From Kosakonia arachidis (GTDB taxonomy: Bacteria > Pseudomonadota > Gammaproteobacteria > Enterobacterales > Enterobacteriaceae): a stretch of DNA of 64,000 bases. A program made the translations under genes and the position numbers. The first letter of the stretch is position 1, and every line of letters starts with the position of its first letter. The stretch spans positions 468,824 through 532,823 of the forward strand of contig NZ_FPAU01000004.1 of the NCBI RefSeq assembly GCF_900116535.1, read 5' to 3'. Under the pieces are notes generated by a model. It had not been told where the DNA came from and did no database searches. It worked only from the letters and a program-made list of their open reading frames with translations. Shown piece after piece: positions 1-64,000 of the stretch.

Positions 1-105
1 GAAGTATCGAACATGTCGCGCGCGCAGATCCTGCAGCAGGCGGGTTCTTCCGTACTGGCTCAGGCCAACCAGGTTCCGCAGACCATGCTGTCCCTGCTGC
101 GTTAA
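1..105 (+). CDS. fliC: Flagellin, C-terminal end only (partial)
   Basis: Only the last 34 codons are present; the gene begins upstream of the window. The reading frame ends in the typical flagellin D0 C-terminal helix (SRAQILQQAGSSVLAQANQ, finishing in MLSLLR), which forms the inner core of the filament with the N-terminal helix. It is followed directly by a strong terminator. In E. coli the next gene on this side is fliA; here about 11 kb of sugar-modification genes intervene, so the flagellin itself is a plausible substrate of those enzymes. The variable central domain, where glycosylation would occur, lies outside the window. Confidence 0.93.
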   Translation, partial: EVSNMSRAQILQQAGSSVLAQANQVPQTMLSLLR

Positions 106-118
106 TTCGCAACGGATT

Positions 119-147
119 AAAAAAGGCATCTTCGGATGCCTTTTTTT
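119..147 (+). terminator. Intrinsic terminator of fliC
   Basis: The stem pairs AAAAAAGGCATC with GATGCCTTTTTT around a TTCG tetraloop and is followed by a T run. It closes the fliC transcript. In E. coli the fliC 3' end is also the source of the sRNA FliX; whether that applies here cannot be told from sequence alone. Confidence 0.9.
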
Positions 148-288
148 ATGTCCAATCGTCAGATATAGCACCTTTTCTACTGACTGTTTTTCCTCTCAAT
201 CTTTTCTTACTCCCCCACAATATTGCATAACGACAGAAACGCCCTTTGATAGCCCCGGTCTACAGGTCCGGCGTGCTGAGGATGAGAG

Positions 289-3200
289 ATGCGAAGCATA
301 TTAATCAGCGTTGATAAATTTGATGCTTTTACGCCCCATACCAATGAATTGCTCGATATTGCCGATGTGCTGCTGGCACAGAACTGGCGGGTGGATGTCA
401 TCACCAGTGAAGCAGGAAAGGTACTGAGCGCGGAGATCGAGCGCCTGAAGGCGACAGGACGCTTTGCGCTGGTGACCGACAAGCAGGGTGAGCCGGACAC
501 ACAATATGATGTTATCTGGATCTATCGCGGTTTCTTCAGCGAGAAACTACTCGATGCGATCGCCGCTGAACGTCTCAGCGGCGCGATGATTTTCCGCCAT
601 TTCAACGACTATAACGATCTCTACATTCCCTGGGGCGTGGCGCTGGAAAATCAGTTCGCAGCGCTGACGCTCGATCTCTCGCCGCGGACTTCCGCGCTTC
701 TGCTGCAAACCGGAGTGGAAAGCACTCAACTTAAAAACCTGGGGTGGAAGGTTCCGGGGCGTTTCAGCCAGTATGTGCGCACCCGCGAATCGTCGATGCT
801 GGCGCGTGCGGTCTATATTGCGCCGAAAATGTCGGCGGAGATGTATGAAGTGCAGCAGCGTGCGCTCGAAGCCGGCGTTCAGATAGACTGGCTGGATCTT
901 AACCAGCAAGCGCAGCGCATCGATCCGGCCTGGCTTGAACACTATGACGTTGTGATCGGCAATGACGACAGCGTGGCAAAAGCGCTGACGCTGGGTATTC
1001 CGCTATTCCTGGTAAACGAGGGCTATGTTGAAGGCTATCTGAACGACGCTAACATTGCTCGTCATGAAGTTGAGCATTTCTGTGCGTTGTCGTTGCGCAA
1101 CTGCCCGGATGCCGATGAGTGGGTTGAGATGCTACGAAGCGGCTTCGCCAGCGCACTGGCGTGGACTCAGGCACAGCGTGCGGATTTGGCAGCGAAATGG
1201 TCGCTGGAGACTGCGCTGGATGCCATCGTGAATGTGCCCCTGGTGGCGAAGACGCGCCAACTGGATGAAAAATCCCGCTATGCACTCAACTTTCACAGTA
1301 AAGCGGTTTTGGCACAGCAGCAAACCTCCGACTACTCCTTCAGCCGCTGGCTGGATGATCGCCAGATCAGCGAAGCGCGGCGGGAAGCATTGCTCACATT
1401 TGCCCGCGCGTATCCCGATAAAGCCAGCATTGGCGTGATTATCCTGGGTGACAATCAGGGCAGCGCGCGCACACGTGCATCGGTGGAAAGCCAGTCGCTG
1501 GCGGCTGTCAGTATTGATGTGATTGCCGAGGATGCCGCGTGGCCTGCGGCGGCAAATGCGCTGCTGAACGCGCGCAGTGCCGAAGCTATGTTGCTGATCC
1601 CCGCTGGTTTCACGCTGCGTGATGACGCGCTGCTACGTTTTGCAGAGCAACGTATGAACCAGCAGAATGCCGGGTTGTTTTACTGTGATGAGATGACGCG
1701 GGCAGAAAACGGCGAACCGTTATTGACACTGCGTCCGGGCGTCAATATCGATCTGTTGCGCGGTGTGCCTTATATCGGGCAGACGGTACTTTTTTCGCGG
1801 GAAAGGGCTTTGCAGGTTGGGGGATTCAGCGGTCATTATCCCCACGCGGCACATATCGATTTGCTGTGGCGCCTTGTCGAAGGGCAGGGCACAGGCGCAA
1901 TGGGTCGTGTGGCGGAAGTGCTGGTGGAAAACCCGCATCCAGTAGCCCACTGGAGCGAGGCCGCAGACGTGGCGGCTGAATGCGAACAGGCGCTGCTGGC
2001 GCATCTGCAACGGTTGGGTATTAACGCCACGCTGGAAGAGGGATTAACGGAGAACATTAAACGTCTGCGTTACCAGTGGGAGGCGACACCGTTAGTGTCG
2101 ATCATTATTCCGACCCGCGATCGTTTTGCGCTGCTTAAACGCTGCATTGAAAGTCTGATGGAAAAGACCCGCTATCAGCGCTATGAGTTGCTGATCGTTG
2201 ATAACCAGTCGGTGGAGGAAGACGCCTGCCGTTTCCTCAACGATCTGGCGGAGTTGGGGCTCGATCAGGTGCGTATTATGCGTTATGACGCGCCCTTTAA
2301 CTTCGCCGAAATTAATAATGCTGCCGCGCAACAAGCGCGTGGCGATGTGCTGGTGTTCCTCAATAATGACTGCGAAATCATCGACGGTAACTGGCTAGAT
2401 GCACTGCTTGAACACACGTTGCGTCCGGAAGTAGGGCTAGTGGGCGCGCGGCTGGAGTATCAGGACGGCCGTATTCAACATGGCGGCTATTTAGTTGGCG
2501 TGCAGCACGGTGTTGATGTCGCCTTCGATGGTGCTGACGGGCAGAGCAATGGTTTCCAGTACTTTCTGAAAACGCCTCGTAATCTGGCCGCCGTGAGCGC
2601 CTCCTGCATGATGGTGCGTAAAGAGGTTTTCTTCTCCTTAAACGGCTTTACCCAGGAGCGTTATCCCCTCTATTTCGCCGATGTGGATCTGGGGTTGCGC
2701 GCCCAGCAGCAAGGATATCTCAATGTCTGGACGCCTTATGCCCGCGTGAAACATATGGGCGGCGCGACGCGTTTATTCGGCAACAAAATTGGCGTGCAGG
2801 AGCGCCCGTTGCTGCAGGACTATACGACGCTGCGCGGTGAGTGGCAGCAGGGATTACTGAATGAACCTTCGTACCATCCCCTGATGCAGAAGATGGGTAC
2901 GGCCTTCACGTTGAGCGCAAGTATTGCGCGCTTGCATCAGCCGCTGCCAGGCCGCCCACTGCCAGTGGTGTTAGCCCACCACATCAACTGGGTCGGTGGC
3001 GGTCATCACCGGGTGATGCAACCATTCAAAGCGCTGGAGCGCCATCTTATGATCGAAGGCGGGCTGACAAACACCATTCCAGGCCTGATGGAAGCGGCGC
3101 AAATGCGGCCGGATGTGATTCTGCTTGAGCTGATCACCGGCAGCCGCTTCCCGGATATCATGAAGCAGCTACGCGATGTCAGTGGCGCGAAAATCGTACT

Positions 3201-3939
3201 GGAATATGATGATTACCTGCTTAACGTGCCGATGAAAAATGGTAACCGTCAGCACTTCCCACCACAGATGCTGAAAAACTTCCGCAAAGTGATGGACAGT
3301 GCCGACTGGGTAGTCGTTTCTACAGCGCAGCTGGCCGAAGCCTACAGCCGTTTCCACAGCGATATTCGCATTGCGCAAAACCGGTTGGCACCGAATCAGT
3401 GGGATCACCTACTCAGCGCCCGCGGAACCGGAAAAAAAGTGCGTGTCGGTTGGGCTGGAGGCAGTTCGCATACCGGCGATCTGGAGATCCTGTTGCCGCT
3501 GATCAAAGAGCTGGAAGGGCAGGTGGAGTGGGTGTTTATGGGCATGAAGCCACGCAACGTGCTTTGCGAATTCCACCCCGGCGTACCGTTTGAAATGTAC
3601 CCGGAGAAACTGGCGAGTCTGAATCTGGATCTGGCGCTGGTGCCACTGGAAATCAACCAGTTTAACGAATGTAAGAGCAACCTGCGTTTGCTGGAGATTG
3701 GCACCTGCGGTGTGCCGATCATCGCCACCGACATTGATCCTTATCGCTGCAATCTGCCGGTGACGCTGGTGGCTAATCGCTTTAAAGACTGGATGAACGC
3801 AATTCAGGCATACATTCACGATCCGGCGCTGCGCGAGCGGCAGGGTGATGCGCTGCGTGCTGCTGTGCGCAGCGACTGGTATCTTCGTGATGCAGGGCTT
3901 GATGACTGGCGTCAGGGCTGGTTACCGGCCGACAAGTAG
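289..3939 (+). CDS. Large multi-domain glycosyltransferase (GT4-like / GT2 / GT4-like), putative flagellin glycosyltransferase
   Basis: This 1216-residue protein has no signal peptide or membrane segments, so it is probably cytoplasmic. Four blocks can be seen. Residues 1-330 resemble a GT-B Rossmann pair. Residues 375-590 look like a degenerate GT-A fold. Residues 600-870 are a clear GT2 domain starting PLVSIIIPTRDRF, with IVDN and an FLNND metal-site motif. Residues about 1045-1200 are GT4-like (VRVGWAGGSSHTGDLEIL, later EIGTCGVPIIATDI). The start has an SD-like GAGGAT at 278-283. It lies 184 bp downstream of fliC in the same orientation, which suggests flagellin or a flagellin-bound glycan as acceptor. 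It shares its last two domains with the large protein encoded at 4007-7567. The sugar donor cannot be deduced. Confidence 0.85.
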   Translation: MRSILISVDKFDAFTPHTNELLDIADVLLAQNWRVDVITSEAGKVLSAEIERLKATGRFALVTDKQGEPDTQYDVIWIYRGFFSEKLLDAIAAERLSGAMIFRHFNDYNDLYIPWGVALENQFAALTLDLSPRTSALLLQTGVESTQLKNLGWKVPGRFSQYVRTRESSMLARAVYIAPKMSAEMYEVQQRALEAGVQIDWLDLNQQAQRIDPAWLEHYDVVIGNDDSVAKALTLGIPLFLVNEGYVEGYLNDANIARHEVEHFCALSLRNCPDADEWVEMLRSGFASALAWTQAQRADLAAKWSLETALDAIVNVPLVAKTRQLDEKSRYALNFHSKAVLAQQQTSDYSFSRWLDDRQISEARREALLTFARAYPDKASIGVIILGDNQGSARTRASVESQSLAAVSIDVIAEDAAWPAAANALLNARSAEAMLLIPAGFTLRDDALLRFAEQRMNQQNAGLFYCDEMTRAENGEPLLTLRPGVNIDLLRGVPYIGQTVLFSRERALQVGGFSGHYPHAAHIDLLWRLVEGQGTGAMGRVAEVLVENPHPVAHWSEAADVAAECEQALLAHLQRLGINATLEEGLTENIKRLRYQWEATPLVSIIIPTRDRFALLKRCIESLMEKTRYQRYELLIVDNQSVEEDACRFLNDLAELGLDQVRIMRYDAPFNFAEINNAAAQQARGDVLVFLNNDCEIIDGNWLDALLEHTLRPEVGLVGARLEYQDGRIQHGGYLVGVQHGVDVAFDGADGQSNGFQYFLKTPRNLAAVSASCMMVRKEVFFSLNGFTQERYPLYFADVDLGLRAQQQGYLNVWTPYARVKHMGGATRLFGNKIGVQERPLLQDYTTLRGEWQQGLLNEPSYHPLMQKMGTAFTLSASIARLHQPLPGRPLPVVLAHHINWVGGGHHRVMQPFKALERHLMIEGGLTNTIPGLMEAAQMRPDVILLELITGSRFPDIMKQLRDVSGAKIVLEYDDYLLNVPMKNGNRQHFPPQMLKNFRKVMDSADWVVVSTAQLAEAYSRFHSDIRIAQNRLAPNQWDHLLSARGTGKKVRVGWAGGSSHTGDLEILLPLIKELEGQVEWVFMGMKPRNVLCEFHPGVPFEMYPEKLASLNLDLALVPLEINQFNECKSNLRLLEIGTCGVPIIATDIDPYRCNLPVTLVANRFKDWMNAIQAYIHDPALRERQGDALRAAVRSDWYLRDAGLDDWRQGWLPADK

Positions 3940-3952
3940 CTGGCAGTAAAAG

Positions 3953-3978
3953 AAAAGGCGCTGTAAAGCGCCTTTTTT
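3953..3978. terminator. Bidirectional terminator between two convergent glycosyltransferase genes
   Basis: A perfect 10-bp stem, AAAAGGCGCT pairing with AGCGCCTTTT across a GTAA loop, is flanked by A and T runs on opposite sides. It can end transcription from both converging genes. Confidence 0.9.
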
Positions 3979-4006
3979 GTTGCCATCTATTGTTGGGTGA
4001 GAAACA

Positions 4007-7000
4007 TTAATCGGGTAACCAGAGTTGCGCCTGGCGCAGCAGGCTTTCGCCGTTCCACATACCGTTTTCAAGCACGTACAGGCGCAAATTATCGCCAAGT
4101 TGTGCCGCCGCAACCGCATCGAGCAGGTGGTTTTCAATGGCTTCGCGCCAGCTTTTCGCGCGATTTTCAACGCGCGTAACGCCATCAATGTCCTGTGTGC
4201 TGATGATATCGCTGCAAATCACCGGCACGCCGCAGGCACCATATTCGAGCAGACGCACCGGGCTAAGCGCACGGTTCCACGGGGTGTCAGCCAAGGGTTC
4301 CAGGGCGAGATCGAGATTGAGGCTGGCCAGTTTTTTCGCAAAATGTTGAGGGTGAACAGGCGCATGGAATTCGCTGACCCACTCCCGAAGGGAAGGGGGA
4401 CAATAACCATAGAACACCCATTCAACCCGATCGGCTAATTGGCTGACTAACTTATGAATCAACTCCAGATCGCCGGTATTCGCCGCTGTTCCACACCAGC
4501 CGATGCGCGGCCTCTTCCCCACGCCACGCTGGCTGGATAATCCCGACCATTGTTGCGGCGAAAGTCGCGTCGGCATCACGCGGATGTCATTGTGCAACCC
4601 GGCGCACTGTTCGGCCAGTTCGTTGCTGGCGACGATCAAGCGATCCACATGCGCCACCGTACTGCGCAGCGCAGCGAAAATATCCTGCGGCAGATCGTTA
4701 CGCTCGTCGGCATTGACCGGTAAACCCGGTAACCAGCAATCCAGATCGAAGATTTTGAACACTGATTCCGCCTGTGGCAGACGGCGCAACCACTCCTGCG
4801 CGCCGTCGCTGATTTGTCGATGGACGATCAGCGCATCCGGCGCAAAGCGACTGATATCGACATAGGTGCTGGCGTGATAATTAATTTGCCCTTCGACGAC
4901 ACCCGCATTATTGAGTAATGCGAGCGGTGCATCCAGGCGCAACCGGCTGCCGGGCAGGCTTTGCAACGGAAACGCGATCAAGCGTGGCAGCGGCTTCCAG
5001 TGCATCGGCTGCCAGCTTTTATTGCTACTGGCTTCAAACTGGAATCCCGCGCCATCCAGCGAGAGATTCGGATTATAGGCCGGATCGTTGGCGATGAGTG
5101 GCATCCATTTTGCGTACATGGTGTCCTGCTCAGCCATAAAGCGCTGGCGTTTTTTCTCCTGCACGGTTTTATCCACACTGTTCTGGCTCACGCTACCTTC
5201 ATGCATAACCACGGCGTGTGGGGTCCATACAGTGAGGTAACCTGCTTCACGCACCTTCAGACACAGATCGACATCGTTATAGGAGACGGTGAAGTTCTCT
5301 TCGTCGAGCCCGCCGACCTGTTCGTAGACGGATTTGCGGATCAGCAAACATGCGGCGGTGACCACGTTGTAATTCTGGTCAGCCAGCAGACGATTCATGT
5401 AACCGGCGCGGTTGTTTTCGCTGCCGATAAAGGGGTGATCCGCCGGGCCTCGCAGCCCCAGCACCACGCCTGCATGCTGGACTTTGCCGTCGGGGTAGAG
5501 CAGCTTCGCGCCGGTGATGCCCACTTCCGGGCGTAACCCATGATTCAGCATATGATCCAGCCAGTTTTCGCTGATCACTGCCGTATCGTTATTCAGCAAT
5601 ACCAGGTATTCACCGCGCGCTTCCCGTGCGGCCATATTGTTGATAGCGGAATAGTTGAACGGATGCGGATAGCGCAACACGCGAATGCGATCAGGGTCGA
5701 TAGTCGAGATCCCATTGAGCCACTGTAACGCTTCCGGCGTCTCACTGTTATTATCAACGATCAACAGTTCATAGTTCCGGTAGCGCGTTTTCTCCAGCAG
5801 GCTGGTGACACAGGTGCTGAGAATAGTAAGCTGATCTTTGGTCGGGATGATAATCGACACCAACGGTTGTTCCTGATGATTGTAACGCAGGGCATACAGC
5901 CCAGGATGCGTTGCCACCACCGTACCCTGTGCATAGCCGCGATTGTGCAGATGTCGTGTCAAAATCGCCTGTTCTTCCGGTTGGCTGGTCTGCACTGGCG
6001 GATGACCAATCACAAACGGCTCCGGCAGGTGTCCGGCAAAGCCCATCCCTTTTTGTTCAATCAGACGAACAATAAACTCAAATTGCCAGGCCTGCGGATA
6101 AGCCGGGCTAAATCCGCCCGCAGCAAGAAGCGTTGCGCTGCGGAAAATCCAGTGGCGGGCCATCTCTGCCGGGTAGCTGAGCAGTAAATCGAGGTTGAAA
6201 TCCGGACGCATCGCAGTGGTGACGATCTCGCCATTCTGTGCGTAGAACTCATCGCCATAAATTGCATCGCAGCCGGAGGCACCATCCAGCGCCAGATCGA
6301 ACATCAGCATGCCGCTTTCAAGCAGCACTTCCCCCGCGTCAAGGAACATCACCCAGTCAGACGGCTGGCTGGCGATGTACTGATTGAGGATATCTATCTG
6401 ATTATCTTGCCGGGCGATAAGTATCTGCGCAGGGAGATCGGCACGCTGATCCGTGATGACCACCGGGTTCAGTGTCAGCCCAAACCCAGCGTAGCGTTGC
6501 AGGCTTTGCAGCGTCGCCGCGACAGCATCAGGATGATGCCCGTACTGCGAGATAAAAATGGTTAACGTTTGCTGCGTGTTGCGTGTTTGCTGGAAAGTTT
6601 CCACCAGCGGCAGGAACTGCGGTGGCAGACGGCGTTCGTCGAGCCATTTGTTGATCTTGTTGCTGTAGAACCGACGCACGGAGATTTGTAGGGAGTTATG
6701 CAACGCACGCAGCAGATTTTCCGTCTGGAAACGCTGCTCGCCGTGCATCAGCGCGACTTTGACCTTTTCATTCTCTTCTTTATTACCGCTGTACCAGCCC
6801 AGTTCTCTAACAATTTGCGGCATGCGGGTATAGGTTCGGTTAATGACGTCGCCATATTTCCCGGTATGCACAAGCTGACTACTCTGATTCTCGGAGACGC
6901 GAAAAGCCGAGAGCGTTTCAGCGACAAAAGCCAGATTGCCGAGGCGCAATAACTTCAGATACAGCGTCATATCGGTCAGGAAATAGAGGTTCTCACCAAG

Positions 7001-7567
7001 TAGGGTAAAGAGATCGTCCCCAAAGGCGATCAGATCTTCGCGATAACACAGCACGGAGCTCGGCTCACCAATAAAGTTCACCGGATGATCGGCGAAAAAC
7101 TTTACTACGTCCGGGCCATCCATAATCACATCGGCAGTAAAAGGAAAGGCGGTCGCCGTAATATCGACCAACGGAGTGCCATTTTCATCAACGCGAACAC
7201 GACGTGCGGAAGCCATGCTGTTGCCGGAGGAGGATTCCAGTGCTGCAACGAGCCGGGTGATAGCGTGTTCGAAAAGAATGTCATCATCGTAGAGAAACTT
7301 GATGTACTTACCACTGGCCTGACGCACACCGGCCAGCACATTGCCTTCTTCCCATAAACGGACGCTGTTTTTGGTGTAATAGATAGGCGTTTTAGTGGTT
7401 AATGCATAACGCTCGCAGGTGAGACGAATGGTGTCGTCGTTGCTGTCGTCATAAATAATGACTTCGCAGTTTGGCCAGCTCTGATTCAACGCACTGGCGA
7501 GCGTTGTTGCGAAGAATTCGGGCTTGTAAGTTGGGATGACGATACTCACCAAAGCGCATTCGTTCAT
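4007..7567 (-). CDS. Large multi-domain glycosyltransferase (GT2 / GT2-like / GT2 / GT4-like)
   Basis: The protein has 1186 residues from the chosen ATG at 7567. The frame stays open upstream to 7693, but those codons do not look like protein, while GT2 homology (ALVSIVIPTYKPEFF) begins within six residues of this ATG and a GGAA precedes it. The first GT2 domain (about 1-260) has IIYDDSNDD and a DDD metal motif at 94-96. A weaker GT-A-like block follows. A second full GT2 domain starts near residue 563 (PLVSIIIPTKDQ, IVDNNS, LLNNDT). A GT4-like domain fills about 1018-1186. The C-terminal half is clearly paralogous to the protein encoded at 289-3939, with shared motifs such as ASLNLDLAL and CGVP. 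It probably extends the same flagellar glycan; this is inferred from position. Confidence 0.85.
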   Translation of the reverse strand: MNECALVSIVIPTYKPEFFATTLASALNQSWPNCEVIIYDDSNDDTIRLTCERYALTTKTPIYYTKNSVRLWEEGNVLAGVRQASGKYIKFLYDDDILFEHAITRLVAALESSSGNSMASARRVRVDENGTPLVDITATAFPFTADVIMDGPDVVKFFADHPVNFIGEPSSVLCYREDLIAFGDDLFTLLGENLYFLTDMTLYLKLLRLGNLAFVAETLSAFRVSENQSSQLVHTGKYGDVINRTYTRMPQIVRELGWYSGNKEENEKVKVALMHGEQRFQTENLLRALHNSLQISVRRFYSNKINKWLDERRLPPQFLPLVETFQQTRNTQQTLTIFISQYGHHPDAVAATLQSLQRYAGFGLTLNPVVITDQRADLPAQILIARQDNQIDILNQYIASQPSDWVMFLDAGEVLLESGMLMFDLALDGASGCDAIYGDEFYAQNGEIVTTAMRPDFNLDLLLSYPAEMARHWIFRSATLLAAGGFSPAYPQAWQFEFIVRLIEQKGMGFAGHLPEPFVIGHPPVQTSQPEEQAILTRHLHNRGYAQGTVVATHPGLYALRYNHQEQPLVSIIIPTKDQLTILSTCVTSLLEKTRYRNYELLIVDNNSETPEALQWLNGISTIDPDRIRVLRYPHPFNYSAINNMAAREARGEYLVLLNNDTAVISENWLDHMLNHGLRPEVGITGAKLLYPDGKVQHAGVVLGLRGPADHPFIGSENNRAGYMNRLLADQNYNVVTAACLLIRKSVYEQVGGLDEENFTVSYNDVDLCLKVREAGYLTVWTPHAVVMHEGSVSQNSVDKTVQEKKRQRFMAEQDTMYAKWMPLIANDPAYNPNLSLDGAGFQFEASSNKSWQPMHWKPLPRLIAFPLQSLPGSRLRLDAPLALLNNAGVVEGQINYHASTYVDISRFAPDALIVHRQISDGAQEWLRRLPQAESVFKIFDLDCWLPGLPVNADERNDLPQDIFAALRSTVAHVDRLIVASNELAEQCAGLHNDIRVMPTRLSPQQWSGLSSQRGVGKRPRIGWCGTAANTGDLELIHKLVSQLADRVEWVFYGYCPPSLREWVSEFHAPVHPQHFAKKLASLNLDLALEPLADTPWNRALSPVRLLEYGACGVPVICSDIISTQDIDGVTRVENRAKSWREAIENHLLDAVAAAQLGDNLRLYVLENGMWNGESLLRQAQLWLPD

Positions 7568-7721
7568 TTTTTTTCCGTTATGCGGGCAGTAGTTTGAACG
7601 CATCAACACACGATGCGGCAACGAGGTAACGACGGCCTGGTTTCTCAGGCGTGAAATTTCACAGATTTTCTTTATCTCGGCCAATAATAGCAAAGTGAGG
7701 CAGGTGTCTTGCGGGTCTAAT

Positions 7722-7737
7722 TGGCATGGGAAATGCC
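7722..7737 (+). promoter_or_regulatory. Sigma54-like promoter or small palindrome upstream of the aminotransferase operon
   Basis: The sequence TGGCATGGGAAATGCC has GG and GC dinucleotides at the 12-bp offset of a sigma54 -24/-12 element (consensus TGGCACG-N4-TTGC) and lies 74 bp before the aminotransferase start. It also forms the inverted repeat GGCAT-N5-ATGCC, so it could instead be an operator. No enhancer-binding protein gene is nearby. This is a pattern match only. Confidence 0.3.
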
Positions 7738-7810
7738 CCTTGTTTACCCAATAGATTCACTTTGGGGCCTGTAACATCAAAGTCATCTCTGGCTTGTTCA
7801 GGTTCATTTT

Positions 7811-8965
7811 ATGGACAATAACATCTTTGTTACCAGCCCTCTGTTGCCGCCTCTGGAAGAGTTTATTCCCTATCTGGAAAAGATTTGGCAGAACCGCATC
7901 CTCACCAATGGCGGGACATTCCACCAGCAACTTGAAGACGCGCTGGCGGAATATCTGGGGGTGAAATATGTCTGTCTGTTCGCCAATGGAACACTGGCGT
8001 TGTTGACGGCACTCCAGGCGCTGCGTATTACGGGTGAGGTGATTACCACCCCTTATTCGTTTGTCGCTACCTCACATACCTTGCTGTGGAATGGCCTGAC
8101 GCCAGTTTTTGCGGATATCGACCCGTTGACCTACAACATCAACCCGGAACGTGTTGAAGAGCTGATTACGCCGCAGACGACAGCGATCATGCCGGTGCAC
8201 TGTTATGGCGTACCTTGTGACGTGGATAAGATCCAACAGGTAGCGGATGTTTACGGCTTAAAAGTGCTTTATGACGCTGCGCATGCATTCGGCGTGAAGA
8301 AAAACGGCGTCAGTATCCTGAATCACGGCGATCTTTCGGTACTCAGTTTCCATGCCACCAAAGTATTTAACACCTTCGAAGGCGGCGCGATTATCTGCCA
8401 TGACGCGCGGACGAAGCAACGCATCGACTACCTGAAAAACTTTGGTTTTGCCGGTGAAACCCGCGTGGTTGCGCCCGGCATCAACGCCAAAATGAATGAA
8501 GTGGAAGCTGCATTCGGTCTGTTGCAGTTAAAACATATTGATCAGGCACTGGCTGAAAGGCAAGCGCTGTATCAGCATTATCTCAAGCTGCTGGATGGCG
8601 TTGCAGGACTGAGCCTGCTTGACGTACCCGATGATGTGAGCTGGAACCATGCGTATTGCCCGGTGTTGATTGAGCCTGAGTTTGGCATCAGCCGTAATGC
8701 GTTATATGACGCGATGAAAAGTGAAGGCATCTTAACCCGTCGCTACTTCTACCCTTTAATTAGCTCTTTCAGTATGTATCGCGGTTTTGCAACCTCGCAA
8801 AAAGAGCATTTACCCTGTGCGAACGAGATCGCCGAGAAAGTGCTATGTCTGCCGATCTACCCGGGGCTGGAGCGGGAAGATCAGCAGCGCATTGTCGATG
8901 TTATCCGCCGTATGGCGCGCTCTGTCGCAAACAATGTCGCCATGATTTCTGCGGGGGGGCTATGA
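7811..8965 (+). CDS. DegT/DnrJ/EryC1/StrS family PLP-dependent sugar aminotransferase (VioA-like)
   Basis: This 384-residue protein belongs to the family that transfers an amino group from glutamate to a nucleotide-linked ketosugar. Visible marks are LTNGGTFHQQLE near the start, NGTLAL, TTPYSFVATSH, the D-AHAFG motif and the PLP lysine K184 in SFHATKVFNTFEGGAI. The overall pattern resembles VioA/FdtB/QdtB enzymes acting on dTDP-keto-deoxysugars, so dTDP-4-amino-4,6-dideoxyglucose is a plausible product. No dTDP-sugar dehydratase is in the window; the substrate would have to come from the housekeeping rml or rff genes. It is first in a three-gene operon and overlaps the next gene by an ATGA junction. 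Confidence 0.88.
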   Translation: MDNNIFVTSPLLPPLEEFIPYLEKIWQNRILTNGGTFHQQLEDALAEYLGVKYVCLFANGTLALLTALQALRITGEVITTPYSFVATSHTLLWNGLTPVFADIDPLTYNINPERVEELITPQTTAIMPVHCYGVPCDVDKIQQVADVYGLKVLYDAAHAFGVKKNGVSILNHGDLSVLSFHATKVFNTFEGGAIICHDARTKQRIDYLKNFGFAGETRVVAPGINAKMNEVEAAFGLLQLKHIDQALAERQALYQHYLKLLDGVAGLSLLDVPDDVSWNHAYCPVLIEPEFGISRNALYDAMKSEGILTRRYFYPLISSFSMYRGFATSQKEHLPCANEIAEKVLCLPIYPGLEREDQQRIVDVIRRMARSVANNVAMISAGGL

Positions 8966-10128
8966 GCCATCCAGCAACGGCAATGATCCTCGACGCCGGA
9001 TTTGCGTCGCTGCCTTTGCAACAGGCTGTTAAAGCGGCGGGCTTTACGACGCTGGTGTGCAGCGGCAAAGCGCAGGATGCGGGAATGAAGTTCGCCGATA
9101 TCGCGCATGTACAGAATTACGCTGACGCCGATGCAGTGCTGGCCGTGGCGCGCGAACAGAAGATTACGGCGATTTTGCCCGGTGTTACCGATGTCTCTTA
9201 TCTGACCGGTAGCCGTGTGGCGGCCGAACTCGGACTGGCCGGTTTTGATACGCCGGACGTCAGTGACACGCTGTTTCTTAAAGATCGTTTCCGCGCCTGG
9301 GCAGAGCTGAAAGGCTATCCGATTCCGCGTGCGGTTAACGAACTGAAAGCGGCGTGTGATTTGCCTTTTCCGTTACTGGTTAAGCCCATTGATGCCTATA
9401 GCGGGATCGGTATTACGCTGGTGCGCGAGCCGGGCGCATTGCCGCAGGCGGTTGAACTGGCACGCGGCGCTTCCCGTAATGGCCACTGCGTCATCGAAAC
9501 TTTCTGCGAAGGTGCGTTATACAGCCATTCGGCATTTATTCGCGGCGGTGAGATTGTCTGTGAATTTTTCGTCGATGAATATTGCACTGTTTATCCCTGG
9601 CAGGTGAACAGCAGTAGCCTGAGCCTGACGCTAGCTGAAGCGATGCGCGATCGCGTCAGCGAATGCATGCAGACGCTGGTGCGGGAACTGCAACTCGTTG
9701 ATGGCTTACTGCATACCCAGTTTATCGCCAACGAGCATGATTTTTGGCTGATTGAGTTAACCCGGCGTTGCCCGGGCGATCTCTATTCGCGTCTGATTGA
9801 ATTGTCTACCGGCGAAGCCTATTCCATCGGCTTTGTCGCACCCTTTATTGGCCGCGAATCCGCATTCAGCGCGCGTCGTCCCGCGCATCAGCGAGCCATC
9901 GCCCGGCATACTATTTCCAGCAATGCTGAAAGTCACTTTGTTGGTTATTGCTTTGCCCCGCTGGCGGCGCGAATTATTGAGACTATCCCGTTGAAGTTAC
10001 CTGGTGATCCTCTGTTGCCCGCGCCGCGGGACAGGGCGGGGTTGGTTTTTGCCGAGTTTGAGAATTTCGCCGAACTCGCGCGATTGACACCACAGCTCAA
10101 AAACTATTTTTCTTTTAAAACGATTTAA
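8962..10128 (+). CDS. ATP-grasp family ligase
   Basis: The protein has 388 residues from the ATG that overlaps the aminotransferase stop as ATGA, preceded by a G-rich ribosome-binding site. The N-terminal 100 residues form a pre-ATP-grasp Rossmann-like part (MILDAGFASLPLQQAVKAAG). The ATP-binding part contains LLVKPIDAYSGIGITLV and the metal-binding end FWLIELTRRCPGDLYSRLI. ATP-grasp enzymes join a carboxylate to an amine or similar nucleophile through an acyl phosphate. Between an aminosugar-forming transaminase and an oxidoreductase, the simplest reading is that it acylates the sugar amine with an amino acid or other acid. The substrate is inference; the fold assignment is secure. Confidence 0.85.
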   Translation: MSHPATAMILDAGFASLPLQQAVKAAGFTTLVCSGKAQDAGMKFADIAHVQNYADADAVLAVAREQKITAILPGVTDVSYLTGSRVAAELGLAGFDTPDVSDTLFLKDRFRAWAELKGYPIPRAVNELKAACDLPFPLLVKPIDAYSGIGITLVREPGALPQAVELARGASRNGHCVIETFCEGALYSHSAFIRGGEIVCEFFVDEYCTVYPWQVNSSSLSLTLAEAMRDRVSECMQTLVRELQLVDGLLHTQFIANEHDFWLIELTRRCPGDLYSRLIELSTGEAYSIGFVAPFIGRESAFSARRPAHQRAIARHTISSNAESHFVGYCFAPLAARIIETIPLKLPGDPLLPAPRDRAGLVFAEFENFAELARLTPQLKNYFSFKTI

Positions 10129-10138
10129 GGACTGGATT

Positions 10139-11248
10139 ATGGCCAAGCCTTTGCGCCTTGCATTCATCGGTGGCGGTATCAATTCCGCCATCGGCATGAC
10201 ACATAAAATCGCCAGCCAGATGGACGGGCACTTCCAGTTGACGGCGGGCTGTTTCAGCCGAGATGAAAGCATCAATCAGCAAACCGGAGCAGCCTGGGGG
10301 CTGGAGAAGCGCGCGATTTATCAGGATGCGCTCTTGATGCTGGAAAAAGAGCATCAGCGTCTTGATGCGGTGGCGGTGTTGACGCCGACGCCTGCGCACC
10401 GCGACATTTTACTGGCTTGCCTGGAGTACCCGTTGCCGATCATCTGCGAGAAGGCGATGGTGGCAACGGTAGGTGATGCGCAAGAGATTCAGCAGCGGGT
10501 TGATGAGGTTAACAGCCCGCTGTATGTGACGTTCAACTATACCGGTTATCCGATGGTACGCGAACTACGCCAGCGCCTGCTGAGCGGCGGGCTTGGGCGA
10601 GTTCAGCAGGTAATGGTCGAAATGCCGCAGGAAGGTTTTAGCCGCTGCCGTAATGATGGCAACGTGACCTTACCGCAACTCTGGCGTCGAGTGGACGGAG
10701 AAATCCCAACGGTATCGCTGGACCTCGGCGTTCATGTGCACCAGTTGGTGGAGTTTCTCACCGACAAACAGGCGTTGGATGTTTACGCCGTTAACAGCAC
10801 ATTTGCGCGAGTGCCGAACGTGGTGGACACCGTCAATATCGTCTCACGTTATACCGACGATATGGTGTGTAACTACTGGTACGGTAAAGCCGCGCTCGGT
10901 TTCCGCAACGGTTTGCGGATCCGCATTTATGGTACAGAAGGCAGCGCCGAATGGTTGCAGATGGAGCCGGAGTATCTGCGCATTGCTGATATTCATGGCA
11001 ACGTGCGTATTGTCGATCGTACAGCGGGTGACAACACCATCGCCAATTTGGATCGTTACTGTCGCTTTAAAGCCGGTCATCCGGCAGGTTTTATTGAAGC
11101 TTTTGCCAACTACTACTGCGATATCGCTGCAGCTTTGCGTGGCGAAGCAAACAGCTATGCAATTGGTTCTGCCACCGCATTGCAGGGATTGTCATTCCTG
11201 GAAAGCGCGAACAGAAGTGCGATTGCGCAGCAAAAAATAGTGCTGTGA
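10139..11248 (+). CDS. Gfo/Idh/MocA family NAD(P)-dependent oxidoreductase
   Basis: This 369-residue protein has an N-terminal Rossmann domain beginning LRLAFIGGGINSAIG, followed by AVLTPTPAHRDI and ICEKAM, which corresponds to the family's EKP motif with alanine instead of proline. The C-terminal half has the family's substrate-binding sheet (SLDLGVHVHQLVEFL). Members oxidise or reduce sugars, often nucleotide sugars, with NAD(P). It follows the ATP-grasp gene by 10 bp with an AAGGA ribosome-binding site and is the last gene of the operon. It may provide or modify the ketosugar or acyl part of the presumed flagellar glycan; the exact substrate is unknown. Confidence 0.86.
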   Translation: MAKPLRLAFIGGGINSAIGMTHKIASQMDGHFQLTAGCFSRDESINQQTGAAWGLEKRAIYQDALLMLEKEHQRLDAVAVLTPTPAHRDILLACLEYPLPIICEKAMVATVGDAQEIQQRVDEVNSPLYVTFNYTGYPMVRELRQRLLSGGLGRVQQVMVEMPQEGFSRCRNDGNVTLPQLWRRVDGEIPTVSLDLGVHVHQLVEFLTDKQALDVYAVNSTFARVPNVVDTVNIVSRYTDDMVCNYWYGKAALGFRNGLRIRIYGTEGSAEWLQMEPEYLRIADIHGNVRIVDRTAGDNTIANLDRYCRFKAGHPAGFIEAFANYYCDIAAALRGEANSYAIGSATALQGLSFLESANRSAIAQQKIVL

Positions 11249-11967
11249 TTGGCCTTTTAACGTCACCCTGAAATTGCTTTTGTTTATGTAAAATTGGCAA
11301 AAGTGATTTAGATATTATGAATGAAATAGAGTGAATGAGCGTCCGCGTACGGATGAAGACCTGCGGGTTATTTAGCACAATAAGCGGAGATATTTTTGTC
11401 CCGTAAAGCGAGACGGTTGCTTATGAAGCAATAACGGTGAAACCGTGTCCTGAAGGTTATACGGTTTATGTTCATAATATCATCAAGTTAGACCGCGTGA
11501 CGCAAAGATATTTGCCTGAGAATTACATTCTGCTTGTTTGATATGTCTGCATCAAATTAGATGCGCGGGCAGGACAATTGGATAAAGTATTTTGCAGGTT
11601 GGATGCGAATTGATTGATAGAAATACCGTTACGCTTTATGACGGGGAATTATGCCAGAAAAACAAACTGCAGCCAATCTGATGAAGCATCGGTTGATTAT
11701 TTTGTCGATGCTGGTGAGACGTTTCTGATGACACTAGAGAGCAATATGTTAAAAACACAGCGAAAATTTAGGTCATTAGGGCGTAGGCCAAGGATTTCGT
11801 CGGGTGTGCAAACTATCGGCGTAAATCACAAAAGTAAAAACCGAGCGCGATGTTTCAATTTATCTACAATATTTCAGATGATTATCGATTTTACCTGCGC
11901 GGACATCATCCGGCGCTGGCTTTCGAGCTAGTATTATATGCATTGCCGTCGAAACGTGTGGTGTTAT
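11249..11967. other. Gene-poor, AT-rich stretch between the sugar-modification operon and fliA
   Basis: About 720 bp carry no convincing full gene. An open frame of 105 codons at 11614-11931 has poor protein character and no ribosome-binding site. A 39-codon frame, 11850-11969, reads like real protein (SDDYRFYLRGHHPALAFELV) and may be the end of a lost gene. The base composition is clearly lower in G+C than the flanking genes. It is best read as scar tissue left by insertion or loss of genes between fliC and fliA. Confidence 0.5.
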
Positions 11968-12010
11968 AAAGGCAAATAACCCCCCATTTTACCCACTATT
12001 CATCCGATTA
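11968..12010 (+). promoter_or_regulatory. Candidate FlhD4C2 binding site upstream of fliA
   Basis: The left arm AAAGGCAAATAACC and the right arm CACTATTCATCCGATT are imperfect inverted copies of the FlhD4C2 half-site (AANGGC-NN-AAATA type), separated by about 12 bp. That is the expected geometry for a class 2 flagellar promoter, which fliA has in E. coli. Confidence 0.6.
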
Positions 12011-12036
12011 AAACCACTCCAGAATCGGATAATCAT

Positions 12037-12044
12037 GCCGATAA
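12037..12044 (+). promoter_or_regulatory. Sigma28 -10 element of the fliA class 3 promoter
   Basis: GCCGATAA is an exact match to the sigma28 -10 consensus, 26 bp before the fliA GTG, matching the autoregulatory promoter position in E. coli. The -35 sequence 11 bp upstream (TCCAGAAT) is a poor match. Confidence 0.65.
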
Positions 12045-12069
12045 CTCAATTAACGCAGGGCTGTTTATC

Positions 12070-12789
12070 GTGAATTCACTCTATACCGCTGAAGGTGTAA
12101 TGGATAAACACTCGCTGTGGCAGCGTTATGTACCTCTTGTGCGTCACGAAGCATTGCGCCTCCAGGTGCGATTGCCGGCGAGTGTGGAACTGGACGACCT
12201 GCTACAGGCGGGCGGTATCGGTCTACTGAATGCTGTAGACCGATACGACGCTCTGCAAGGAACGGCATTTACCACTTACGCAGTGCAGCGTATTCGTGGG
12301 GCGATGCTGGACGAATTGCGCAGCCGCGATTGGGTGCCGCGCAGCGTCCGGCGTAATGCCCGCGAAGTGGCGCAAGCCATGGGGCAACTGGAGCAAGAAC
12401 TGGGGCGTAACGCGACGGAAACAGAAGTATCGCAACGCCTTGGGATTCCTGTTGAGGAATACCGTCAGATGCTGCTCGATACCAACAATAGCCAGCTTTT
12501 TTCCTATGATGAATGGCGGGAAGAGCACGGTGACAGTATCGAGCTGGTAACTGACGATCACCAACAGGAAAACCCGTTATTCCAGCTAATGGAAAGTAAT
12601 TTGCGTCACCGGGTGATGGAAGCTATTGAATCTCTCCCGGAGCGTGAACAACTTGTCCTGACGCTGTACTACCAGGAAGAGCTTAATCTCAAAGAGATTG
12701 GCGCTGTTCTTGAAGTAGGAGAATCGCGGGTGAGCCAGCTCCATAGTCAGGCTATTAAGCGCTTACGTACCAAGCTGGGTAAGTTATAG
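12070..12789 (+). CDS. fliA: Flagellar sigma factor sigma28 (FliA)
   Basis: This 239-residue protein has the same length as E. coli FliA. It directs RNA polymerase to class 3 flagellar promoters such as that of tar in this window and is held inactive by FlgM until the hook is finished. Sigma region 2 (about residues 15-90, with VELDDLLQAGGIGLL and FTTYAVQRIRGAMLDELR), region 3 and region 4 with its helix-turn-helix (LKEIGAVLEVGESRVSQL) are all visible. The GTG start matches the E. coli gene, where the same 5' coding sequence occurs. fliZ follows by 62 bp. Confidence 0.97.
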   Translation: MNSLYTAEGVMDKHSLWQRYVPLVRHEALRLQVRLPASVELDDLLQAGGIGLLNAVDRYDALQGTAFTTYAVQRIRGAMLDELRSRDWVPRSVRRNAREVAQAMGQLEQELGRNATETEVSQRLGIPVEEYRQMLLDTNNSQLFSYDEWREEHGDSIELVTDDHQQENPLFQLMESNLRHRVMEAIESLPEREQLVLTLYYQEELNLKEIGAVLEVGESRVSQLHSQAIKRLRTKLGKL

Positions 12790-12851
12790 GTTGGTGATCC
12801 TGCATCGCCCCTGGTAAATGCCGAACAACGCATTGACAACCAGGAGTTATC

Positions 12852-13403
12852 ATGACGGTGCAGCAACCTAAAAGACGGCCTCTAAGCCGCTACCTTAAAG
12901 ACTTTAAACACAGCCAGACGCATTGCGCTCATTGCCATAAGTTGCTCGACCGTATCACTCTGGTCCGTCGGGGCGAAATCGTAAACAAGATTGCGATTTC
13001 CCGGCTGGATATGCTGTTGGATGAAGCGGCCTGGCAACAAGAGCAAAAAGAGTGGGTTGCACTCTGTCGTTTCTGCGGGGATTTGCACTGCAAAGAGCAG
13101 AGCGATTTCTTCGATATCATCGGGTTCAAACAATATCTCTTCGAACAGACTGAGATGAGTCACGGTACGGTGCGCGAGTATGTTGTCCGTCTGCGCCGGC
13201 TTGGCAATCATCTGAGCGAGTTAAACATCTCCCGTGATTTGCTAAATGAAGGGTTCCTCGACGAAAACCTGGAGCCATGGTTGCCCACGACCAGCACTAA
13301 TAACTATCGGATTGCTTTGCGCAAATATGCTCAGTTTAAGACGCAGATGCGTTTTACGCCGCTGCAAAAAATGGCCGTTGGCGCGAGATCTGATATATAT
13401 TAA
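12852..13403 (+). CDS. fliZ: Flagellar regulator FliZ
   Basis: This 183-residue protein has the usual length for FliZ. In E. coli FliZ binds sigmaS-type promoters and represses them, which favours motility over curli and stationary-phase genes; in Salmonella it raises FlhDC activity. The N-terminus is rich in paired cysteines and histidines (HCAHCHKLL, CRFCGDLHC), and the middle carries the DNA-binding helix that resembles a phage integrase core-binding domain (EMSHGTVREYVVRLRRLG). An SD-like AGGAG precedes the ATG. It is expected to be co-transcribed with fliA. Confidence 0.96.
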   Translation: MTVQQPKRRPLSRYLKDFKHSQTHCAHCHKLLDRITLVRRGEIVNKIAISRLDMLLDEAAWQQEQKEWVALCRFCGDLHCKEQSDFFDIIGFKQYLFEQTEMSHGTVREYVVRLRRLGNHLSELNISRDLLNEGFLDENLEPWLPTTSTNNYRIALRKYAQFKTQMRFTPLQKMAVGARSDIY

Positions 13404-13491
13404 AAAAGAATAACATGTAGTGAGTCATTGCTTGTGATTACGTTTTTCCAGGCAATGCACTGCTACAGCCAATTCTTTTATCGGGGTAACT

Positions 13492-14292
13492 ATGAAACTA
13501 GCACTTCTGGGACGTCGTGCGCTGATGGCCGTTATGGCCGTCACGCTGATGGCGGGGGTAAACGCAAAAACATTCGCCGCGGAAAACCTGCTGAATAAAG
13601 TCAAAGAGCGCGGCACGCTGTTAGTTGGTCTGGAAGGCACGTATCCGCCGTTCAGTTTCCAGGGCGATGATGGCAAGCTGACGGGTTTTGAAGTGGAGTT
13701 CGCCGATGCGTTAGCGAAGCATTTGGGGGTGAAAGCCGCCCTCAAGCCGACGAAATGGGACGGTATGCTGGCCTCGCTGGACTCGAAACGCATCGACGTG
13801 GTGATCAACCAGGTGACCATCTCCGATGAACGCAAGAAAAAATATGATTTTTCCACTCCCTATACCGTCTCCGGTATCCAGGCGCTGGTGAAAAAAGGCA
13901 ATGAAGCTGGCATTAAAACTGCAGCCGATCTGAAAGGGAAAAAAGTCGGCGTTGGCTTGGGGACCAACTACGAAGAGTGGTTGCGCCAGAACGTCCAGGG
14001 CGTCGATATTCGCACCTATGACGATGATCCGACAAAATATCAGGATCTGCGCGTTGGCCGCATCGATGCGATTCTGGTAGATCGCCTTGCGGCACTGGAT
14101 CTGGTGAAAAAAACCAAAGATACCCTGGCAGTAGCCGGTGATGCATTCTCACGTCAGGAATCCGGTGTGGCGCTGCGCAAGGGAAATGACGATCTGTTGC
14201 AGGCGATTGATGTGGCAATTGCTGATATGCAAAAAGATGGCACGATGAAAGCGCTATCGGAAAAATGGTTTGGAACAGATGTGACGAAGTGA
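13492..14292 (+). CDS. tcyJ: L-cystine-binding periplasmic protein (FliY/TcyJ)
   Basis: This 266-residue solute-binding protein of family 3 starts with a Sec signal peptide (about residues 1-29, ending TFA before AENLL). The amino-acid-binding core is seen in LLVGLEGTYPPFSF, IDVVINQVTISDERKKKYDFS and GTNYEEWL. It delivers cystine to the TcyL-TcyN ABC transporter encoded just downstream. The old name fliY comes from its place in the flagellar cluster; it has no role in the flagellum. A strong terminator follows, so the transporter genes are partly uncoupled from it. Confidence 0.96.
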   Translation: MKLALLGRRALMAVMAVTLMAGVNAKTFAAENLLNKVKERGTLLVGLEGTYPPFSFQGDDGKLTGFEVEFADALAKHLGVKAALKPTKWDGMLASLDSKRIDVVINQVTISDERKKKYDFSTPYTVSGIQALVKKGNEAGIKTAADLKGKKVGVGLGTNYEEWLRQNVQGVDIRTYDDDPTKYQDLRVGRIDAILVDRLAALDLVKKTKDTLAVAGDAFSRQESGVALRKGNDDLLQAIDVAIADMQKDGTMKALSEKWFGTDVTK

Positions 14293-14304
14293 TCGTTCCT
14301 CGTT

Positions 14305-14335
14305 AAAAAAGGCGCTTAAAAAAGCGCCTTTTTTA
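14305..14335 (+). terminator. Intrinsic terminator after tcyJ
   Basis: AAAAAAGGCGCTT pairs with AAGCGCCTTTTTT around a short A-rich loop and ends in a T run. Confidence 0.88.
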
Positions 14336-14399
14336 TTTCATCTCTGTAAATGTGCATAATAAAAACAATGCTCAACGTTATCCGGTCTTCGGAGGTTAT

Positions 14400-15386
14400 A
14401 TGTCTTTGCACAACCTGACCCGCTTTCCTCGTCTTGAATTTATTGGCGCACCGACGCCGCTGGAGTACCTGCCGCGCCTGTCTGATTACCTTGGGCGCGA
14501 GATTTTCATCAAACGCGATGATGTGACGCCGATTGCGATGGGCGGCAATAAGCTGCGCAAACTGGAGTTTCTTGCTGCTGATGCGCTACGAGAAGGTGCG
14601 GACACACTGATTACCGCAGGCGCGATTCAGTCTAACCATGTGCGTCAGACCGCTGCAGTGGCGGCGAAACTGGGTTTACACTGCGTTGCTCTGTTGGAAA
14701 ATCCCATTGGTACGAAGGCAGAAAACTATCTCAGCAATGGCAACCGCTTGCTGCTGGATCTGTTCAATGCACAAGTTGAAATGTGCGATGCGTTAACCGA
14801 TCCGGCTACGCAACTTGACGCGCTCGCTACGCGGGTCGAGGCGCAGGGGTTTCGCCCGTATGTGATTCCTGTCGGCGGTTCTAATGCGTTGGGTGCCATG
14901 GGCTACGTCGAAAGCGCGCTGGAAATTGCCCAACAGTGCGAAGGCGCAGTCGCGCTGTCGTCGGTGGTGGTCGCCTCCGGTAGTGCCGGAACCCATGCCG
15001 GACTTGCCGTTGGGCTGGAGCAGTTATTGCCGGACGTCGAGTTAATTGGCGTGACCGTTTCGCGCAGCGTGGCGGATCAAAAACCCAAAGTTGTGAGTTT
15101 GCAGCAGGCGATCGCTCACGATCTGGAGATAAGCGCTAAGGCCGATATTGTGCTTTGGGATGACTACTTTGCGCCGGGTTATGGCATGCCAAATGATGAA
15201 GGGATGGAAGCCGTGAAGCTGCTGGCGCGCCTGGAAGGGATTTTGCTCGACCCGGTCTATACCGGTAAGGCGATGGCGGGTTTACTCGATGGCATTGAGC
15301 AGAAACGTTTTAGAGACGATGGCCCGATCCTTTTCGTCCATACCGGCGGCGCGCCAGCGCTTTTCGCCTATCATCCGCATATCTGA
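14400..15386 (+). CDS. dcyD: D-cysteine desulfhydrase
   Basis: The chosen ATG follows CGGAGG and gives 328 residues, the exact length of E. coli DcyD; the frame is open 16 codons further upstream without a ribosome-binding site. The enzyme is a fold-type II PLP protein that splits D-cysteine into pyruvate, H2S and ammonia. The PLP lysine is K51 in [10 protein letters not shown], and the phosphate-binding loop [10 protein letters not shown] is present. It lies between the cystine-binding protein gene and the permease gene, in line with cystine and D-cysteine use as sulfur sources. Confidence 0.95.
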
Positions 15387-15404
15387 TACGCAGGTAGCAT
15401 ACTG

Positions 15405-16073
15405 ATGCAAGAGAGTTTACAGCTCGTTATTGATTCAGCCCCTTATTTGCTCAAGGGGGCAGTATTCACTCTGCAATTGAGTATTGGCGGCATGTTTTTT
15501 GGTTTGCTGCTGGGCTTTGTGCTGGCGTTGATGCGGATGTCGCTGCTACTGCCGGTACGCTGGCTGGCGCGCTTTTATATCTCAATTTTTCGCGGTACGC
15601 CGCTGATCGCTCAGCTGTTTATGATCTATTACGGTCTGCCGCAGTTTGGCATAGAGCTGGATCCCATCCCTGCGGCGATGATTGGTCTTTCGCTTAACAC
15701 GGCAGCGTATGCAGCGGAAACCTTGCGAGCAGCCATCTCTTCCATCGATAAGGGGCAATGGGAAGCGGCCGCAAGTATTGGCATGACGTCCTGGCAAACA
15801 CTGCGCCGCGCGATTCTTCCACAGGCTGCACGCGTGGCGCTACCGCCGTTGAGTAATAGTTTTATCAGTCTGGTCAAAGATACTTCGCTGGCCGCAACTA
15901 TTCAGGTGCCGGAACTGTTCCGCCAGGCGCAACTGATCACGTCACGCACGCTGGAAGTGTTCACTATGTATCTTGCAGCATCGCTAATCTACTGGGTCAT
16001 GGCGACCGTGCTCTCTACGTTGCAGAACTATTTTGAAAACCAGCTTAACCGTCAGGAGCGTGATGCAAAATGA
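15405..16073 (+). CDS. tcyL: L-cystine ABC transporter permease
   Basis: This 222-residue membrane protein of the polar amino-acid permease family has several hydrophobic helices and the cytoplasmic EAA loop (WEAAASIGMTSWQTLRRAIL, about 117-136) that docks to the ATPase. Its length equals that of E. coli TcyL (YecS). It starts 18 bp after dcyD and overlaps tcyN by 4 bp (ATGA), so the three genes form an operon. Confidence 0.96.
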   Translation: MQESLQLVIDSAPYLLKGAVFTLQLSIGGMFFGLLLGFVLALMRMSLLLPVRWLARFYISIFRGTPLIAQLFMIYYGLPQFGIELDPIPAAMIGLSLNTAAYAAETLRAAISSIDKGQWEAAASIGMTSWQTLRRAILPQAARVALPPLSNSFISLVKDTSLAATIQVPELFRQAQLITSRTLEVFTMYLAASLIYWVMATVLSTLQNYFENQLNRQERDAK

Positions 16074-16822
16074 GTGCTATCGACGTTAAAAATCTGGTGA
16101 AAAAATTCCACGGTCAGACCGTCCTGCACGGTATCGATCTGGAGGTTCAGGAGGGGGAAGTGGTGGCGATTATCGGCCCTAGTGGGTCCGGTAAAACCAC
16201 CTTACTGCGCAGTATTAATCTGCTGGAACAGCCGGAGAGTGGGACGATCCGGGTGGGGGCCATCACCATTGATACCTCACGATCGCCTGGCGAGCAGAAA
16301 AAGGCTATCCGCCAGTTGCGTCAGCATGTCGGATTTGTGTTCCAGAACTTCAATCTGTTTCCGCACCGTACGGTGCTGGAGAACATTATTGAAGGGCCGG
16401 TGATTGTGAAGGGTGAATCTAAACAAGAGGCCTGTGCGTTAGCGCGTCAGTTGCTGGAGAAAGTGGGGCTGAAGGGGAAAGAGACGAGCTTTCCACGTCG
16501 TTTATCCGGCGGTCAGCAGCAACGTGTCGCGATTGCCCGCGCATTGGCGATGCGTCCTGATGTTATCCTTTTTGACGAGCCAACCTCCGCGCTCGACCCC
16601 GAACTGGTTGGCGAAGTGCTGAATACCATTCGCCAGTTGGCGCAGGAGAAACGCACCATGGTGATTGTGACCCACGAGATGAGTTTTGCCCGCGATGTGG
16701 CGGACAGGGCGATCTTTATGGATCACGGGCGCATTGTGGAGCAAGGGCCGGCGAAGCTGCTGTTTTCCCAACCACAACAACCACGAACGCGGCAATTTCT
16801 GGAAAAATTCCTGATGCAATAA
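16070..16822 (+). CDS. tcyN: L-cystine ABC transporter ATP-binding protein
   Basis: This 250-residue ABC ATPase has Walker A (GPSGSGKTT near residue 36), the signature LSGGQQQRVAIARA (about 145) and Walker B VILFDEPTSALD (about 165), followed by the switch histidine in VTHEMSF. Length and order match E. coli TcyN (YecC). It powers uptake of cystine through TcyL. A weak inverted repeat (CGCGATT at 16829 and AATCGCG at 16854) follows the gene and may end the transcript. Confidence 0.96.
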   Translation: MSAIDVKNLVKKFHGQTVLHGIDLEVQEGEVVAIIGPSGSGKTTLLRSINLLEQPESGTIRVGAITIDTSRSPGEQKKAIRQLRQHVGFVFQNFNLFPHRTVLENIIEGPVIVKGESKQEACALARQLLEKVGLKGKETSFPRRLSGGQQQRVAIARALAMRPDVILFDEPTSALDPELVGEVLNTIRQLAQEKRTMVIVTHEMSFARDVADRAIFMDHGRIVEQGPAKLLFSQPQQPRTRQFLEKFLMQ

Positions 16823-17112
16823 ACATGGCGCGATTCCGCCTGCCTGTTTGCTGAATCGCGTTAATTTAACCTAAGCTAAATTTTTTTGTCGGAATTAATA
16901 GCACACCGAAGCTGCGGTTATTATTCGCGTATATTTTTGTAATTATCCAATAGCCACGCAGTTTTTTCCTGTGGGTTGGCAGTGTTAAATCCGTCAGCCT
17001 CTGCGACGTGTTCCCACATTAACCAATATTTTATATTCATAATTAAGTTTTATGTGTTAGCTTAATGCATACATAATAATGATTATTAAAAGCAGGGGTA
17101 TTACCGGTCGGT

Positions 17113-17835
17113 ATGCAGGATAAAGAATTTTTTACCTGGCGGCGCGAAATGATGTCGCGTTTCCAGGAGATGACAGCGGCTAAGGATGTTCATACAGAGT
17201 TACAGCGGCAAACACAGCTGCTGGAGTTTGATTACTTTGCACTTTGCATTCGCCACCCAGTGCCCTTTACGCGGCCCAGGATTAGCGTTGAAACGACGTA
17301 TCCGCAGGCCTGGATGCAGCAATATCAGGCGGAGAATTTCTTTGCCATTGATCCCGTGCTTAAAGCCGAAAATTTCATTCAGGGACATTTGCCCTGGAAT
17401 GACACGCTCTTCCAGGATGCGAGGGTCTTGTGGGATGCTGCGCGGGATCATGGCCTGCGAAAAGGGATCTCACAATGCCTGATGCTGCCTAATCATGCGT
17501 TGGGTTTTCTCTCGGTTTCGCGTAGCAGTCTGTCTGGCAAAATGCTGTCTGAAGATGAGATTGAACTGCGATTGCAGACGCTGGTGCAGCTCAGCCTGCT
17601 GGCGCTGACGCGGCTGGAGGATCAGATGGTGTTGACACCGGAGATGCGCTTCAGTAAGCGTGAACGTGAGATCCTGAAATGGACGGCGGAAGGCAAGACT
17701 TCGGCGGAAATCGCCATGATTTTGTCGATCTCTGAGAATACCGTCAATTTTCATCAGAAGAATATGCAGAAGAAATTCAATGCACCCAATAAAACGCAGA
17801 TTGCTTGTTATGCTGCGGCGACCGGAATAATTTGA
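17113..17835 (+). CDS. sdiA: LuxR-family quorum-sensing regulator SdiA
   Basis: This 240-residue protein has the length of E. coli SdiA. The N-terminal autoinducer-binding domain (about 1-170) has the conserved aromatic and acidic pocket region around WMQQYQAENFFAIDPVL. The C-terminal LuxR helix-turn-helix (about 178-240) contains FSKREREILKWTAEGKTSAEIA and SENTVNFHQKNM. SdiA is a LuxR solo that responds to acyl-homoserine lactones made by other bacteria; no luxI-type gene is next to it. The 290 bp upstream are AT-rich with no recognised site. Confidence 0.95.
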   Translation: MQDKEFFTWRREMMSRFQEMTAAKDVHTELQRQTQLLEFDYFALCIRHPVPFTRPRISVETTYPQAWMQQYQAENFFAIDPVLKAENFIQGHLPWNDTLFQDARVLWDAARDHGLRKGISQCLMLPNHALGFLSVSRSSLSGKMLSEDEIELRLQTLVQLSLLALTRLEDQMVLTPEMRFSKREREILKWTAEGKTSAEIAMILSISENTVNFHQKNMQKKFNAPNKTQIACYAAATGII

Positions 17836-17863
17836 TTATTCATTGAGACGGCTCAGAAATCAG

Positions 17864-17895
17864 CCGGCTGTCAGGTGACCAGACAGCCGGTTTTT
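17864..17895. terminator. Terminator between sdiA and yecF
   Basis: A 9-bp stem, CCGGCTGTC with GACAGCCGG, is followed by TTTTT on the + strand and ends sdiA. On the opposite strand it lies just after the yecF stop codon. Confidence 0.85.
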
Positions 17896-17896
17896 A

Positions 17897-18121
17897 TTAC
17901 TGGCGGTAAGCTTGTTTAATTTGCTTAACAGTGCTGGAAAATACCGCTGCCTGAGCTTCATTTTCCATTTGTTTAATTTGCTTTTCCATTTTAATGATGA
18001 CGCGGCCGGCATCTGCCTGACCCATTGCTTGCAGCATCAGCGTCAACAATGATTTCAGGCAAGAGACTTCCTGCGCCAGATCCTTTGCATTTTCAGCAGT
18101 GGAAAAATCAGGTGTGGTCAA
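17897..18121 (-). CDS. yecF: DUF2594 family small protein YecF
   Basis: This 74-residue protein matches E. coli YecF in length, place and convergent orientation to sdiA. It is predicted to be almost entirely helical, with a heptad-like C-terminal half ([19 protein letters not shown]). The molecular role is not known. It is transcribed divergently from uvrY across a 460-bp gap. Confidence 0.9.
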
Positions 18122-18584
18122 TTTATTTTCCTCGTTATGGAGCCGCGCCGTTGCGCGACGATCACCGTTAAAGCGGCGGAGTATACCACAACACGGCCAA
18201 AAGAATGCAGTGGTTGTTTTTTGATCGTTATTGTCCGGTTTGTTATATTAAACTTACTGAAATAAATATCAGAATTTTCTATTATCTAAGAATATATGTT
18301 TAAACAGCGTTTAAGCGTGGTTAATCGTTGTTACATATTGCTCAGATAATTCCTGAGAAAGTAAAAACTTTTTAGCAACGTTATGAAAAATGCAGTGTAG
18401 GCCTTCTTAAGCAACGCTTTGAGAACATGCAAACACTTTCCACATCTTGTACAACTTAATTTCCAGAAACGAGAACAAAATCGAAAAGTGCTGGTTATTT
18501 TACCTTTCATTATTGGGTGAAAACCCGTTAATATACGTTTAATTAGCTTTCAGCAGCGTTATCCCTCTTTTCGGAGATACTCCA
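18122..18584. other. Intergenic region between yecF and uvrY
   Basis: These 463 bp hold no gene. The part from about 18240 to 18540 is AT-rich and presumably contains the uvrY promoter; I could not pick a single convincing -35/-10 pair or a regulator site. Confidence 0.5.
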
Positions 18585-19241
18585 TTGATCAACGTACTAC
18601 TTGTTGATGATCATGAACTGGTGCGCGCAGGGATACGACGCATTCTTGAAGACGTTAAAGGCATAAAAGTCACGGGCGAAGTCAACTGCGGTGAAGATGC
18701 CATCAAATGGTGTCGGGCCAATTCCGTGGATGTCGTCTTGATGGATATGAGTATGCCCGGAATCGGTGGCCTTGAAGCCACGCGTAAAATTGCGCGAGCT
18801 AACGTCGACACCAAAGTCATTATGCTTACCGTTCACACGGAAAATCCTCTGCCAGCGAAAGTCATGCAGGCAGGTGCATCCGGTTATCTGAGCAAAGGCG
18901 CCGCACCACAGGAAGTGGTGAATGCAATTCGCTCTGTGCATTCCGGACAGCGCTATATCGCCTCTGATATTGCTCAGCAAATGGCACTCAGCCAGATCGA
19001 ACCTGAAAAAACAGACTCTCCGTTTGCCAGTTTGTCTGAACGAGAATTGCAGATTATGCTGATGATCACGAAAGGTCAGAAGGTGAATGAGATTTCTGAA
19101 CAACTCCATCTGAGTCCTAAAACGGTGAATAGCTATCGCTACCGAATGTTCAGTAAATTGAACATTCACGGTGATGTTGAATTGACCCACCTCGCCATTC
19201 GCCATGGTCTGTGTAATGCGGAGACGTTGTTAAGTCAGTGA
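18585..19241 (+). CDS. uvrY: Response regulator UvrY (BarA-UvrY system)
   Basis: This 218-residue NarL/FixJ-family regulator has receiver residues D8, D9, phospho-acceptor D54 ([10 protein letters not shown]) and the switch lysine in YLSKG. The LuxR-type DNA-binding domain occupies about 145-210 ([21 protein letters not shown]). Phosphorylated by BarA, UvrY activates the CsrB/CsrC sRNAs that sequester CsrA. Translation begins at a rare TTG, as in E. coli, after TCGGAG. The stop overlaps the uvrC GTG start (GTGA), which links the two genes translationally. Confidence 0.97.
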
Positions 19242-21070
19242 CTGAAGTTTTCGATGCAAAAGCCTTCCTCAAAACGGTGACCAGCAAACCCGGCGTGTAT
19301 CGCATGTATGACGCTGGTGGTACTGTTATCTATGTTGGTAAAGCGAAAGATCTTAAAAAACGCCTTTCCAGCTATTTCCGCAGCAATCTTGCCTCCCGAA
19401 AAACCGAAGCACTGGTCGCGCAAATCCAACAGATTGATGTGACGGTGACGCATACCGAAACTGAGGCGTTGCTGCTGGAGCATAACTACATCAAGCTTTA
19501 CCAGCCTCGCTATAATGTCTTGTTGCGGGACGATAAATCCTACCCGTTTATTTTTCTCAGCGGTGATACGCACCCCCGACTGTCGATGCACCGCGGTGCG
19601 AAACATGCGAAAGGGGAATATTTCGGCCCATTTCCGAACGGCTATGCCGTGCGTGAGACACTGGCGCTACTGCAGAAAATATTCCCCGTCCGCCAGTGTG
19701 AGAATAGCGTTTATCGCAACCGCTCCCGCCCGTGCCTGCAATACCAGATTGGTCGCTGCCTTGGGCCGTGTGTCGCAGGCCTGGTCAGTGAAGAAGAGTA
19801 TGCTCAGCAAGTTGAGTATGTTCGCTTGTTTCTTGCCGGAAAAGACGATCAGGTGCTGACGCAACTTATCGCCCGCATGGAGAAGGCTAGCCATGCACTG
19901 GAATTCGAGGAAGCCGCGCGCGTGCGCGACCAGATTCAGGCGGTACGGCGGGTCACGGAAAAACAGTTTGTCTCTAACACCGGCGACGATCTTGATGTTA
20001 TCGGCGTAGCGTTTGATGCTGGCATGGCCTGCGTACATGTGCTGTTTATTCGCCAGGGGAAAGTACTTGGCAGCCGCAGTTATTTTCCCAAAGTGCCTGG
20101 TGGTACGGAGCTGGGTGAAGTGGTGGAAACGTTTGTCGGTCAGTTTTATTTGCAGGGCAGTCAGATGCGAACTCTGCCTGGCGAAATATTGCTGGATTTC
20201 AATCTCAGTGATAAAACGCTGTTGGCTGATTCACTCTCTGAGCTGGCTGGCCGCCGGGTTAATATACAGACTAAACCGCGCGGCGATCGCGCGCGTTATC
20301 TGAAGTTGGCGCGCACAAATGCTGCCACGGCGCTAAGCACCAGGCTTTCGCAACTATCGACCATTCACCAGCGTCTGGCCGCGCTGGCCAGCGTACTGCA
20401 ACTGCCAGAAGTAAAACGCATGGAGTGCTTTGATATCAGCCATACAATGGGTGAACAAACAGTCGCATCATGTGTGGTTTTTGATACCAATGGGCCATTA
20501 CGCGCTGAGTACCGCCGCTATAACATCACCGGCATTACTCCCGGTGATGACTACGCCGCAATGAATCAGGTCCTTCGTCGCCGTTATGGCAAAGCGATTG
20601 AGGAAAGCAAAATTCCTGACGTGATCCTTATTGACGGTGGCAAAGGGCAACTGGGTCAGGCGAAGGCGGTTTTTGCCGAGCTGGATGTTCCATGGGATAA
20701 GCACAAGCCGTTGCTGCTGGGGGTGGCGAAAGGCGCCGATCGCAAAGCCGGGCTTGAAACGCTATTCTTTGAGCCGGAAGGCGAGGGGTTTAGTCTACCA
20801 CCGGACTCTCCGGCGCTGCATGTTATCCAGCATATTCGCGATGAATCGCACGATCATGCGATCAGCGGTCACCGGAAAAAACGTGCCAAAGTGAAGAGCA
20901 CCAGTTCGCTGGAAACGATCGAAGGCGTGGGGCCAAAGCGTCGTCAAATGCTGTTGAAATATATGGGTGGATTGCAGGGATTACTCAATGCTAGTGTTGA
21001 TGAAATATCAAAAGTGCCGGGGATCTCGCAAGGACTGGCAGAAAAGATCTTCTACTCGTTGAAACATTAG
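19238..21070 (+). CDS. uvrC: Excinuclease ABC subunit C
   Basis: This 610-residue protein has the full length of UvrC, the nuclease that cuts on both sides of a DNA lesion in nucleotide excision repair. The order is the GIY-YIG nuclease domain (about 16-95, [20 protein letters not shown]), the cysteine-rich segment ([17 protein letters not shown]), the UVR domain that binds UvrB (about 204-239), the RNase H-like second nuclease ([21 protein letters not shown]) and two helix-hairpin-helix motifs at the C-terminus. It starts at GTG overlapping uvrY. Confidence 0.98.
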
Positions 21071-21126
21071 GGGCTCTGTAGCACCATAGAGCGAAAATTT
21101 ACGGACAACAGACAGTTAACGCCATT

Positions 21127-21675
21127 ATGCGATTAAATATTCCTACGCTGCTTACCCTTTTTCGCGTCATCCTGATCCCTTTTTTCGTGTTGGCATTTTA
21201 TCTTCCTTTTTACTGGTCACCATTTGTTTGTGCGCTCATTTTTTGTGCTGCGGCGATAACCGATTGGTTTGATGGCTATCTGGCGCGTCGCTGGAATCAG
21301 AGCACCCGTTTTGGCGCCTTCCTCGATCCGGTTGCCGATAAAGTGCTGGTCGCCATCGCGATGGTGCTGGTGGCTGAACATTATCATACCTGGTGGGTAA
21401 CACTCCCTGCGGCTACTATGATCGCCCGTGAGATCATTATTTCTGCGCTGCGTGAGTGGATGGCGGAGATGGGGAAACGCAGTCGCGTAGCGGTATCCTG
21501 GATCGGTAAAGTGAAAACTACTGCACAAATGATGGCGCTGGTAGGGCTGCTGTGGCGTCCAAATATCTGGGTTGAATATGCAGGTATTGCGTTGTTCTTC
21601 GTTGCTGCCGGGCTGACATTATGGTCAATGCTGCAATATCTGAACGCAGCACGTGGCGATCTGCTTGAACCTTGA
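21127..21675 (+). CDS. pgsA: CDP-diacylglycerol--glycerol-3-phosphate phosphatidyltransferase
   Basis: This 182-residue integral membrane enzyme makes phosphatidylglycerol phosphate, the committed step to acidic phospholipids. The CDP-alcohol phosphatidyltransferase motif DG-AR-G-D-D is complete in [10 protein letters not shown] followed by [11 protein letters not shown]. Several hydrophobic helices surround it. Length and context after uvrC match E. coli. Confidence 0.97.
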
Positions 21676-21724
21676 TCGCATCGTCGTAATTTTCAGCAAA
21701 CGATCCGGGTTTTGAAAAATATCG

Positions 21725-21752
21725 TTGACTCAGTGCGTCATCTAAGTAGAAT
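21725..21752 (+). promoter_or_regulatory. Sigma70 promoter of the tRNA operon
   Basis: TTGACT and TAGAAT are separated by 16 bp, about 72 bp before the first tRNA gene, and are followed by a GC-containing discriminator (GCAACGC) typical of stringently controlled stable-RNA promoters. Confidence 0.75.
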
Positions 21753-21824
21753 GCAACGCATCGGAAGGCAGCATTGCTTGTCAGAAGATAGAAAAATCAA
21801 GTGATTAGAACAAAACTTGATAAT

Positions 21825-21900
<76 letters not shown>

Positions 21901-21953
21901 ATTAAGGCATCGGCTTACAAAGCGGGTGCTAGCTGAAAAGCATCCAGATTCAC

Positions 21954-22027
21954 GGCGCGTTAGCAAAGCGGTTATGTAGCGGATTGCAAATCCGTCTAGT
22001 CCGGTTCGACTCCGGAACGCGCCTCCA
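21954..22027 (+). tRNA. cysT: tRNA-Cys (GCA)
   Basis: This 74-nt gene has the acceptor stem GGCGCGT/ACGCGCC, the anticodon GCA in GGATTGCAAATCC, the T-loop GGTTCGACTCC and an encoded CCA end. It is the second gene of the tRNA operon. Confidence 0.97.
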
Positions 22028-22039
22028 ATTTCTTCCCGA

Positions 22040-22126
22040 GCCCGGATGGTGGAATCGGTAGACACAAGGGATTTAAAATCCCTCGGCGTTCGCGCTGTGC
22101 GGGTTCAAGTCCCGCTCCGGGTACCA
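22040..22126 (+). tRNA. leuZ: tRNA-Leu (TAA)
   Basis: This 87-nt class II tRNA gene has the acceptor stem GCCCGGA/TCCGGGT, the anticodon TAA in GGGATTTAAAATCCC, a long variable arm, the T-loop GGTTCAAGTCC and an encoded CCA end. The adjoining DNA downstream is non-core, consistent with tRNA genes being frequent integration sites, but no repeated 3' end was found. Confidence 0.96.
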
Positions 22127-22167
22127 TGGGAAAACAAGAATAAAATCAATGATAAGCAGTGTCGTGT

Positions 22168-22191
22168 AAACCACCGAAAGGTGGTTTTTTT
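22168..22191 (+). terminator. Terminator of the tRNA operon
   Basis: AAACCACC pairs with GGTGGTTT across GAAA and is followed by a T run. Confidence 0.9.
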
Positions 22192-22320
22192 ATGCCTGAA
22201 ATTTGCCGAGTGGCGATGAAATGGAGACTAAATTTTGAATTCAAAATGTAGCCCTCGTGACGATTGGTCCTTGTAACTACGGGTCAATCAGGAAGCGCAT
22301 CGATAACTTGAACTTCCCTA

Positions 22321-22431
22321 ATGGACGATAAGGAACGAACCAGGGCTGGATATACTCTTACTTTTCAGGAAGAGCCAGGGTACTTTTTTACGTTTGAATC
22401 TAATATTCCCGGACGGTATTTTTTCGAGTGA
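22321..22431 (+). pseudogene. Short protein-like fragment downstream of leuZ
   Basis: A 36-codon frame (MDDKERTRAGYTLTFQEEPG and onward to a TGA) has a protein-like composition but no clear ribosome-binding site and is far too short for a recognised family. Together with the decayed frame that follows, it suggests the remains of a transferred element. I do not recognise the parent. Confidence 0.3.
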
Positions 22432-22443
22432 CCGCCACGCAAG

Positions 22444-22851
22444 ATGCCGCTTAATTCCCAACCCATTCTTGATGATGAAATAGATATATACATTGGCTAT
22501 TCGGTCAATCAGACACCCGGTTTATAGAAAATATACGATACCAACGGTATCTTTATGCGTATGGAAGAGGCACCTCTTGAAACCCCGCTTACCGATCCTA
22601 CGGATATTGCGCTTATTGCATTTGGTGTATTTCGGATATTGCGAACAGGTCGCGCGCTTTTTGAAACCAGTAGTCGCACAGCCCTTACTACAAATCCAGG
22701 CGGTGGATTTCAAATTGGTGTGTCTGCGCGAAACCTGAAAATAACAAAAACAGTTGTTATGCGTATGGGGGATCCTGATCGCTATGTACCATTACAGATT
22801 ATGGAAAAAGCTAATCGATATGGCACGAGAAGTCCTGAATCAGTGCGTTGA
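22444..22851 (+). pseudogene. Decayed gene, resembling the C-terminal part of a polymorphic (Rhs/CDI-type) toxin
   Basis: One frame runs from an ATG at 22444 to a TGA at 22851 but is broken by an in-frame TAG at 22525-22527. The part after the stop, with a later ATG at 22555, encodes 98 residues: DPTDIALIAFGVFRILRTGR, then LFETSSRTAL, then ITKTVVMRMGDPDRYVPLQ. A small hydrophobic stretch followed by this kind of motif is reminiscent of variable C-terminal domains of Rhs or contact-dependent inhibition proteins. This is recall of a pattern, not a search result. The N-terminal delivery part is absent, so it is at best a remnant. It sits where E. coli has yecA. Confidence 0.4.
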
Positions 22852-23040
22852 TTTCCGTTGTGAGGCACTACCGAAGTAACAAGCCCAGACTTCAACGCTT
22901 CGGGGTCAAGGCCCATTTTTCACCCGCCATTTATTGTACTGAGACGCGAGTATTAACAGGGTGAAGTTCGCTCGCACAGGCCTGATATAATCAACAACGG
23001 CTTTTGTTTGCTGGCCATTTGATATCATCCACCAAACACA

Positions 23041-23072
23041 AAAAAACGCACGGATCTTCTCGCACGTTTTTT
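23041..23072 (-). terminator. Probable terminator of tyrP
   Basis: AAAAAACG and CGTTTTTT form an outer stem with a 16-nt interior that pairs poorly. On the minus strand it follows the tyrP stop and ends in a long T run. Confidence 0.5.
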
Positions 23073-23077
23073 CAGGC

Positions 23078-24289
23078 TTATCCCACTTCAGGTAGCAAAC
23101 CGGCGACGATTAAAAACTGAATGGCGATAACCGCAATGCCACAGGCGAAAATCAGGCACAGCATGGGTTTGCCACCGGGAACGCGGTAACGGTGTTGCGA
23201 ATGATGTTTCCGGCTTTGCCAGGCCAGCATTGACGGTAGCAGAAGTGCCAGCACGGCAAGCGCGACACCGGCATAGCCCAGCGCTATCACAAATCCGCGC
23301 GGATAAAACAGCGCAAAGGCCAGCGGTGGCAGGAACGTGATCATTCCGCTTTGCAGTCGTCCCGCAGCGTTGTTACGTCGCTGGAAAAGATCCGCGAGAT
23401 AATCAAATAATCCCAGCGACACGCCGAGGAAAGAAGTGGCCAGCGCGAGATCAGCAAACAGGTGAACAGCCAGTTCCACATGCGGCGAGGCCACCACCTC
23501 GCGCACAGCTTGCAACAACCCGTTCAATCCTGCCTGGCTGGCCAGTAGGCCCATAAACGTTGATGAATCAATACTGCCGAGCGTTGCAAGCTGCCAGAAA
23601 ATATAGGCCACCAGCGGAATGGCGCTGCCGGTGATAAATATCCTGCGCAACTTACGGATATCGCCGCCCATGTAACTCACAATGCTCGGTACACTACCGT
23701 GAAAACCAAACGAGGTGAAGATCACTGGAATTGCCGACAGCGCCAGTCCTTTTTCAAGCGGCATGGTCAGCAAATTCGCCTGTTGAACGTGCGGCATTAA
23801 CAGCGACATCATCACCACGAGGAAGAGGAGCTTGGCGCTGAAAAGAAAGCGGTTAAACAGATCGACAAGCGAAGTACCTGCGCATACGACACCACCGGCA
23901 ATAATAGTGAACAGCAGCACGCCGGCGACGGGCGAAAGCGCAACGTTAAACCACTGGCTAATACTGGACGCCAGCAACTCTCCTGCACCGCTGATATACG
24001 CTGCGGTCAGCGCATACATTAAAAACAGCATACTAAAACCAGTGATCCACTGCCCATAGCGACCAAGATAGCGCCTTGCCAGTGATCCCAGACCGGTATC
24101 GGCGGGAACATGCTGATAAATCTCCAGTAAGAGCAGTGCGGTGTAACACATCACTGCCCACAGCGCGATAAGCAACACCAAAGTGGTGGCAAACCCAACG
24201 CCAGCTGCTGCAAGCGGCATTGCCAACATTCCTGCGCCTATCGTGGTGCCAGCGACGATAAAAACACTCCCCAATGTTCGATTTTTCAC
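23078..24289 (-). CDS. tyrP: Tyrosine-specific transporter
   Basis: The chosen start is the GTG at 24289, which follows AGAGGAAAGC and gives 403 residues, the length of E. coli TyrP; an ATG 8 codons upstream lacks a ribosome-binding site. The protein belongs to the hydroxy/aromatic amino acid permease family (with Mtr and TnaB) and imports tyrosine with protons. The conserved start [20 protein letters not shown] and about eleven hydrophobic helices are visible. A promoter and a perfect TyrR box lie upstream. Confidence 0.96.
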
Positions 24290-24334
24290 GCTTTCCTCTG
24301 CAATAAAACACACTACCAGCCCAAACTGCGGCGC

Positions 24335-24363
24335 AGAGTAAGATAATTCAGTAGATTCGTCAA
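24335..24363 (-). promoter_or_regulatory. Sigma70 promoter of tyrP
   Basis: On the minus strand TTGACG and TACTCT are separated by 17 bp, about 46 bp before the tyrP GTG and just downstream of the TyrR box. Confidence 0.7.
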
Positions 24364-24380
24364 ACAGTCGTTACATAACG

Positions 24381-24398
24381 TGTAAAAATATGTTTACA
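24381..24398. promoter_or_regulatory. TyrR box
   Basis: TGTAAAAATATGTTTACA is a perfect match to the TyrR operator consensus TGTAAA-N6-TTTACA. It lies just upstream of the tyrP -35 element. In E. coli, TyrR at tyrP activates with phenylalanine and represses with tyrosine, using a strong and a weak box; the weak partner here may be the neighbouring TTACATAACGTGTAA. Confidence 0.9.
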
Positions 24399-24528
24399 AT
24401 GATGTTTGAGGTGTCAGCAAAATCAAATCGGGTGATATGCCCGTTGCACCGGATGCATGTAAACCTGTCTTAACGCAACGTCTTCAGGAAATGTTGTGTT
24501 TATGATGCATCTTTTGCGAGGAGGATTT

Positions 24529-24768
24529 ATGGCATCAATACATGGCCACGAAGTACTGAATATGATGATTGCATCCGGCGAACATTACACCACGGAGAGC
24601 CTTGCGGCAGCTATTATCGCGCGCTTTGGGGAAACGGCGCGTTTTCATACTTGCTCAGCAGAGGGAATGACGGCGGCGCAACTGGTGACGTTTTTAGCTG
24701 CGCGCGGAAAATTCATTCCTGCGGAAGAGGGTTTTTCCACTCACGAAAGTAAAATCTGCAAACATTGA
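24529..24768 (+). CDS. yecH: DUF2492 family small protein YecH
   Basis: The ATG at 24529 follows a strong AGGAGG and gives 79 residues, as in E. coli; an open extension of 11 codons upstream is ignored. The protein has the family's pattern IHGHEVLNMM, RFHTCSAEGMTA and a C-terminal ICKH, with Cys and His suggesting metal binding. Homologues are called metal-binding or YecH-family proteins; the role is unknown. A hairpin at 24776-24801 (GGCGGTAAA with TTTACCGCC) follows but lacks a T run. Confidence 0.9.
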   Translation: MASIHGHEVLNMMIASGEHYTTESLAAAIIARFGETARFHTCSAEGMTAAQLVTFLAARGKFIPAEEGFSTHESKICKH

Positions 24769-24824
24769 TAAAAACGGCGGTAAAGAATAGTATTTACCGC
24801 CTGAGTAATTAGAGCCTGGTAATT

Positions 24825-25034
24825 AGAGCCTATCCCATTAGGCTATTTTATTTGCCATTTTGGTCCTGGGCAGAGCTCACACCAAATGTGTTGGCATGTT
24901 GAACGCCGCTTGCGGCGGCCCTTCATGGCGAGCGAAGCGAGTAATCCTCACCTACGGCGTGTACGTTCCGGTTGTTGCGCGCTGTCCGCGTCCAAACTGG
25001 CTGCAACACTATACGCCTACTATGATAGGCTCTT
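24825..25034. repeat. Small MITE-like intergenic element with terminal inverted repeats
   Basis: About 210 bp are bounded by AGAGCCTATCCCATTAGG on the left and CCTACTATGATAGGCTCT on the right, which are imperfect inverted copies of each other. The interior is GC-rich with several short palindromes (CGCTTGCGGCGG, GGCGAGCGAAGCGAG) and no real gene. A 13-bp direct repeat GTAATTAGAGCCT overlaps the left end (24805 and 24819). The right end touches the ftnA stop codon. It resembles a dispersed enterobacterial intergenic repeat that I recall from related genomes but cannot name with certainty. Confidence 0.65.
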
Positions 25035-25530
25035 AATTCTGTATATCCAGTGTTGCCAGTTCTTTATCGATGAAATACAACCCTTCGCCGCTTTTACCCG
25101 CCAGCGTTAATTTATCGATAACTGACTTAAACAATTTCTCTTCTTCGTGCTGTTCGGCAACATACCATTGCAGGAAATTAAAGGTTGGATAATCCTGAGA
25201 GGTCATGGCAACGTGCGCCAGTTCATTAATTTTCTGCGTGATCAGTTGCTCATGTTCGTAAGTGGCGCGAAACAGCACATCCAGCGAGGCATAATCGGCA
25301 ACCGGCGACTCAATAGTATTGATGCGCGGCAGGCTGCCGGTATCCGTCAGGTAGTCAAACAGACGCTGCATATGCGTCATCTCTTCCTGCGCATGACGGC
25401 GCAGAAAAGCGGCGGCACCTTCAAAGCTGTGGTAGCTGCACCATGCGCTCATCTGCTGATAAAGCAGGGAAGAAAACAGTTCCAGATTCATTTGTTCATT
25501 GAGTTTTTCAATCATCTCTGCTTTTAACAT
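25033..25530 (-). CDS. ftnA: Non-haem ferritin
   Basis: This 165-residue protein forms the 24-subunit iron storage shell. The ferroxidase ligands E17, E50 and H53 are in place ([22 protein letters not shown]), and the later helices carry [10 protein letters not shown] and [12 protein letters not shown]. The length matches E. coli FtnA. The stop codon abuts the inverted-repeat element at 24825-25034, which may now serve as the transcript end. Confidence 0.97.
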
Positions 25531-25733
25531 GGTGCGGCTCCGGAAAATAGAAAAATAGAAGCGGCCACTATAATTTGTTATTTAATTATTTGCAAAAGGT
25601 TAAATGGAAAATCATTTATTAAAGAATTTAATGAGAATAACACGCATTGCCGTGGTTAATTAAATAAATGAGAATTGTTTTGATTATTAATAAATGGACA
25701 GACCAGCATGATTGCTGGCCCGAAAATTACCAA

Positions 25734-26066
25734 TTACCAATTACCAGTGGTGTGAGAAAACGCCATACCACGGCACTGATATTGAATAGTGATTTTTGTA
25801 TTCATGCAAACCGAACCGCTGATCAGGCTGCATGTTGCGATCGGTTGGCCGAAAGGCACTGCCGTAGCGTAACCCATCTGTTGGCACTGTTTGTTCGCCA
25901 TTCCTTGCGCAGTGTATTGGTCGTAATTCGCGGTTTGCATCATCGACTGGTTATAGCTCAGACGCACCAGTCCACTGGTGGTATCGACACTGCTGACTTC
26001 TGCTTCTTTGGTGAGAGTGCAGCCAGCAAGCAGGAGCAGCGAGGCGGCAACAAAAATTTTCTTCAT
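25734..26066 (-). CDS. yecR: YecR-like lipoprotein
   Basis: From the ATG at 26066 the protein has 110 residues and begins with a lipoprotein signal peptide, MKKIFVAASLLLLAGC, whose lipobox LAGC puts the lipidated cysteine at 16. A further ATG six codons upstream is possible. Four more cysteines follow in the mature part. The place next to ftnA is that of E. coli yecR, a FlhDC/FliA-regulated gene of unknown role; the name rests mainly on synteny. Confidence 0.8.
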   Translation of the reverse strand: MKKIFVAASLLLLAGCTLTKEAEVSSVDTTSGLVRLSYNQSMMQTANYDQYTAQGMANKQCQQMGYATAVPFGQPIATCSLISGSVCMNTKITIQYQCRGMAFSHTTGNW

Positions 26067-26310
26067 GAAATCACTCTGATTCATTTTGGCATCTTCTCAT
26101 CTTAACGTGCGGATCTGAGGACAATCGGCAGAATAACCCGTGGAACTGGCGCTACTAATCGCGACGGCAAAACAACAAGGGATTGATGCAAAACTGTGAA
26201 CCTTATTTTGATTTTTAAAACCATTTTTCATTAAATTTGAAAGTATGTTTGACAGATAGTATGGTTTATCCAACCTTTGCTATCTGAAGTATGTTCACAG
26301 GAGATCAAAT

Positions 26311-26949
26311 ATGAAAATTGCACTGATGATGGAAAACAGTCAGGCGGCTAAAAACGCCATCATTCTGAAAGAGCTGAAAGGCGTTGCCGATGAAAAAGAT
26401 TTCCCGGTGTTTAACGTCGGTATGAGCGACGAGAATGACCATCATCTGACTTACATCCACCTGGGTATTATGGCGAGTATTCTGCTGAACGCGAAAGCCG
26501 TGGATTTTGTCGTAACTGGCTGTGGTACCGGGCAGGGCGCACTGATGTCGCTGAACATTCATCCTGGCGTGGTGTGCGGCTACTGTATTGATCCCGCGGA
26601 TGCGTTCCTGTTTGCCCAGATCAACAACGGTAATGCGTTATCGCTGCCGTTTGCGAAAGGTTTCGGCTGGGGCGCGGAACTGAATGTGCGCTTTATTTTT
26701 GAGAAAGCCTTTACTGGTCGTAAAGGGGAAGGTTATCCGCCGGAGCGTAAAGAGCCTCAGGTACGTAATGCAGGGATCCTGAACCAGGTGAAAGCCGCAG
26801 TGGTTAAAGACAATTACCTCGATTCCCTGCGCGCCATTGACCGTGAACTGGTGAAAACGGCCGTCTCCGGCGAGCGCTTCCAGCAGTGCTTCTTTGAACA
26901 CGGCCAGGACAAAGAGATTGAAGCCTTCGTTCGCGAAGTGCTGGCCTGA
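26311..26949 (+). CDS. RpiB/LacA/LacB family sugar-phosphate isomerase-like protein
   Basis: This 212-residue protein starts MKIALMMENSQAAKN and contains the family's catalytic loop VTGCGTGQGALMSLN with its cysteine, plus CIDPADAFLFAQINNGNA. Members interconvert ribose or allose phosphates or galactose-6-phosphate. The C-terminal 60 residues extend beyond the usual 150-residue core, as in a subgroup of longer homologues. AGGAGA lies upstream. It is monocistronic and there is no sugar kinase or PTS nearby, so the substrate is open. E. coli has nothing comparable here. Confidence 0.8.
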   Translation: MKIALMMENSQAAKNAIILKELKGVADEKDFPVFNVGMSDENDHHLTYIHLGIMASILLNAKAVDFVVTGCGTGQGALMSLNIHPGVVCGYCIDPADAFLFAQINNGNALSLPFAKGFGWGAELNVRFIFEKAFTGRKGEGYPPERKEPQVRNAGILNQVKAAVVKDNYLDSLRAIDRELVKTAVSGERFQQCFFEHGQDKEIEAFVREVLA

Positions 26950-26956
26950 TAAAAGC

Positions 26957-26983
26957 CCGCCGCAGCTGGCCTGGCTGCGGCGG
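26957..26983 (-). terminator. Terminator of the MFS transporter gene
   Basis: CCGCCGCAGC pairs with GCTGCGGCGG. Read on the minus strand, the hairpin is followed by GCTTTTAT, so it mainly serves the transporter gene. It also sits just after the isomerase stop. Confidence 0.75.
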
Positions 26984-26988
26984 TCCCG

Positions 26989-28413
26989 TTACGCTTTTTT
27001 CTTCTGCGATACTGCGCTACCGGCATCTTTTGTCAGGCGCAACGTATCAAACATGCCAGCCAGGCAAATCAGTGCGATAAACACAAATGCCAGCCGGAAA
27101 CTGATCCCTTCAATGTCAGTGAGATGTAGCCACTCACTGACATGTTCACCAATACGAATACCCATCGCACCAAGCGTGATGCCCAGGCCGACAGCCAGTT
27201 GTGTAGCGGTACTGAACAGCGTATTGGCATAACTCATTTGCGGTGACGGAACATCGGCAAAGGCGAGGGTGCTGACACCGGTAAACTGTACTGAGCGGAA
27301 GACGCCGCCCAGGAACAGCACCACAAAGGTGAGCCAGACAGGTGTTACCGAGGTAAGAAAAGCGCAGGCCAGCAGCGCCAGAACATTCAGCGCGCCGTTA
27401 ATCAGTAGCAATTTTTTAAAGCCCAGCCAGTGAATGAGCGGTGTTGTGGCCGGTTTGATCGTCAGGTTACCGGCAAATACTGCCAGCACCAGCAGCCCGG
27501 CGTGGAACGGATCCATACCAAAACCGACCTGGAACAGTAGCGGAAGCAGAAAAGGGACAGCGCTTATTGATGCGCGAAATAGCGAGCCGCCATACATCGT
27601 CACGCGAAATGTCGGCACCTGCATTGCATCCAGCCGGATCATCGGCCATTGCGCCCGCCTGAAATGGCGTAAGGTAAATACCAGTGTTAAAGCACTCAGT
27701 ATCAGTAATCCGCTAGTCAGCACGCCTTGCGGATGCTCTGCGCCTAAATTCTCCATAGCATACACCAGGCTAACCATGGCAACTGACGTGGCGATAAACC
27801 CTGGCAAATCGAACGGGCGTCGCTCTTCTTCACGAATATTGGTAATGATGCGCAGTGCCAGCAAGATCGCCATAATCCCCAGCGGCACATTAATAAAGAA
27901 GATCCAGCGCCAGTCAGCATAATGCGTAATAAATCCCCCCAGCGGTGGGCCGATGATCGGCGCGACCAGCGCGGGCCAGGTCAGTGTGGCGATGGCGGTA
28001 ATAAGCTGATGTTTTGGCGTGGTGCGCAGTACGGCGAGACGCCCAACCGGCACCATCAAGGCGCCGCCGATGCCCTGAAAAATACGCATGCTGACGAACA
28101 TTTCTACGCTGGTCGATAGTCCACACAATATTGAAGCAATAGTGAAGATAGCCAGCGCCAGCGAAAAGACATTGCGTGCGCCAAAGCGATCAGCAATCCA
28201 GCCGCTGGCCGGGATCAGTACTGCAAGAGTAATTAAATAAGCGCTGATACCGATGTTCAGCGCAACGGCTTCGACACCAAACGTTTTTGCCATATCCGGC
28301 AAGGCGGTAGCGATTACCGTGCCGTCAATGAACTCCATAAAGAAAGCGCCAGCTACCAGTAGCGCAGCGGGAGAAAGACCGCCTGTCTTTCTCAAAAGAG
28401 TGCTTTCACGCAT
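26989..28413 (-). CDS. MFS transporter, DHA2 (14-helix, EmrB/QacA) family
   Basis: This 474-residue protein has about 14 hydrophobic segments. The family's motif A is seen in GWIADRFGARNVF and the antiporter motif C region in VAPIIGPPLGGFI. Near the start is FMEFIDGTVIATALPDM, typical of proton-driven drug efflux pumps; the closest named relative by pattern is MdtD. It has no adaptor or regulator gene beside it, so the substrate cannot be given. E. coli lacks it at this spot. Confidence 0.85.
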   Translation of the reverse strand: MRESTLLRKTGGLSPAALLVAGAFFMEFIDGTVIATALPDMAKTFGVEAVALNIGISAYLITLAVLIPASGWIADRFGARNVFSLALAIFTIASILCGLSTSVEMFVSMRIFQGIGGALMVPVGRLAVLRTTPKHQLITAIATLTWPALVAPIIGPPLGGFITHYADWRWIFFINVPLGIMAILLALRIITNIREEERRPFDLPGFIATSVAMVSLVYAMENLGAEHPQGVLTSGLLILSALTLVFTLRHFRRAQWPMIRLDAMQVPTFRVTMYGGSLFRASISAVPFLLPLLFQVGFGMDPFHAGLLVLAVFAGNLTIKPATTPLIHWLGFKKLLLINGALNVLALLACAFLTSVTPVWLTFVVLFLGGVFRSVQFTGVSTLAFADVPSPQMSYANTLFSTATQLAVGLGITLGAMGIRIGEHVSEWLHLTDIEGISFRLAFVFIALICLAGMFDTLRLTKDAGSAVSQKKKA

Positions 28414-28524
28414 TGTGAGTCTGCCATTTGCAAAAATAATTGAGAATACTAAAAAAAATTTAGCGTGCTAACCACAAGATTTATAATTGAATTTTTAACA
28501 AAGCTACTGCATTTTCATTTTTTG

Positions 28525-28546
28525 AAGCGTGATTTCTATCACATGG
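28525..28546. promoter_or_regulatory. CRP-binding site upstream of azuC
   Basis: CGTGA-TTTCTA-TCACA matches the CRP consensus TGTGA-N6-TCACA in 9 of 10 positions. It sits just upstream of a plausible promoter (TTGATT at 28550, TACTAT at 28572). In E. coli azuC is repressed by CRP, although the site arrangement here was not compared. Confidence 0.65.
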
Positions 28547-28625
28547 TGATTGATTTTTGTGATGAGAGTCATACTATGTGCGCAATGAGACGTAACACCT
28601 GCATAACAAATCGCCGGAGCAAAAA

Positions 28626-28709
28626 ATGAAACTGCGTAAAATTCTGAAGCATATGTTTGAAACCTACTGCAAAACTTTCAAAGACGTACCGCCAGGCGCT
28701 ATGTTCTGA
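28626..28709 (+). CDS. azuC: Small membrane-associated protein AzuC (dual-function AzuCR RNA)
   Basis: The 27-residue frame MKLRKILKHMFETYC..., ending DVPPGAMF, is nearly the same as the 28-residue E. coli AzuC. It starts after CCGGAG. In E. coli AzuC is an amphipathic peptide that binds glycerol-3-phosphate dehydrogenase GlpD, and the same transcript works as a base-pairing sRNA. A tight terminator directly after the stop makes this a short independent transcript. Confidence 0.92.
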   Translation: MKLRKILKHMFETYCKTFKDVPPGAMF

Positions 28710-28713
28710 TGAT

Positions 28714-28741
28714 AAAAAAACCTGCTGAAGCAGGTTTTTTT
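28714..28741 (+). terminator. Terminator of azuC
   Basis: AAAAAAACCTGC pairs with GCAGGTTTTTTT around TGAA, four bases after the azuC stop. Confidence 0.93.
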
Positions 28742-28820
28742 ATGGCCGTCACTCGACGGTCAGACCTACTCATATGTATGAATTCCCGCTACTATGGCGC
28801 ACTTTATGTAAGGAGTGCCT

Positions 28821-29072
28821 ATGTCACAGAATCTCTCCACTGATCAGGAACTGGTATCCGATATCGTTGCCTGTCAGCTCGTCATCAAACAGATCCTCGA
28901 CGTTATCGACGTCATCGCGCCGGTTGAAGTGCGTGAGAAAATGTCTCACCAGCTTAAGAGCATCGATTTTGCCACTCATCCTGCAGCGACCGACCCGGTT
29001 ACCCGCCGTGCAATCCAGAAAGCTATCGCCTTAATTGAACTGAAATTTACGCCTCAGGGTGAAGCTCACTGA
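28821..29072 (+). CDS. yecJ: DUF2766 family protein YecJ
   Basis: The ATG at 28821 lies six bases after AAGGAG and gives 83 residues, the E. coli length; a GTG two codons upstream overlaps the ribosome-binding site and is rejected. The small acidic protein is predicted to be helical ([19 protein letters not shown]). It has no assigned role. It sits downstream of azuC, as in E. coli. Confidence 0.9.
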
Positions 29073-29176
29073 GAACGATGCCTGACAGCGATGTGACGTA
29101 GCGTGAATTATGAAACGCTGTTTTGATCAAAAATAAGCCACTTTAATCAACCCACCTTCAACGTAAGGCATCGGAC

Positions 29177-29734
29177 ATGAAAAAAGTGGCGGTGTTGTTG
29201 GCGCCCGGTTTCGAAGAAGCAGAAGCGATTATCACCATTGATATCCTGCGTCGCTTAAATATTGAAGTCGAGACACTGGCCTGCGCGGAGTCCCGCGCGG
29301 TGGTCAGTTATCACACTATTCCTATGGTTGCAGACAGCACGCTGGATGAGCGTCAGGCAAAGTTGTATGACGCCATCGTCTTACCCGGCGGGCCGCAGGG
29401 CAGCGTGAATCTGGCTGCCAGCAAAGCGGTGGTGCAGTTTGTTGAACAGCACGACACAGCCGGCAAGTTAATTTGCCCTCTCTGCTCCGCTGCAGCGCGT
29501 GTGCTGGGCGGTAATGGTTTGCTGAAGGGCCGCCGCTATGTCTGCTCCGGCGATCTGTACGAAACTGTCGATGATGGTGAGTATGTCGACGCACCGGTGG
29601 TTGAAGACGGCAACCTGATAAGCGGTAAAGGCCTCGGGCTGGCTTTCGATTTTGCGTTGACGATTGCCGCACGCTTGCAGGGAGAGGAAACTGCGGCGCG
29701 AGATCACGCCGATCATATCTACTATAGCTGGTGA
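29177..29734 (+). CDS. DJ-1/PfpI family protein
   Basis: This 185-residue protein has the DJ-1 fold signature: MKKVAVLLAPGFEEAEAI at the start with the conserved glutamate, IVLPGGPQG in the middle, and a nucleophile-elbow-like LICPLCSAAARVL where C103 is the likely reactive cysteine (C100 is also near). Family members act as glyoxalases, deglycases, chaperones or proteases, and the exact reaction cannot be inferred. It occupies the stretch where E. coli has ftnB, which is not present here. Confidence 0.85.
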   Translation: MKKVAVLLAPGFEEAEAIITIDILRRLNIEVETLACAESRAVVSYHTIPMVADSTLDERQAKLYDAIVLPGGPQGSVNLAASKAVVQFVEQHDTAGKLICPLCSAAARVLGGNGLLKGRRYVCSGDLYETVDDGEYVDAPVVEDGNLISGKGLGLAFDFALTIAARLQGEETAARDHADHIYYSW

Positions 29735-29742
29735 TTTTTCTG

Positions 29743-29765
29743 CCCGGATGCGCCCTGCATCCGGG
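29743..29765. terminator. Hairpin after the DJ-1 gene
   Basis: CCCGGATG pairs with CATCCGGG around GCGCCCTG. There is no T run. It resembles half of a REP-type element and may stabilise or end the mRNA. Confidence 0.5.
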
Positions 29766-30050
29766 ACAAGGATAAGCTGGCTGATGTTATGGATTATCCT
29801 GCTTTTACCCTTTCTATTTGTATGACAAAATCGCCTGATTTTATGTGCTATATCGCTGAATTTATGTACGGAATTACTATAATTCTGCGGTGTGATGTCG
29901 CTCTCCTATGGAGAATCAATTTCCCGCTAAAACTATTTCCAGCACAGGTGTCCAGGGATGTGCGGACTCTAATGCCTTGTTTTATTAAATTTTAAATGAA
30001 CCGGTAGATATTTTCCCCTACATAAAAGAAAGCTAAAGCTGGAGTTTACC
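29766..30050. promoter_or_regulatory. Upstream region of araFGH
   Basis: This AT-rich region presumably holds the arabinose-inducible promoter. A TATGGAGAATCAATTT block at about 29907 resembles an AraC half-site (TATGGA-N-A rich), and TGTGATGTCGC at about 29891 resembles half of a CRP site. Neither is strong enough to call alone. Confidence 0.35.
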
Positions 30051-31031
30051 ATGCACAAATTCACTAAAGCGTTGGCGGCCATCGGTCTGGCTGCCGTTAT
30101 GTCACAATCCGCTATCGCTGAAACGATGAAGCTCGGGTTTCTGGTTAAACAGCCGGAAGAGCCCTGGTTCCAGACCGAATGGAAGTTTGCCGACAAAGCA
30201 GGCAAGGATTTGGGTTTTGAAGTGATTAAAATCGCCGTTCCTGATGGTGAAAAAACGCTAAACGCGATTGATAGCCTGGCGGCCAGCGGCGCAAAAGGAT
30301 TTGTTATTTGTACTCCAGATCCCAAACTTGGCTCGGCGATTGTCGCCAAAGCACGGGGTTATGACATGAAAGTCATTGCAGTGGACGACCAGTTCGTGAA
30401 CGCCAAAGGCGAACCCATGACCTCGGTGCCGCTGGTCATGATGGCGGCGAGTGAAATCGGTGCGCGTCAGGGGGAAGAACTCTATAAAGAGATGCAAAAA
30501 CGTGGATGGAATGTGAAAGATACTGGCGTCATGGCGATTACCGCGAACGAGCTGGATACCGCTCGTCGCCGCACGACCGGTTCTATGGACGCGCTGAAAA
30601 AAGCCGGATTCCCGGAAAAACAGATCTACCAGGTGCCAACCAAATCTAACGATATCCCCGGTGCATTTGATGCCGGTAACTCTCTGCTGGTACAGCATCC
30701 GGAAGTGAAACACTGGCTGGTGCTGGGCATGAATGACAATACTGTGCTGGGTGGCGTGCGTGCGACAGAAGGCCAGGGCTTTAAAGCGGCGGATGTCATC
30801 GGCATTGGTATTAACGGCGTCGATGCGGTAAGTGAGCTATCGAAAGCACAGGCGACCGGCTTCTTTGGTTCGCTGCTGCCAAGCCCGGACGTGCATGGCT
30901 ATAAAACAAGCCAACTGCTCTATAACTGGGTCACCAAAGGCGTTGAGCCGCCGAAATTTACGGCAGTAACGGACGTGGTGCTGATCACCCGCGAGAACTT
31001 CAAAGAAGAGCTGGCGAAAAAAGGACTGTAA
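30051..31031 (+). CDS. araF: L-arabinose-binding periplasmic protein
   Basis: This 326-residue protein starts with a signal peptide (about 1-23, cleaved after SQSAIA) followed by ETMKLGFLVKQPEEPWFQTE, typical of AraF. It is the high-affinity receptor that passes L-arabinose to AraGH in the inner membrane. The periplasmic binding protein type 1 fold is complete (AVDDQFVNAKGEPM, GIGINGVDAVSEL). Confidence 0.97.
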   Translation: MHKFTKALAAIGLAAVMSQSAIAETMKLGFLVKQPEEPWFQTEWKFADKAGKDLGFEVIKIAVPDGEKTLNAIDSLAASGAKGFVICTPDPKLGSAIVAKARGYDMKVIAVDDQFVNAKGEPMTSVPLVMMAASEIGARQGEELYKEMQKRGWNVKDTGVMAITANELDTARRRTTGSMDALKKAGFPEKQIYQVPTKSNDIPGAFDAGNSLLVQHPEVKHWLVLGMNDNTVLGGVRATEGQGFKAADVIGIGINGVDAVSELSKAQATGFFGSLLPSPDVHGYKTSQLLYNWVTKGVEPPKFTAVTDVVLITRENFKEELAKKGL

Positions 31032-31102
31032 TTCTCTGTTGATTGTGCTCCCCGCGTCAGGCGGGGAGCCAGATGTACAATGAACTGCTTTACGGAGACG
31101 TT

Positions 31103-32617
31103 ATGCAACAGTCTACTCCTTATCTCTCTTTTCGCGGCATCGGCAAGACGTTTCCCGGTGTGAAAGCGCTTAGTGAGATCAGTTTTGATTGTTACGCCGG
31201 GCAAATCCACGCCCTGATGGGTGAAAACGGCGCAGGTAAATCGACACTGTTAAAAATTCTCAGCGGCAATTACGCACCAACCACCGGTACGCTGGCAATA
31301 AAAGGTGAGGAAGTCACCTTCGCAGATACCACTGCAGCGCTTAATGCCGGGGTGGCGATCATCTATCAGGAACTGCATCTGGTGCCGGAAATGAGCGTCG
31401 CGGAGAACATCTATCTTGGCCAGATCCCACATAAGAGCGGCATTGTGAACCGCTCGTTACTGAATTACGAGGCCGGTTTGCAGCTTAAGCATCTTGGACT
31501 GGATATCGATCCGCAAACGCCGCTGAAATATCTCTCCATTGGTCAGTGGCAAATGGTCGAAATTGCCAAGGCGCTGGCACGCAACGCCAAAATCATCGCC
31601 TTCGATGAACCAACCAGTTCTCTCTCGGCGCGTGAAATCGATAACCTGTTCCGCGTGATCCGCGAGCTACGTAAAGAGGGTCGGGTGATCCTCTATGTCT
31701 CTCACCGTATGGAAGAAATTTTTGCCCTCAGTGATGCCATTACCGTCTTTAAAGATGGCCGCTATGTGCGCACCTTTACGGACATGCAGCAGGTCAATCA
31801 TGACCAACTGGTGCAGGCGATGGTCGGGAGGGATCTGGGCGATATTTATGGCTGGCAACCACGGCAATACGGCGCAGAACGTCTGAGGGTGGAGCAGGTT
31901 AAAGCGCCAGGCGTACGAACGCCCATCTCTTTAAGTGTGCGTAGCGGTGAAATTGTCGGCCTGTTCGGGCTAGTGGGGGCCGGACGCAGTGAATTAATGA
32001 AAGGCTTATTCGGCGGGACGAAAATTACCGAAGGGCAGGTCTTTATCGATGGCGAGCAAGTCAATATTACTAAACCGGCGCATGCCATCCATGCGGGCAT
32101 GATGTTGTGTCCGGAAGATCGTAAAGCGGAAGGCATTATTCCGGTCCATTCGGTGCAGGAGAATATCAACATCAGCGCCCGGCGCAAATACATTCGCGCA
32201 GGCTGTCTGATCAATGATAGCTGGGAAAGTGAGAACGCCGAACATCATATTCGTTCGCTCAATATCAAAACGCCTGGAGCGGAACAACTGATTATGAATC
32301 TCTCCGGCGGCAATCAGCAGAAGGCTATTCTTGGCCGCTGGTTATCGGAAGAAATGAAAGTCATTTTGCTCGACGAGCCGACGCGCGGCATTGATGTCGG
32401 GGCGAAACATGAGATCTACAACGTAATTTACGCGCTGGCTTCCCGCGGTGTTGCGGTGCTGTTTGCCTCCAGCGATTTACCGGAAGTGCTCGGCGTTGCC
32501 GATCGCATCGTGGTGATGCGTGAAGGGGAAATTGCCGGTGAACTGCTTCACGGTCAGTGTGATGAACAGCGGGCGCTGAGCCTCGCGATGCCGAAAGTTA
32601 GCCAGGCTGTCGCCTGA
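31103..32617 (+). CDS. araG: L-arabinose ABC transporter ATP-binding protein
   Basis: The ATG at 31103 after CGGAGA gives 504 residues, the E. coli length; the longer open frame from 31043 is not used. Two fused ABC domains are present: the first with [24 protein letters not shown] and FDEPTSSLS, the second with a degenerate Walker A ([10 protein letters not shown]), [15 protein letters not shown] and [10 protein letters not shown]. This is the usual sugar-importer arrangement. Confidence 0.97.
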
Positions 32618-32628
32618 GTGAGGAGAAA

Positions 32629-33612
32629 ATGATGTCATCTTTAACTACGTCCCGCGCAACGAAGTCCTCGCTCAGTTTTGGGCGAATCTGGGATCAGTTC
32701 GGCATGCTGGTGGTGTTTGCCGTGCTGTTTATCGGTTGTGCGCTGTTTGTGCCGAACTTCGCCTCTTTCGTCAATATGAAAGGGCTGGGTCTGGCGATCT
32801 CAATGTCCGGTATGGTGGCTTGCGGTATGCTGTTCTGCCTCGCGTCCGGGGACTTTGACCTGTCGGTCGCGTCGGTCATTGCCTGTGCTGGGGTAACCAC
32901 GGCAGTGGTGATTAACATGTCGGAGAGTTTGTGGCTTGGTGTATTTGCCGGTTTGCTGCTCGGCGTGGTCAGCGGCTTTATTAATGGCTTCGTGATTGCG
33001 CGTTTGAAGATCAATGCCTTGATCACGACGCTTGCCACGATGCAGATCGTCCGAGGGCTGGCGTATATCATTTCCGACGGTAAAGCGGTCGGCATCGAGG
33101 ATGAACGTTTCTTCACCCTCGGTTACGCCAACTGGCTGGGGTTACCTGCGCCGATTTGGTTGACTGTTGGCTGCCTGATCATTTTTGGCTTCCTGCTCAA
33201 TAGAACCACCTTTGGCCGCAATACGCTGGCGATTGGCGGTAATGAAGAAGCAGCCCGGTTGGCGGGCGTTCCGGTGGTACGCACGAAAATTATCATCTTT
33301 GTGCTCTCTGGTCTGGTCTCAGCGGCTGCAGGGATTATTCTTGCTTCGCGTATGACCAGTGGCCAGCCGATGACGTCGATTGGCTATGAACTCATTGTTA
33401 TCTCAGCCTGCGTATTGGGTGGCGTATCACTAAAAGGTGGGATAGGCAAAATATCGTATGTTGTTGCCGGTATTCTAATTCTGGGTACCGTCGAAAACGC
33501 CATGAACCTGCTGAACATCTCACCGTTCTCACAGTATGTGGTGCGTGGTTTGATCTTGCTGGCGGCGGTGATTTTCGACCGCTACAAACAAAAGGCCAAA
33601 CGTACCGTCTAA
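32629..33612 (+). CDS. araH: L-arabinose ABC transporter permease
   Basis: This 327-residue inner-membrane permease of the BPD_transp_2 family has about ten hydrophobic helices and the conserved FCLASGDFDLSVAS and GGNEEAARLAGVPV segments. It starts 11 bp after araG with AGGAGA. Sequence and length closely follow E. coli AraH (328 residues). Confidence 0.97.
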   Translation: MMSSLTTSRATKSSLSFGRIWDQFGMLVVFAVLFIGCALFVPNFASFVNMKGLGLAISMSGMVACGMLFCLASGDFDLSVASVIACAGVTTAVVINMSESLWLGVFAGLLLGVVSGFINGFVIARLKINALITTLATMQIVRGLAYIISDGKAVGIEDERFFTLGYANWLGLPAPIWLTVGCLIIFGFLLNRTTFGRNTLAIGGNEEAARLAGVPVVRTKIIIFVLSGLVSAAAGIILASRMTSGQPMTSIGYELIVISACVLGGVSLKGGIGKISYVVAGILILGTVENAMNLLNISPFSQYVVRGLILLAAVIFDRYKQKAKRTV

Positions 33613-33660
33613 GCTTTCATGCTTAATTTTTAGATATAACCCCATAGTTTATCCCCACAC

Positions 33661-33688
33661 CTTACCAGCCGCTAATCCGGCTGGTAAG
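33661..33688 (+). terminator. Hairpin after araH
   Basis: CTTACCAGCC pairs with GGCTGGTAAG over an 8-nt loop. There is no clear T run, so it may be an attenuating or mRNA-end hairpin rather than a full terminator. Confidence 0.55.
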
Positions 33689-33721
33689 TCATGCTTAAAA
33701 TGGCGAGCAGCGTCACACTGT

Positions 33722-33730
33722 CTATACTTA
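33722..33730 (+). promoter_or_regulatory. SigmaS-type -10 element of otsBA
   Basis: CTATACTTA matches the extended -10 preferred by RpoS (CTATACTTAA), and no sigma70-like -35 is evident. In E. coli otsBA is RpoS-dependent. The element lies about 70 bp before the otsB start. Confidence 0.65.
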
Positions 33731-33759
33731 CATGGCTAATGATAATGAGATGTTTGTGA

Positions 33760-36004
<2,245 letters not shown>

Positions 36005-36012
36005 CGTCAGCG

Positions 36013-36036
36013 GCGCTCCTGCGGCAGCAGGAGCGC
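36013..36036. terminator. Strong hairpin between otsA and uspC
   Basis: GCGCTCCTGC pairs with GCAGGAGCGC around GGCA. It lies between convergent genes; the flanking T runs are weak on both sides. Confidence 0.6.
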
Positions 36037-36037
36037 T

Positions 36038-36463
36038 TCATGCTCCTAATGGCACCAATAAAACATCCACTTCACTGGCATGAACGATGCTTTTTGCCGC
36101 ACACGCTGCGCGGGCGATGAATGTTTGATTGTGATTGCCGCAGACCACCAGATCAACGCCCTGTGTGCGGCAGATATGCAGAATATGTTCGCTTAATGCG
36201 CCCGAGGCGATGAGCGCCTGCTCGATAGGGTAACCGGCCTCGCTAATGAGTTGATCCAGGAATTGCTGTGTTTCTTCCTGCAATATTTCACGGACATTTT
36301 CCATCATCGGGGCGGCAAGCTGGTTATAGAGTTCGGGATCGGAGGCTAAGGTAATAAGGGATATTCGGGCATTGAAAGGGCGGGCAATATCAATGGCTTT
36401 CGCCAGTAAAAGCTGGCTTTCAGGCGTCACCGCAACGGCGACCAGAAGATGAGCATATTGCAT
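36038..36463 (-). CDS. uspC: Universal stress protein C
   Basis: This 141-residue protein has a single UspA-type fold with the nucleotide-loop-like VDLVVCGNHNQTF near the C-terminus. It begins after GGAGAGTGAG. Position between otsA and flhDC identifies it as uspC (yecG). In E. coli, UspC takes part in stress resistance, motility and KdpD scaffolding during salt stress. Confidence 0.93.
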   Translation of the reverse strand: MQYAHLLVAVAVTPESQLLLAKAIDIARPFNARISLITLASDPELYNQLAAPMMENVREILQEETQQFLDQLISEAGYPIEQALIASGALSEHILHICRTQGVDLVVCGNHNQTFIARAACAAKSIVHASEVDVLLVPLGA

Positions 36464-37241
36464 TTCTCACTCTCCACAACAAATCAATTTTTTCTCACCA
36501 CTACTCTGTTTGAGGGCTCAGTGCAACCCAGGAATATTGCGGGGATGTGAAGGTTGTCATAAATATTCATTAATTATTCTTATGCTACGACTTTAATGCA
36601 TATTCTTGCATTTAACCGATTTTAAAATCTTATCTCAAATTGAAAGAATTTTAGATCAAATTATTAAACTATCAACCACAATAACTAACAATTTTGAAAT
36701 GATTGCTTACAGTAATTAATTAGCATACGTTCAATCTTAATTTATTGTTTTATATCGTTTTTTGAGTTTATCTCTGCAATAGAAACGTTTCTGTATTGAT
36801 GAATGTTGCAGAATGTTACTCCTCAGACCAGTTGGTGAAAGGGTGTAACGGTTTTGCATGAGTATTCGAGTAAATAGAATAAAAAAAACGGTTGTCAGAA
36901 CAAAAAATCATCAAATCACAAGCGGGACTGATAGATTTATAACCCATAATTCGTTAGATTTTGTGATGTGGATCACAAAAATTTCAAATTTTTGTCCGGG
37001 TCAGATTGTATGTGTCAGCACCTACGAGTACAGTTGCGTCGAATTAGGAAAAATCTTAGTTCTTTGTAAGAAATGATTAAGCGCGTATCAAGGCAATAGC
37101 ATTTGAGCGAAGTGCCGCGAGAGCGAGATTCTAAGTCAGTTATGCATTTAGCCTTTCTTTTTTATACCGGTTTTTTCCGGCGACATCACGGGGTGCGGCT
37201 TAGCCGCATAAGATACAAGTTGGTTATTCGGGATGGGAAAA
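36464..37241. promoter_or_regulatory. Long upstream control region of flhDC
   Basis: This 778-bp gap holds no convincing gene; a 72-codon frame at 36858-37076 is lysine-rich noise. The first 400 bp are very AT-rich, as expected for H-NS and other global regulators. The last 200 bp correspond to the long flhDC leader known in E. coli and contain small hairpins such as TGCGGCTTAGCCGCA (37194-37208). A perfect CRP site lies in it. Confidence 0.7.
36959..36980. promoter_or_regulatory. CRP-binding site of flhDC
   Basis: TGTGA-TGTGGA-TCACA is a perfect match to the CRP consensus, centred about 272 bp before the flhD ATG. The E. coli flhDC promoter is activated by CRP from a site at about -72, so transcription here probably starts near 37040 with a leader of about 200 nt. 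Confidence 0.85.
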
Positions 37242-37592
37242 ATGCATACATCCGAGTTGCTGAAACACGTGTATGACATTAACTTGTCGTATTTACTTCT
37301 TGCTCAGCGTTTAATTAGCCAGGACAAAGCGTCCGCAATGTTCCGTCTTGGCATTAACGAGGAGATGGCTACTACGTTGGGTGAATTAACCCTTCCGCAA
37401 ATGGTGAAGCTGGCTGAAACCAACCAGCTTATCTGCCAGTTCCGGTTTGACAATCACCAGACTATTACTCGTCTGACCCAGGACTCGCGTGTGGATGATT
37501 TACAGCAAGTCCATACCGGGATTTTACTTTCAACCCGCCTGCTGAATGAGTCTTCACAGACCGGCGATGCGGCAAGAAAGAGAAGGGCTTAA
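37242..37592 (+). CDS. flhD: Flagellar master regulator subunit FlhD
   Basis: The ATG at 37242 gives 116 residues, the E. coli length; an ATG three codons earlier has no ribosome-binding site, whereas GGGA lies before the chosen one. FlhD forms the FlhD4C2 complex that turns on class 2 flagellar promoters such as those of fliA and flh[23 protein letters not shown] and the disulfide cysteine C65 are conserved. flhC follows two bases after the stop. Confidence 0.96.
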
Positions 37593-37594
37593 CC

Positions 37595-38173
37595 ATGGGC
37601 GAGAAAAGTATTGTTCAGGAAGCCCGCGATATTCAGTTAGCAATGGAACTGATTTCGCTGGGTGCACGTTTACAGATGCTGGAGAGTGAGACACAGCTTA
37701 GCCGTGGTCGTCTTATCAAGCTCTACAAAGAGTTACGTGGTAGCCCGCCGCCGAAAGGCATGCTGCCATTTTCCACTGACTGGTTTATGACCTGGGAGCA
37801 GAATATTCATGCGTCCATGTTCTGTAACGCCTGGCAGTTTTTGTTAAAAACAGGCCTGTGCAGCGGCGTTGATGCAGTCATCAAAGCGTACAAACTCTAT
37901 TTGGAACAATGCCCTCATAACGATGATGGGCCGCTACTGGCGTTGACTCGCGCCTGGACACTGGTTCGTTTCGTGGAAAGCGGAATGCTGGAGTTGTCTC
38001 GCTGTAATTGCTGTGAAGGTAATTTTATTACGCACGCACATCAGCCTGTTGGTAGCTTTGCCTGTAGTTTATGCCAGCCGCCATCCCGCGCGGTAAAAAG
38101 ACGTAAACTTTCCCAGGATGTTGCCGATATTATTCCACAACTGCTGGATGAACAGATCGAACAGGCTGTTTGA
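37595..38173 (+). CDS. flhC: Flagellar master regulator subunit FlhC
   Basis: This 192-residue protein is the same length as E. coli FlhC. It provides most of the DNA contacts of FlhD4C2 and has a zinc site of four cysteines; C137, C140 and the CSLC pair near 157-160 are in place ([18 protein letters not shown]). It is co-transcribed with flhD. Confidence 0.97.
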
Positions 38174-38197
38174 CCGAATCAGGTGGAAAACACTCCA

Positions 38198-38229
38198 GCA
38201 GCGGTGCAGTAATGCCGCTGCTTTTTTTT
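38198..38229 (+). terminator. Terminator of flhDC
   Basis: GCAGCGG pairs with CCGCTGC and is followed by eight T residues. It separates flhDC from motA. Confidence 0.9.
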
Positions 38230-38298
38230 GCCTGAAATCTGGTTTAACCCTTTGAAATGTTTATCCCGAGCCTTAGTCATTAGCAGAAGGATGATGTC

Positions 38299-39186
38299 GT
38301 GCTTATCGTATTAGGTTACCTGGTTGTTCTTGGTGCAGTCTTTGGCGGTTATATGATGACCGGCGGAGAACTTGGGGCACTTTATCAACCGTCTGAACTG
38401 ATCATCATCGGTGGCGCGGGGATTGGTGCATTCATCGTTGGTAACAATGGCAAAGCGATTAAAGGTACGCTGAAAGCCCTGCCTTTGCTGTTTCGCCGCT
38501 CGAAATACACCAAAAGCATGTATATGGATTTGCTGGCTCTGCTTTACCGCCTGATGGCGAAATCGCGTCAGCAAGGTATGTTCTCGCTCGAAAGAGATAT
38601 TGAGAATCCGAAAGAGAGCGAAATTTTCGCCAGCTATCCGCGTATTCTTGCGGACGCAACGATGCTTGAATTTATTGTCGATTATCTGCGCCTGATCATC
38701 AGCGGCAACATGAATACCTTTGAAATTGAAGCGCTGATGGACGAAGAGATCGAAACGCATGAAAGTGAAGCCGAAGTGCCGGCGAATGCACTGGCGTTAG
38801 TGGGCGATTCGCTGCCCGCGTTCGGTATCGTTGCGGCGGTCATGGGGGTGGTGCATGCGCTGGCTTCCGCCGATCGTCCGGCAGCTGAACTTGGCGCGCT
38901 GATTGCGCATGCGATGGTGGGGACATTTCTCGGCATCTTGTTGGCGTACGGTTTTATCTCTCCGCTGGCCAGTGTTCTGCGCCAGAAGAGTGCGGAAACC
39001 GCCAAGATGATGCAGTGCGTCAAGATTACCTTGTTGTCGAACCTTAACGGTTATGCACCGCCAATTGCGGTCGAATTTGGTCGTAAAACGCTGTACTCCA
39101 GCGAACGTCCGTCGTTTATCGAACTGGATGAACACGTCCGTGCGGTCAGAAATCCTAACCAACAGACCACGACCGAGGACGCATGA
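38299..39186 (+). CDS. motA: Flagellar motor stator protein MotA
   Basis: This 295-residue proton-channel stator subunit has four membrane helices and a large cytoplasmic loop holding the rotor-contact residues R90 and E98 ([12 protein letters not shown]). It starts at GTG as in E. coli. A sigma28 promoter is expected in the gap after flhC; the best sequence (TTTAACCC at 38243, CCCGAGCC at 38265) matches poorly. The stop overlaps the motB ATG. Confidence 0.97.
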
Positions 39187-40142
39187 AAAACCAGGCCCAT
39201 CCGATCGTCGTAGTCAGACGGAAAAAACATAAAGGTCATGGCGGTGGGGCGCACGGCTCCTGGAAAATTGCCTACGCCGACTTTATGACGGCGATGATGG
39301 CGTTCTTCCTGGTGATGTGGTTGATCTCCATCTCCAGCCCAAAAGAACTTATTCAGATTGCGGAGTATTTCCGTACGCCGTTAGCAACCGCAATTACGGG
39401 TGGGCAGCGAATTTCAAACAGCGACAGTCCGATCCCGGGCGGTGGCGATGACTACACACAGCAACAGGGCGAAGTGCAAAAACAGCCTAACATTGACGAT
39501 TTGAAAAAACGTATGGAGCAATCTCGGCTGAGTAAGTTGCGTGGCGATTTGGATCAGTTAATCGAAGCCGATCCCAAGCTGCGTGCGTTGCGTCCACACC
39601 TGAAAATCGATCTGGTTCAGGAAGGGTTGCGTATTCAGATTATCGATAGTCAGAATCGGCCAATGTTTAAAACCGGCAGTGCGGAAGTCGAACCTTATAT
39701 GCGTGATATTTTGCGTGCTATTGCGCCAGTCCTGAATAGTATCCCTAACAAAGTGAGCCTTTCGGGCCACACCGATGATTTCCCTTACGCCAATGGCGAA
39801 AAAGGGTATAGCAACTGGGAGCTTTCCGCCGATCGTGCAAACGCATCGCGCCGTGAGCTGGTTGCCGGTGGGCTGGATAACGGCAAAATTCTTCGGGTTG
39901 TAGGGATGGCAGCGACAATGCGCCTGGCGAATAAAGGTCCGGATGATGCAATCAACCGTCGAATCAGTCTTTTGGTACTTAACAAACAGACAGAAGAAGC
40001 CATTCTGCATGAGAATGCCGAAAGTGAGAGTGCGCCAATAAGCGCGATTACACAGCCAGAACCTGCGGTCGGTGCAGCACCTGCATCCACACCGGCGGCT
40101 CCGGCAGCGGTTCCCACATCGCCACAAGCCAATCCGAGGTGA
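39183..40142 (+). CDS. motB: Flagellar motor stator protein MotB
   Basis: This 319-residue protein has a short cytoplasmic tail, one membrane helix with the proton-carrying aspartate D33 ([15 protein letters not shown]32 in E. coli), a plug region and an OmpA-like peptidoglycan-binding domain ([25 protein letters not shown]). It is 11 residues longer than E. coli MotB, mostly in an Ala/Pro-rich C-terminal tail. It overlaps motA by 4 bp. Confidence 0.97.
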
Positions 40143-40146
40143 TAGC

Positions 40147-42198
40147 GTGAGCATGGATATTAGTGATTTTTATCAGACATTCTTCGATGAAGCCGACGAG
40201 TTGTTGGCTGATATGGAACAACATTTACTGGATTTGGTGCCAGAATCGCCGGATTCGGAACAGCTCAATGCCATCTTTCGTGCGGCGCATTCCATTAAAG
40301 GAGGCGCAGGTACATTTGGTTTTACCATCCTGCAGGAAACCACGCACCTGATGGAAAACCTGCTTGATGAGGCCCGGCGTGGCGAAATGCAGCTTAACAC
40401 CGATATTATCAACCTGTTTTTGGAAACCAAAGATATTATGCAGGAACAGCTCGACGCTTATAAAAGCTCGCAAGAGCCGGACGCCGCCAGCTTTGAATAT
40501 ATCTGCAATGCCCTGCGCCAGCTGGCGCTGGAAGCGAAAGGAGAGGTTGTTGCCGCCCCTGCAAATGGCGCAAAACTTTCCGTTGTGGATACGGCTGCGT
40601 TGGGGTCCGAAACCGCTGCTGCGCCAGCTGCCGAAAGCGACGGCAAACTGCGCATCGTCCTGTCTCGCCTGAAAGAGAGCGAAGTTTCGCTGCTGGAAGA
40701 CGAGTTGGGTAACCTCGGAACATTGAGCGACGTCGTGAAAGGGAGTGATACCCTTAGCGTGACGCTTGATGGCGGCGTCAGCGAAGACGATATTATTGCT
40801 GTGTTGTGCTTCGTTATCGAAGCCGACCAAATTGCGTTCGAAAAACCCACCGCAGAGACAGCGCCCGCGCCTGCGGCAGTTGAAGCTGTTGCACAAGTGG
40901 TTGAAGCGCCAGCGCCTGTTGCGACTCCGGCGGAGAAACCCGCTGCTCCGGCGCTGAAAGCGGTGGCGAAAGAGCAACCTGCTGCCCGTGAAAAACCGGC
41001 GCGCGCCAGCGAATCAACCAGTATCCGTGTGGCGGTTGAAAAAGTTGACCAGTTAATTAACCTGGTCGGCGAACTGGTGATCACCCAGTCGATGCTGGCC
41101 CAGCGCTCGAACGAGCTGGATCCGGTCACACACGGCGATTTGATCACCAGCATGAGCCAGTTACAGCGCAACGCTCGCGATCTGCAGGAATCAGTGATGT
41201 CCATCCGTATGATGCCGATGGAATATGTCTTTAGCCGCTTCCCGCGTCTGGTGCGCGACCTTGCGAGCAAGCTGGATAAACAGGTTGAACTGACCCTGCA
41301 AGGTAGCTCGACGGAACTGGATAAGAGCCTGATTGAGCGCATCATAGACCCGTTAACACACCTGGTGCGTAACAGCCTCGATCACGGTATTGAAACCCCG
41401 CCAAAACGTGTTGAAGCCGGTAAATCGCCAATCGGTAACCTGATTCTTTCGGCGGAACACCAGGGCGGAAATATCTGTATCGAGGTGACTGACGACGGTG
41501 CCGGTCTTAATCGCGAGCGTATCCTGGCGAAGGCCATTTCGCAGGGAATGGCGATCAATGAAAACATGACCGATGAAGAAGTCGGTATGCTGATTTTTGC
41601 CCCAGGCTTCTCAACGGCAGAGCAGGTCACTGACGTTTCCGGCCGCGGCGTGGGCATGGACGTGGTAAAACGTAACATCCAGGAAATGGGTGGCCACGTT
41701 GAAATTAAATCCAAACAAGGCTCTGGTACGACGATCCGTATCCTGCTGCCGCTGACGCTGGCAATCCTTGACGGAATGTCAGTAAAAGTGAACAACGAAG
41801 TCTTCATTCTGCCGCTGAATGCGGTGATGGAGTCGCTGCAACCGCGTGAAGAAGATTTGCATCCGTTGGCCGGTGGTGAGCGCGTACTGGAAGTGCGTGG
41901 TGAATACCTGCCGTTGGTTGAGTTGTGGAAAGTGTTTGACGTGATGGGGGCGAAAACTGAAGCCACGCAGGGGATTGTCGTTATTCTGCAGAGCGCAGGT
42001 CGTCGCTATGCGCTGCTGGTTGATCAGTTGATCGGCCAGCACCAGGTTGTGGTGAAAAACCTGGAAAGCAACTATCGCAAAGTGCCGGGTATTTCTGCCG
42101 CCACCATCCTGGGCGATGGTAGCGTTGCGCTGATCGTTGATGTGTCAGCGTTGCAGGGGTTGAATCGTGAACATCGTATGGCGCACACAGCCGCCTGA
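40147..42198 (+). CDS. cheA: Chemotaxis histidine kinase CheA
   Basis: This 683-residue kinase starts at GTG after GAGGTGAT, with a second ATG two codons later as in E. coli. Phosphate-accepting H48 is in [15 protein letters not shown] (P1). The CheY/CheB-binding P2 is flanked by Ala/Pro-rich linkers that are about 29 residues longer in total than in E. coli. P3 dimerisation, P4 ATPase ([34 protein letters not shown]) and the CheW-like P5 follow. CheA phosphorylates CheY and CheB under receptor control. Confidence 0.98.
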
Positions 42199-42218
42199 TT
42201 AAGTAAAAGGTATAAAAC

Positions 42219-42722
42219 ATGACCGGTATGAGTAATGTAGCAAAACTGGCTGGCGAGCCGTCAGGACAGGAATTCCTGGTATTCACTCTGGGCGATGAAG
42301 AGTACGGCATCGATATTCTCAAAGTGCAGGAAATTCGTGGCTACGATCAAGTGACCCGTATCGCCAATACTCCGGACTTTATCAAAGGCGTGACCAATCT
42401 GCGTGGCGTGATCGTGCCGATTGTTGACCTGCGCGTGAAGTTCAGCCAGGGTGACGTCGAGTATGATGACAACACCGTTGTTATCGTTCTGAATCTGGGT
42501 CAGCGTGTGGTTGGCATCGTGGTGGATGGTGTTTCTGATGTGCTTTCCCTGGCATCGGACCAGATCCGCCCGGCACCGGAATTCGCCGTCACCCTGTCAA
42601 CTGAATACCTGACTGGCCTCGGTGCACTTGGCGACCGAATGCTGATTCTGGTGAACATCGAAAAACTGCTCAACAGCGAAGAGATGGCGCTATTGGACAT
42701 CGCGGCAACGCACGTCGCGTAA
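42219..42722 (+). CDS. cheW: Chemotaxis coupling protein CheW
   Basis: This 167-residue single-domain protein has the SH3-like CheW fold ([36 protein letters not shown]). It links receptors to the CheA P5 domain in membrane arrays. It is the last gene of the motAB-cheAW operon. Confidence 0.97.
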
Positions 42723-42734
42723 CCACCCTACAAG

Positions 42735-42760
42735 AGCGGATGATTCACTGGTCATCCGCT
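42735..42760 (+). terminator. Hairpin terminator after cheW
   Basis: A perfect 9-bp stem, AGCGGATGA with TCATCCGCT, is followed by a modest T-rich tail (TTAATTTATCCCTTTTT). It separates the mocha and meche operons. Confidence 0.75.
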
Positions 42761-43034
42761 TAATTTATCCCTTTTTGTCGATCGTTTTGTATATCCTTCA
42801 CTTTTAAACAACAGGCTACATCCTTCTGGTTATCTGTTTTTATTGATAATAAATCTCTCTTTTGCATAGTTGCTCGTTTTGCAATTCTTCAGTCATTAAA
42901 CCGCTATCGGTGCGGCTTAACCGCTGACTAGCGGTGCCTTACAACGCTGACCGCATCCGCGCAGGGAACAGACAGTGATACCCTGATCGTGAACACTGCA
43001 TTTTACTTTCCCATTTTATTCCCTTTCGCAAATG

Positions 43035-43061
43035 TAAAGTTCCCTGGGCGCATGCCGATAA
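43035..43061 (+). promoter_or_regulatory. Sigma28 promoter of the tar operon
   Basis: TAAAGTTC, an 11-bp spacer and GCCGATAA match the FliA consensus TAAAGTTT-N11-GCCGATAA in all but one base. It lies 32 bp before tar and makes tar-tap-cheRBYZ a class 3 flagellar operon. Confidence 0.95.
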
Positions 43062-43092
43062 CACCAATAAGAGCATATCGAAAGGGTGTTGT

Positions 43093-44757
43093 ATGTTGAA
43101 CCGTATCCGCGTCGTTACACTGCTGATGAGTGTACTGGCAGTATTTGCCTTGTTGCAGCTCGTCTCAGGGGGGCTTTTTTTCTCGTCCCTTAAGCAAAAC
43201 CAGCAGGGTTTTGCTGCCTCTAATGACCTGCGTATGCAACAAACTGAACTGGGTAAAGCCTGGGAATTAATGCTGCAAACACGTATCAACCTGAGTCGCT
43301 CGTCGGCACGTATGTTGCTCGACCCGAGCAACCAGCAGAGCAGTGCCAAAACTGACCTGTTGAACAGCGCGAAAGCCACTCTGGTTGAAGCGGCAAAACA
43401 TTACGACGCCTTTCATAACATGCCATCGCTGCCGGAAATGGATGCGGCGCGCCAGACATTGGATGAGAAATACCGTACTTATAATGCCGCGCTGACGGAG
43501 CTGATTCAGTTTCTGGAGAGTGGCAATATCAACGGCTTTATGGCGCAACCGACTCAGGGTATGCAAAACGCCCTCGGGGACGCGATGGCAAAATATGCCG
43601 CAGTGAGTGACAACCTCTACCGTAATACCTGGGAGCAGAGTGTCAGCGATTACACCTTTGCGAAATGGCAGATGGCGATTCTGGCGCTGGCGTTGGTAAT
43701 TGTACTGGCTGGCGTCTGGTACGGGATTCGCCGTATTTTGCTGTCGCCATTGTCATCAGTCATCGCGCATATCCGCGAAATCGCGGGCGGTAACCTGACG
43801 CATACGCTGACGATTGCAGGTCGCAGCGAAATGACGGAACTGGCGCAAAGCGTCGATCATATGCAGAGCGCGTTAATCGATACTGTTACTAATGTGCGTC
43901 AGGGTTCGGATGCCATTCATTCTGGCACCAGCGAAATTGCTGCCGGAAATAACGATCTCGCGTCGCGCACCGAAGAACAGGCTTCGGCGCTGGAGCAGAC
44001 CGCTGCCAGTATGGAAGAGCTGACAGCGACTGTTAAACAGAATGCTGACAACGCACGTCAGGCTTCTCTGCTGGCGAAAAGTGCATCGGAAACCGCCGAA
44101 CGCGGCGGCAAAGTCGTCGATGGGGTTGTGAGAACCATGCACGATATCTCCACCAGTTCGCAGAAAATTGCTGACATTATCGGGGTGATCGATGGTATTG
44201 CGTTCCAGACCAATATCCTGGCGCTCAACGCCGCAGTAGAGGCGGCACGTGCGGGCGAGCAGGGGCGTGGCTTTGCCGTTGTTGCTGGTGAAGTCCGTAA
44301 TCTGGCCAGCCGCAGTGCCCAGGCAGCGAAAGAGATTAAAACATTAATTGAAGATTCTGTTTCCCGCGTGGATACCGGCTCGGTGCTGGTGGAGAGTGCG
44401 GGTGAAACCATGTCGGACATTGTTAACGCCGTAACGCGTGTTAACGACATCATGGGTGAGATTGCCTCGGCATCGGACGAACAGAGCCGTGGCATCGATC
44501 AGGTTGCGCTGGCGGTATCCGAAATGGATCGCGTCACGCAACAGAATGCGTCACTGGTACAACAATCGGCAGCCGCAGCCGCTGCCTTAGAAGAACAAGC
44601 CAGTCGATTGACGATGGCGGTATCTGCTTTCCGCCTTTCTTCTGTATCCGGCAAACCGGCGCAGCGTGCCTTAACTCCGGCAGCAGGCAGCGCTAAGACC
44701 CCGGCGCGGAGTCGCCAACTTGCAACCGGACAAGAAGATAACTGGGAAACATTTTAG
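43093..44757 (+). CDS. tar: Methyl-accepting chemotaxis receptor Tar (aspartate/maltose type)
   Basis: This 554-residue receptor has two membrane helices (about 7-30 and 192-212), a periplasmic four-helix domain, a HAMP segment and the long signalling coiled coil. The aspartate-binding arginines R64, R69 and R73 are conserved ([13 protein letters not shown]). The hairpin tip [20 protein letters not shown] and methylation regions are intact. The last five residues NWETF are the tether for CheR and CheB. The N-terminus and place match E. coli Tar rather than Tsr. Confidence 0.95.
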
Positions 44758-44798
44758 CAGTTCTTAACCGCGGAGATTTTCCGCCAGATGGGGCGTTA

Positions 44799-46397
44799 AT
44801 GTTTAATCGTATTCGTATCTCGACAACACTTTTTTTGATTTTGATTGTGTGTGGCCTGCTACAGGTCGGCAGTAACGGATTGTCCTTCTGGGCTTTTAAA
44901 CAAAGTACCTCGCATTTACAGGAAGTCGCGAACAGTAACCATCAACGCAGTGCTTTGATGCAGATCCGGGCTACGTTGCTTGAAGCAAGCACATTGTTAA
45001 ATAAAGCGGGTACGCTCACGGCATTAAGTTATCCGCCGGATGATATTAAAGCTCTGATGACACAGGCAAAAGCCAGCCTGAAACGGGCAGATGAGAAAGA
45101 GAAAGAGTTCCTGGGCATTGCCACAATTACGCCTTCGGGGCAGAAGTTGCAGGACGGGACGAAAGCGACGTATGCCGCATGGCGCAGCGATCTGGAGCAT
45201 CAGGCCACCTGGCTTGAAAATAACCAGCTATCGGATTTTATGACCGCGCCGGTGAAGGAGTCACAGGACCAGTTTGATGCGAATTTTAATGCGTGGGAAA
45301 AGCACATTGACGAGTTTGCCGAGCAGGCTCGGCAGAACAGCGAAAGTAATTATCATCGTTCGGCGGCCATTTTTATTGCTGTGGTGATCCTTGCGGCGCT
45401 GATTACCAGTATCGCGCTGTTCTGGTCGCGCAAAATGATTGTTCAGCCGCTGGCGATTGTCAGCCGCCATTTTGACAGTATCGCGGCAGGCAACCTGGCG
45501 CAGCCGATTGCCGTTAACGGACGTAATGAAATTTCAGCGATCTTCGCCAGCCTGAAAAAAATGCAGGCAGCGCTACGCACTACAGTCAGCGATGTTCGGC
45601 AGGGCAGTTACGCCATGCATACCGGCATTTCGGAGATTGCCTCAGGCAACAATGATTTATCGGCGCGCACGGAACAGCAAGCTGCTTCGCTGGCGCAAAC
45701 GGCAGCCAGCATGGAACAGTTGACCGCGACGGTTGGGCAGAACGCCGACAACGCGCGTCAGGCTTCCGGTCTGGCGCAGAGCGCGGCGGAAACAGCGAGA
45801 AAAGGCGGGCAGCAAACCACCAGTGTGGCGAGTACCATGCGGGATATTGCCGGCAGCTCGCAAAAAATCGGCGATATCATCAGCGTGATTGATGGTATCG
45901 CGTTTCAGACCAATATCCTCGCGCTGAACGCCGCAGTGGAAGCGGCGCGTGCGGGTGAGCAAGGCCGGGGATTTGCCGTGGTGGCAGGGGAGGTGCGTAA
46001 CCTGGCCAGCCGCAGTGCACAGGCGGCAAAAGAGATTAAAGGTCTGATCGAAGAGTCGGTATCCCGTGTTCAGCAGGGTTCCGCGTTGGTGGATACCGCT
46101 GCGCAGACGATGACGGAAATCGTCCGCTCGGTGACGCAGGTTAACGACATTATGGGCGAGATTGCCTCTGCGTCGGATGAACAGCGTCGCGGTATTGAGC
46201 AGGTTGCGCTGGCGGTTAGTCAGATGGATCAGGTCACGCAGCAGAACGCAGCACTGGTAGAAGAGGCCGCTTCCGCGACCGACCAACTGGCAAACCAGGC
46301 GGATAATCTGACCTCGTTAGTGGCTGTATTTAAGATTGAAGAGCATATTGCATTACCTGAAGTAGCACTGGCCAAAGCTGTGCCTGCTACACCCTGA
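44799..46397 (+). CDS. tap: Methyl-accepting chemotaxis receptor Tap (dipeptide type)
   Basis: This 532-residue receptor starts [15 protein letters not shown] as E. coli Tap, which senses dipeptides through the DppA binding protein and also pyrimidines. The periplasmic domain keeps [15 protein letters not shown] and EHQATWLE. The cytoplasmic part matches Tar closely. It lacks the NWETF tail (ends KAVPATP), as expected for a low-abundance receptor that relies on neighbours for methylation. Confidence 0.94.
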
Positions 46398-46421
46398 AAT
46401 TAACCTGGTTGAGAAGGCGCT

Positions 46422-47291
46422 ATGACATCATCACTGCCTACAGGGCAACCGTCATCAATACTGCAACAGATGACTCAGCGCCTGGCGCTGTCCGATGCGC
46501 ATTTCCGTAGGATATGTCAATTGATCTACCAGCGCGCAGGGATCGTTCTTGCGGACCATAAACGCGATATGGTGTACAACCGCCTTGTTCGCCGTTTACG
46601 TACGCTGGGGTTGGATGATTTTGGTCGCTATCTGAGCATGCTGGAAGCGAATCAGAACAGTGCCGAGTGGCAAGCGTTTATCAACTCGCTGACCACCAAT
46701 CTCACCGCATTTTTCCGGGAAGCGCATCACTTCCCGGTACTGGCTGAGCATGCGCGTAAGCGCACGGGAGAATACCGCATATGGAGCGCGGCGGCCTCTA
46801 CCGGGGAAGAACCTTACTCGCTGGCGATTACCCTTGCTGATACGCTGGGCATGACGCCGGGTCGCTGGAAAGTGTTTGCCAGCGATATCGACACGGAAGT
46901 GCTGGAAAAAGCACGCAGCGGTATTTATCGCCAGGACGAGTTGAAGACCCTCTCGCCACAGCAGATGCAACGCTATTTTATGCGTGGAACCGGCCCACAT
47001 GCAGGGTTGGTGCGTGTACGGCAAGAACTGGCGAATTACGTCGAATTTACCACGGTGAATCTGTTGGATAAGCAGTACAACGTACCGGGGCCTTTTGACG
47101 CAATTTTTTGTCGTAACGTGATGATTTATTTTGATAAAACGACGCAACAGGACATTCTGCATCGTTTTGCTCCGCTGCTTAAGCCGGACGGATTACTGTT
47201 TGCCGGGCATTCGGAGAACTTTAGCAACCTCGTGCGCGAGTTCAGCCTCCGTGGGCAGACTGTTTATGCGCTTAGTAAGGATAAAGCATGA
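46422..47291 (+). CDS. cheR: Chemotaxis protein methyltransferase CheR
   Basis: This 289-residue enzyme methylates receptor glutamates with S-adenosylmethionine. The N-terminal helical domain (about 20-90) precedes a Rossmann methyltransferase domain with [17 protein letters not shown], a beta-subdomain that binds the NWETF tail, and [15 protein letters not shown]. It starts after cheR-typical spacing of 24 bp from tap and overlaps cheB by 4 bp. Confidence 0.97.
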
Positions 47292-48337
47292 GTAAAATCA
47301 GGGTGTTGTCCGTCGATGATTCCGCATTGATGCGCCAGATCATGACAGAAATTATCAATAGCCACAGCGATATGGAGATGGTGGCGACGGCGCCAGATCC
47401 GTTGGTCGCCCGGGATTTAATCAAAAAATTCAACCCGGATGTCTTAACGCTGGACGTAGAAATGCCGCGCATGGATGGGCTGGATTTTCTCGAGAAATTA
47501 ATGCGTCTGCGGCCCATGCCGGTAGTGATGGTCTCCTCGCTGACCGGTAGAGGCTCTGAAGTGACGTTGCGTGCGCTGGAGCTGGGGGCGATTGATTTCG
47601 TCACCAAACCGCAAATCGGCATTCGTGAAGGCATGCTGGCCTACAGCGAAATGATTGCAGAGAAAGTGCGCACCGCTTCGCGTGCACGTATTGCTGCGCA
47701 TAAACCGATGGAAGCACCCGTGGTGATGAAGGCTGGCCCGCTGCTTAGCTCGGAAAAATTGCTGGTCATCGGGGCGTCAACCGGAGGAACAGAGGCAATT
47801 CGTCATGTACTCCAGCCATTGCCGCTCTCAAGTCCGGGTATTCTAATCACTCAGCATATGCCGCCTGGCTTTACCCGCTCATTTGCTGAGCGTTTGAACA
47901 AGCTCTGCCAGATCAGTGTCAAGGAAGCGGAAGATGGTGAGCGCGTTCTGCCAGGACATGCGTATATTGCTCCGGGTGATAAACATATGGAGCTCGCGCG
48001 TAGCGGGGCGAACTATCAGATTAAGATACACGATGGCCCACCTGTTAACCGGCACCGTCCATCGGTGGATGTGCTGTTTCATTCGGTCGCGAAATATGCG
48101 GGGCGCAACGCCGTGGGCGTGATTCTTACGGGGATGGGGAACGACGGTGCGGCGGGAATGCTAGCAATGTACCAGGCGGGGGCCTGGACCATCGCGCAAA
48201 ACGAAGCAAGTTGTGTGGTGTTCGGCATGCCGCGTGAGGCCATCAATATGGGTGGCGTCAGCGAAGTGGTCGATCTTAGCCAGGTAAGCCAGCAGATGCT
48301 GGCGAAAATCAGTGCCGGACAGGCAATACGTATTTGA
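47288..48337 (+). CDS. cheB: Chemotaxis methylesterase CheB
   Basis: This 349-residue protein joins a receiver domain with D56 ([14 protein letters not shown]) to a methylesterase/deamidase domain with the active-site serine in [11 protein letters not shown], the histidine in ITQHMPPGF and the aspartate in TGMGNDGA. Phosphorylation by CheA activates removal of methyl groups, giving adaptation. Confidence 0.98.
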
Positions 48338-48348
48338 ACCAGGAGTAA

Positions 48349-48744
<396 letters not shown>

Positions 48745-48754
48745 GGACCGGACT

Positions 48755-49399
48755 ATGTTGCAACCTTCAATAAAACCTTCTGAAGAGCATTCGCCCAGCG
48801 ATATTATTGCCCGCATCGGTAGCCTGACGCGCATGCTGCGCGATAGTCTGCGCGAGTTAGGCCTGGATCAAGCGATTGCCGAAGCGGCGGAAGCGATTCC
48901 GGATGCGCGCGATCGACTGGATTATGTAGTTCAGATGACAGCGCAGGCCGCAGAGCGTGCGCTGAACAGCGTGGAAGCCTCTCAGCCTCACCAGGATGAG
49001 ATGGAAAAAACCTCGAAAGTGCTGAGCAAGCGCTGGGATGAGTGGTTCGAGAACCCGATTGAACTGGCTGACGCCCGTGAACTGGTGACGGATACCCGTA
49101 AGTTTCTCGGTGAAATTCCTGGCCATACCAGCTTCACCAATGCTCAGTTGCTGGACATCATGATGGCGCAGGATTTCCAGGATCTTACCGGTCAGGTGAT
49201 CAAGCGCATGATGGACGTAATCCAGGAGATCGAGCGCCAGCTGCTGATGGTGCTGCTGGAAAACATCCCGGATCAGTCTGCGCGCCCGAAACGCGAAAAC
49301 GAAAGCCTGCTCAATGGTCCTCAGCTCGACGCCACCAAAGCGGGCGTGGTGGCAAGCCAGGATCAGGTGGACGACTTGCTGGACAGCCTCGGTTTCTGA
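48755..49399 (+). CDS. cheZ: CheY-P phosphatase CheZ
   Basis: The ATG at 48755 gives 214 residues as in E. coli; the frame is open upstream into cheY but only this ATG follows GAGGA at a proper distance. The long four-helix bundle holds the catalytic segment [17 protein letters not shown], and the C-terminal [16 protein letters not shown] binds CheY. Confidence 0.97.
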
Positions 49400-49454
49400 T
49401 TTGTCGGCACATTTCCCTTCAGACAGCTGGAAGGGGAAGTCAGTACACCAGAGA

Positions 49455-49481
49455 AAAGGGAGGGGAAACCTTCCCTTTTTT
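49455..49481. terminator. Bidirectional terminator between cheZ and the CPBP gene
   Basis: AAAAGGGAGG pairs with CCTTCCCTTTT with a one-base bulge, flanked by A and T runs on both sides. It closes the chemotaxis operon and the convergent gene. Confidence 0.8.
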
Positions 49482-50130
49482 ATTGCAGAAAGATATCGCC
49501 CACCGCGAAGAGATTCGACAGTGCATGTAGCACTATCGGTATCAAAAGTCCGCCTGTGCCGAGTCGAACGACACATAATAGCGCAGAAAAAATAAACAAC
49601 TGTATAAAAGTGATCGGTGCCTGATATTGCATATGAATGGCGGCAAACAATAAAGACGTGATCACAATACCGACGTGCCGTGGCACTTTTTCCCATCCCA
49701 GGCTGGCATTGAGCAAAAAGCCGCGAAAAACAATCTCTTCACTCACCGGAGCTATCAGACAGGCCGTGAATATCCACGCCCAACGGGTTAACCCTGTATA
49801 CCCTTTCAGCGTGTCCAGCCACGGCTCAGGCTGCTGGAATAGCTTTTCCATTACCAGCATCGCCACCAGCGCCAGCAACGGTGCAGCAAGGTTTCGCCAC
49901 GCCAGCGTACCGAAAGGCAGTTGCCCGTCATAGTGACGTCCGTAATAACGCCACAGCAACAGTGAGCAGGGGAGCAATAGTGCACCATGCAGAAACGGGC
50001 CGTCGAGGCCATTTTGATGAAGACGAATAAAACCCGGAATGAAAATAGCGAAATAGAACAGGCTGTAATAGATAACAAACGCTGCGATACACACAGCAGT
50101 ATGCGATGTCCGGTCCGATTGTGGTGGCAT
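49480..50130 (-). CDS. CPBP family intramembrane metalloprotease
   Basis: This 216-residue membrane protein has about six hydrophobic helices and the three CPBP/Abi motifs: SEEIVFRGFLL (EExxxR), FAAIHMQY and VLHALSNLF. Related proteins are Rce1-like CAAX proteases; in bacteria some give bacteriocin immunity or process peptides, but most have no known substrate. No clear ribosome-binding site precedes the ATG. It is inserted, in opposite orientation, between cheZ and flhB, which are neighbours in E. coli. Confidence 0.85.
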   Translation of the reverse strand: MPPQSDRTSHTAVCIAAFVIYYSLFYFAIFIPGFIRLHQNGLDGPFLHGALLLPCSLLLWRYYGRHYDGQLPFGTLAWRNLAAPLLALVAMLVMEKLFQQPEPWLDTLKGYTGLTRWAWIFTACLIAPVSEEIVFRGFLLNASLGWEKVPRHVGIVITSLLFAAIHMQYQAPITFIQLFIFSALLCVVRLGTGGLLIPIVLHALSNLFAVGDIFLQ

Positions 50131-50416
50131 AAAAAAGTGACGTCCCTGCAGGATTATACTCGAAGCCGATTATTATAAAGGAGATTGCCTGCAATTCTGT
50201 TCAGTCGTTAACAATCGGAACCGGGGGACAAAAAATGGCGTTTAGGCAGAATTTTTCATGTCACATTGCCGTTTTACCCTCGTTTCGGGCGTATGGATGA
50301 CCCCTGAAGGGCAATTCAAATGGCGAAAACCCCCTGTTTTTATGCCTTACTCTTCCCATTAGATACCCTTGACTCTGGCAATATGTTGTCAAATCCGTAA
50401 TCCGTGGATGCAGGCC

Positions 50417-51568
50417 GTGGCCTCTGAAGACAACGAAGACAAAACAGAAGCCCCCACAGCGCACCGACTAGAAAAGGCGCGCGAAGAAGGGCAAGTCCCC
50501 CGATCAAAAGAGTTGACATCACTGTTGGTGATGTTGGTGGGTGTTTGCATTCTGTGGTTTGGCGGCGAGGTGTTTGGTCGACGGTTATCGATGGCGCTCT
50601 CTTCCGGGCTGCGCTTCGATCATAAAATCATCAACGATCCGGCGCTGTTTGTTGGTCAGGTTATCATGATGCTGAAAACGGCACTGCTGGGAATGCTGCC
50701 TCTATTGACTGGTGTGGTCATTATCGCGCTCGTTGCGCCAGTAATGTTGGGTGGTCTGGTTTTTAGCACCAAGTCACTGGAGTTTAATTTTTCCAAGCTC
50801 AATCCTCTGAGCGGTCTTGGGCGGCTATTTTCTTCCCAGGTGGGTGCTGAACTGTTCAAAGCGTTAATGAAAGCTTTGCTGATGGGCAGCGTCGCCGGGA
50901 CCTTCGTCTGGCATCACTGGCCGGATATGATGCGCATGATGAGCGAATCGCCGTTAACGGCCATGGCCAGCGCCCTTAATCTGGCCGGGCTCTGTGCGCT
51001 TCTGGTGTCGCTGAGCATCATACCGATGGTCGGTTTCGATGTTTTCTGGCAGATATACAGCCATTTGAAAAAATTGCGCATGTCGCGCCAGGACATCCGT
51101 GACGAATTTAAGCAGAGCGAAGGCGACCCGCATATCAAAAGTCGCATCCGCCAGATGCAGCGTGCCGCCGCTCGCCGCCGGATGATGGCCGATGTACCGA
51201 AAGCCGATGTCATTGTCACCAACCCGACGCACTATGCTGTCGCGCTGCAATATGACGAAAATAAAATGAGCGCGCCGAAAGTGGTGGCGAAAGGCTCCGG
51301 TCTGGTAGCACTGCGTATTCGCGAGTTGGGTACAGAAAATCGCGTGCCGATTCTGGAAGCACCACCACTGGCGCGTGCGCTTTTCCGCCATGCGGAAATT
51401 GGACAGCAGATCCCGGGCCAGCTTTATGCCGCGGTAGCCGAAGTGCTGGCGTGGGTATGGCAGTTGAAACGCTGGCGGCTGTCAGGCGGACAACGACCTG
51501 TTAAACCTGAGAATCTTCCGGTGCCTGAAGCGCTGGATTTTATGAACGAGAAGGACACTGATGGCTAA
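50417..51568 (+). CDS. flhB: Flagellar export apparatus protein FlhB
   Basis: The GTG at 50417 gives 383 residues, one more than E. coli, and aligns ASEDNEDKTEAP with its start; open codons upstream to 50369 are not used. Four membrane helices are followed by a cytoplasmic domain with the self-cleaving NPTH (IVTNPTHYAVAL), which switches export from hook to filament proteins. It overlaps flhA by 8 bp. Confidence 0.96.
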   Translation: MASEDNEDKTEAPTAHRLEKAREEGQVPRSKELTSLLVMLVGVCILWFGGEVFGRRLSMALSSGLRFDHKIINDPALFVGQVIMMLKTALLGMLPLLTGVVIIALVAPVMLGGLVFSTKSLEFNFSKLNPLSGLGRLFSSQVGAELFKALMKALLMGSVAGTFVWHHWPDMMRMMSESPLTAMASALNLAGLCALLVSLSIIPMVGFDVFWQIYSHLKKLRMSRQDIRDEFKQSEGDPHIKSRIRQMQRAAARRRMMADVPKADVIVTNPTHYAVALQYDENKMSAPKVVAKGSGLVALRIRELGTENRVPILEAPPLARALFRHAEIGQQIPGQLYAAVAEVLAWVWQLKRWRLSGGQRPVKPENLPVPEALDFMNEKDTDG

Positions 51569-53639
51569 TCTGGTAGCAATGCTGCGTCTGCCCAGCAATC
51601 TGAAATCGACCCAATGGCAATTGCTTGCCGGGCCTGTGCTCATTTTGCTTATTTTGTCGATGATGGTGCTGCCGCTGCCGGCGTTTGTCCTCGACCTGCT
51701 GTTTACCTTTAATATCGCGCTGTCGATCATGGTGCTGTTGGTGGCGATGTTCACCCAGCGCACGCTCGAATTTGCCGCCTTCCCGACCATTCTGCTGTTC
51801 ACCACCTTGCTGCGCCTGGCGCTCAATGTGGCCTCTACGCGTATCATTCTGATGGAAGGGCATACTGGTGCCGCCGCCGCAGGACGCGTAGTTGAAGCCT
51901 TTGGCCACTTCCTGGTCGGTGGCAACTTTGCCATCGGTATCGTGGTGTTCGTCATCCTCGTGATCATCAACTTTATGGTTATCACCAAAGGTGCAGGACG
52001 TATCGCGGAAGTGGGTGCGCGCTTCGTGCTGGACGGGATGCCTGGTAAGCAGATGGCGATCGATGCCGACCTTAACGCCGGGATCATCGGCGAAGATGAG
52101 GCGAAACGCCGCCGTTCGGAAGTGACGCAGGAAGCCGATTTCTACGGCTCAATGGACGGTGCGAGTAAGTTCGTTCGTGGCGACGCCGTAGCCGGTATTA
52201 TGATCATGGTGATCAACATCATCGGCGGTCTGCTCGTTGGTGTACTGCAACATGGTCTGTCGATGGGTGATGCGGCGGAGAGCTATACCCTGTTGACCAT
52301 CGGTGACGGCCTTGTCGCGCAGATCCCTGCGCTGGTTATTTCAACCGCAGCGGGCGTTATCGTCACACGCGTCAGCACCGATGAAGATGTTGGCCAGCAA
52401 ATGGTTGGTCAACTCTTCTCTAACCCGCGCGTTATGTTGCTGAGCGCCGGTGTTCTTGGTCTGCTGGGTATGGTGCCTGGCATGCCGAACTTTGTCTTCC
52501 TGCTGTTTACTGCCGCGCTGCTCGGGCTTGCCTGGTGGTTGCGCGGACGCCAACAGGCGGCACCTGTCGAAGCGGCACCGGTGAAAGTACTGGAAAACAC
52601 GCAGGCAGTGGAAGCAACCTGGAATGATGTGCAACTGGAAGATTCTCTCGGAATGGAAGTGGGATACCGCCTGATCCCGATGGTGGATTTCCAGCAGGAC
52701 GGCGAGCTGCTGGGGCGTATTCGCAGTATTCGTAAGAAATTTGCCCAGGACATGGGCTTCCTGCCGCCGGTGGTGCATATTCGCGATAACATGGATCTGC
52801 CGCCCGCACGTTATCGTATCTTGATGAAAGGGGTGGAAATTGGCAGCGGCGAAGCCTATCCGGGCCGTTGGCTGGCGATTAACCCTGGCACAGCAGCCGG
52901 TTCGCTGCCAGGCGAGCAGACTGTCGATCCGGCTTTTGGTCTGGCAGCAATCTGGATCGAGAGCGCGTTGAAAGAGCAGGCGCAAATCCAGGGTTTTACC
53001 GTGGTGGAAGCGAGTACCGTGGTGGCAACGCACCTCAACCACCTGATTGGTCAGTTCTCGGCGGAACTTTTTGGCCGTCAGGAAGCGCAGCAACTGCTTG
53101 ATCGTGTAAGTCAGGAGATGCCGAAGCTGACTGAAGATTTAGTGCCGGGCGTGGTGACGCTGACCACGCTGCATAAAGTGTTGCAAAACCTGCTGGCGGA
53201 GAAAGTGCCTATTCGCGATATGCGCACCATTCTCGAAACACTGGCGGAGCACGCACCGCTGCAAACCGACCCACACGAACTCACCGCGGTGGTGCGTGTA
53301 GCGCTCGGCCGTGCGATTACGCAGCAGTGGTTCCCGGGTAATGATGAAGTGCAGGTGATTGGCCTTGATACGCCGCTGGAACGCCTGCTGCTGCAAGCAC
53401 TGCAGGGCGGCGGCGGTCTGGAGCCGGGTCTTGCTGACCGCTTACTGGAGCAGACTCAGGAAGCGCTGGCACGTCAGGAGATGCTCGGCGCGCCGCCGGT
53501 GCTGTTGGTCAACCATGCCCTGCGTCCGTTGCTGGCGCGCTTCTTGCGCCGTAGCCTGCCGCAGCTGGTGGTGATGTCGAATATGGAAATGTCCGACAAT
53601 CGCCATATCCGCATGACAGCAACCATCGGGGGTAAATAA
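51561..53639 (+). CDS. flhA: Flagellar export apparatus protein FlhA
   Basis: This 692-residue protein has exactly the E. coli length. The N-terminal half contains about eight membrane helices and the FHIPEP signature region (RLALNVASTRIIL). The cytoplasmic half forms the nonameric ring that docks chaperone-substrate complexes and helps use proton motive force for export. Conservation with E. coli FlhA is very high. Confidence 0.98.
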   Translation: MANLVAMLRLPSNLKSTQWQLLAGPVLILLILSMMVLPLPAFVLDLLFTFNIALSIMVLLVAMFTQRTLEFAAFPTILLFTTLLRLALNVASTRIILMEGHTGAAAAGRVVEAFGHFLVGGNFAIGIVVFVILVIINFMVITKGAGRIAEVGARFVLDGMPGKQMAIDADLNAGIIGEDEAKRRRSEVTQEADFYGSMDGASKFVRGDAVAGIMIMVINIIGGLLVGVLQHGLSMGDAAESYTLLTIGDGLVAQIPALVISTAAGVIVTRVSTDEDVGQQMVGQLFSNPRVMLLSAGVLGLLGMVPGMPNFVFLLFTAALLGLAWWLRGRQQAAPVEAAPVKVLENTQAVEATWNDVQLEDSLGMEVGYRLIPMVDFQQDGELLGRIRSIRKKFAQDMGFLPPVVHIRDNMDLPPARYRILMKGVEIGSGEAYPGRWLAINPGTAAGSLPGEQTVDPAFGLAAIWIESALKEQAQIQGFTVVEASTVVATHLNHLIGQFSAELFGRQEAQQLLDRVSQEMPKLTEDLVPGVVTLTTLHKVLQNLLAEKVPIRDMRTILETLAEHAPLQTDPHELTAVVRVALGRAITQQWFPGNDEVQVIGLDTPLERLLLQALQGGGGLEPGLADRLLEQTQEALARQEMLGAPPVLLVNHALRPLLARFLRRSLPQLVVMSNMEMSDNRHIRMTATIGGK

Positions 53640-54049
53640 TGCGTTACCTTGCTTTTCTGATCGCCGCGCTGCCGTTGTTAGCCTGTGCGGCGGGTGAGGG
53701 CGCCTGGCAGGCTAGCAGCATTGGCATCCGGCTGGATAACCGGGGTGTAGCTGCGTCGTCACGGCCATTAGGGCCTACGCAACGGGTCGATGGGCTGATA
53801 ACGGAAGTGTCCTGGCGCTATGAACTTAACGGCCCGACGCCAGCGGGATTGCTGGTGCGTCTCTGTTCGCAGACGCGCTGCGTGGCGCTCGATAGCCAGA
53901 GCGGTTCAACGCGCGGTTTTGCTAATGTACCCGCAGCCGAACAATTACGTTTCGTCTGGGAAGTGCCGGGCGGCGGGCGTCTGTGGCCGCCGCTGAGCGT
54001 CCGTAGCAATCAGGTCATTGTGAATTACCGTCAACCAGCCAAAAGTTAA
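53639..54049 (+). CDS. flhE: Flagellar protein FlhE
   Basis: This 136-residue protein starts with a signal peptide (MRYLAFLIAALPLLACAAGE) and is periplasmic. In E. coli and Salmonella FlhE prevents proton leakage through the flagellar export gate. Two cysteines in LCSQTRC may form a disulfide. The ATG shares one base with the flhA stop. Confidence 0.94.
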   Translation: MRYLAFLIAALPLLACAAGEGAWQASSIGIRLDNRGVAASSRPLGPTQRVDGLITEVSWRYELNGPTPAGLLVRLCSQTRCVALDSQSGSTRGFANVPAAEQLRFVWEVPGGGRLWPPLSVRSNQVIVNYRQPAKS

Positions 54050-54100
54050 CTGCTTTGCTGGCAATAAACTCAATCGCTTAGCTGTTTGTTTTCGCCTTCG

Positions 54101-54125
54101 ATCCCGCCATCAGCGCGGGATTTTG
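54101..54125 (+). terminator. Terminator after flhE
   Basis: ATCCCGC pairs with GCGGGAT over a 7-nt loop and is followed by TTTT. It closes the flhBAE operon. Confidence 0.75.
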
Positions 54126-54163
54126 CTATCTGCCACTCATTTTTGACCATGCCTTTTGAAGAA

Positions 54164-54182
54164 TTAGAAACGCTGTTTTATA
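54164..54182. promoter_or_regulatory. Candidate KdgR operator upstream of the rhamnogalacturonan cassette
   Basis: TTAGAAACGCTGTTTTATA matches the KdgR consensus AATRAAAYNNYRTTTYATT at 15 consecutive positions (4-18). A perfect 16-bp palindrome CTGTTTTATAAAACAG (54173-54188) overlaps it and could be an alternative operator. KdgR represses pectin-catabolism genes in enterobacteria, fitting the downstream genes. Confidence 0.55.
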
Positions 54183-54352
54183 AAACAGTGATGCGCGTAT
54201 CGACACTCTTTGCATTTTTGCCAGTTACCCCTTTTTGCTGGCAGAAACAGAAAGGTTTCCTGCTGCATATCCTCTTACTTTAGCCGTGTAAGAAATTCCT
54301 TTGGCTAAGCCGGATTGTCAAAGGTCCCCAATAATGAACAGGGTTGACGGCA

Positions 54353-55927
54353 ATGAAAACACGCAAAATTGGACTGGTTAATTACCTCGCCTACGGTTCT
54401 GGCGACTTTTTGGGCGCGGGCACGACCGCATTGACTGCCGCATGGTTACTCTATTTCTACACAACATTTTGTGGTCTGACACCGATCGAAGCGACATTTA
54501 TTTTTGCAACCGCGAGAGTGCTGGATGCAGTCGTGAGTCCGCTGATGGGTTTTTTGACCGATAACTTCGGTACGACCTGGCTGGGCAAACGTTTTGGTCG
54601 CCGTAAATTCTTTATTCTGTTGGGTATACCTTGTGTCTTCAGCTACTCAATCATGTGGGTAGGGGACATGAGCTTTTGGTATTACCTGCTGACCTACCTG
54701 CTGTTTGATGTGGTCTACACCATGATTCTGGTGCCCTATGAAACCCTGGTGCCGGAAATGACTGATGACTTCAAACAAAAAACCAAATTCTCCGGCGCGC
54801 GTATCTCAATGGCGCAAATGTCAGCGATTCTGGCGTCATTCCTGCCGGGGATCCTGCTGACGCATTTTGGCAAAGACAATCCGATCTCTTTCTTCTATGC
54901 CAGCCTGGTGTTCGCGGTGATGTGCGCCATGATGCTGACGTTTGTCTGGTGCTTCACCTGGGAACGCCCGCGTGAAGAGTGGACGGAGGCAGCGCTGCGC
55001 GCGGAAGTGGAGAAGAAACACCTTACTCTCGGGCAGAGCCTGAGTCGCCTGTTTGTAGAACTGAGCTCAACACTGCGTATCAAAATCTTCCGCCAGCACC
55101 TGGGTATGTATCTCGGCGGTTATATCGCCCAGGATGTGTTCAACGCCGTATTCACTTACTACGTGGTGTTTGTGCTGACGCAGGAAGCTTCAGTGGCATC
55201 CAGCCTGATGGGCACCATGGCTATCTTCCAGTTCATTGCGGTTATTGCCATGATCCCGCTATGTATTCGCTTTGGACCTGCGCCGTCTTACCGCATGGTA
55301 GTGGTGCTGTTCGGTCTGAGCGCCTCGTCGTACGGCGTGCTTTATTACACTGGCTTGAGTGACGTGTACTCACTGTTGCTGCTGATTTCTGCCGTTGCTG
55401 GCCTGGGGCGTGGCGGTATCAACTATGTGCCGTGGAATACCTACACCTACATCGCTGACATTGACGAAGTGGTCACCGGCCAGCGTCGGGAAGGGATTTT
55501 CGCTGGCATTATGACGCTGACGCGCAAAGCCTCACAGGCCGGTGCGGTGATGCTGGTGGGGATCGTGATGCAGACTTCTGGTTTTGTCTCCGGGCAGAAA
55601 ACCCAGGCGGCGGAAGTGAGCCACACCATTCTGATGATCATGTGCGTTGGCACTATCGTCGTCCTGTGCTGCGGTTTCCTCGTTTCCCTACGCTTCAAGC
55701 TGGACCTGAAAACGCACGGCGTGCTACGTGAAGAGACGGCAAAAATGCGCCAAAGCGGCCGTGCAATGCCGGAATGCATTACCTCGCAGGCGCGTGAAAC
55801 GGTCGAGATGCTGGCGGGAATGCCGTACGAATCCCTGTGGGGCAATAACAATATTGGCTATCTGAATCGTAATAAACCTGCCGCGCCCTCCCTGAAAGAC
55901 GTGTCTCTGAAATCGACTTACAACTGA
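54353..55927 (+). CDS. GPH-family MFS transporter, probably for rhamnogalacturonan oligosaccharides (RhiT-like)
   Basis: The ATG at 54353 gives 524 residues; a TTG three codons upstream is less likely. About twelve hydrophobic helices and the glycoside-pentoside-hexuronide family pattern (NYLAYGSGDFLGAG, FGRRKFFILLGIP, VPYETLVPEMTDD) are visible. A soluble C-terminal tail of about 60 residues follows. The next gene, 10 bp away, encodes a GH105 hydrolase, the same pairing as the Dickeya rhiT-rhiN genes, so the likely cargo is unsaturated rhamnogalacturonan disaccharides. Confidence 0.8.
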   Translation: MKTRKIGLVNYLAYGSGDFLGAGTTALTAAWLLYFYTTFCGLTPIEATFIFATARVLDAVVSPLMGFLTDNFGTTWLGKRFGRRKFFILLGIPCVFSYSIMWVGDMSFWYYLLTYLLFDVVYTMILVPYETLVPEMTDDFKQKTKFSGARISMAQMSAILASFLPGILLTHFGKDNPISFFYASLVFAVMCAMMLTFVWCFTWERPREEWTEAALRAEVEKKHLTLGQSLSRLFVELSSTLRIKIFRQHLGMYLGGYIAQDVFNAVFTYYVVFVLTQEASVASSLMGTMAIFQFIAVIAMIPLCIRFGPAPSYRMVVVLFGLSASSYGVLYYTGLSDVYSLLLLISAVAGLGRGGINYVPWNTYTYIADIDEVVTGQRREGIFAGIMTLTRKASQAGAVMLVGIVMQTSGFVSGQKTQAAEVSHTILMIMCVGTIVVLCCGFLVSLRFKLDLKTHGVLREETAKMRQSGRAMPECITSQARETVEMLAGMPYESLWGNNNIGYLNRNKPAAPSLKDVSLKSTYN

Positions 55928-55937
55928 GGTTAAGAAT

Positions 55938-57077
55938 ATGAAGGTTTGGCCTGTCAAACACAGCCCGTTACTGCGTCAGCCGGAGCATTTTATTGCCCGT
56001 GATGAATTGAAAGCGTTGATTCGCAGGGTTACGCACAACCTGGTCAACATTCACGATACTACTGGCGAATTTTTACTCCGGCTGGATGATGGCCGCGTGA
56101 TTGACACCAAGGGCTGGGGGGGCTGGGAGTGGACGCACGGCGTCGGGCTGTACGGGATGTATCAGTATTATCGCCAGACCGGAGATGAGACGACTCGCGA
56201 GATGATTGATAGCTGGTTCACTGACCGTTTTGCGCAAGGGGCAACCACCAAAAATGTCAACACCATGGCGCCGTTCCTGACGCTGGCGTACCGCTATGAA
56301 GAGACGCGCAATCCAACGTACTTGCCGTGGCTGGAGAGTTGGGCAGAGTGGGCGATGAACGAAATGCCACGCACCGATCACGGTGGCATGCAGCACATTA
56401 CGCTGGCGGAAGAGAATCATCAGCAGATGTGGGATGACACCCTGATGATGACAGTACTGCCGTTGGCGAAGATCGGTAAGTTGCTCAATCGCCCGGACTA
56501 TGTGGAAGAGGCGGTCTATCAGTTCCTGTTGCATGTGCAAAATTTAATGGATCGAGAAACCGGGTTGTGGTTCCACGGCTGGAACTACGAGGGGCAACAT
56601 AACTTTGCCAAAGCACGATGGGCGCGCGGCAATAGCTGGCTGACTATCGTGATTCCGGATTTTCTTGAGCTGGTGGATATACCGGAAAATAACGCGGTGC
56701 GCCGTTATCTGTTGCAGGTGCTGAATGCACAAGTCGCCGCGCTGGCGAAATGCCAGCATGAAAGCGGGCTGTGGCATACATTGCTGGACGATGCCGATTC
56801 CTATCTGGAGGCTTCGGCTACGGCAGGGTTTGCTTACGGCATTTTGAAAGCGCTACGTAAACGCTATATCAGTGCTGATTATTCTGAGGTGGCAGAAAAC
56901 GCGGTCAAAGCGATCGTTGGCAATATTTCGCCGGAAGGAGAGCTGTTGCAGGTTTCGTTCGGCACCGGCATGGGCAGTAACCTGGAGTTCTACCGCCAGA
57001 TCCCACTCACCTCTATGCCATATGGTCAGGCTATGGCCATGCTCTGTCTGACGGAATATTTGCGTAAATATTTCTGA
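55938..57077 (+). CDS. Glycoside hydrolase family 105, unsaturated rhamnogalacturonyl hydrolase (RhiN/YteR-like)
   Basis: This 379-residue protein has no signal peptide, so it works in the cytoplasm on imported sugars. The alpha/alpha-barrel family pattern is seen in WGGWEWTHGVGLYGMYQYY, QMWDDTLMMTVLPLAKIG with candidate catalytic D166/D167, FHGWNYEGQHNFAKARWARG and ASATAGFAYGI. GH105 enzymes split the unsaturated galacturonyl residue from rhamnose after rhamnogalacturonan lyase action. It forms an operon with the transporter gene. Confidence 0.87.
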   Translation: MKVWPVKHSPLLRQPEHFIARDELKALIRRVTHNLVNIHDTTGEFLLRLDDGRVIDTKGWGGWEWTHGVGLYGMYQYYRQTGDETTREMIDSWFTDRFAQGATTKNVNTMAPFLTLAYRYEETRNPTYLPWLESWAEWAMNEMPRTDHGGMQHITLAEENHQQMWDDTLMMTVLPLAKIGKLLNRPDYVEEAVYQFLLHVQNLMDRETGLWFHGWNYEGQHNFAKARWARGNSWLTIVIPDFLELVDIPENNAVRRYLLQVLNAQVAALAKCQHESGLWHTLLDDADSYLEASATAGFAYGILKALRKRYISADYSEVAENAVKAIVGNISPEGELLQVSFGTGMGSNLEFYRQIPLTSMPYGQAMAMLCLTEYLRKYF

Positions 57078-57095
57078 GCCTGCTATGCGTAAACT

Positions 57096-57130
57096 AAAAA
57101 CCGCTCCTGCTTATGGTGAGTGGTTTTTTC
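57096..57130 (+). terminator. Terminator after the GH105 gene
   Basis: AAAAACCGCTC pairs with GAGTGGTTTTT (one G-T pair) and ends in a T run. Confidence 0.85.
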
Positions 57131-57335
57131 TTATCTGGAATAATCTGCTCCTGTTTTTATGCGGGTGAAAATAATAAACCTGACTGTAATTATTAAGAAA
57201 ACTCATTGGATGAGTAATTGAATTATTTATTCGGCATTAATGAAATTGTGATTAAGCACACACTGTATGGATTCTGTATTGTCTACTTTTAATTGGTGTT
57301 TGAGATTTGTCTGCTATGTAAACACGGAGGTGAAA

Positions 57336-57626
57336 ATGGGTGAAATAGTGGGTGGCTATGTTATTGACCCTGCGGTCAACCTCAATGAAAAGAGAATGAC
57401 GAACGAGCAGCTATCCCGGTTTATAACCGCGTTTGAAGGGATTGTTGGCGCGAAATATTTGCCGCTTATATATATTGGTAGCCAACGAGTTACGGGCTAT
57501 TTGTACGCTTACATCGCGCAACGTACTTTTATTTATTCCCATTCAGTAGAGGTGACCCTTGTCAAGGTCGTTATTCATGAGTCATTTGACAATCAATTAA
57601 CTATCCACTCAATTAGTGAGATCTGA
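57336..57626 (+). CDS. Orphan small protein of unknown function
   Basis: The ATG at 57336 follows a near-perfect ribosome-binding site (GGAGGTGA) and gives 96 residues; an open extension upstream is ignored. The sequence (MGEIVGGYVIDPAVNLNEKR, then LPLIYIGSQRVTGYLYAYIA) has no signal peptide or recognised motif and may form a small alpha/beta domain. It is AT-rich compared with its neighbours, which points to recent arrival. I do not recognise the family. Confidence 0.6.
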   Translation: MGEIVGGYVIDPAVNLNEKRMTNEQLSRFITAFEGIVGAKYLPLIYIGSQRVTGYLYAYIAQRTFIYSHSVEVTLVKVVIHESFDNQLTIHSISEI

Positions 57627-57740
57627 ACCTTATTATCGCCATGATAGTGTTTATTCGTTGAGATAAATGTTCTTTTATTGTTAACTCTGTCATTTATTGT
57701 TATGCGCGTCTGCTCAATCTTATCCAGAGTGTAACAAAAA

Positions 57741-57769
57741 GTCCGCCTCCGGTGAGGCGGACGGTTTTT
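57741..57769. terminator. Bidirectional terminator downstream of argS
   Basis: GTCCGCCTC pairs with GAGGCGGAC around CGGT, with AAAAA on the left and a T run on the right. It mainly ends argS on the minus strand. Confidence 0.85.
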
Positions 57770-59502
57770 TACATTCTGTCGACGGTTTCAATACCCAGCG
57801 TATCCAGCCCCAGCTTCAGCGTTTTCGCCGTTAGCAGCGCCAGTTTCAGACGGCTGTTACGCACCTCTTCATTCTCGGCGGAGAGAATCGGGCAGTGCTC
57901 ATAGAAACCGGAAAACAGACCTGCCAGATCGTACAGGTAGGCACACATCACGTGCGGTGTCCCTTCACGAGCCACAACGTTTAGCGTTTCTTCAAATTGC
58001 AGTAGTCGAGCGGCCAGTTGTGATTCGCGTTCTTCGGCGATGGTAACCAGTGCATTCTCCAGCACGCTCTCTTCAATACCCGCTTTGCGGAACACGGAGA
58101 GTACGCGCGTATAGGCATACTGCATATATGGCGCGGTATTGCCTTCAAACGCCAGCATGTTATCCCAGTCGAAAACGTAGTCGGTGGTACGGTTCTTCGA
58201 CAGATCCGCGTATTTCACCGCACCGATGCCCACCGCGTTGGCCAGTTTTTCCAGCTCGTCTGCCGGCATTTCCGGGTTTTTCTCAGCAACCAGGCGGCGT
58301 GCACGCTCCAGCGCTTCATCCAGTAGATCGGCGAGTTTTACCGTACCGCCAGCACGGGTTTTAAACGGTTTACCATCCTTGCCCAGCATCATGCCGAACA
58401 TATGGTGCTCCAGTGGCACAGAATCCGGCACATAACCGGCTTGACGCACAATAGTCCACGCCTGCATCAGATGCTGGTGCTGACGAGAATCAATGTAGTA
58501 GAGCACACGATCGGCATGCAACGTTTCATAACGGTATTTGGCGCAGGCGATATCGGTCGTCGTGTACAGGTAACCACCATCCTTCTTCTGGATGATAACC
58601 CCCATCGGTTCGCCTTCCTTGTTTTTGTACTCATCAAGGAACACTACGGTGGCACCTTCACTTTCTACCGCCAGGCCTTTCGCTTTCAGGTCAGCAACGA
58701 TGCCAGGTAGCATCGGGTTGTAGAGGCTTTCCCCCATCACATCTTTGCGCGTCAGGGTAACGTTTAAACGCTCATAGGTTTTCTGGTTCTGACTCATTGT
58801 GATGTCGACCAGTTTGCGCCACATTTCACGGCAGTATTCATCGCCACCCTGCAGTTTCACCACGTAGCCGCGCGCGCGTTCCGCGAAGGCGGCATCTTCG
58901 TCGTAATGTTTTTTCGCTTCGCGGTAGAAACCTTCCAGATCTGCCAGCGCCATTTCTCCGGCGTTTTCCTGCTGCTTCAGCTCGAGATACGCAATCAGCA
59001 TGCCGAACTGGGTGCCCCAGTCGCCAACGTGGTTCGCGCGAATAACGTTGTGGCCGAGGAATTCCAGCGTACGTACGGAGGCATCGCCAATGATAGTTGA
59101 GCGTAGATGGCCAACGTGCATCTCTTTCGCCACGTTTGGCGCAGAGTAGTCAACCACAATGGTCTGCGGCTGCGGTTGTGTTACGCCCAGACGTTCAGAT
59201 TTTAGTGCCTGATTAACGTGCGCCGCGAGAAATTCCGGCGCGAGGAAGATATTGATAAAACCCGGCCCGGCGATTTCAACTTTGTTGGCAATCCCGTCGA
59301 GTGATAGATGAGACAGAACCTGCTCAGCCAGTTGTCGCGGCGCCATACCCAGCTTTTTAGCCACTGCCATTACACCGTTAGCCTGATAGTCGCCAAACTG
59401 GACTTTCGCTGACTGACGAACCTGTGGTTCGCAATCGGCAGCAGCACCTGCCGCAATCATGGCTTGACTGACTTTTTCTGAGAGAAGAGCCTGAATATTC
59501 AC
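57769..59502 (-). CDS. argS: Arginyl-tRNA synthetase
   Basis: This 577-residue class I synthetase has the E. coli length. The N-terminal tRNA-binding Add-1 domain precedes the catalytic Rossmann fold with the HIGH-type motif HVGH ([17 protein letters not shown]) and the ATP-binding [13 protein letters not shown] region; a canonical KMSK is absent, as usual for this enzyme. The C-terminal helical domain recognises the anticodon. It attaches arginine to its tRNAs and is essential. Confidence 0.98.
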
Positions 59503-59715
59503 CGGGATACCTTACGTTTATGACGCGACACAAGTGGGCGCGTCCGGGTGTTCATTAAAGGCGGGAGTATACTGCAATTGCCCGTTGGCGTCAGCACCGC
59601 GTCGCGCGTGGTCTGTGCAGAAAATCATCCACCGGTGCACAGAAGGCCAGCCAGTTGGTTAGTGGCGTATAACACGGTAGATTATGCGCTTTGCGACAAC
59701 ATATGGGCACGGCTT

Positions 59716-60276
59716 ATGAACAACTGGCAAGAAATTGAAGAACTGCAGGATATTGTTGCGGATCTACCGCGTTTTCGCGACGATTTGCGGGCGCTAACCA
59801 CGAGATTAGGGCTGGCGATTGCGCCGCTTCATGCTGACCATATTTCTCTGCGCTGCCACCAGAACACTACGGCGGAGCGCTGGCGACGCGGATTTGAACA
59901 GTGCGGTGAATTGCTATCGGAAAATATCATCAACGGACGTCCGATATGCTTGTTTAAATTGCATCAGCCGCTGCATGTGGAGCACTGGGCATTTACGGTG
60001 ATTGAACTGCCGTGGCCGGGCGAGAAACGCTATCCGCACGAAGGCTGGGAGCATATCGAAATTGTTCTGCCAGGCGAGCCAGAAGCTCTGAATGCTCGTG
60101 CACTGGCGCTGCTGGCTGATGAGGGGTTAAGCCAGCCGGGTATCGCCGTGAAAACCAGTTCGCCAAAAGGGGAACGCGAACGTTTGCCAAACCCAACGCT
60201 TGCGGTAACCGACGGCAAAGTGACGGTGAAATTTCACCCGTGGACCATTGAAGAGATTGTTGCCAGCGAGCAGTGA
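59716..60276 (+). CDS. yecM: VOC-superfamily protein YecM
   Basis: The ATG at 59716 gives 186 residues (E. coli 188) and matches the E. coli start; the frame is open 56 codons further upstream but those do not resemble protein. The fold is of the isomerase/dioxygenase metalloenzyme type, with conserved DHISLRCHQN, WPGEKRYPHEGWEHIEIV and VKFHPW. The structure of the E. coli protein suggests a metal-binding enzyme; the substrate is unknown. Confidence 0.9.
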   Translation: MNNWQEIEELQDIVADLPRFRDDLRALTTRLGLAIAPLHADHISLRCHQNTTAERWRRGFEQCGELLSENIINGRPICLFKLHQPLHVEHWAFTVIELPWPGEKRYPHEGWEHIEIVLPGEPEALNARALALLADEGLSQPGIAVKTSSPKGERERLPNPTLAVTDGKVTVKFHPWTIEEIVASEQ

Positions 60277-60346
60277 CGCTCGCAGGTGTGAAGGCGCGCA
60301 GATTCGCCGTTATATAAGCGTGTCATGATGAACAAATGGAGGAGCT

Positions 60347-61090
60347 ATGGCCTTACTGGAAATCTGTTGTTACGGCGTTGATGACGCATTGATCGCCCAG
60401 CAGCAAGGCGCTGATCGCATCGAGTTTTGCGCGGCACCGAAAGAGGGCGGGTTAACACCTTCTGCCGGTGCGCTGAAAAGCATCCGTCATCGAGTGACGA
60501 TTCCGGTGCATCCAATTGTTCGCCCGCGCGGCGGCGATTTTTGTTACCGCGCCGATGAATTCACCGCCATGCTGAACGATATCCATCTGCTGCGTGAACT
60601 CGGTTTTCCCGGCCTGGTAACCGGGGTGCTGAACGAGGATGGCCTGGTCGATATGCCGCGCATGCGGGAAATTATGTCGGCTGCACAGGGGATGTCGGTG
60701 ACCTTTCATCGTGCCTTCGATATGTGCGCCAACCCGCAGCAGGCCTGCGATGCGCTCACAGAATTAGGCGTTGTTCGTATTCTCACTTCCGGTCAGCAGG
60801 CATCGGCGGAAAAAGGACTTTCATTAATTAGGGAACTTAATGCCCGCTCTGGTGCTCCAATCATTATGGCTGGTGCTGGTGTGCGTCCGCAAAACCTGGA
60901 AATCTTTCTGGAGGCGGGGGTGAAAGAGGTTCACAGCTCAGCGGGACGCTGGTTCGCGTCACCAATGCGTTATCGCAATAGTGGATTATCGATGTCGTCG
61001 GATGCCCGGGCGGATGAATATGCCCATTACGGTGTTGACGGCGCGGCAGTGGCGAAGATGAAGCAGATTATTGCGCTTCAGCGCCCGTAA
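60347..61090 (+). CDS. cutC: CutC family protein
   Basis: This 247-residue TIM-barrel protein has the CutC pattern [43 protein letters not shown] and VKEVHSSAG. It was named for copper tolerance, but in E. coli that phenotype was later attributed to a nearby sRNA effect, so its true role is unsettled. It starts after GGAGG and follows yecM by 70 bp. Confidence 0.94.
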
Positions 61091-61138
61091 CAGTTTTTAC
61101 CGCGCATCATGTCGCCCAATATGATGCTTGCTCGTACC

Positions 61139-61169
61139 AGGCCCCTGCCATTAACAGGGGCCTTTTTTT
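61139..61169 (+). terminator. Terminator after cutC
   Basis: AGGCCCCTG pairs with CAGGGGCCT over a 7-nt loop and is followed by seven T residues. It lies between convergent cutC and cmoB. Confidence 0.92.
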
Positions 61170-61172
61170 ATC

Positions 61173-62920
<1,748 letters not shown>

Positions 62921-63316
62921 CTAATGCAGGGAGAAAACCAACTCCCACGGCATATACCACAGATTGGCCAGCACCATCAGTATCAGCGAACAAAAAGTTG
63001 CATCCATACCCGAACGACGCCAGCGAACCAGCCGATGGTGGTACCCGTAATAATGCATCAGGCGGCCGCCAATCAACATTAGTCCGCAGATATGCACCAT
63101 CCAGGTTTGTGCGCCGTCCATCTCCATCAACAGTAACAGCAGCAGCGCGACGGGAATATATTCCACGGCATTACCATGAATGCGTATCGCGCTTTGCAGT
63201 TCACTGAACCCTCCGTCGCCATAACTGACGCGGTACTGCGAACGCAGGCGGATAACATCAAAAGAAAATTTCAGCAGTAACAATGCACCCAGCACGGCGT
63301 AGAGCGCGCTAACCAT
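62921..63316 (-). CDS. yecN: MAPEG family membrane protein YecN
   Basis: This 131-residue protein has four hydrophobic helices and the MAPEG pattern (LRSQYRVSYGDGG, ESAIRIHGNAVEYIPVAL-like segment with the asparagine-alanine-glutamate core). The family includes membrane glutathione transferases and leukotriene synthases; bacterial members are uncharacterised. Position next to cmoA and yecE matches E. coli. Confidence 0.93.
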   Translation of the reverse strand: MVSALYAVLGALLLLKFSFDVIRLRSQYRVSYGDGGFSELQSAIRIHGNAVEYIPVALLLLLLMEMDGAQTWMVHICGLMLIGGRLMHYYGYHHRLVRWRRSGMDATFCSLILMVLANLWYMPWELVFSLH

Positions 63317-63368
63317 ACTAACTCCCTTTACAATGATGGCGATGGCTTATCAATGATAGGTGCTTCAC

Positions 63369-64000
63369 TCAAAAAAGAGAAGATTGCAGCGGCAGGGAAG
63401 GTGCCGCACCAATACCGGGGATGGCGGCGTAAAGGTCCTGCCACAGCGTCTCAACCAGTTCGGGGGCCTGGGCGATATCCGGGGTATGCAGGAAAAGATA
63501 CGGTGTGGTGGTTTGCTCCCATAGCGGCAACTTTTCCAGCCAGACGGCAAAAAGCTGCCGATTCTGTGCCATATTGTCGCTACCGATGAAACGCACCATG
63601 GGATGATGGGCGGTGACCAGCGCATGTACCGGCACTTTCGGTTTTTTGCGCTGGGCTTCAATCACTGCCTGGCTGTGCGCAATTGCGCTGTGCACTGGAC
63701 GGCTATCGAGGATCACGCGGTTGACGCCGCGAGCATGCAAACCCTGGTTAAGGGCTTTCTCCTCTTCGCCTTTGGCGAAAAAAAGCGGGTGGCGCACTTC
63801 AACGCCGTAAGTAAATTCCGTGGGAAGTGCATCGAGAAAAGCCCACAGAGCAGGCAAGTCATGCGGTGAGAAAACGGCCGGAAGCTGTAACCAGTACTGG
63901 CCTATTCGCTTTGCTAACGGCGACATGCGGCTGAAAAATTCCGCTGTCAGGTCGTCGCAATGGCGTAGTGCTGCCTGGTGCGAAATGGTGGCCGGAAATT
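63369..64000 (-). CDS. yecE: DUF72 family protein YecE (partial, 5' end outside the window)
   Basis: The frame runs from the stop at 63369 to the right edge of the window and stays open; about 210 of an expected 272 codons are present. The TIM-barrel-like family shows FPATISHQAALRHCDD at the edge, then GQYWLQLPAVFSPHDLPAL, VEVRHPLFF and RFIGSDNM. The role of DUF72 proteins is unknown. An internal ATG at 63926 could be mistaken for the start but lies within conserved sequence. Confidence 0.93.
   Translation of the reverse strand, partial: FPATISHQAALRHCDDLTAEFFSRMSPLAKRIGQYWLQLPAVFSPHDLPALWAFLDALPTEFTYGVEVRHPLFFAKGEEEKALNQGLHARGVNRVILDSRPVHSAIAHSQAVIEAQRKKPKVPVHALVTAHHPMVRFIGSDNMAQNRQLFAVWLEKLPLWEQTTTPYLFLHTPDIAQAPELVETLWQDLYAAIPGIGAAPSLPLQSSLF

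Follow-up and report, generated by a model that had tools for sequence, protein, structure and literature searches.

In a Kosakonia genome, five intact reading frames separate the flagellin gene fliC from the sigma factor gene fliA (ORF list of the 64-kb stretch of DNA analyzed here, hereafter the window), and the explanation that we judge best, and moderately favor, is that this island makes a viosamine-type (4-amino-4,6-dideoxyglucose, Qui4N) glycan and attaches it to the adjacent flagellin. The parts of this reading differ in strength: glycosylation of flagellin by the island is highly probable, a viosamine-type sugar is probable, and N-acylation of that sugar by the island's ATP-grasp protein is slightly favored. 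Islands of this kind are already known; what this analysis adds is a linked ATP-grasp/oxidoreductase gene pair (ATPG-GFO), its exchange for another module at the same locus, and the ligase-like predicted fold of ATPG.

Five intact genes and a decayed sixth between fliC and fliA

The window opens with the last 34 codons and stop codon of a second tandem fliC copy (1..105, + strand), as read from L006, where the order is fliD (- strand), fliC (301 aa) and the second fliC, the upstream part of which lies outside the window and is broken by a run of 290 N. The ORF list and family profiles then place GT_A, a 1216-aa glycosyltransferase with a GT2 domain at residues 604-781 (289..3939, +), and, together with sister-species comparison, GT_B, a glycosyltransferase of ~1190-1228 aa (4007..7693, -). 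These two genes are convergent and flank a terminator-like stem-loop that is a pattern match only (3953..3976; unstranded, listed on the minus strand). They are followed by AT, a VioA/DesI-type sugar 4-aminotransferase of 384 aa assigned from family profiles, its nearest solved structure and a DNA match (7811..8965, +); ATPG, an ATP-grasp carboxylate-amine ligase-like protein of 388 aa identified from the ORF list and its predicted fold (8962..10128, +); and GFO, a Gfo/Idh/MocA oxidoreductase of 369 aa recognized by family profiles and alignment (10139..11248, +). The ATG of ATPG overlaps the AT stop codon, and the ORF list also contains a longer ATPG frame from 8845. fliA (sigma-28; 12070..12789, +) forms the right border of the island and is followed by fliZ (12852..13403, +), both recognized by family profile.

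The initial annotation had described this five-gene block, and all five frames and families were found where it had put them. Its count holds for intact genes, but it overlooked a decayed sixth gene: the 821 bases between GFO and fliA contain the remains of an FkbM-family methyltransferase gene (11249..11966, +; GC content of the decayed stretch, 40.8%), identified by comparison with intact relatives (L030, L032, L033 and L034). Its C-terminal end is recognizable at 11838-11966 and most of the methyltransferase core is missing, the intact AdoMet-binding core being mostly absent from both the window and three sister species. The gene is intact in four of eight Kosakonia islands of this type and broken, with a shared deletion, in the other four; K. 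oryziphila has an intact copy and K. sacchari a decayed one. Such breakage could indicate that the whole island is a decaying, non-functional relic in which the methyltransferase was the first part to go. We consider this highly improbable, as the dN/dS values of the other five genes are 0.03-0.09 against sister species (0.066-0.067 for GT_A), two of which (G003 and G004) share the broken gene; the five island genes are under purifying selection.

Profile searches matched the GT2 family in both large proteins; in GT_B the GT2 similarity falls into two stretches, and a weak group-1 match below threshold lies close to the C-terminus. GT_A is 96% identical in G003, G004 and G007. GT_B comprises 1228 aa if read from a TTG start, which is unsure: the match spans residues 1-1228 in three sister species and starts at residue 41 in G007.

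According to the main text of a previous survey, the fliC-fliA slot is a hot-spot for flagellin glycosylation islands (FGIs), and 11/11 Kosakonia strains surveyed were FGI-positive, in five types (De Maayer & Cowan 2016; PMC4875605). As in those FGIs, the insert described here lies between fliC and fliA, contains glycosyltransferase and sugar-biosynthesis genes, and includes GT2 glycosyltransferases, a DegT aminotransferase and an FkbM methyltransferase, so that the earlier statement that glycosylation islands beside flagellin genes are already known is borne out by enterobacterial FGIs in the very same slot (PMC4875605). The present island may be one of the 42 FGI types of De Maayer & Cowan 2016; the main text of that survey (PMC4875605) makes no mention of ATP-grasp, VioA, Gfo, oxidoreductase or carbamoyl. 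Whereas FGIs are described there as averaging 5.2% below genome GC, the five genes here, taken together, lie above the window mean (54.4% vs 52.0%) and show no low GC of the sort expected after recent transfer.

Both fliC copies have a sigma-28-like site with a single mismatch. No such site with up to three mismatches was detected at 106-288 before GT_A or at 7694-7810 between GT_B and AT, and this absence from the island leaders counts against the best explanation. A generic promoter scan returned 6 sites compared to 11.5 in shuffled sequences, and terminator-like sites numbered 21 compared to a shuffled mean of 16.1; as these values are near or below those of shuffles, they were not used as evidence, save for the stem-loop between the convergent genes.

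The ATPG-GFO pair and the aminotransferase

ATPG falls below the Pfam cut-off (ATP-grasp_4, E=2.6e-4, 21.1 bits vs 27), and its family assignment was settled by fold comparison. The predicted structure (pLDDT 92.7) has an ATP-grasp fold over the whole protein and is closest to two solved structures, 3VOT, an L-amino-acid ligase (Z 35.3, 378 aligned, rmsd 3.2), and 1EYZ, PurT (Z 33.6, 367 aligned, rmsd 3.1); we take both to be enzymes that ligate a carboxylate and an amine by way of an acyl phosphate. The fold is alike throughout to those of BL00235 (3VOT), YwfE/BacD (3WNZ, 3VMM), RizA (4WD3) and PurT (1EYZ), at 11-17% identity among the best 50 matches listed. As the Foldseek and VIA-align lists consist of fold matches only, families outside them may match as well.

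Dipeptide ligases are among these nearest folds, and ATPG could instead produce a small amide or dipeptide apart from the sugar, with reduction by GFO and attachment following later, the sugar itself not being acylated by ATPG. A precedent is b-type Pseudomonas aeruginosa flagellin, in which a modified amino acid is joined to a core sugar through phosphate, as described in PMC11833859. Neither a nucleotidyltransferase nor a phosphatase is present among the five proteins, which argues against this route, and we regard it as unlikely compared with acylation of the sugar by ATPG. We rejected a link to the b-type cluster of P. aeruginosa, as its PA1088-PA1090 steps (methylthreonine-phosphate), as described there, do not correspond to the present set of enzymes.

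GFO has a NAD-binding Rossmann domain and a C-terminal domain, and retains the E-K motif and D...H pair, which presumably have functional roles in Gfo/Idh/MocA oxidoreductases; the corresponding residues E104, K105, D195 and H199 are invariant in 37/37 aligned sequences. Its nearest solved relatives are inositol-dehydrogenase-like and do not indicate the step that it catalyzes. Among 37 ATPG loci from several phyla, collected with ATPG patterns and including close relatives (among them eight rows from Rhizobium and four from Pantoea), GFO lies on the same strand and 3' of ATPG in 36, at a distance of at most 90 bases in 35. ATPG and GFO thus form a two-gene module. Distant GFO matches at 29-32% (G030, G033 and G042) were dropped, having no ATPG or AT match within the 18 kb fetched. 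Among the matches listed from the open-licence PMC literature, no paper was on its face about this enzyme combination, a statement that we do not extend to print as a whole.

AT belongs to the DegT/DnrJ/EryC1 family (PF01041, E=1.6e-100), and its best solved relative is DesI (2PO3, 232 bits; next, 181 bits), although it scores 313.7 bits on the DesI equivalog profile TIGR04427 against a cut-off of 650. It resembles E. coli vioA moderately, at 66% DNA identity across 59% of the gene; DNA matches occur in 170/5426 E. coli genomes, and the 12 listed are all annotated vioA. ATPG-GFO DNA had no match among 5,426 E. coli genomes at the sensitivity used, and a plasmid search with ATPG returned 29 records, 4 of them covering at least 80%.

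WlbA/WlbC and GnnA/GnnB are oxidation/transamination pairs, and AT and GFO, which are encoded together, might form another: GFO would produce a 3-keto nucleotide sugar, AT would convert it to a 3-amino sugar, and the ATP-grasp protein would act later. QdtB and WbpE, which we take to be C3 aminotransferases, are indeed among the DegT relatives found for AT. However, the stable pairing across loci is that of ATPG with GFO rather than AT with GFO, AT is nearest to DesI and E. coli vioA, and close AT relatives adjoin an acyl-carrier-protein (ACP) module in genomes without such a GFO. We therefore give AT-GFO pairing a low probability and retain 4-amination to a viosamine-type sugar as the preferred role of AT. 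As the AT match is weak (<40%) or absent in 14/37 ATPG loci, the acceptor sugar of ATPG may not always be viosamine.

The island had also been called a self-contained set of sugar-building and transfer functions. This does not hold, as rmlB and rmlD, the presumed source of dTDP-4-keto-6-deoxyglucose (and rhamnose), lie elsewhere on the same contig and the methyltransferase has been lost.

Flagellar location and exchange of modules

AT-ATPG-GFO lies beside fliA in 8/15 Kosakonia genomes, so that chance arrangement is no concern. Four of these eight (G000, G003, G004 and G007) have the complete five-gene block, the contig of G009 stops before GT_A, and G005, G008 and G012 have a different protein in place of GT_B; the sequences of G007, G008 and G009 break off close to GT_A or GT_B. 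Among the 15 genomes, G013 and G014 gave ~6 kb beside fliA before contig ends, and G002 had no flagellin match in ~20 kb. The synteny search suggested by the initial annotation thus returned repeated co-location with fliC/fliA, and did so in several genera: fliA is in the flank of 12/12 Enterobacterales loci carrying this ATP-grasp gene in a scan of named genomes. In an even sample of 295 genomes of the family, rather than all of them, ATPG was found in 8, of which 7 have fliC or fliA in the fetched stretch.

As the hot-spot also receives unrelated cargo (PMC4875605, main text), the island could have been inserted beside fliC by chance and serve lipopolysaccharide, capsule or another envelope glycan; in some loci, e.g. 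in Rhizobium and Prochlorococcus, no flagellin hit accompanies ATPG-GFO, and one enterobacterial ATPG copy (L069) lies outside the flagellar locus. This seems quite improbable given the recurrence of the flagellar location. Moreover, the ORF list and profiles reveal neither polymerase nor flippase among the island genes, the former absence having been claimed correctly before, and a glycosyltransferase of similar size acts on flagellin in Pseudomonas syringae, as described in PMC3927599. A flagellin glycosylation system thus stands as the best reading, and dedication to flagella describes most Enterobacterales islands but not the enzymes, which are not strictly flagellar. The view that ATP-grasp is uncommon in such islands agrees with its rarity in the family, but a precedent exists in Shewanella SfmE, as described in PMC3765264.

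In 3/15 Kosakonia genomes (G001, G006 and G011), the same slot contains an AT of 77-79% identity, and an ACP module (LuxC, LuxE, AMP-ligase, transketolase halves, FabG, ACP and a PglD-like hexapeptide acyltransferase) replaces ATPG-GFO; a GFO of this kind is absent from these three genomes. G006 and G011 encode large GT2 proteins with 82% and 76% identity to GT_A and 66% and 68% to GT_B, and G001 has one large glycosyltransferase, 39% identical to GT_B. Ten proteins of the sister-species island (the acylation module and a further methyltransferase) had no match in the window at E 1e-6. In a tree of 30 hand-chosen ATs, 27 of them picked for a nearby ATPG (L087 without GFO; L071 identical in sequence to L085), the ATs of G001, G006 and G011 nest within ATPG-linked ATs. 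ATPG and LuxE never occur together among 48 genomes with AT, 31 of which have neither; taken alone, this apparent exclusion of one module by the other does not reach significance (chance, 0.16).

A proposed pathway and its relatives

From these observations, we infer the following chemical steps and the attachment to flagellin. RmlA/RmlB, encoded elsewhere, would supply dTDP-4-keto-6-deoxyglucose, which AT would transaminate to dTDP-viosamine. ATPG would convert a carboxylic acid, which may be an amino acid, to an acyl phosphate and couple it to the 4-amino group, and GFO would contribute an NAD(P)-dependent redox step (oxidation or reduction) that concerns either the acyl group or the sugar. 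The FkbM enzyme would originally have O-methylated the sugar, until its loss in an ancestor that this species shares with three sisters. GT_A and GT_B would then assemble the flagellin glycan: one would begin it on Ser/Thr, and the other would add acylated viosamine.

In P. syringae, flagellin carries N-acylated 2-O-methyl viosamine, made with VioA, the 1,173-aa VioT, VioM and a proposed ACP-based acylation, and the island genes are vioA, vioM, vioT, vioS, vioB, vioR and acp, as described in PMC3927599. By description, the two systems share a VioA aminotransferase, a ~1,200-aa transferase, a methyltransferase, N-acyl and redox functions, and flagellin as the target. They differ in that an acyl carrier protein, synthase, reductase and VioB are proposed for P. 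syringae, whereas Kosakonia has an ATP-grasp ligase and a Gfo/Idh/MocA oxidoreductase instead, with none of the ACP-dependent acylation genes (vioS, vioB, vioR, acp) among the island genes; furthermore, the P. syringae island sits between glutamine synthase and histidine kinase genes rather than between fliC and fliA (PMC3927599). ATPG-GFO would accordingly do the job of the ACP module of sister Kosakonia and, as proposed in PMC3927599, of P. syringae. In Shewanella oneidensis, the flagellin-modification operon sfmABCDE, in which deletion shifts flagellin mass, includes, like the present island, an ATP-grasp_4 protein (SfmE, likened to ATPG by description) and a methyltransferase (SfmD); its sugar is a putative nonulosonic acid, and the account in PMC3765264 describes no VioA or Gfo/Idh/MocA protein.

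We tentatively propose, at somewhat under even confidence, that ATPG-GFO is an undescribed acyl-carrier-free N-acylation module for viosamine-type nucleotide sugars, present in multiple phyla, and that at the flagellin locus it can be swapped as a block for an ACP/LuxE/PglD module. Relatives that share the sugar and have similar transferases may then differ in the acyl groups on their flagella, and in one Kosakonia clade the glycan would have been altered a further time by loss of FkbM. Flagellin glycans affect the sensing of bacteria by plants and animals. If the proposal is true, these islands are plug-in sets with a fixed aminotransferase, related transferases and a replaceable acylation block, a widespread orphan ATP-grasp/oxidoreductase pair gains its first activity, and sister Kosakonia species offer a test bed differing in one chemical group on the filament. 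Also in favor of the best explanation, the genome has a second flagellar locus with another large glycosyltransferase (1176-codon open frame), a VioA-like aminotransferase (64%), a methyltransferase and an ATP-grasp protein of a different subfamily.

The island between fliC and fliA

The initial annotation had placed five genes between fliC and fliA, and five intact genes are indeed found there, followed by fliA and fliZ. The first bases of the window belong to the 3' end of a tandem fliC. Beyond them lie two GT2 glycosyltransferase genes in convergent orientation, GT_A (289-3939, + strand) and GT_B (4007-7693, - strand), the latter divergent from three genes (7811-11248, + strand) encoding a VioA/DesI-type sugar aminotransferase (AT), an ATP-grasp protein (ATPG) and a Gfo/Idh/MocA oxidoreductase (GFO). 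Because the ATPG start codon overlaps the AT stop and GFO begins 10 bases after ATPG, these three look, from their spacing, like one transcription unit. Sigma-28-like sites with one mismatch precede both fliC copies and fliD, and none with three or fewer mismatches was found in 106-288 or 7694-7810; the island may possibly be transcribed by read-through from fliC or from another promoter. Just upstream of the window there are two tandem flagellin copies (L006 12276-13970), the second broken by a run of 290 N that ends exactly where the window begins, and each of four stretches from sister genomes (L028, L031, L032, L033) carries at least three.

Systems of this kind are already known. A survey of islands at the exact fliC-fliA place gives 307 of 2,000 genomes as positive, with 42 types, and 11 of 11 Kosakonia strains, with five types (PMC4875605). 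The closest worked-out chemistry is that of the Pseudomonas syringae viosamine island, in which VioA, VioT (1,173 aa) and VioM, together with an acylation route proposed to use ACP, are reported to give an N-(3-hydroxybutanoyl), 2-O-methyl viosamine that tips a rhamnose chain (PMC3927599). The window shares this logic, but the acylation block is replaced. A further precedent comes from Shewanella, where an ATP-grasp protein is reported to matter for flagellin modification (PMC3765264). Taken together, these precedents make the window island a variant within a known class of systems; any advance may lie in what the ATPG-GFO block does and how it is exchanged.

For the ATPG model (mean pLDDT 92.7), the solved fold ranked first by Foldseek E-value is 4DIM; ranked by Z, it is the L-amino-acid ligase 3VOT (Z 35.3, rmsd 3.2, 378 aligned). 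PurT 1EYZ (Z 33.6, rmsd 3.1, 367 aligned), 4DIM (33.2) and further PurT entries come next, their Z values differing by no more than 1. Residues invariant in all 38 sequences compared include K141, Q253, E265 and R268, which may bind ATP and metal, as such positions do in the superfamily. The GFO model (mean pLDDT 92.1) is nearest to 3V5N, 3DTY and the inositol dehydrogenase homologue 7D5N, at 26-28% identity, and DesI (2PO3) is the nearest solved relative of AT by a clear margin. All five genes have dN/dS of 0.03-0.09 (Nei-Gojobori, custom script, ungapped) against the sister genomes G003, G004 and G007 (for GT_B, G003 and G004 only); against G012, with dS near saturation for both genes, the values are 0.045 for AT, whose lengths are one codon apart, and 0.076 for GFO.

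A decayed sixth gene and exchange within the slot

Between GFO and fliA (11249-11966, + strand) lies the remnant of a sixth gene. When a 374-aa FkbM methyltransferase from a sister island was used as tblastn query, its C-terminal end matched 11838-11963 (67% over 45 residues, E=1.4e-13), with a second, weaker match upstream. FkbM is intact in four of the eight Kosakonia islands with AT-ATPG-GFO (G005, G007, G008 and G012; 88-100% identity to the query) and decayed in the other four (G000, which is the genome of the window, G003, G004 and G009). Alignment to the intact K. oryziphila gene (G007) shows one large deletion across the methyltransferase core common to these four, and the loss of an additional stretch in the window.

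The AT-ATPG-GFO genes occupy the slot in eight of the 15 Kosakonia genomes compared, while three (G001, G006, G011) have AT with an acyl-carrier module, one (G010) a single GT41 protein, and three (G002, G013, G014) a 1223-aa GT-like protein adjoining fliA. Even among the eight, the GT_B place differs: in G005, G008 and G012 it is taken by another large protein of ~1147 aa (L032 7161-10604; L033 7017-10457; L034 3989-7438; 23-24% identity to GT_B), of which the scanned copy (G012, L033) matched no Pfam family. The acyl-carrier module of G006 comprises LuxC, LuxE, an AMP-forming ligase, two transketolase halves, two FabG-like reductases, an 80-aa ACP and a PglD-like hexapeptide transferase, all matched by tblastn in G001 and G011, with one FabG place in G001. 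GT_A and GT_B are kept in G006 (82% and 66%) and G011 (76% and 68%), and G001 has one large GT with 39% identity to GT_B. AT is 77-79% identical between the two island types. A midpoint-rooted tree built from 30 ATs joins the ACP-linked sequences, three in number, in one group (support 97/99) nested inside ATPG-linked ATs, the placing forks being moderately supported (91/92 and 84/84). Related FkbM proteins also occur in acyl-carrier-type islands (48% identity in G001, 47% in another genus, L121), and their presence with both acylation types suggests that the enzyme's substrate is the sugar common to both and not the acyl group.

Spread of the ATPG-GFO pair

When 84,980 species genomes were scanned by pattern, 37 loci with an ATPG relative (33-97% identity) were obtained, in hosts that include Enterobacterales, Rhizobium, Colwellia, Methylococcaceae, Campylobacterota, Omnitrophota, Gracilibacteria and Prochlorococcus. 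A GFO relative lies downstream on the same strand in 36, at most 90 bases away in 35 and 1.2 kb away in L089; none was found in L087. AT matches of at least 40% occur in 23 of the 37 loci, weaker matches only in 11 and none in three; FkbM matches, decayed copies counted, occur in 21. Genes for sugar-nucleotide enzymes neighbour ATPG-GFO in one locus from Prochlorococcus (a PF16363 dehydratase) and in one from Rhizobium (a dTDP-sugar 3,5-epimerase and a PF16363 dehydratase). Every Enterobacterales locus, 12 of the 37, has fliA in its flank, and a flagellin match was found in three of the 25 others. The initial flagellin-glycosylation reading points the right way but needs three corrections: the gene set does not stand alone, it has lost a member, and its enzymes are not confined to flagellar loci.

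In a family sample of 295 genomes (cut-offs E<=1e-110 for AT and E<=1e-60 for LuxE), ATPG was found in eight, AT in 48 and LuxE in 11. By listed coordinates, no more than 10 kb separates AT from ATPG in 8/8 and from LuxE in 9/11. ATPG and LuxE occurred together in no genome of this sample, an absence that alone is not significant (0.16), and 31 of the 48 AT-bearing genomes had neither.

An AT/FkbM/GFO/ATPG cassette was also observed at a non-flagellar site of an enterobacterial genome, beside a U32 peptidase gene (G206, L069 837-6593). Separately, a ~810-aa protein adjoins GFO in two flagellin islands (L071 16119-18557; L070 474-2906, 92% identical); the L071 copy has a GT2 and a radical-SAM domain, the latter enzyme type being, to our knowledge, unusual in flagellin islands. 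A family of 464-497 aa without Pfam match occurs in flagellin islands of two genera (L068 9656-11050; L073 1118-2611; 34% mutual identity).

A second flagellar locus

Another contig of the same genome (C12) carries a second flagellar locus, which we infer to be flag-3b, with 58% flagellin and 53% FliA identity to the first. A 2020 survey reports flag-3b in 15 of 24 Kosakonia and flagellin-modification genes in flag-3 loci as limited to Erwinia flag-3a (PMC7526173). Just past flhC on C12 (~48,900-60,000; L119 14389-19901, L120 1-5504) lies a second putative glycosylation set. It comprises a protein of 798 aa with a HAD-like stretch, an open frame of 1176 codons matching GT_B (40% over 790 residues), a VioA-like AT (64%), a methyltransferase-like protein with matches below cut-offs, and an ATP-grasp-like protein of 372 aa that belongs to a different subfamily, matching ATPG at 25% over 118 residues and Pfam ATP-grasp_3 below cut-off. 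A VioA-like AT, an ATP-grasp-like protein, a methyltransferase-like protein and a large GT thus come together at this flagellar locus as well.
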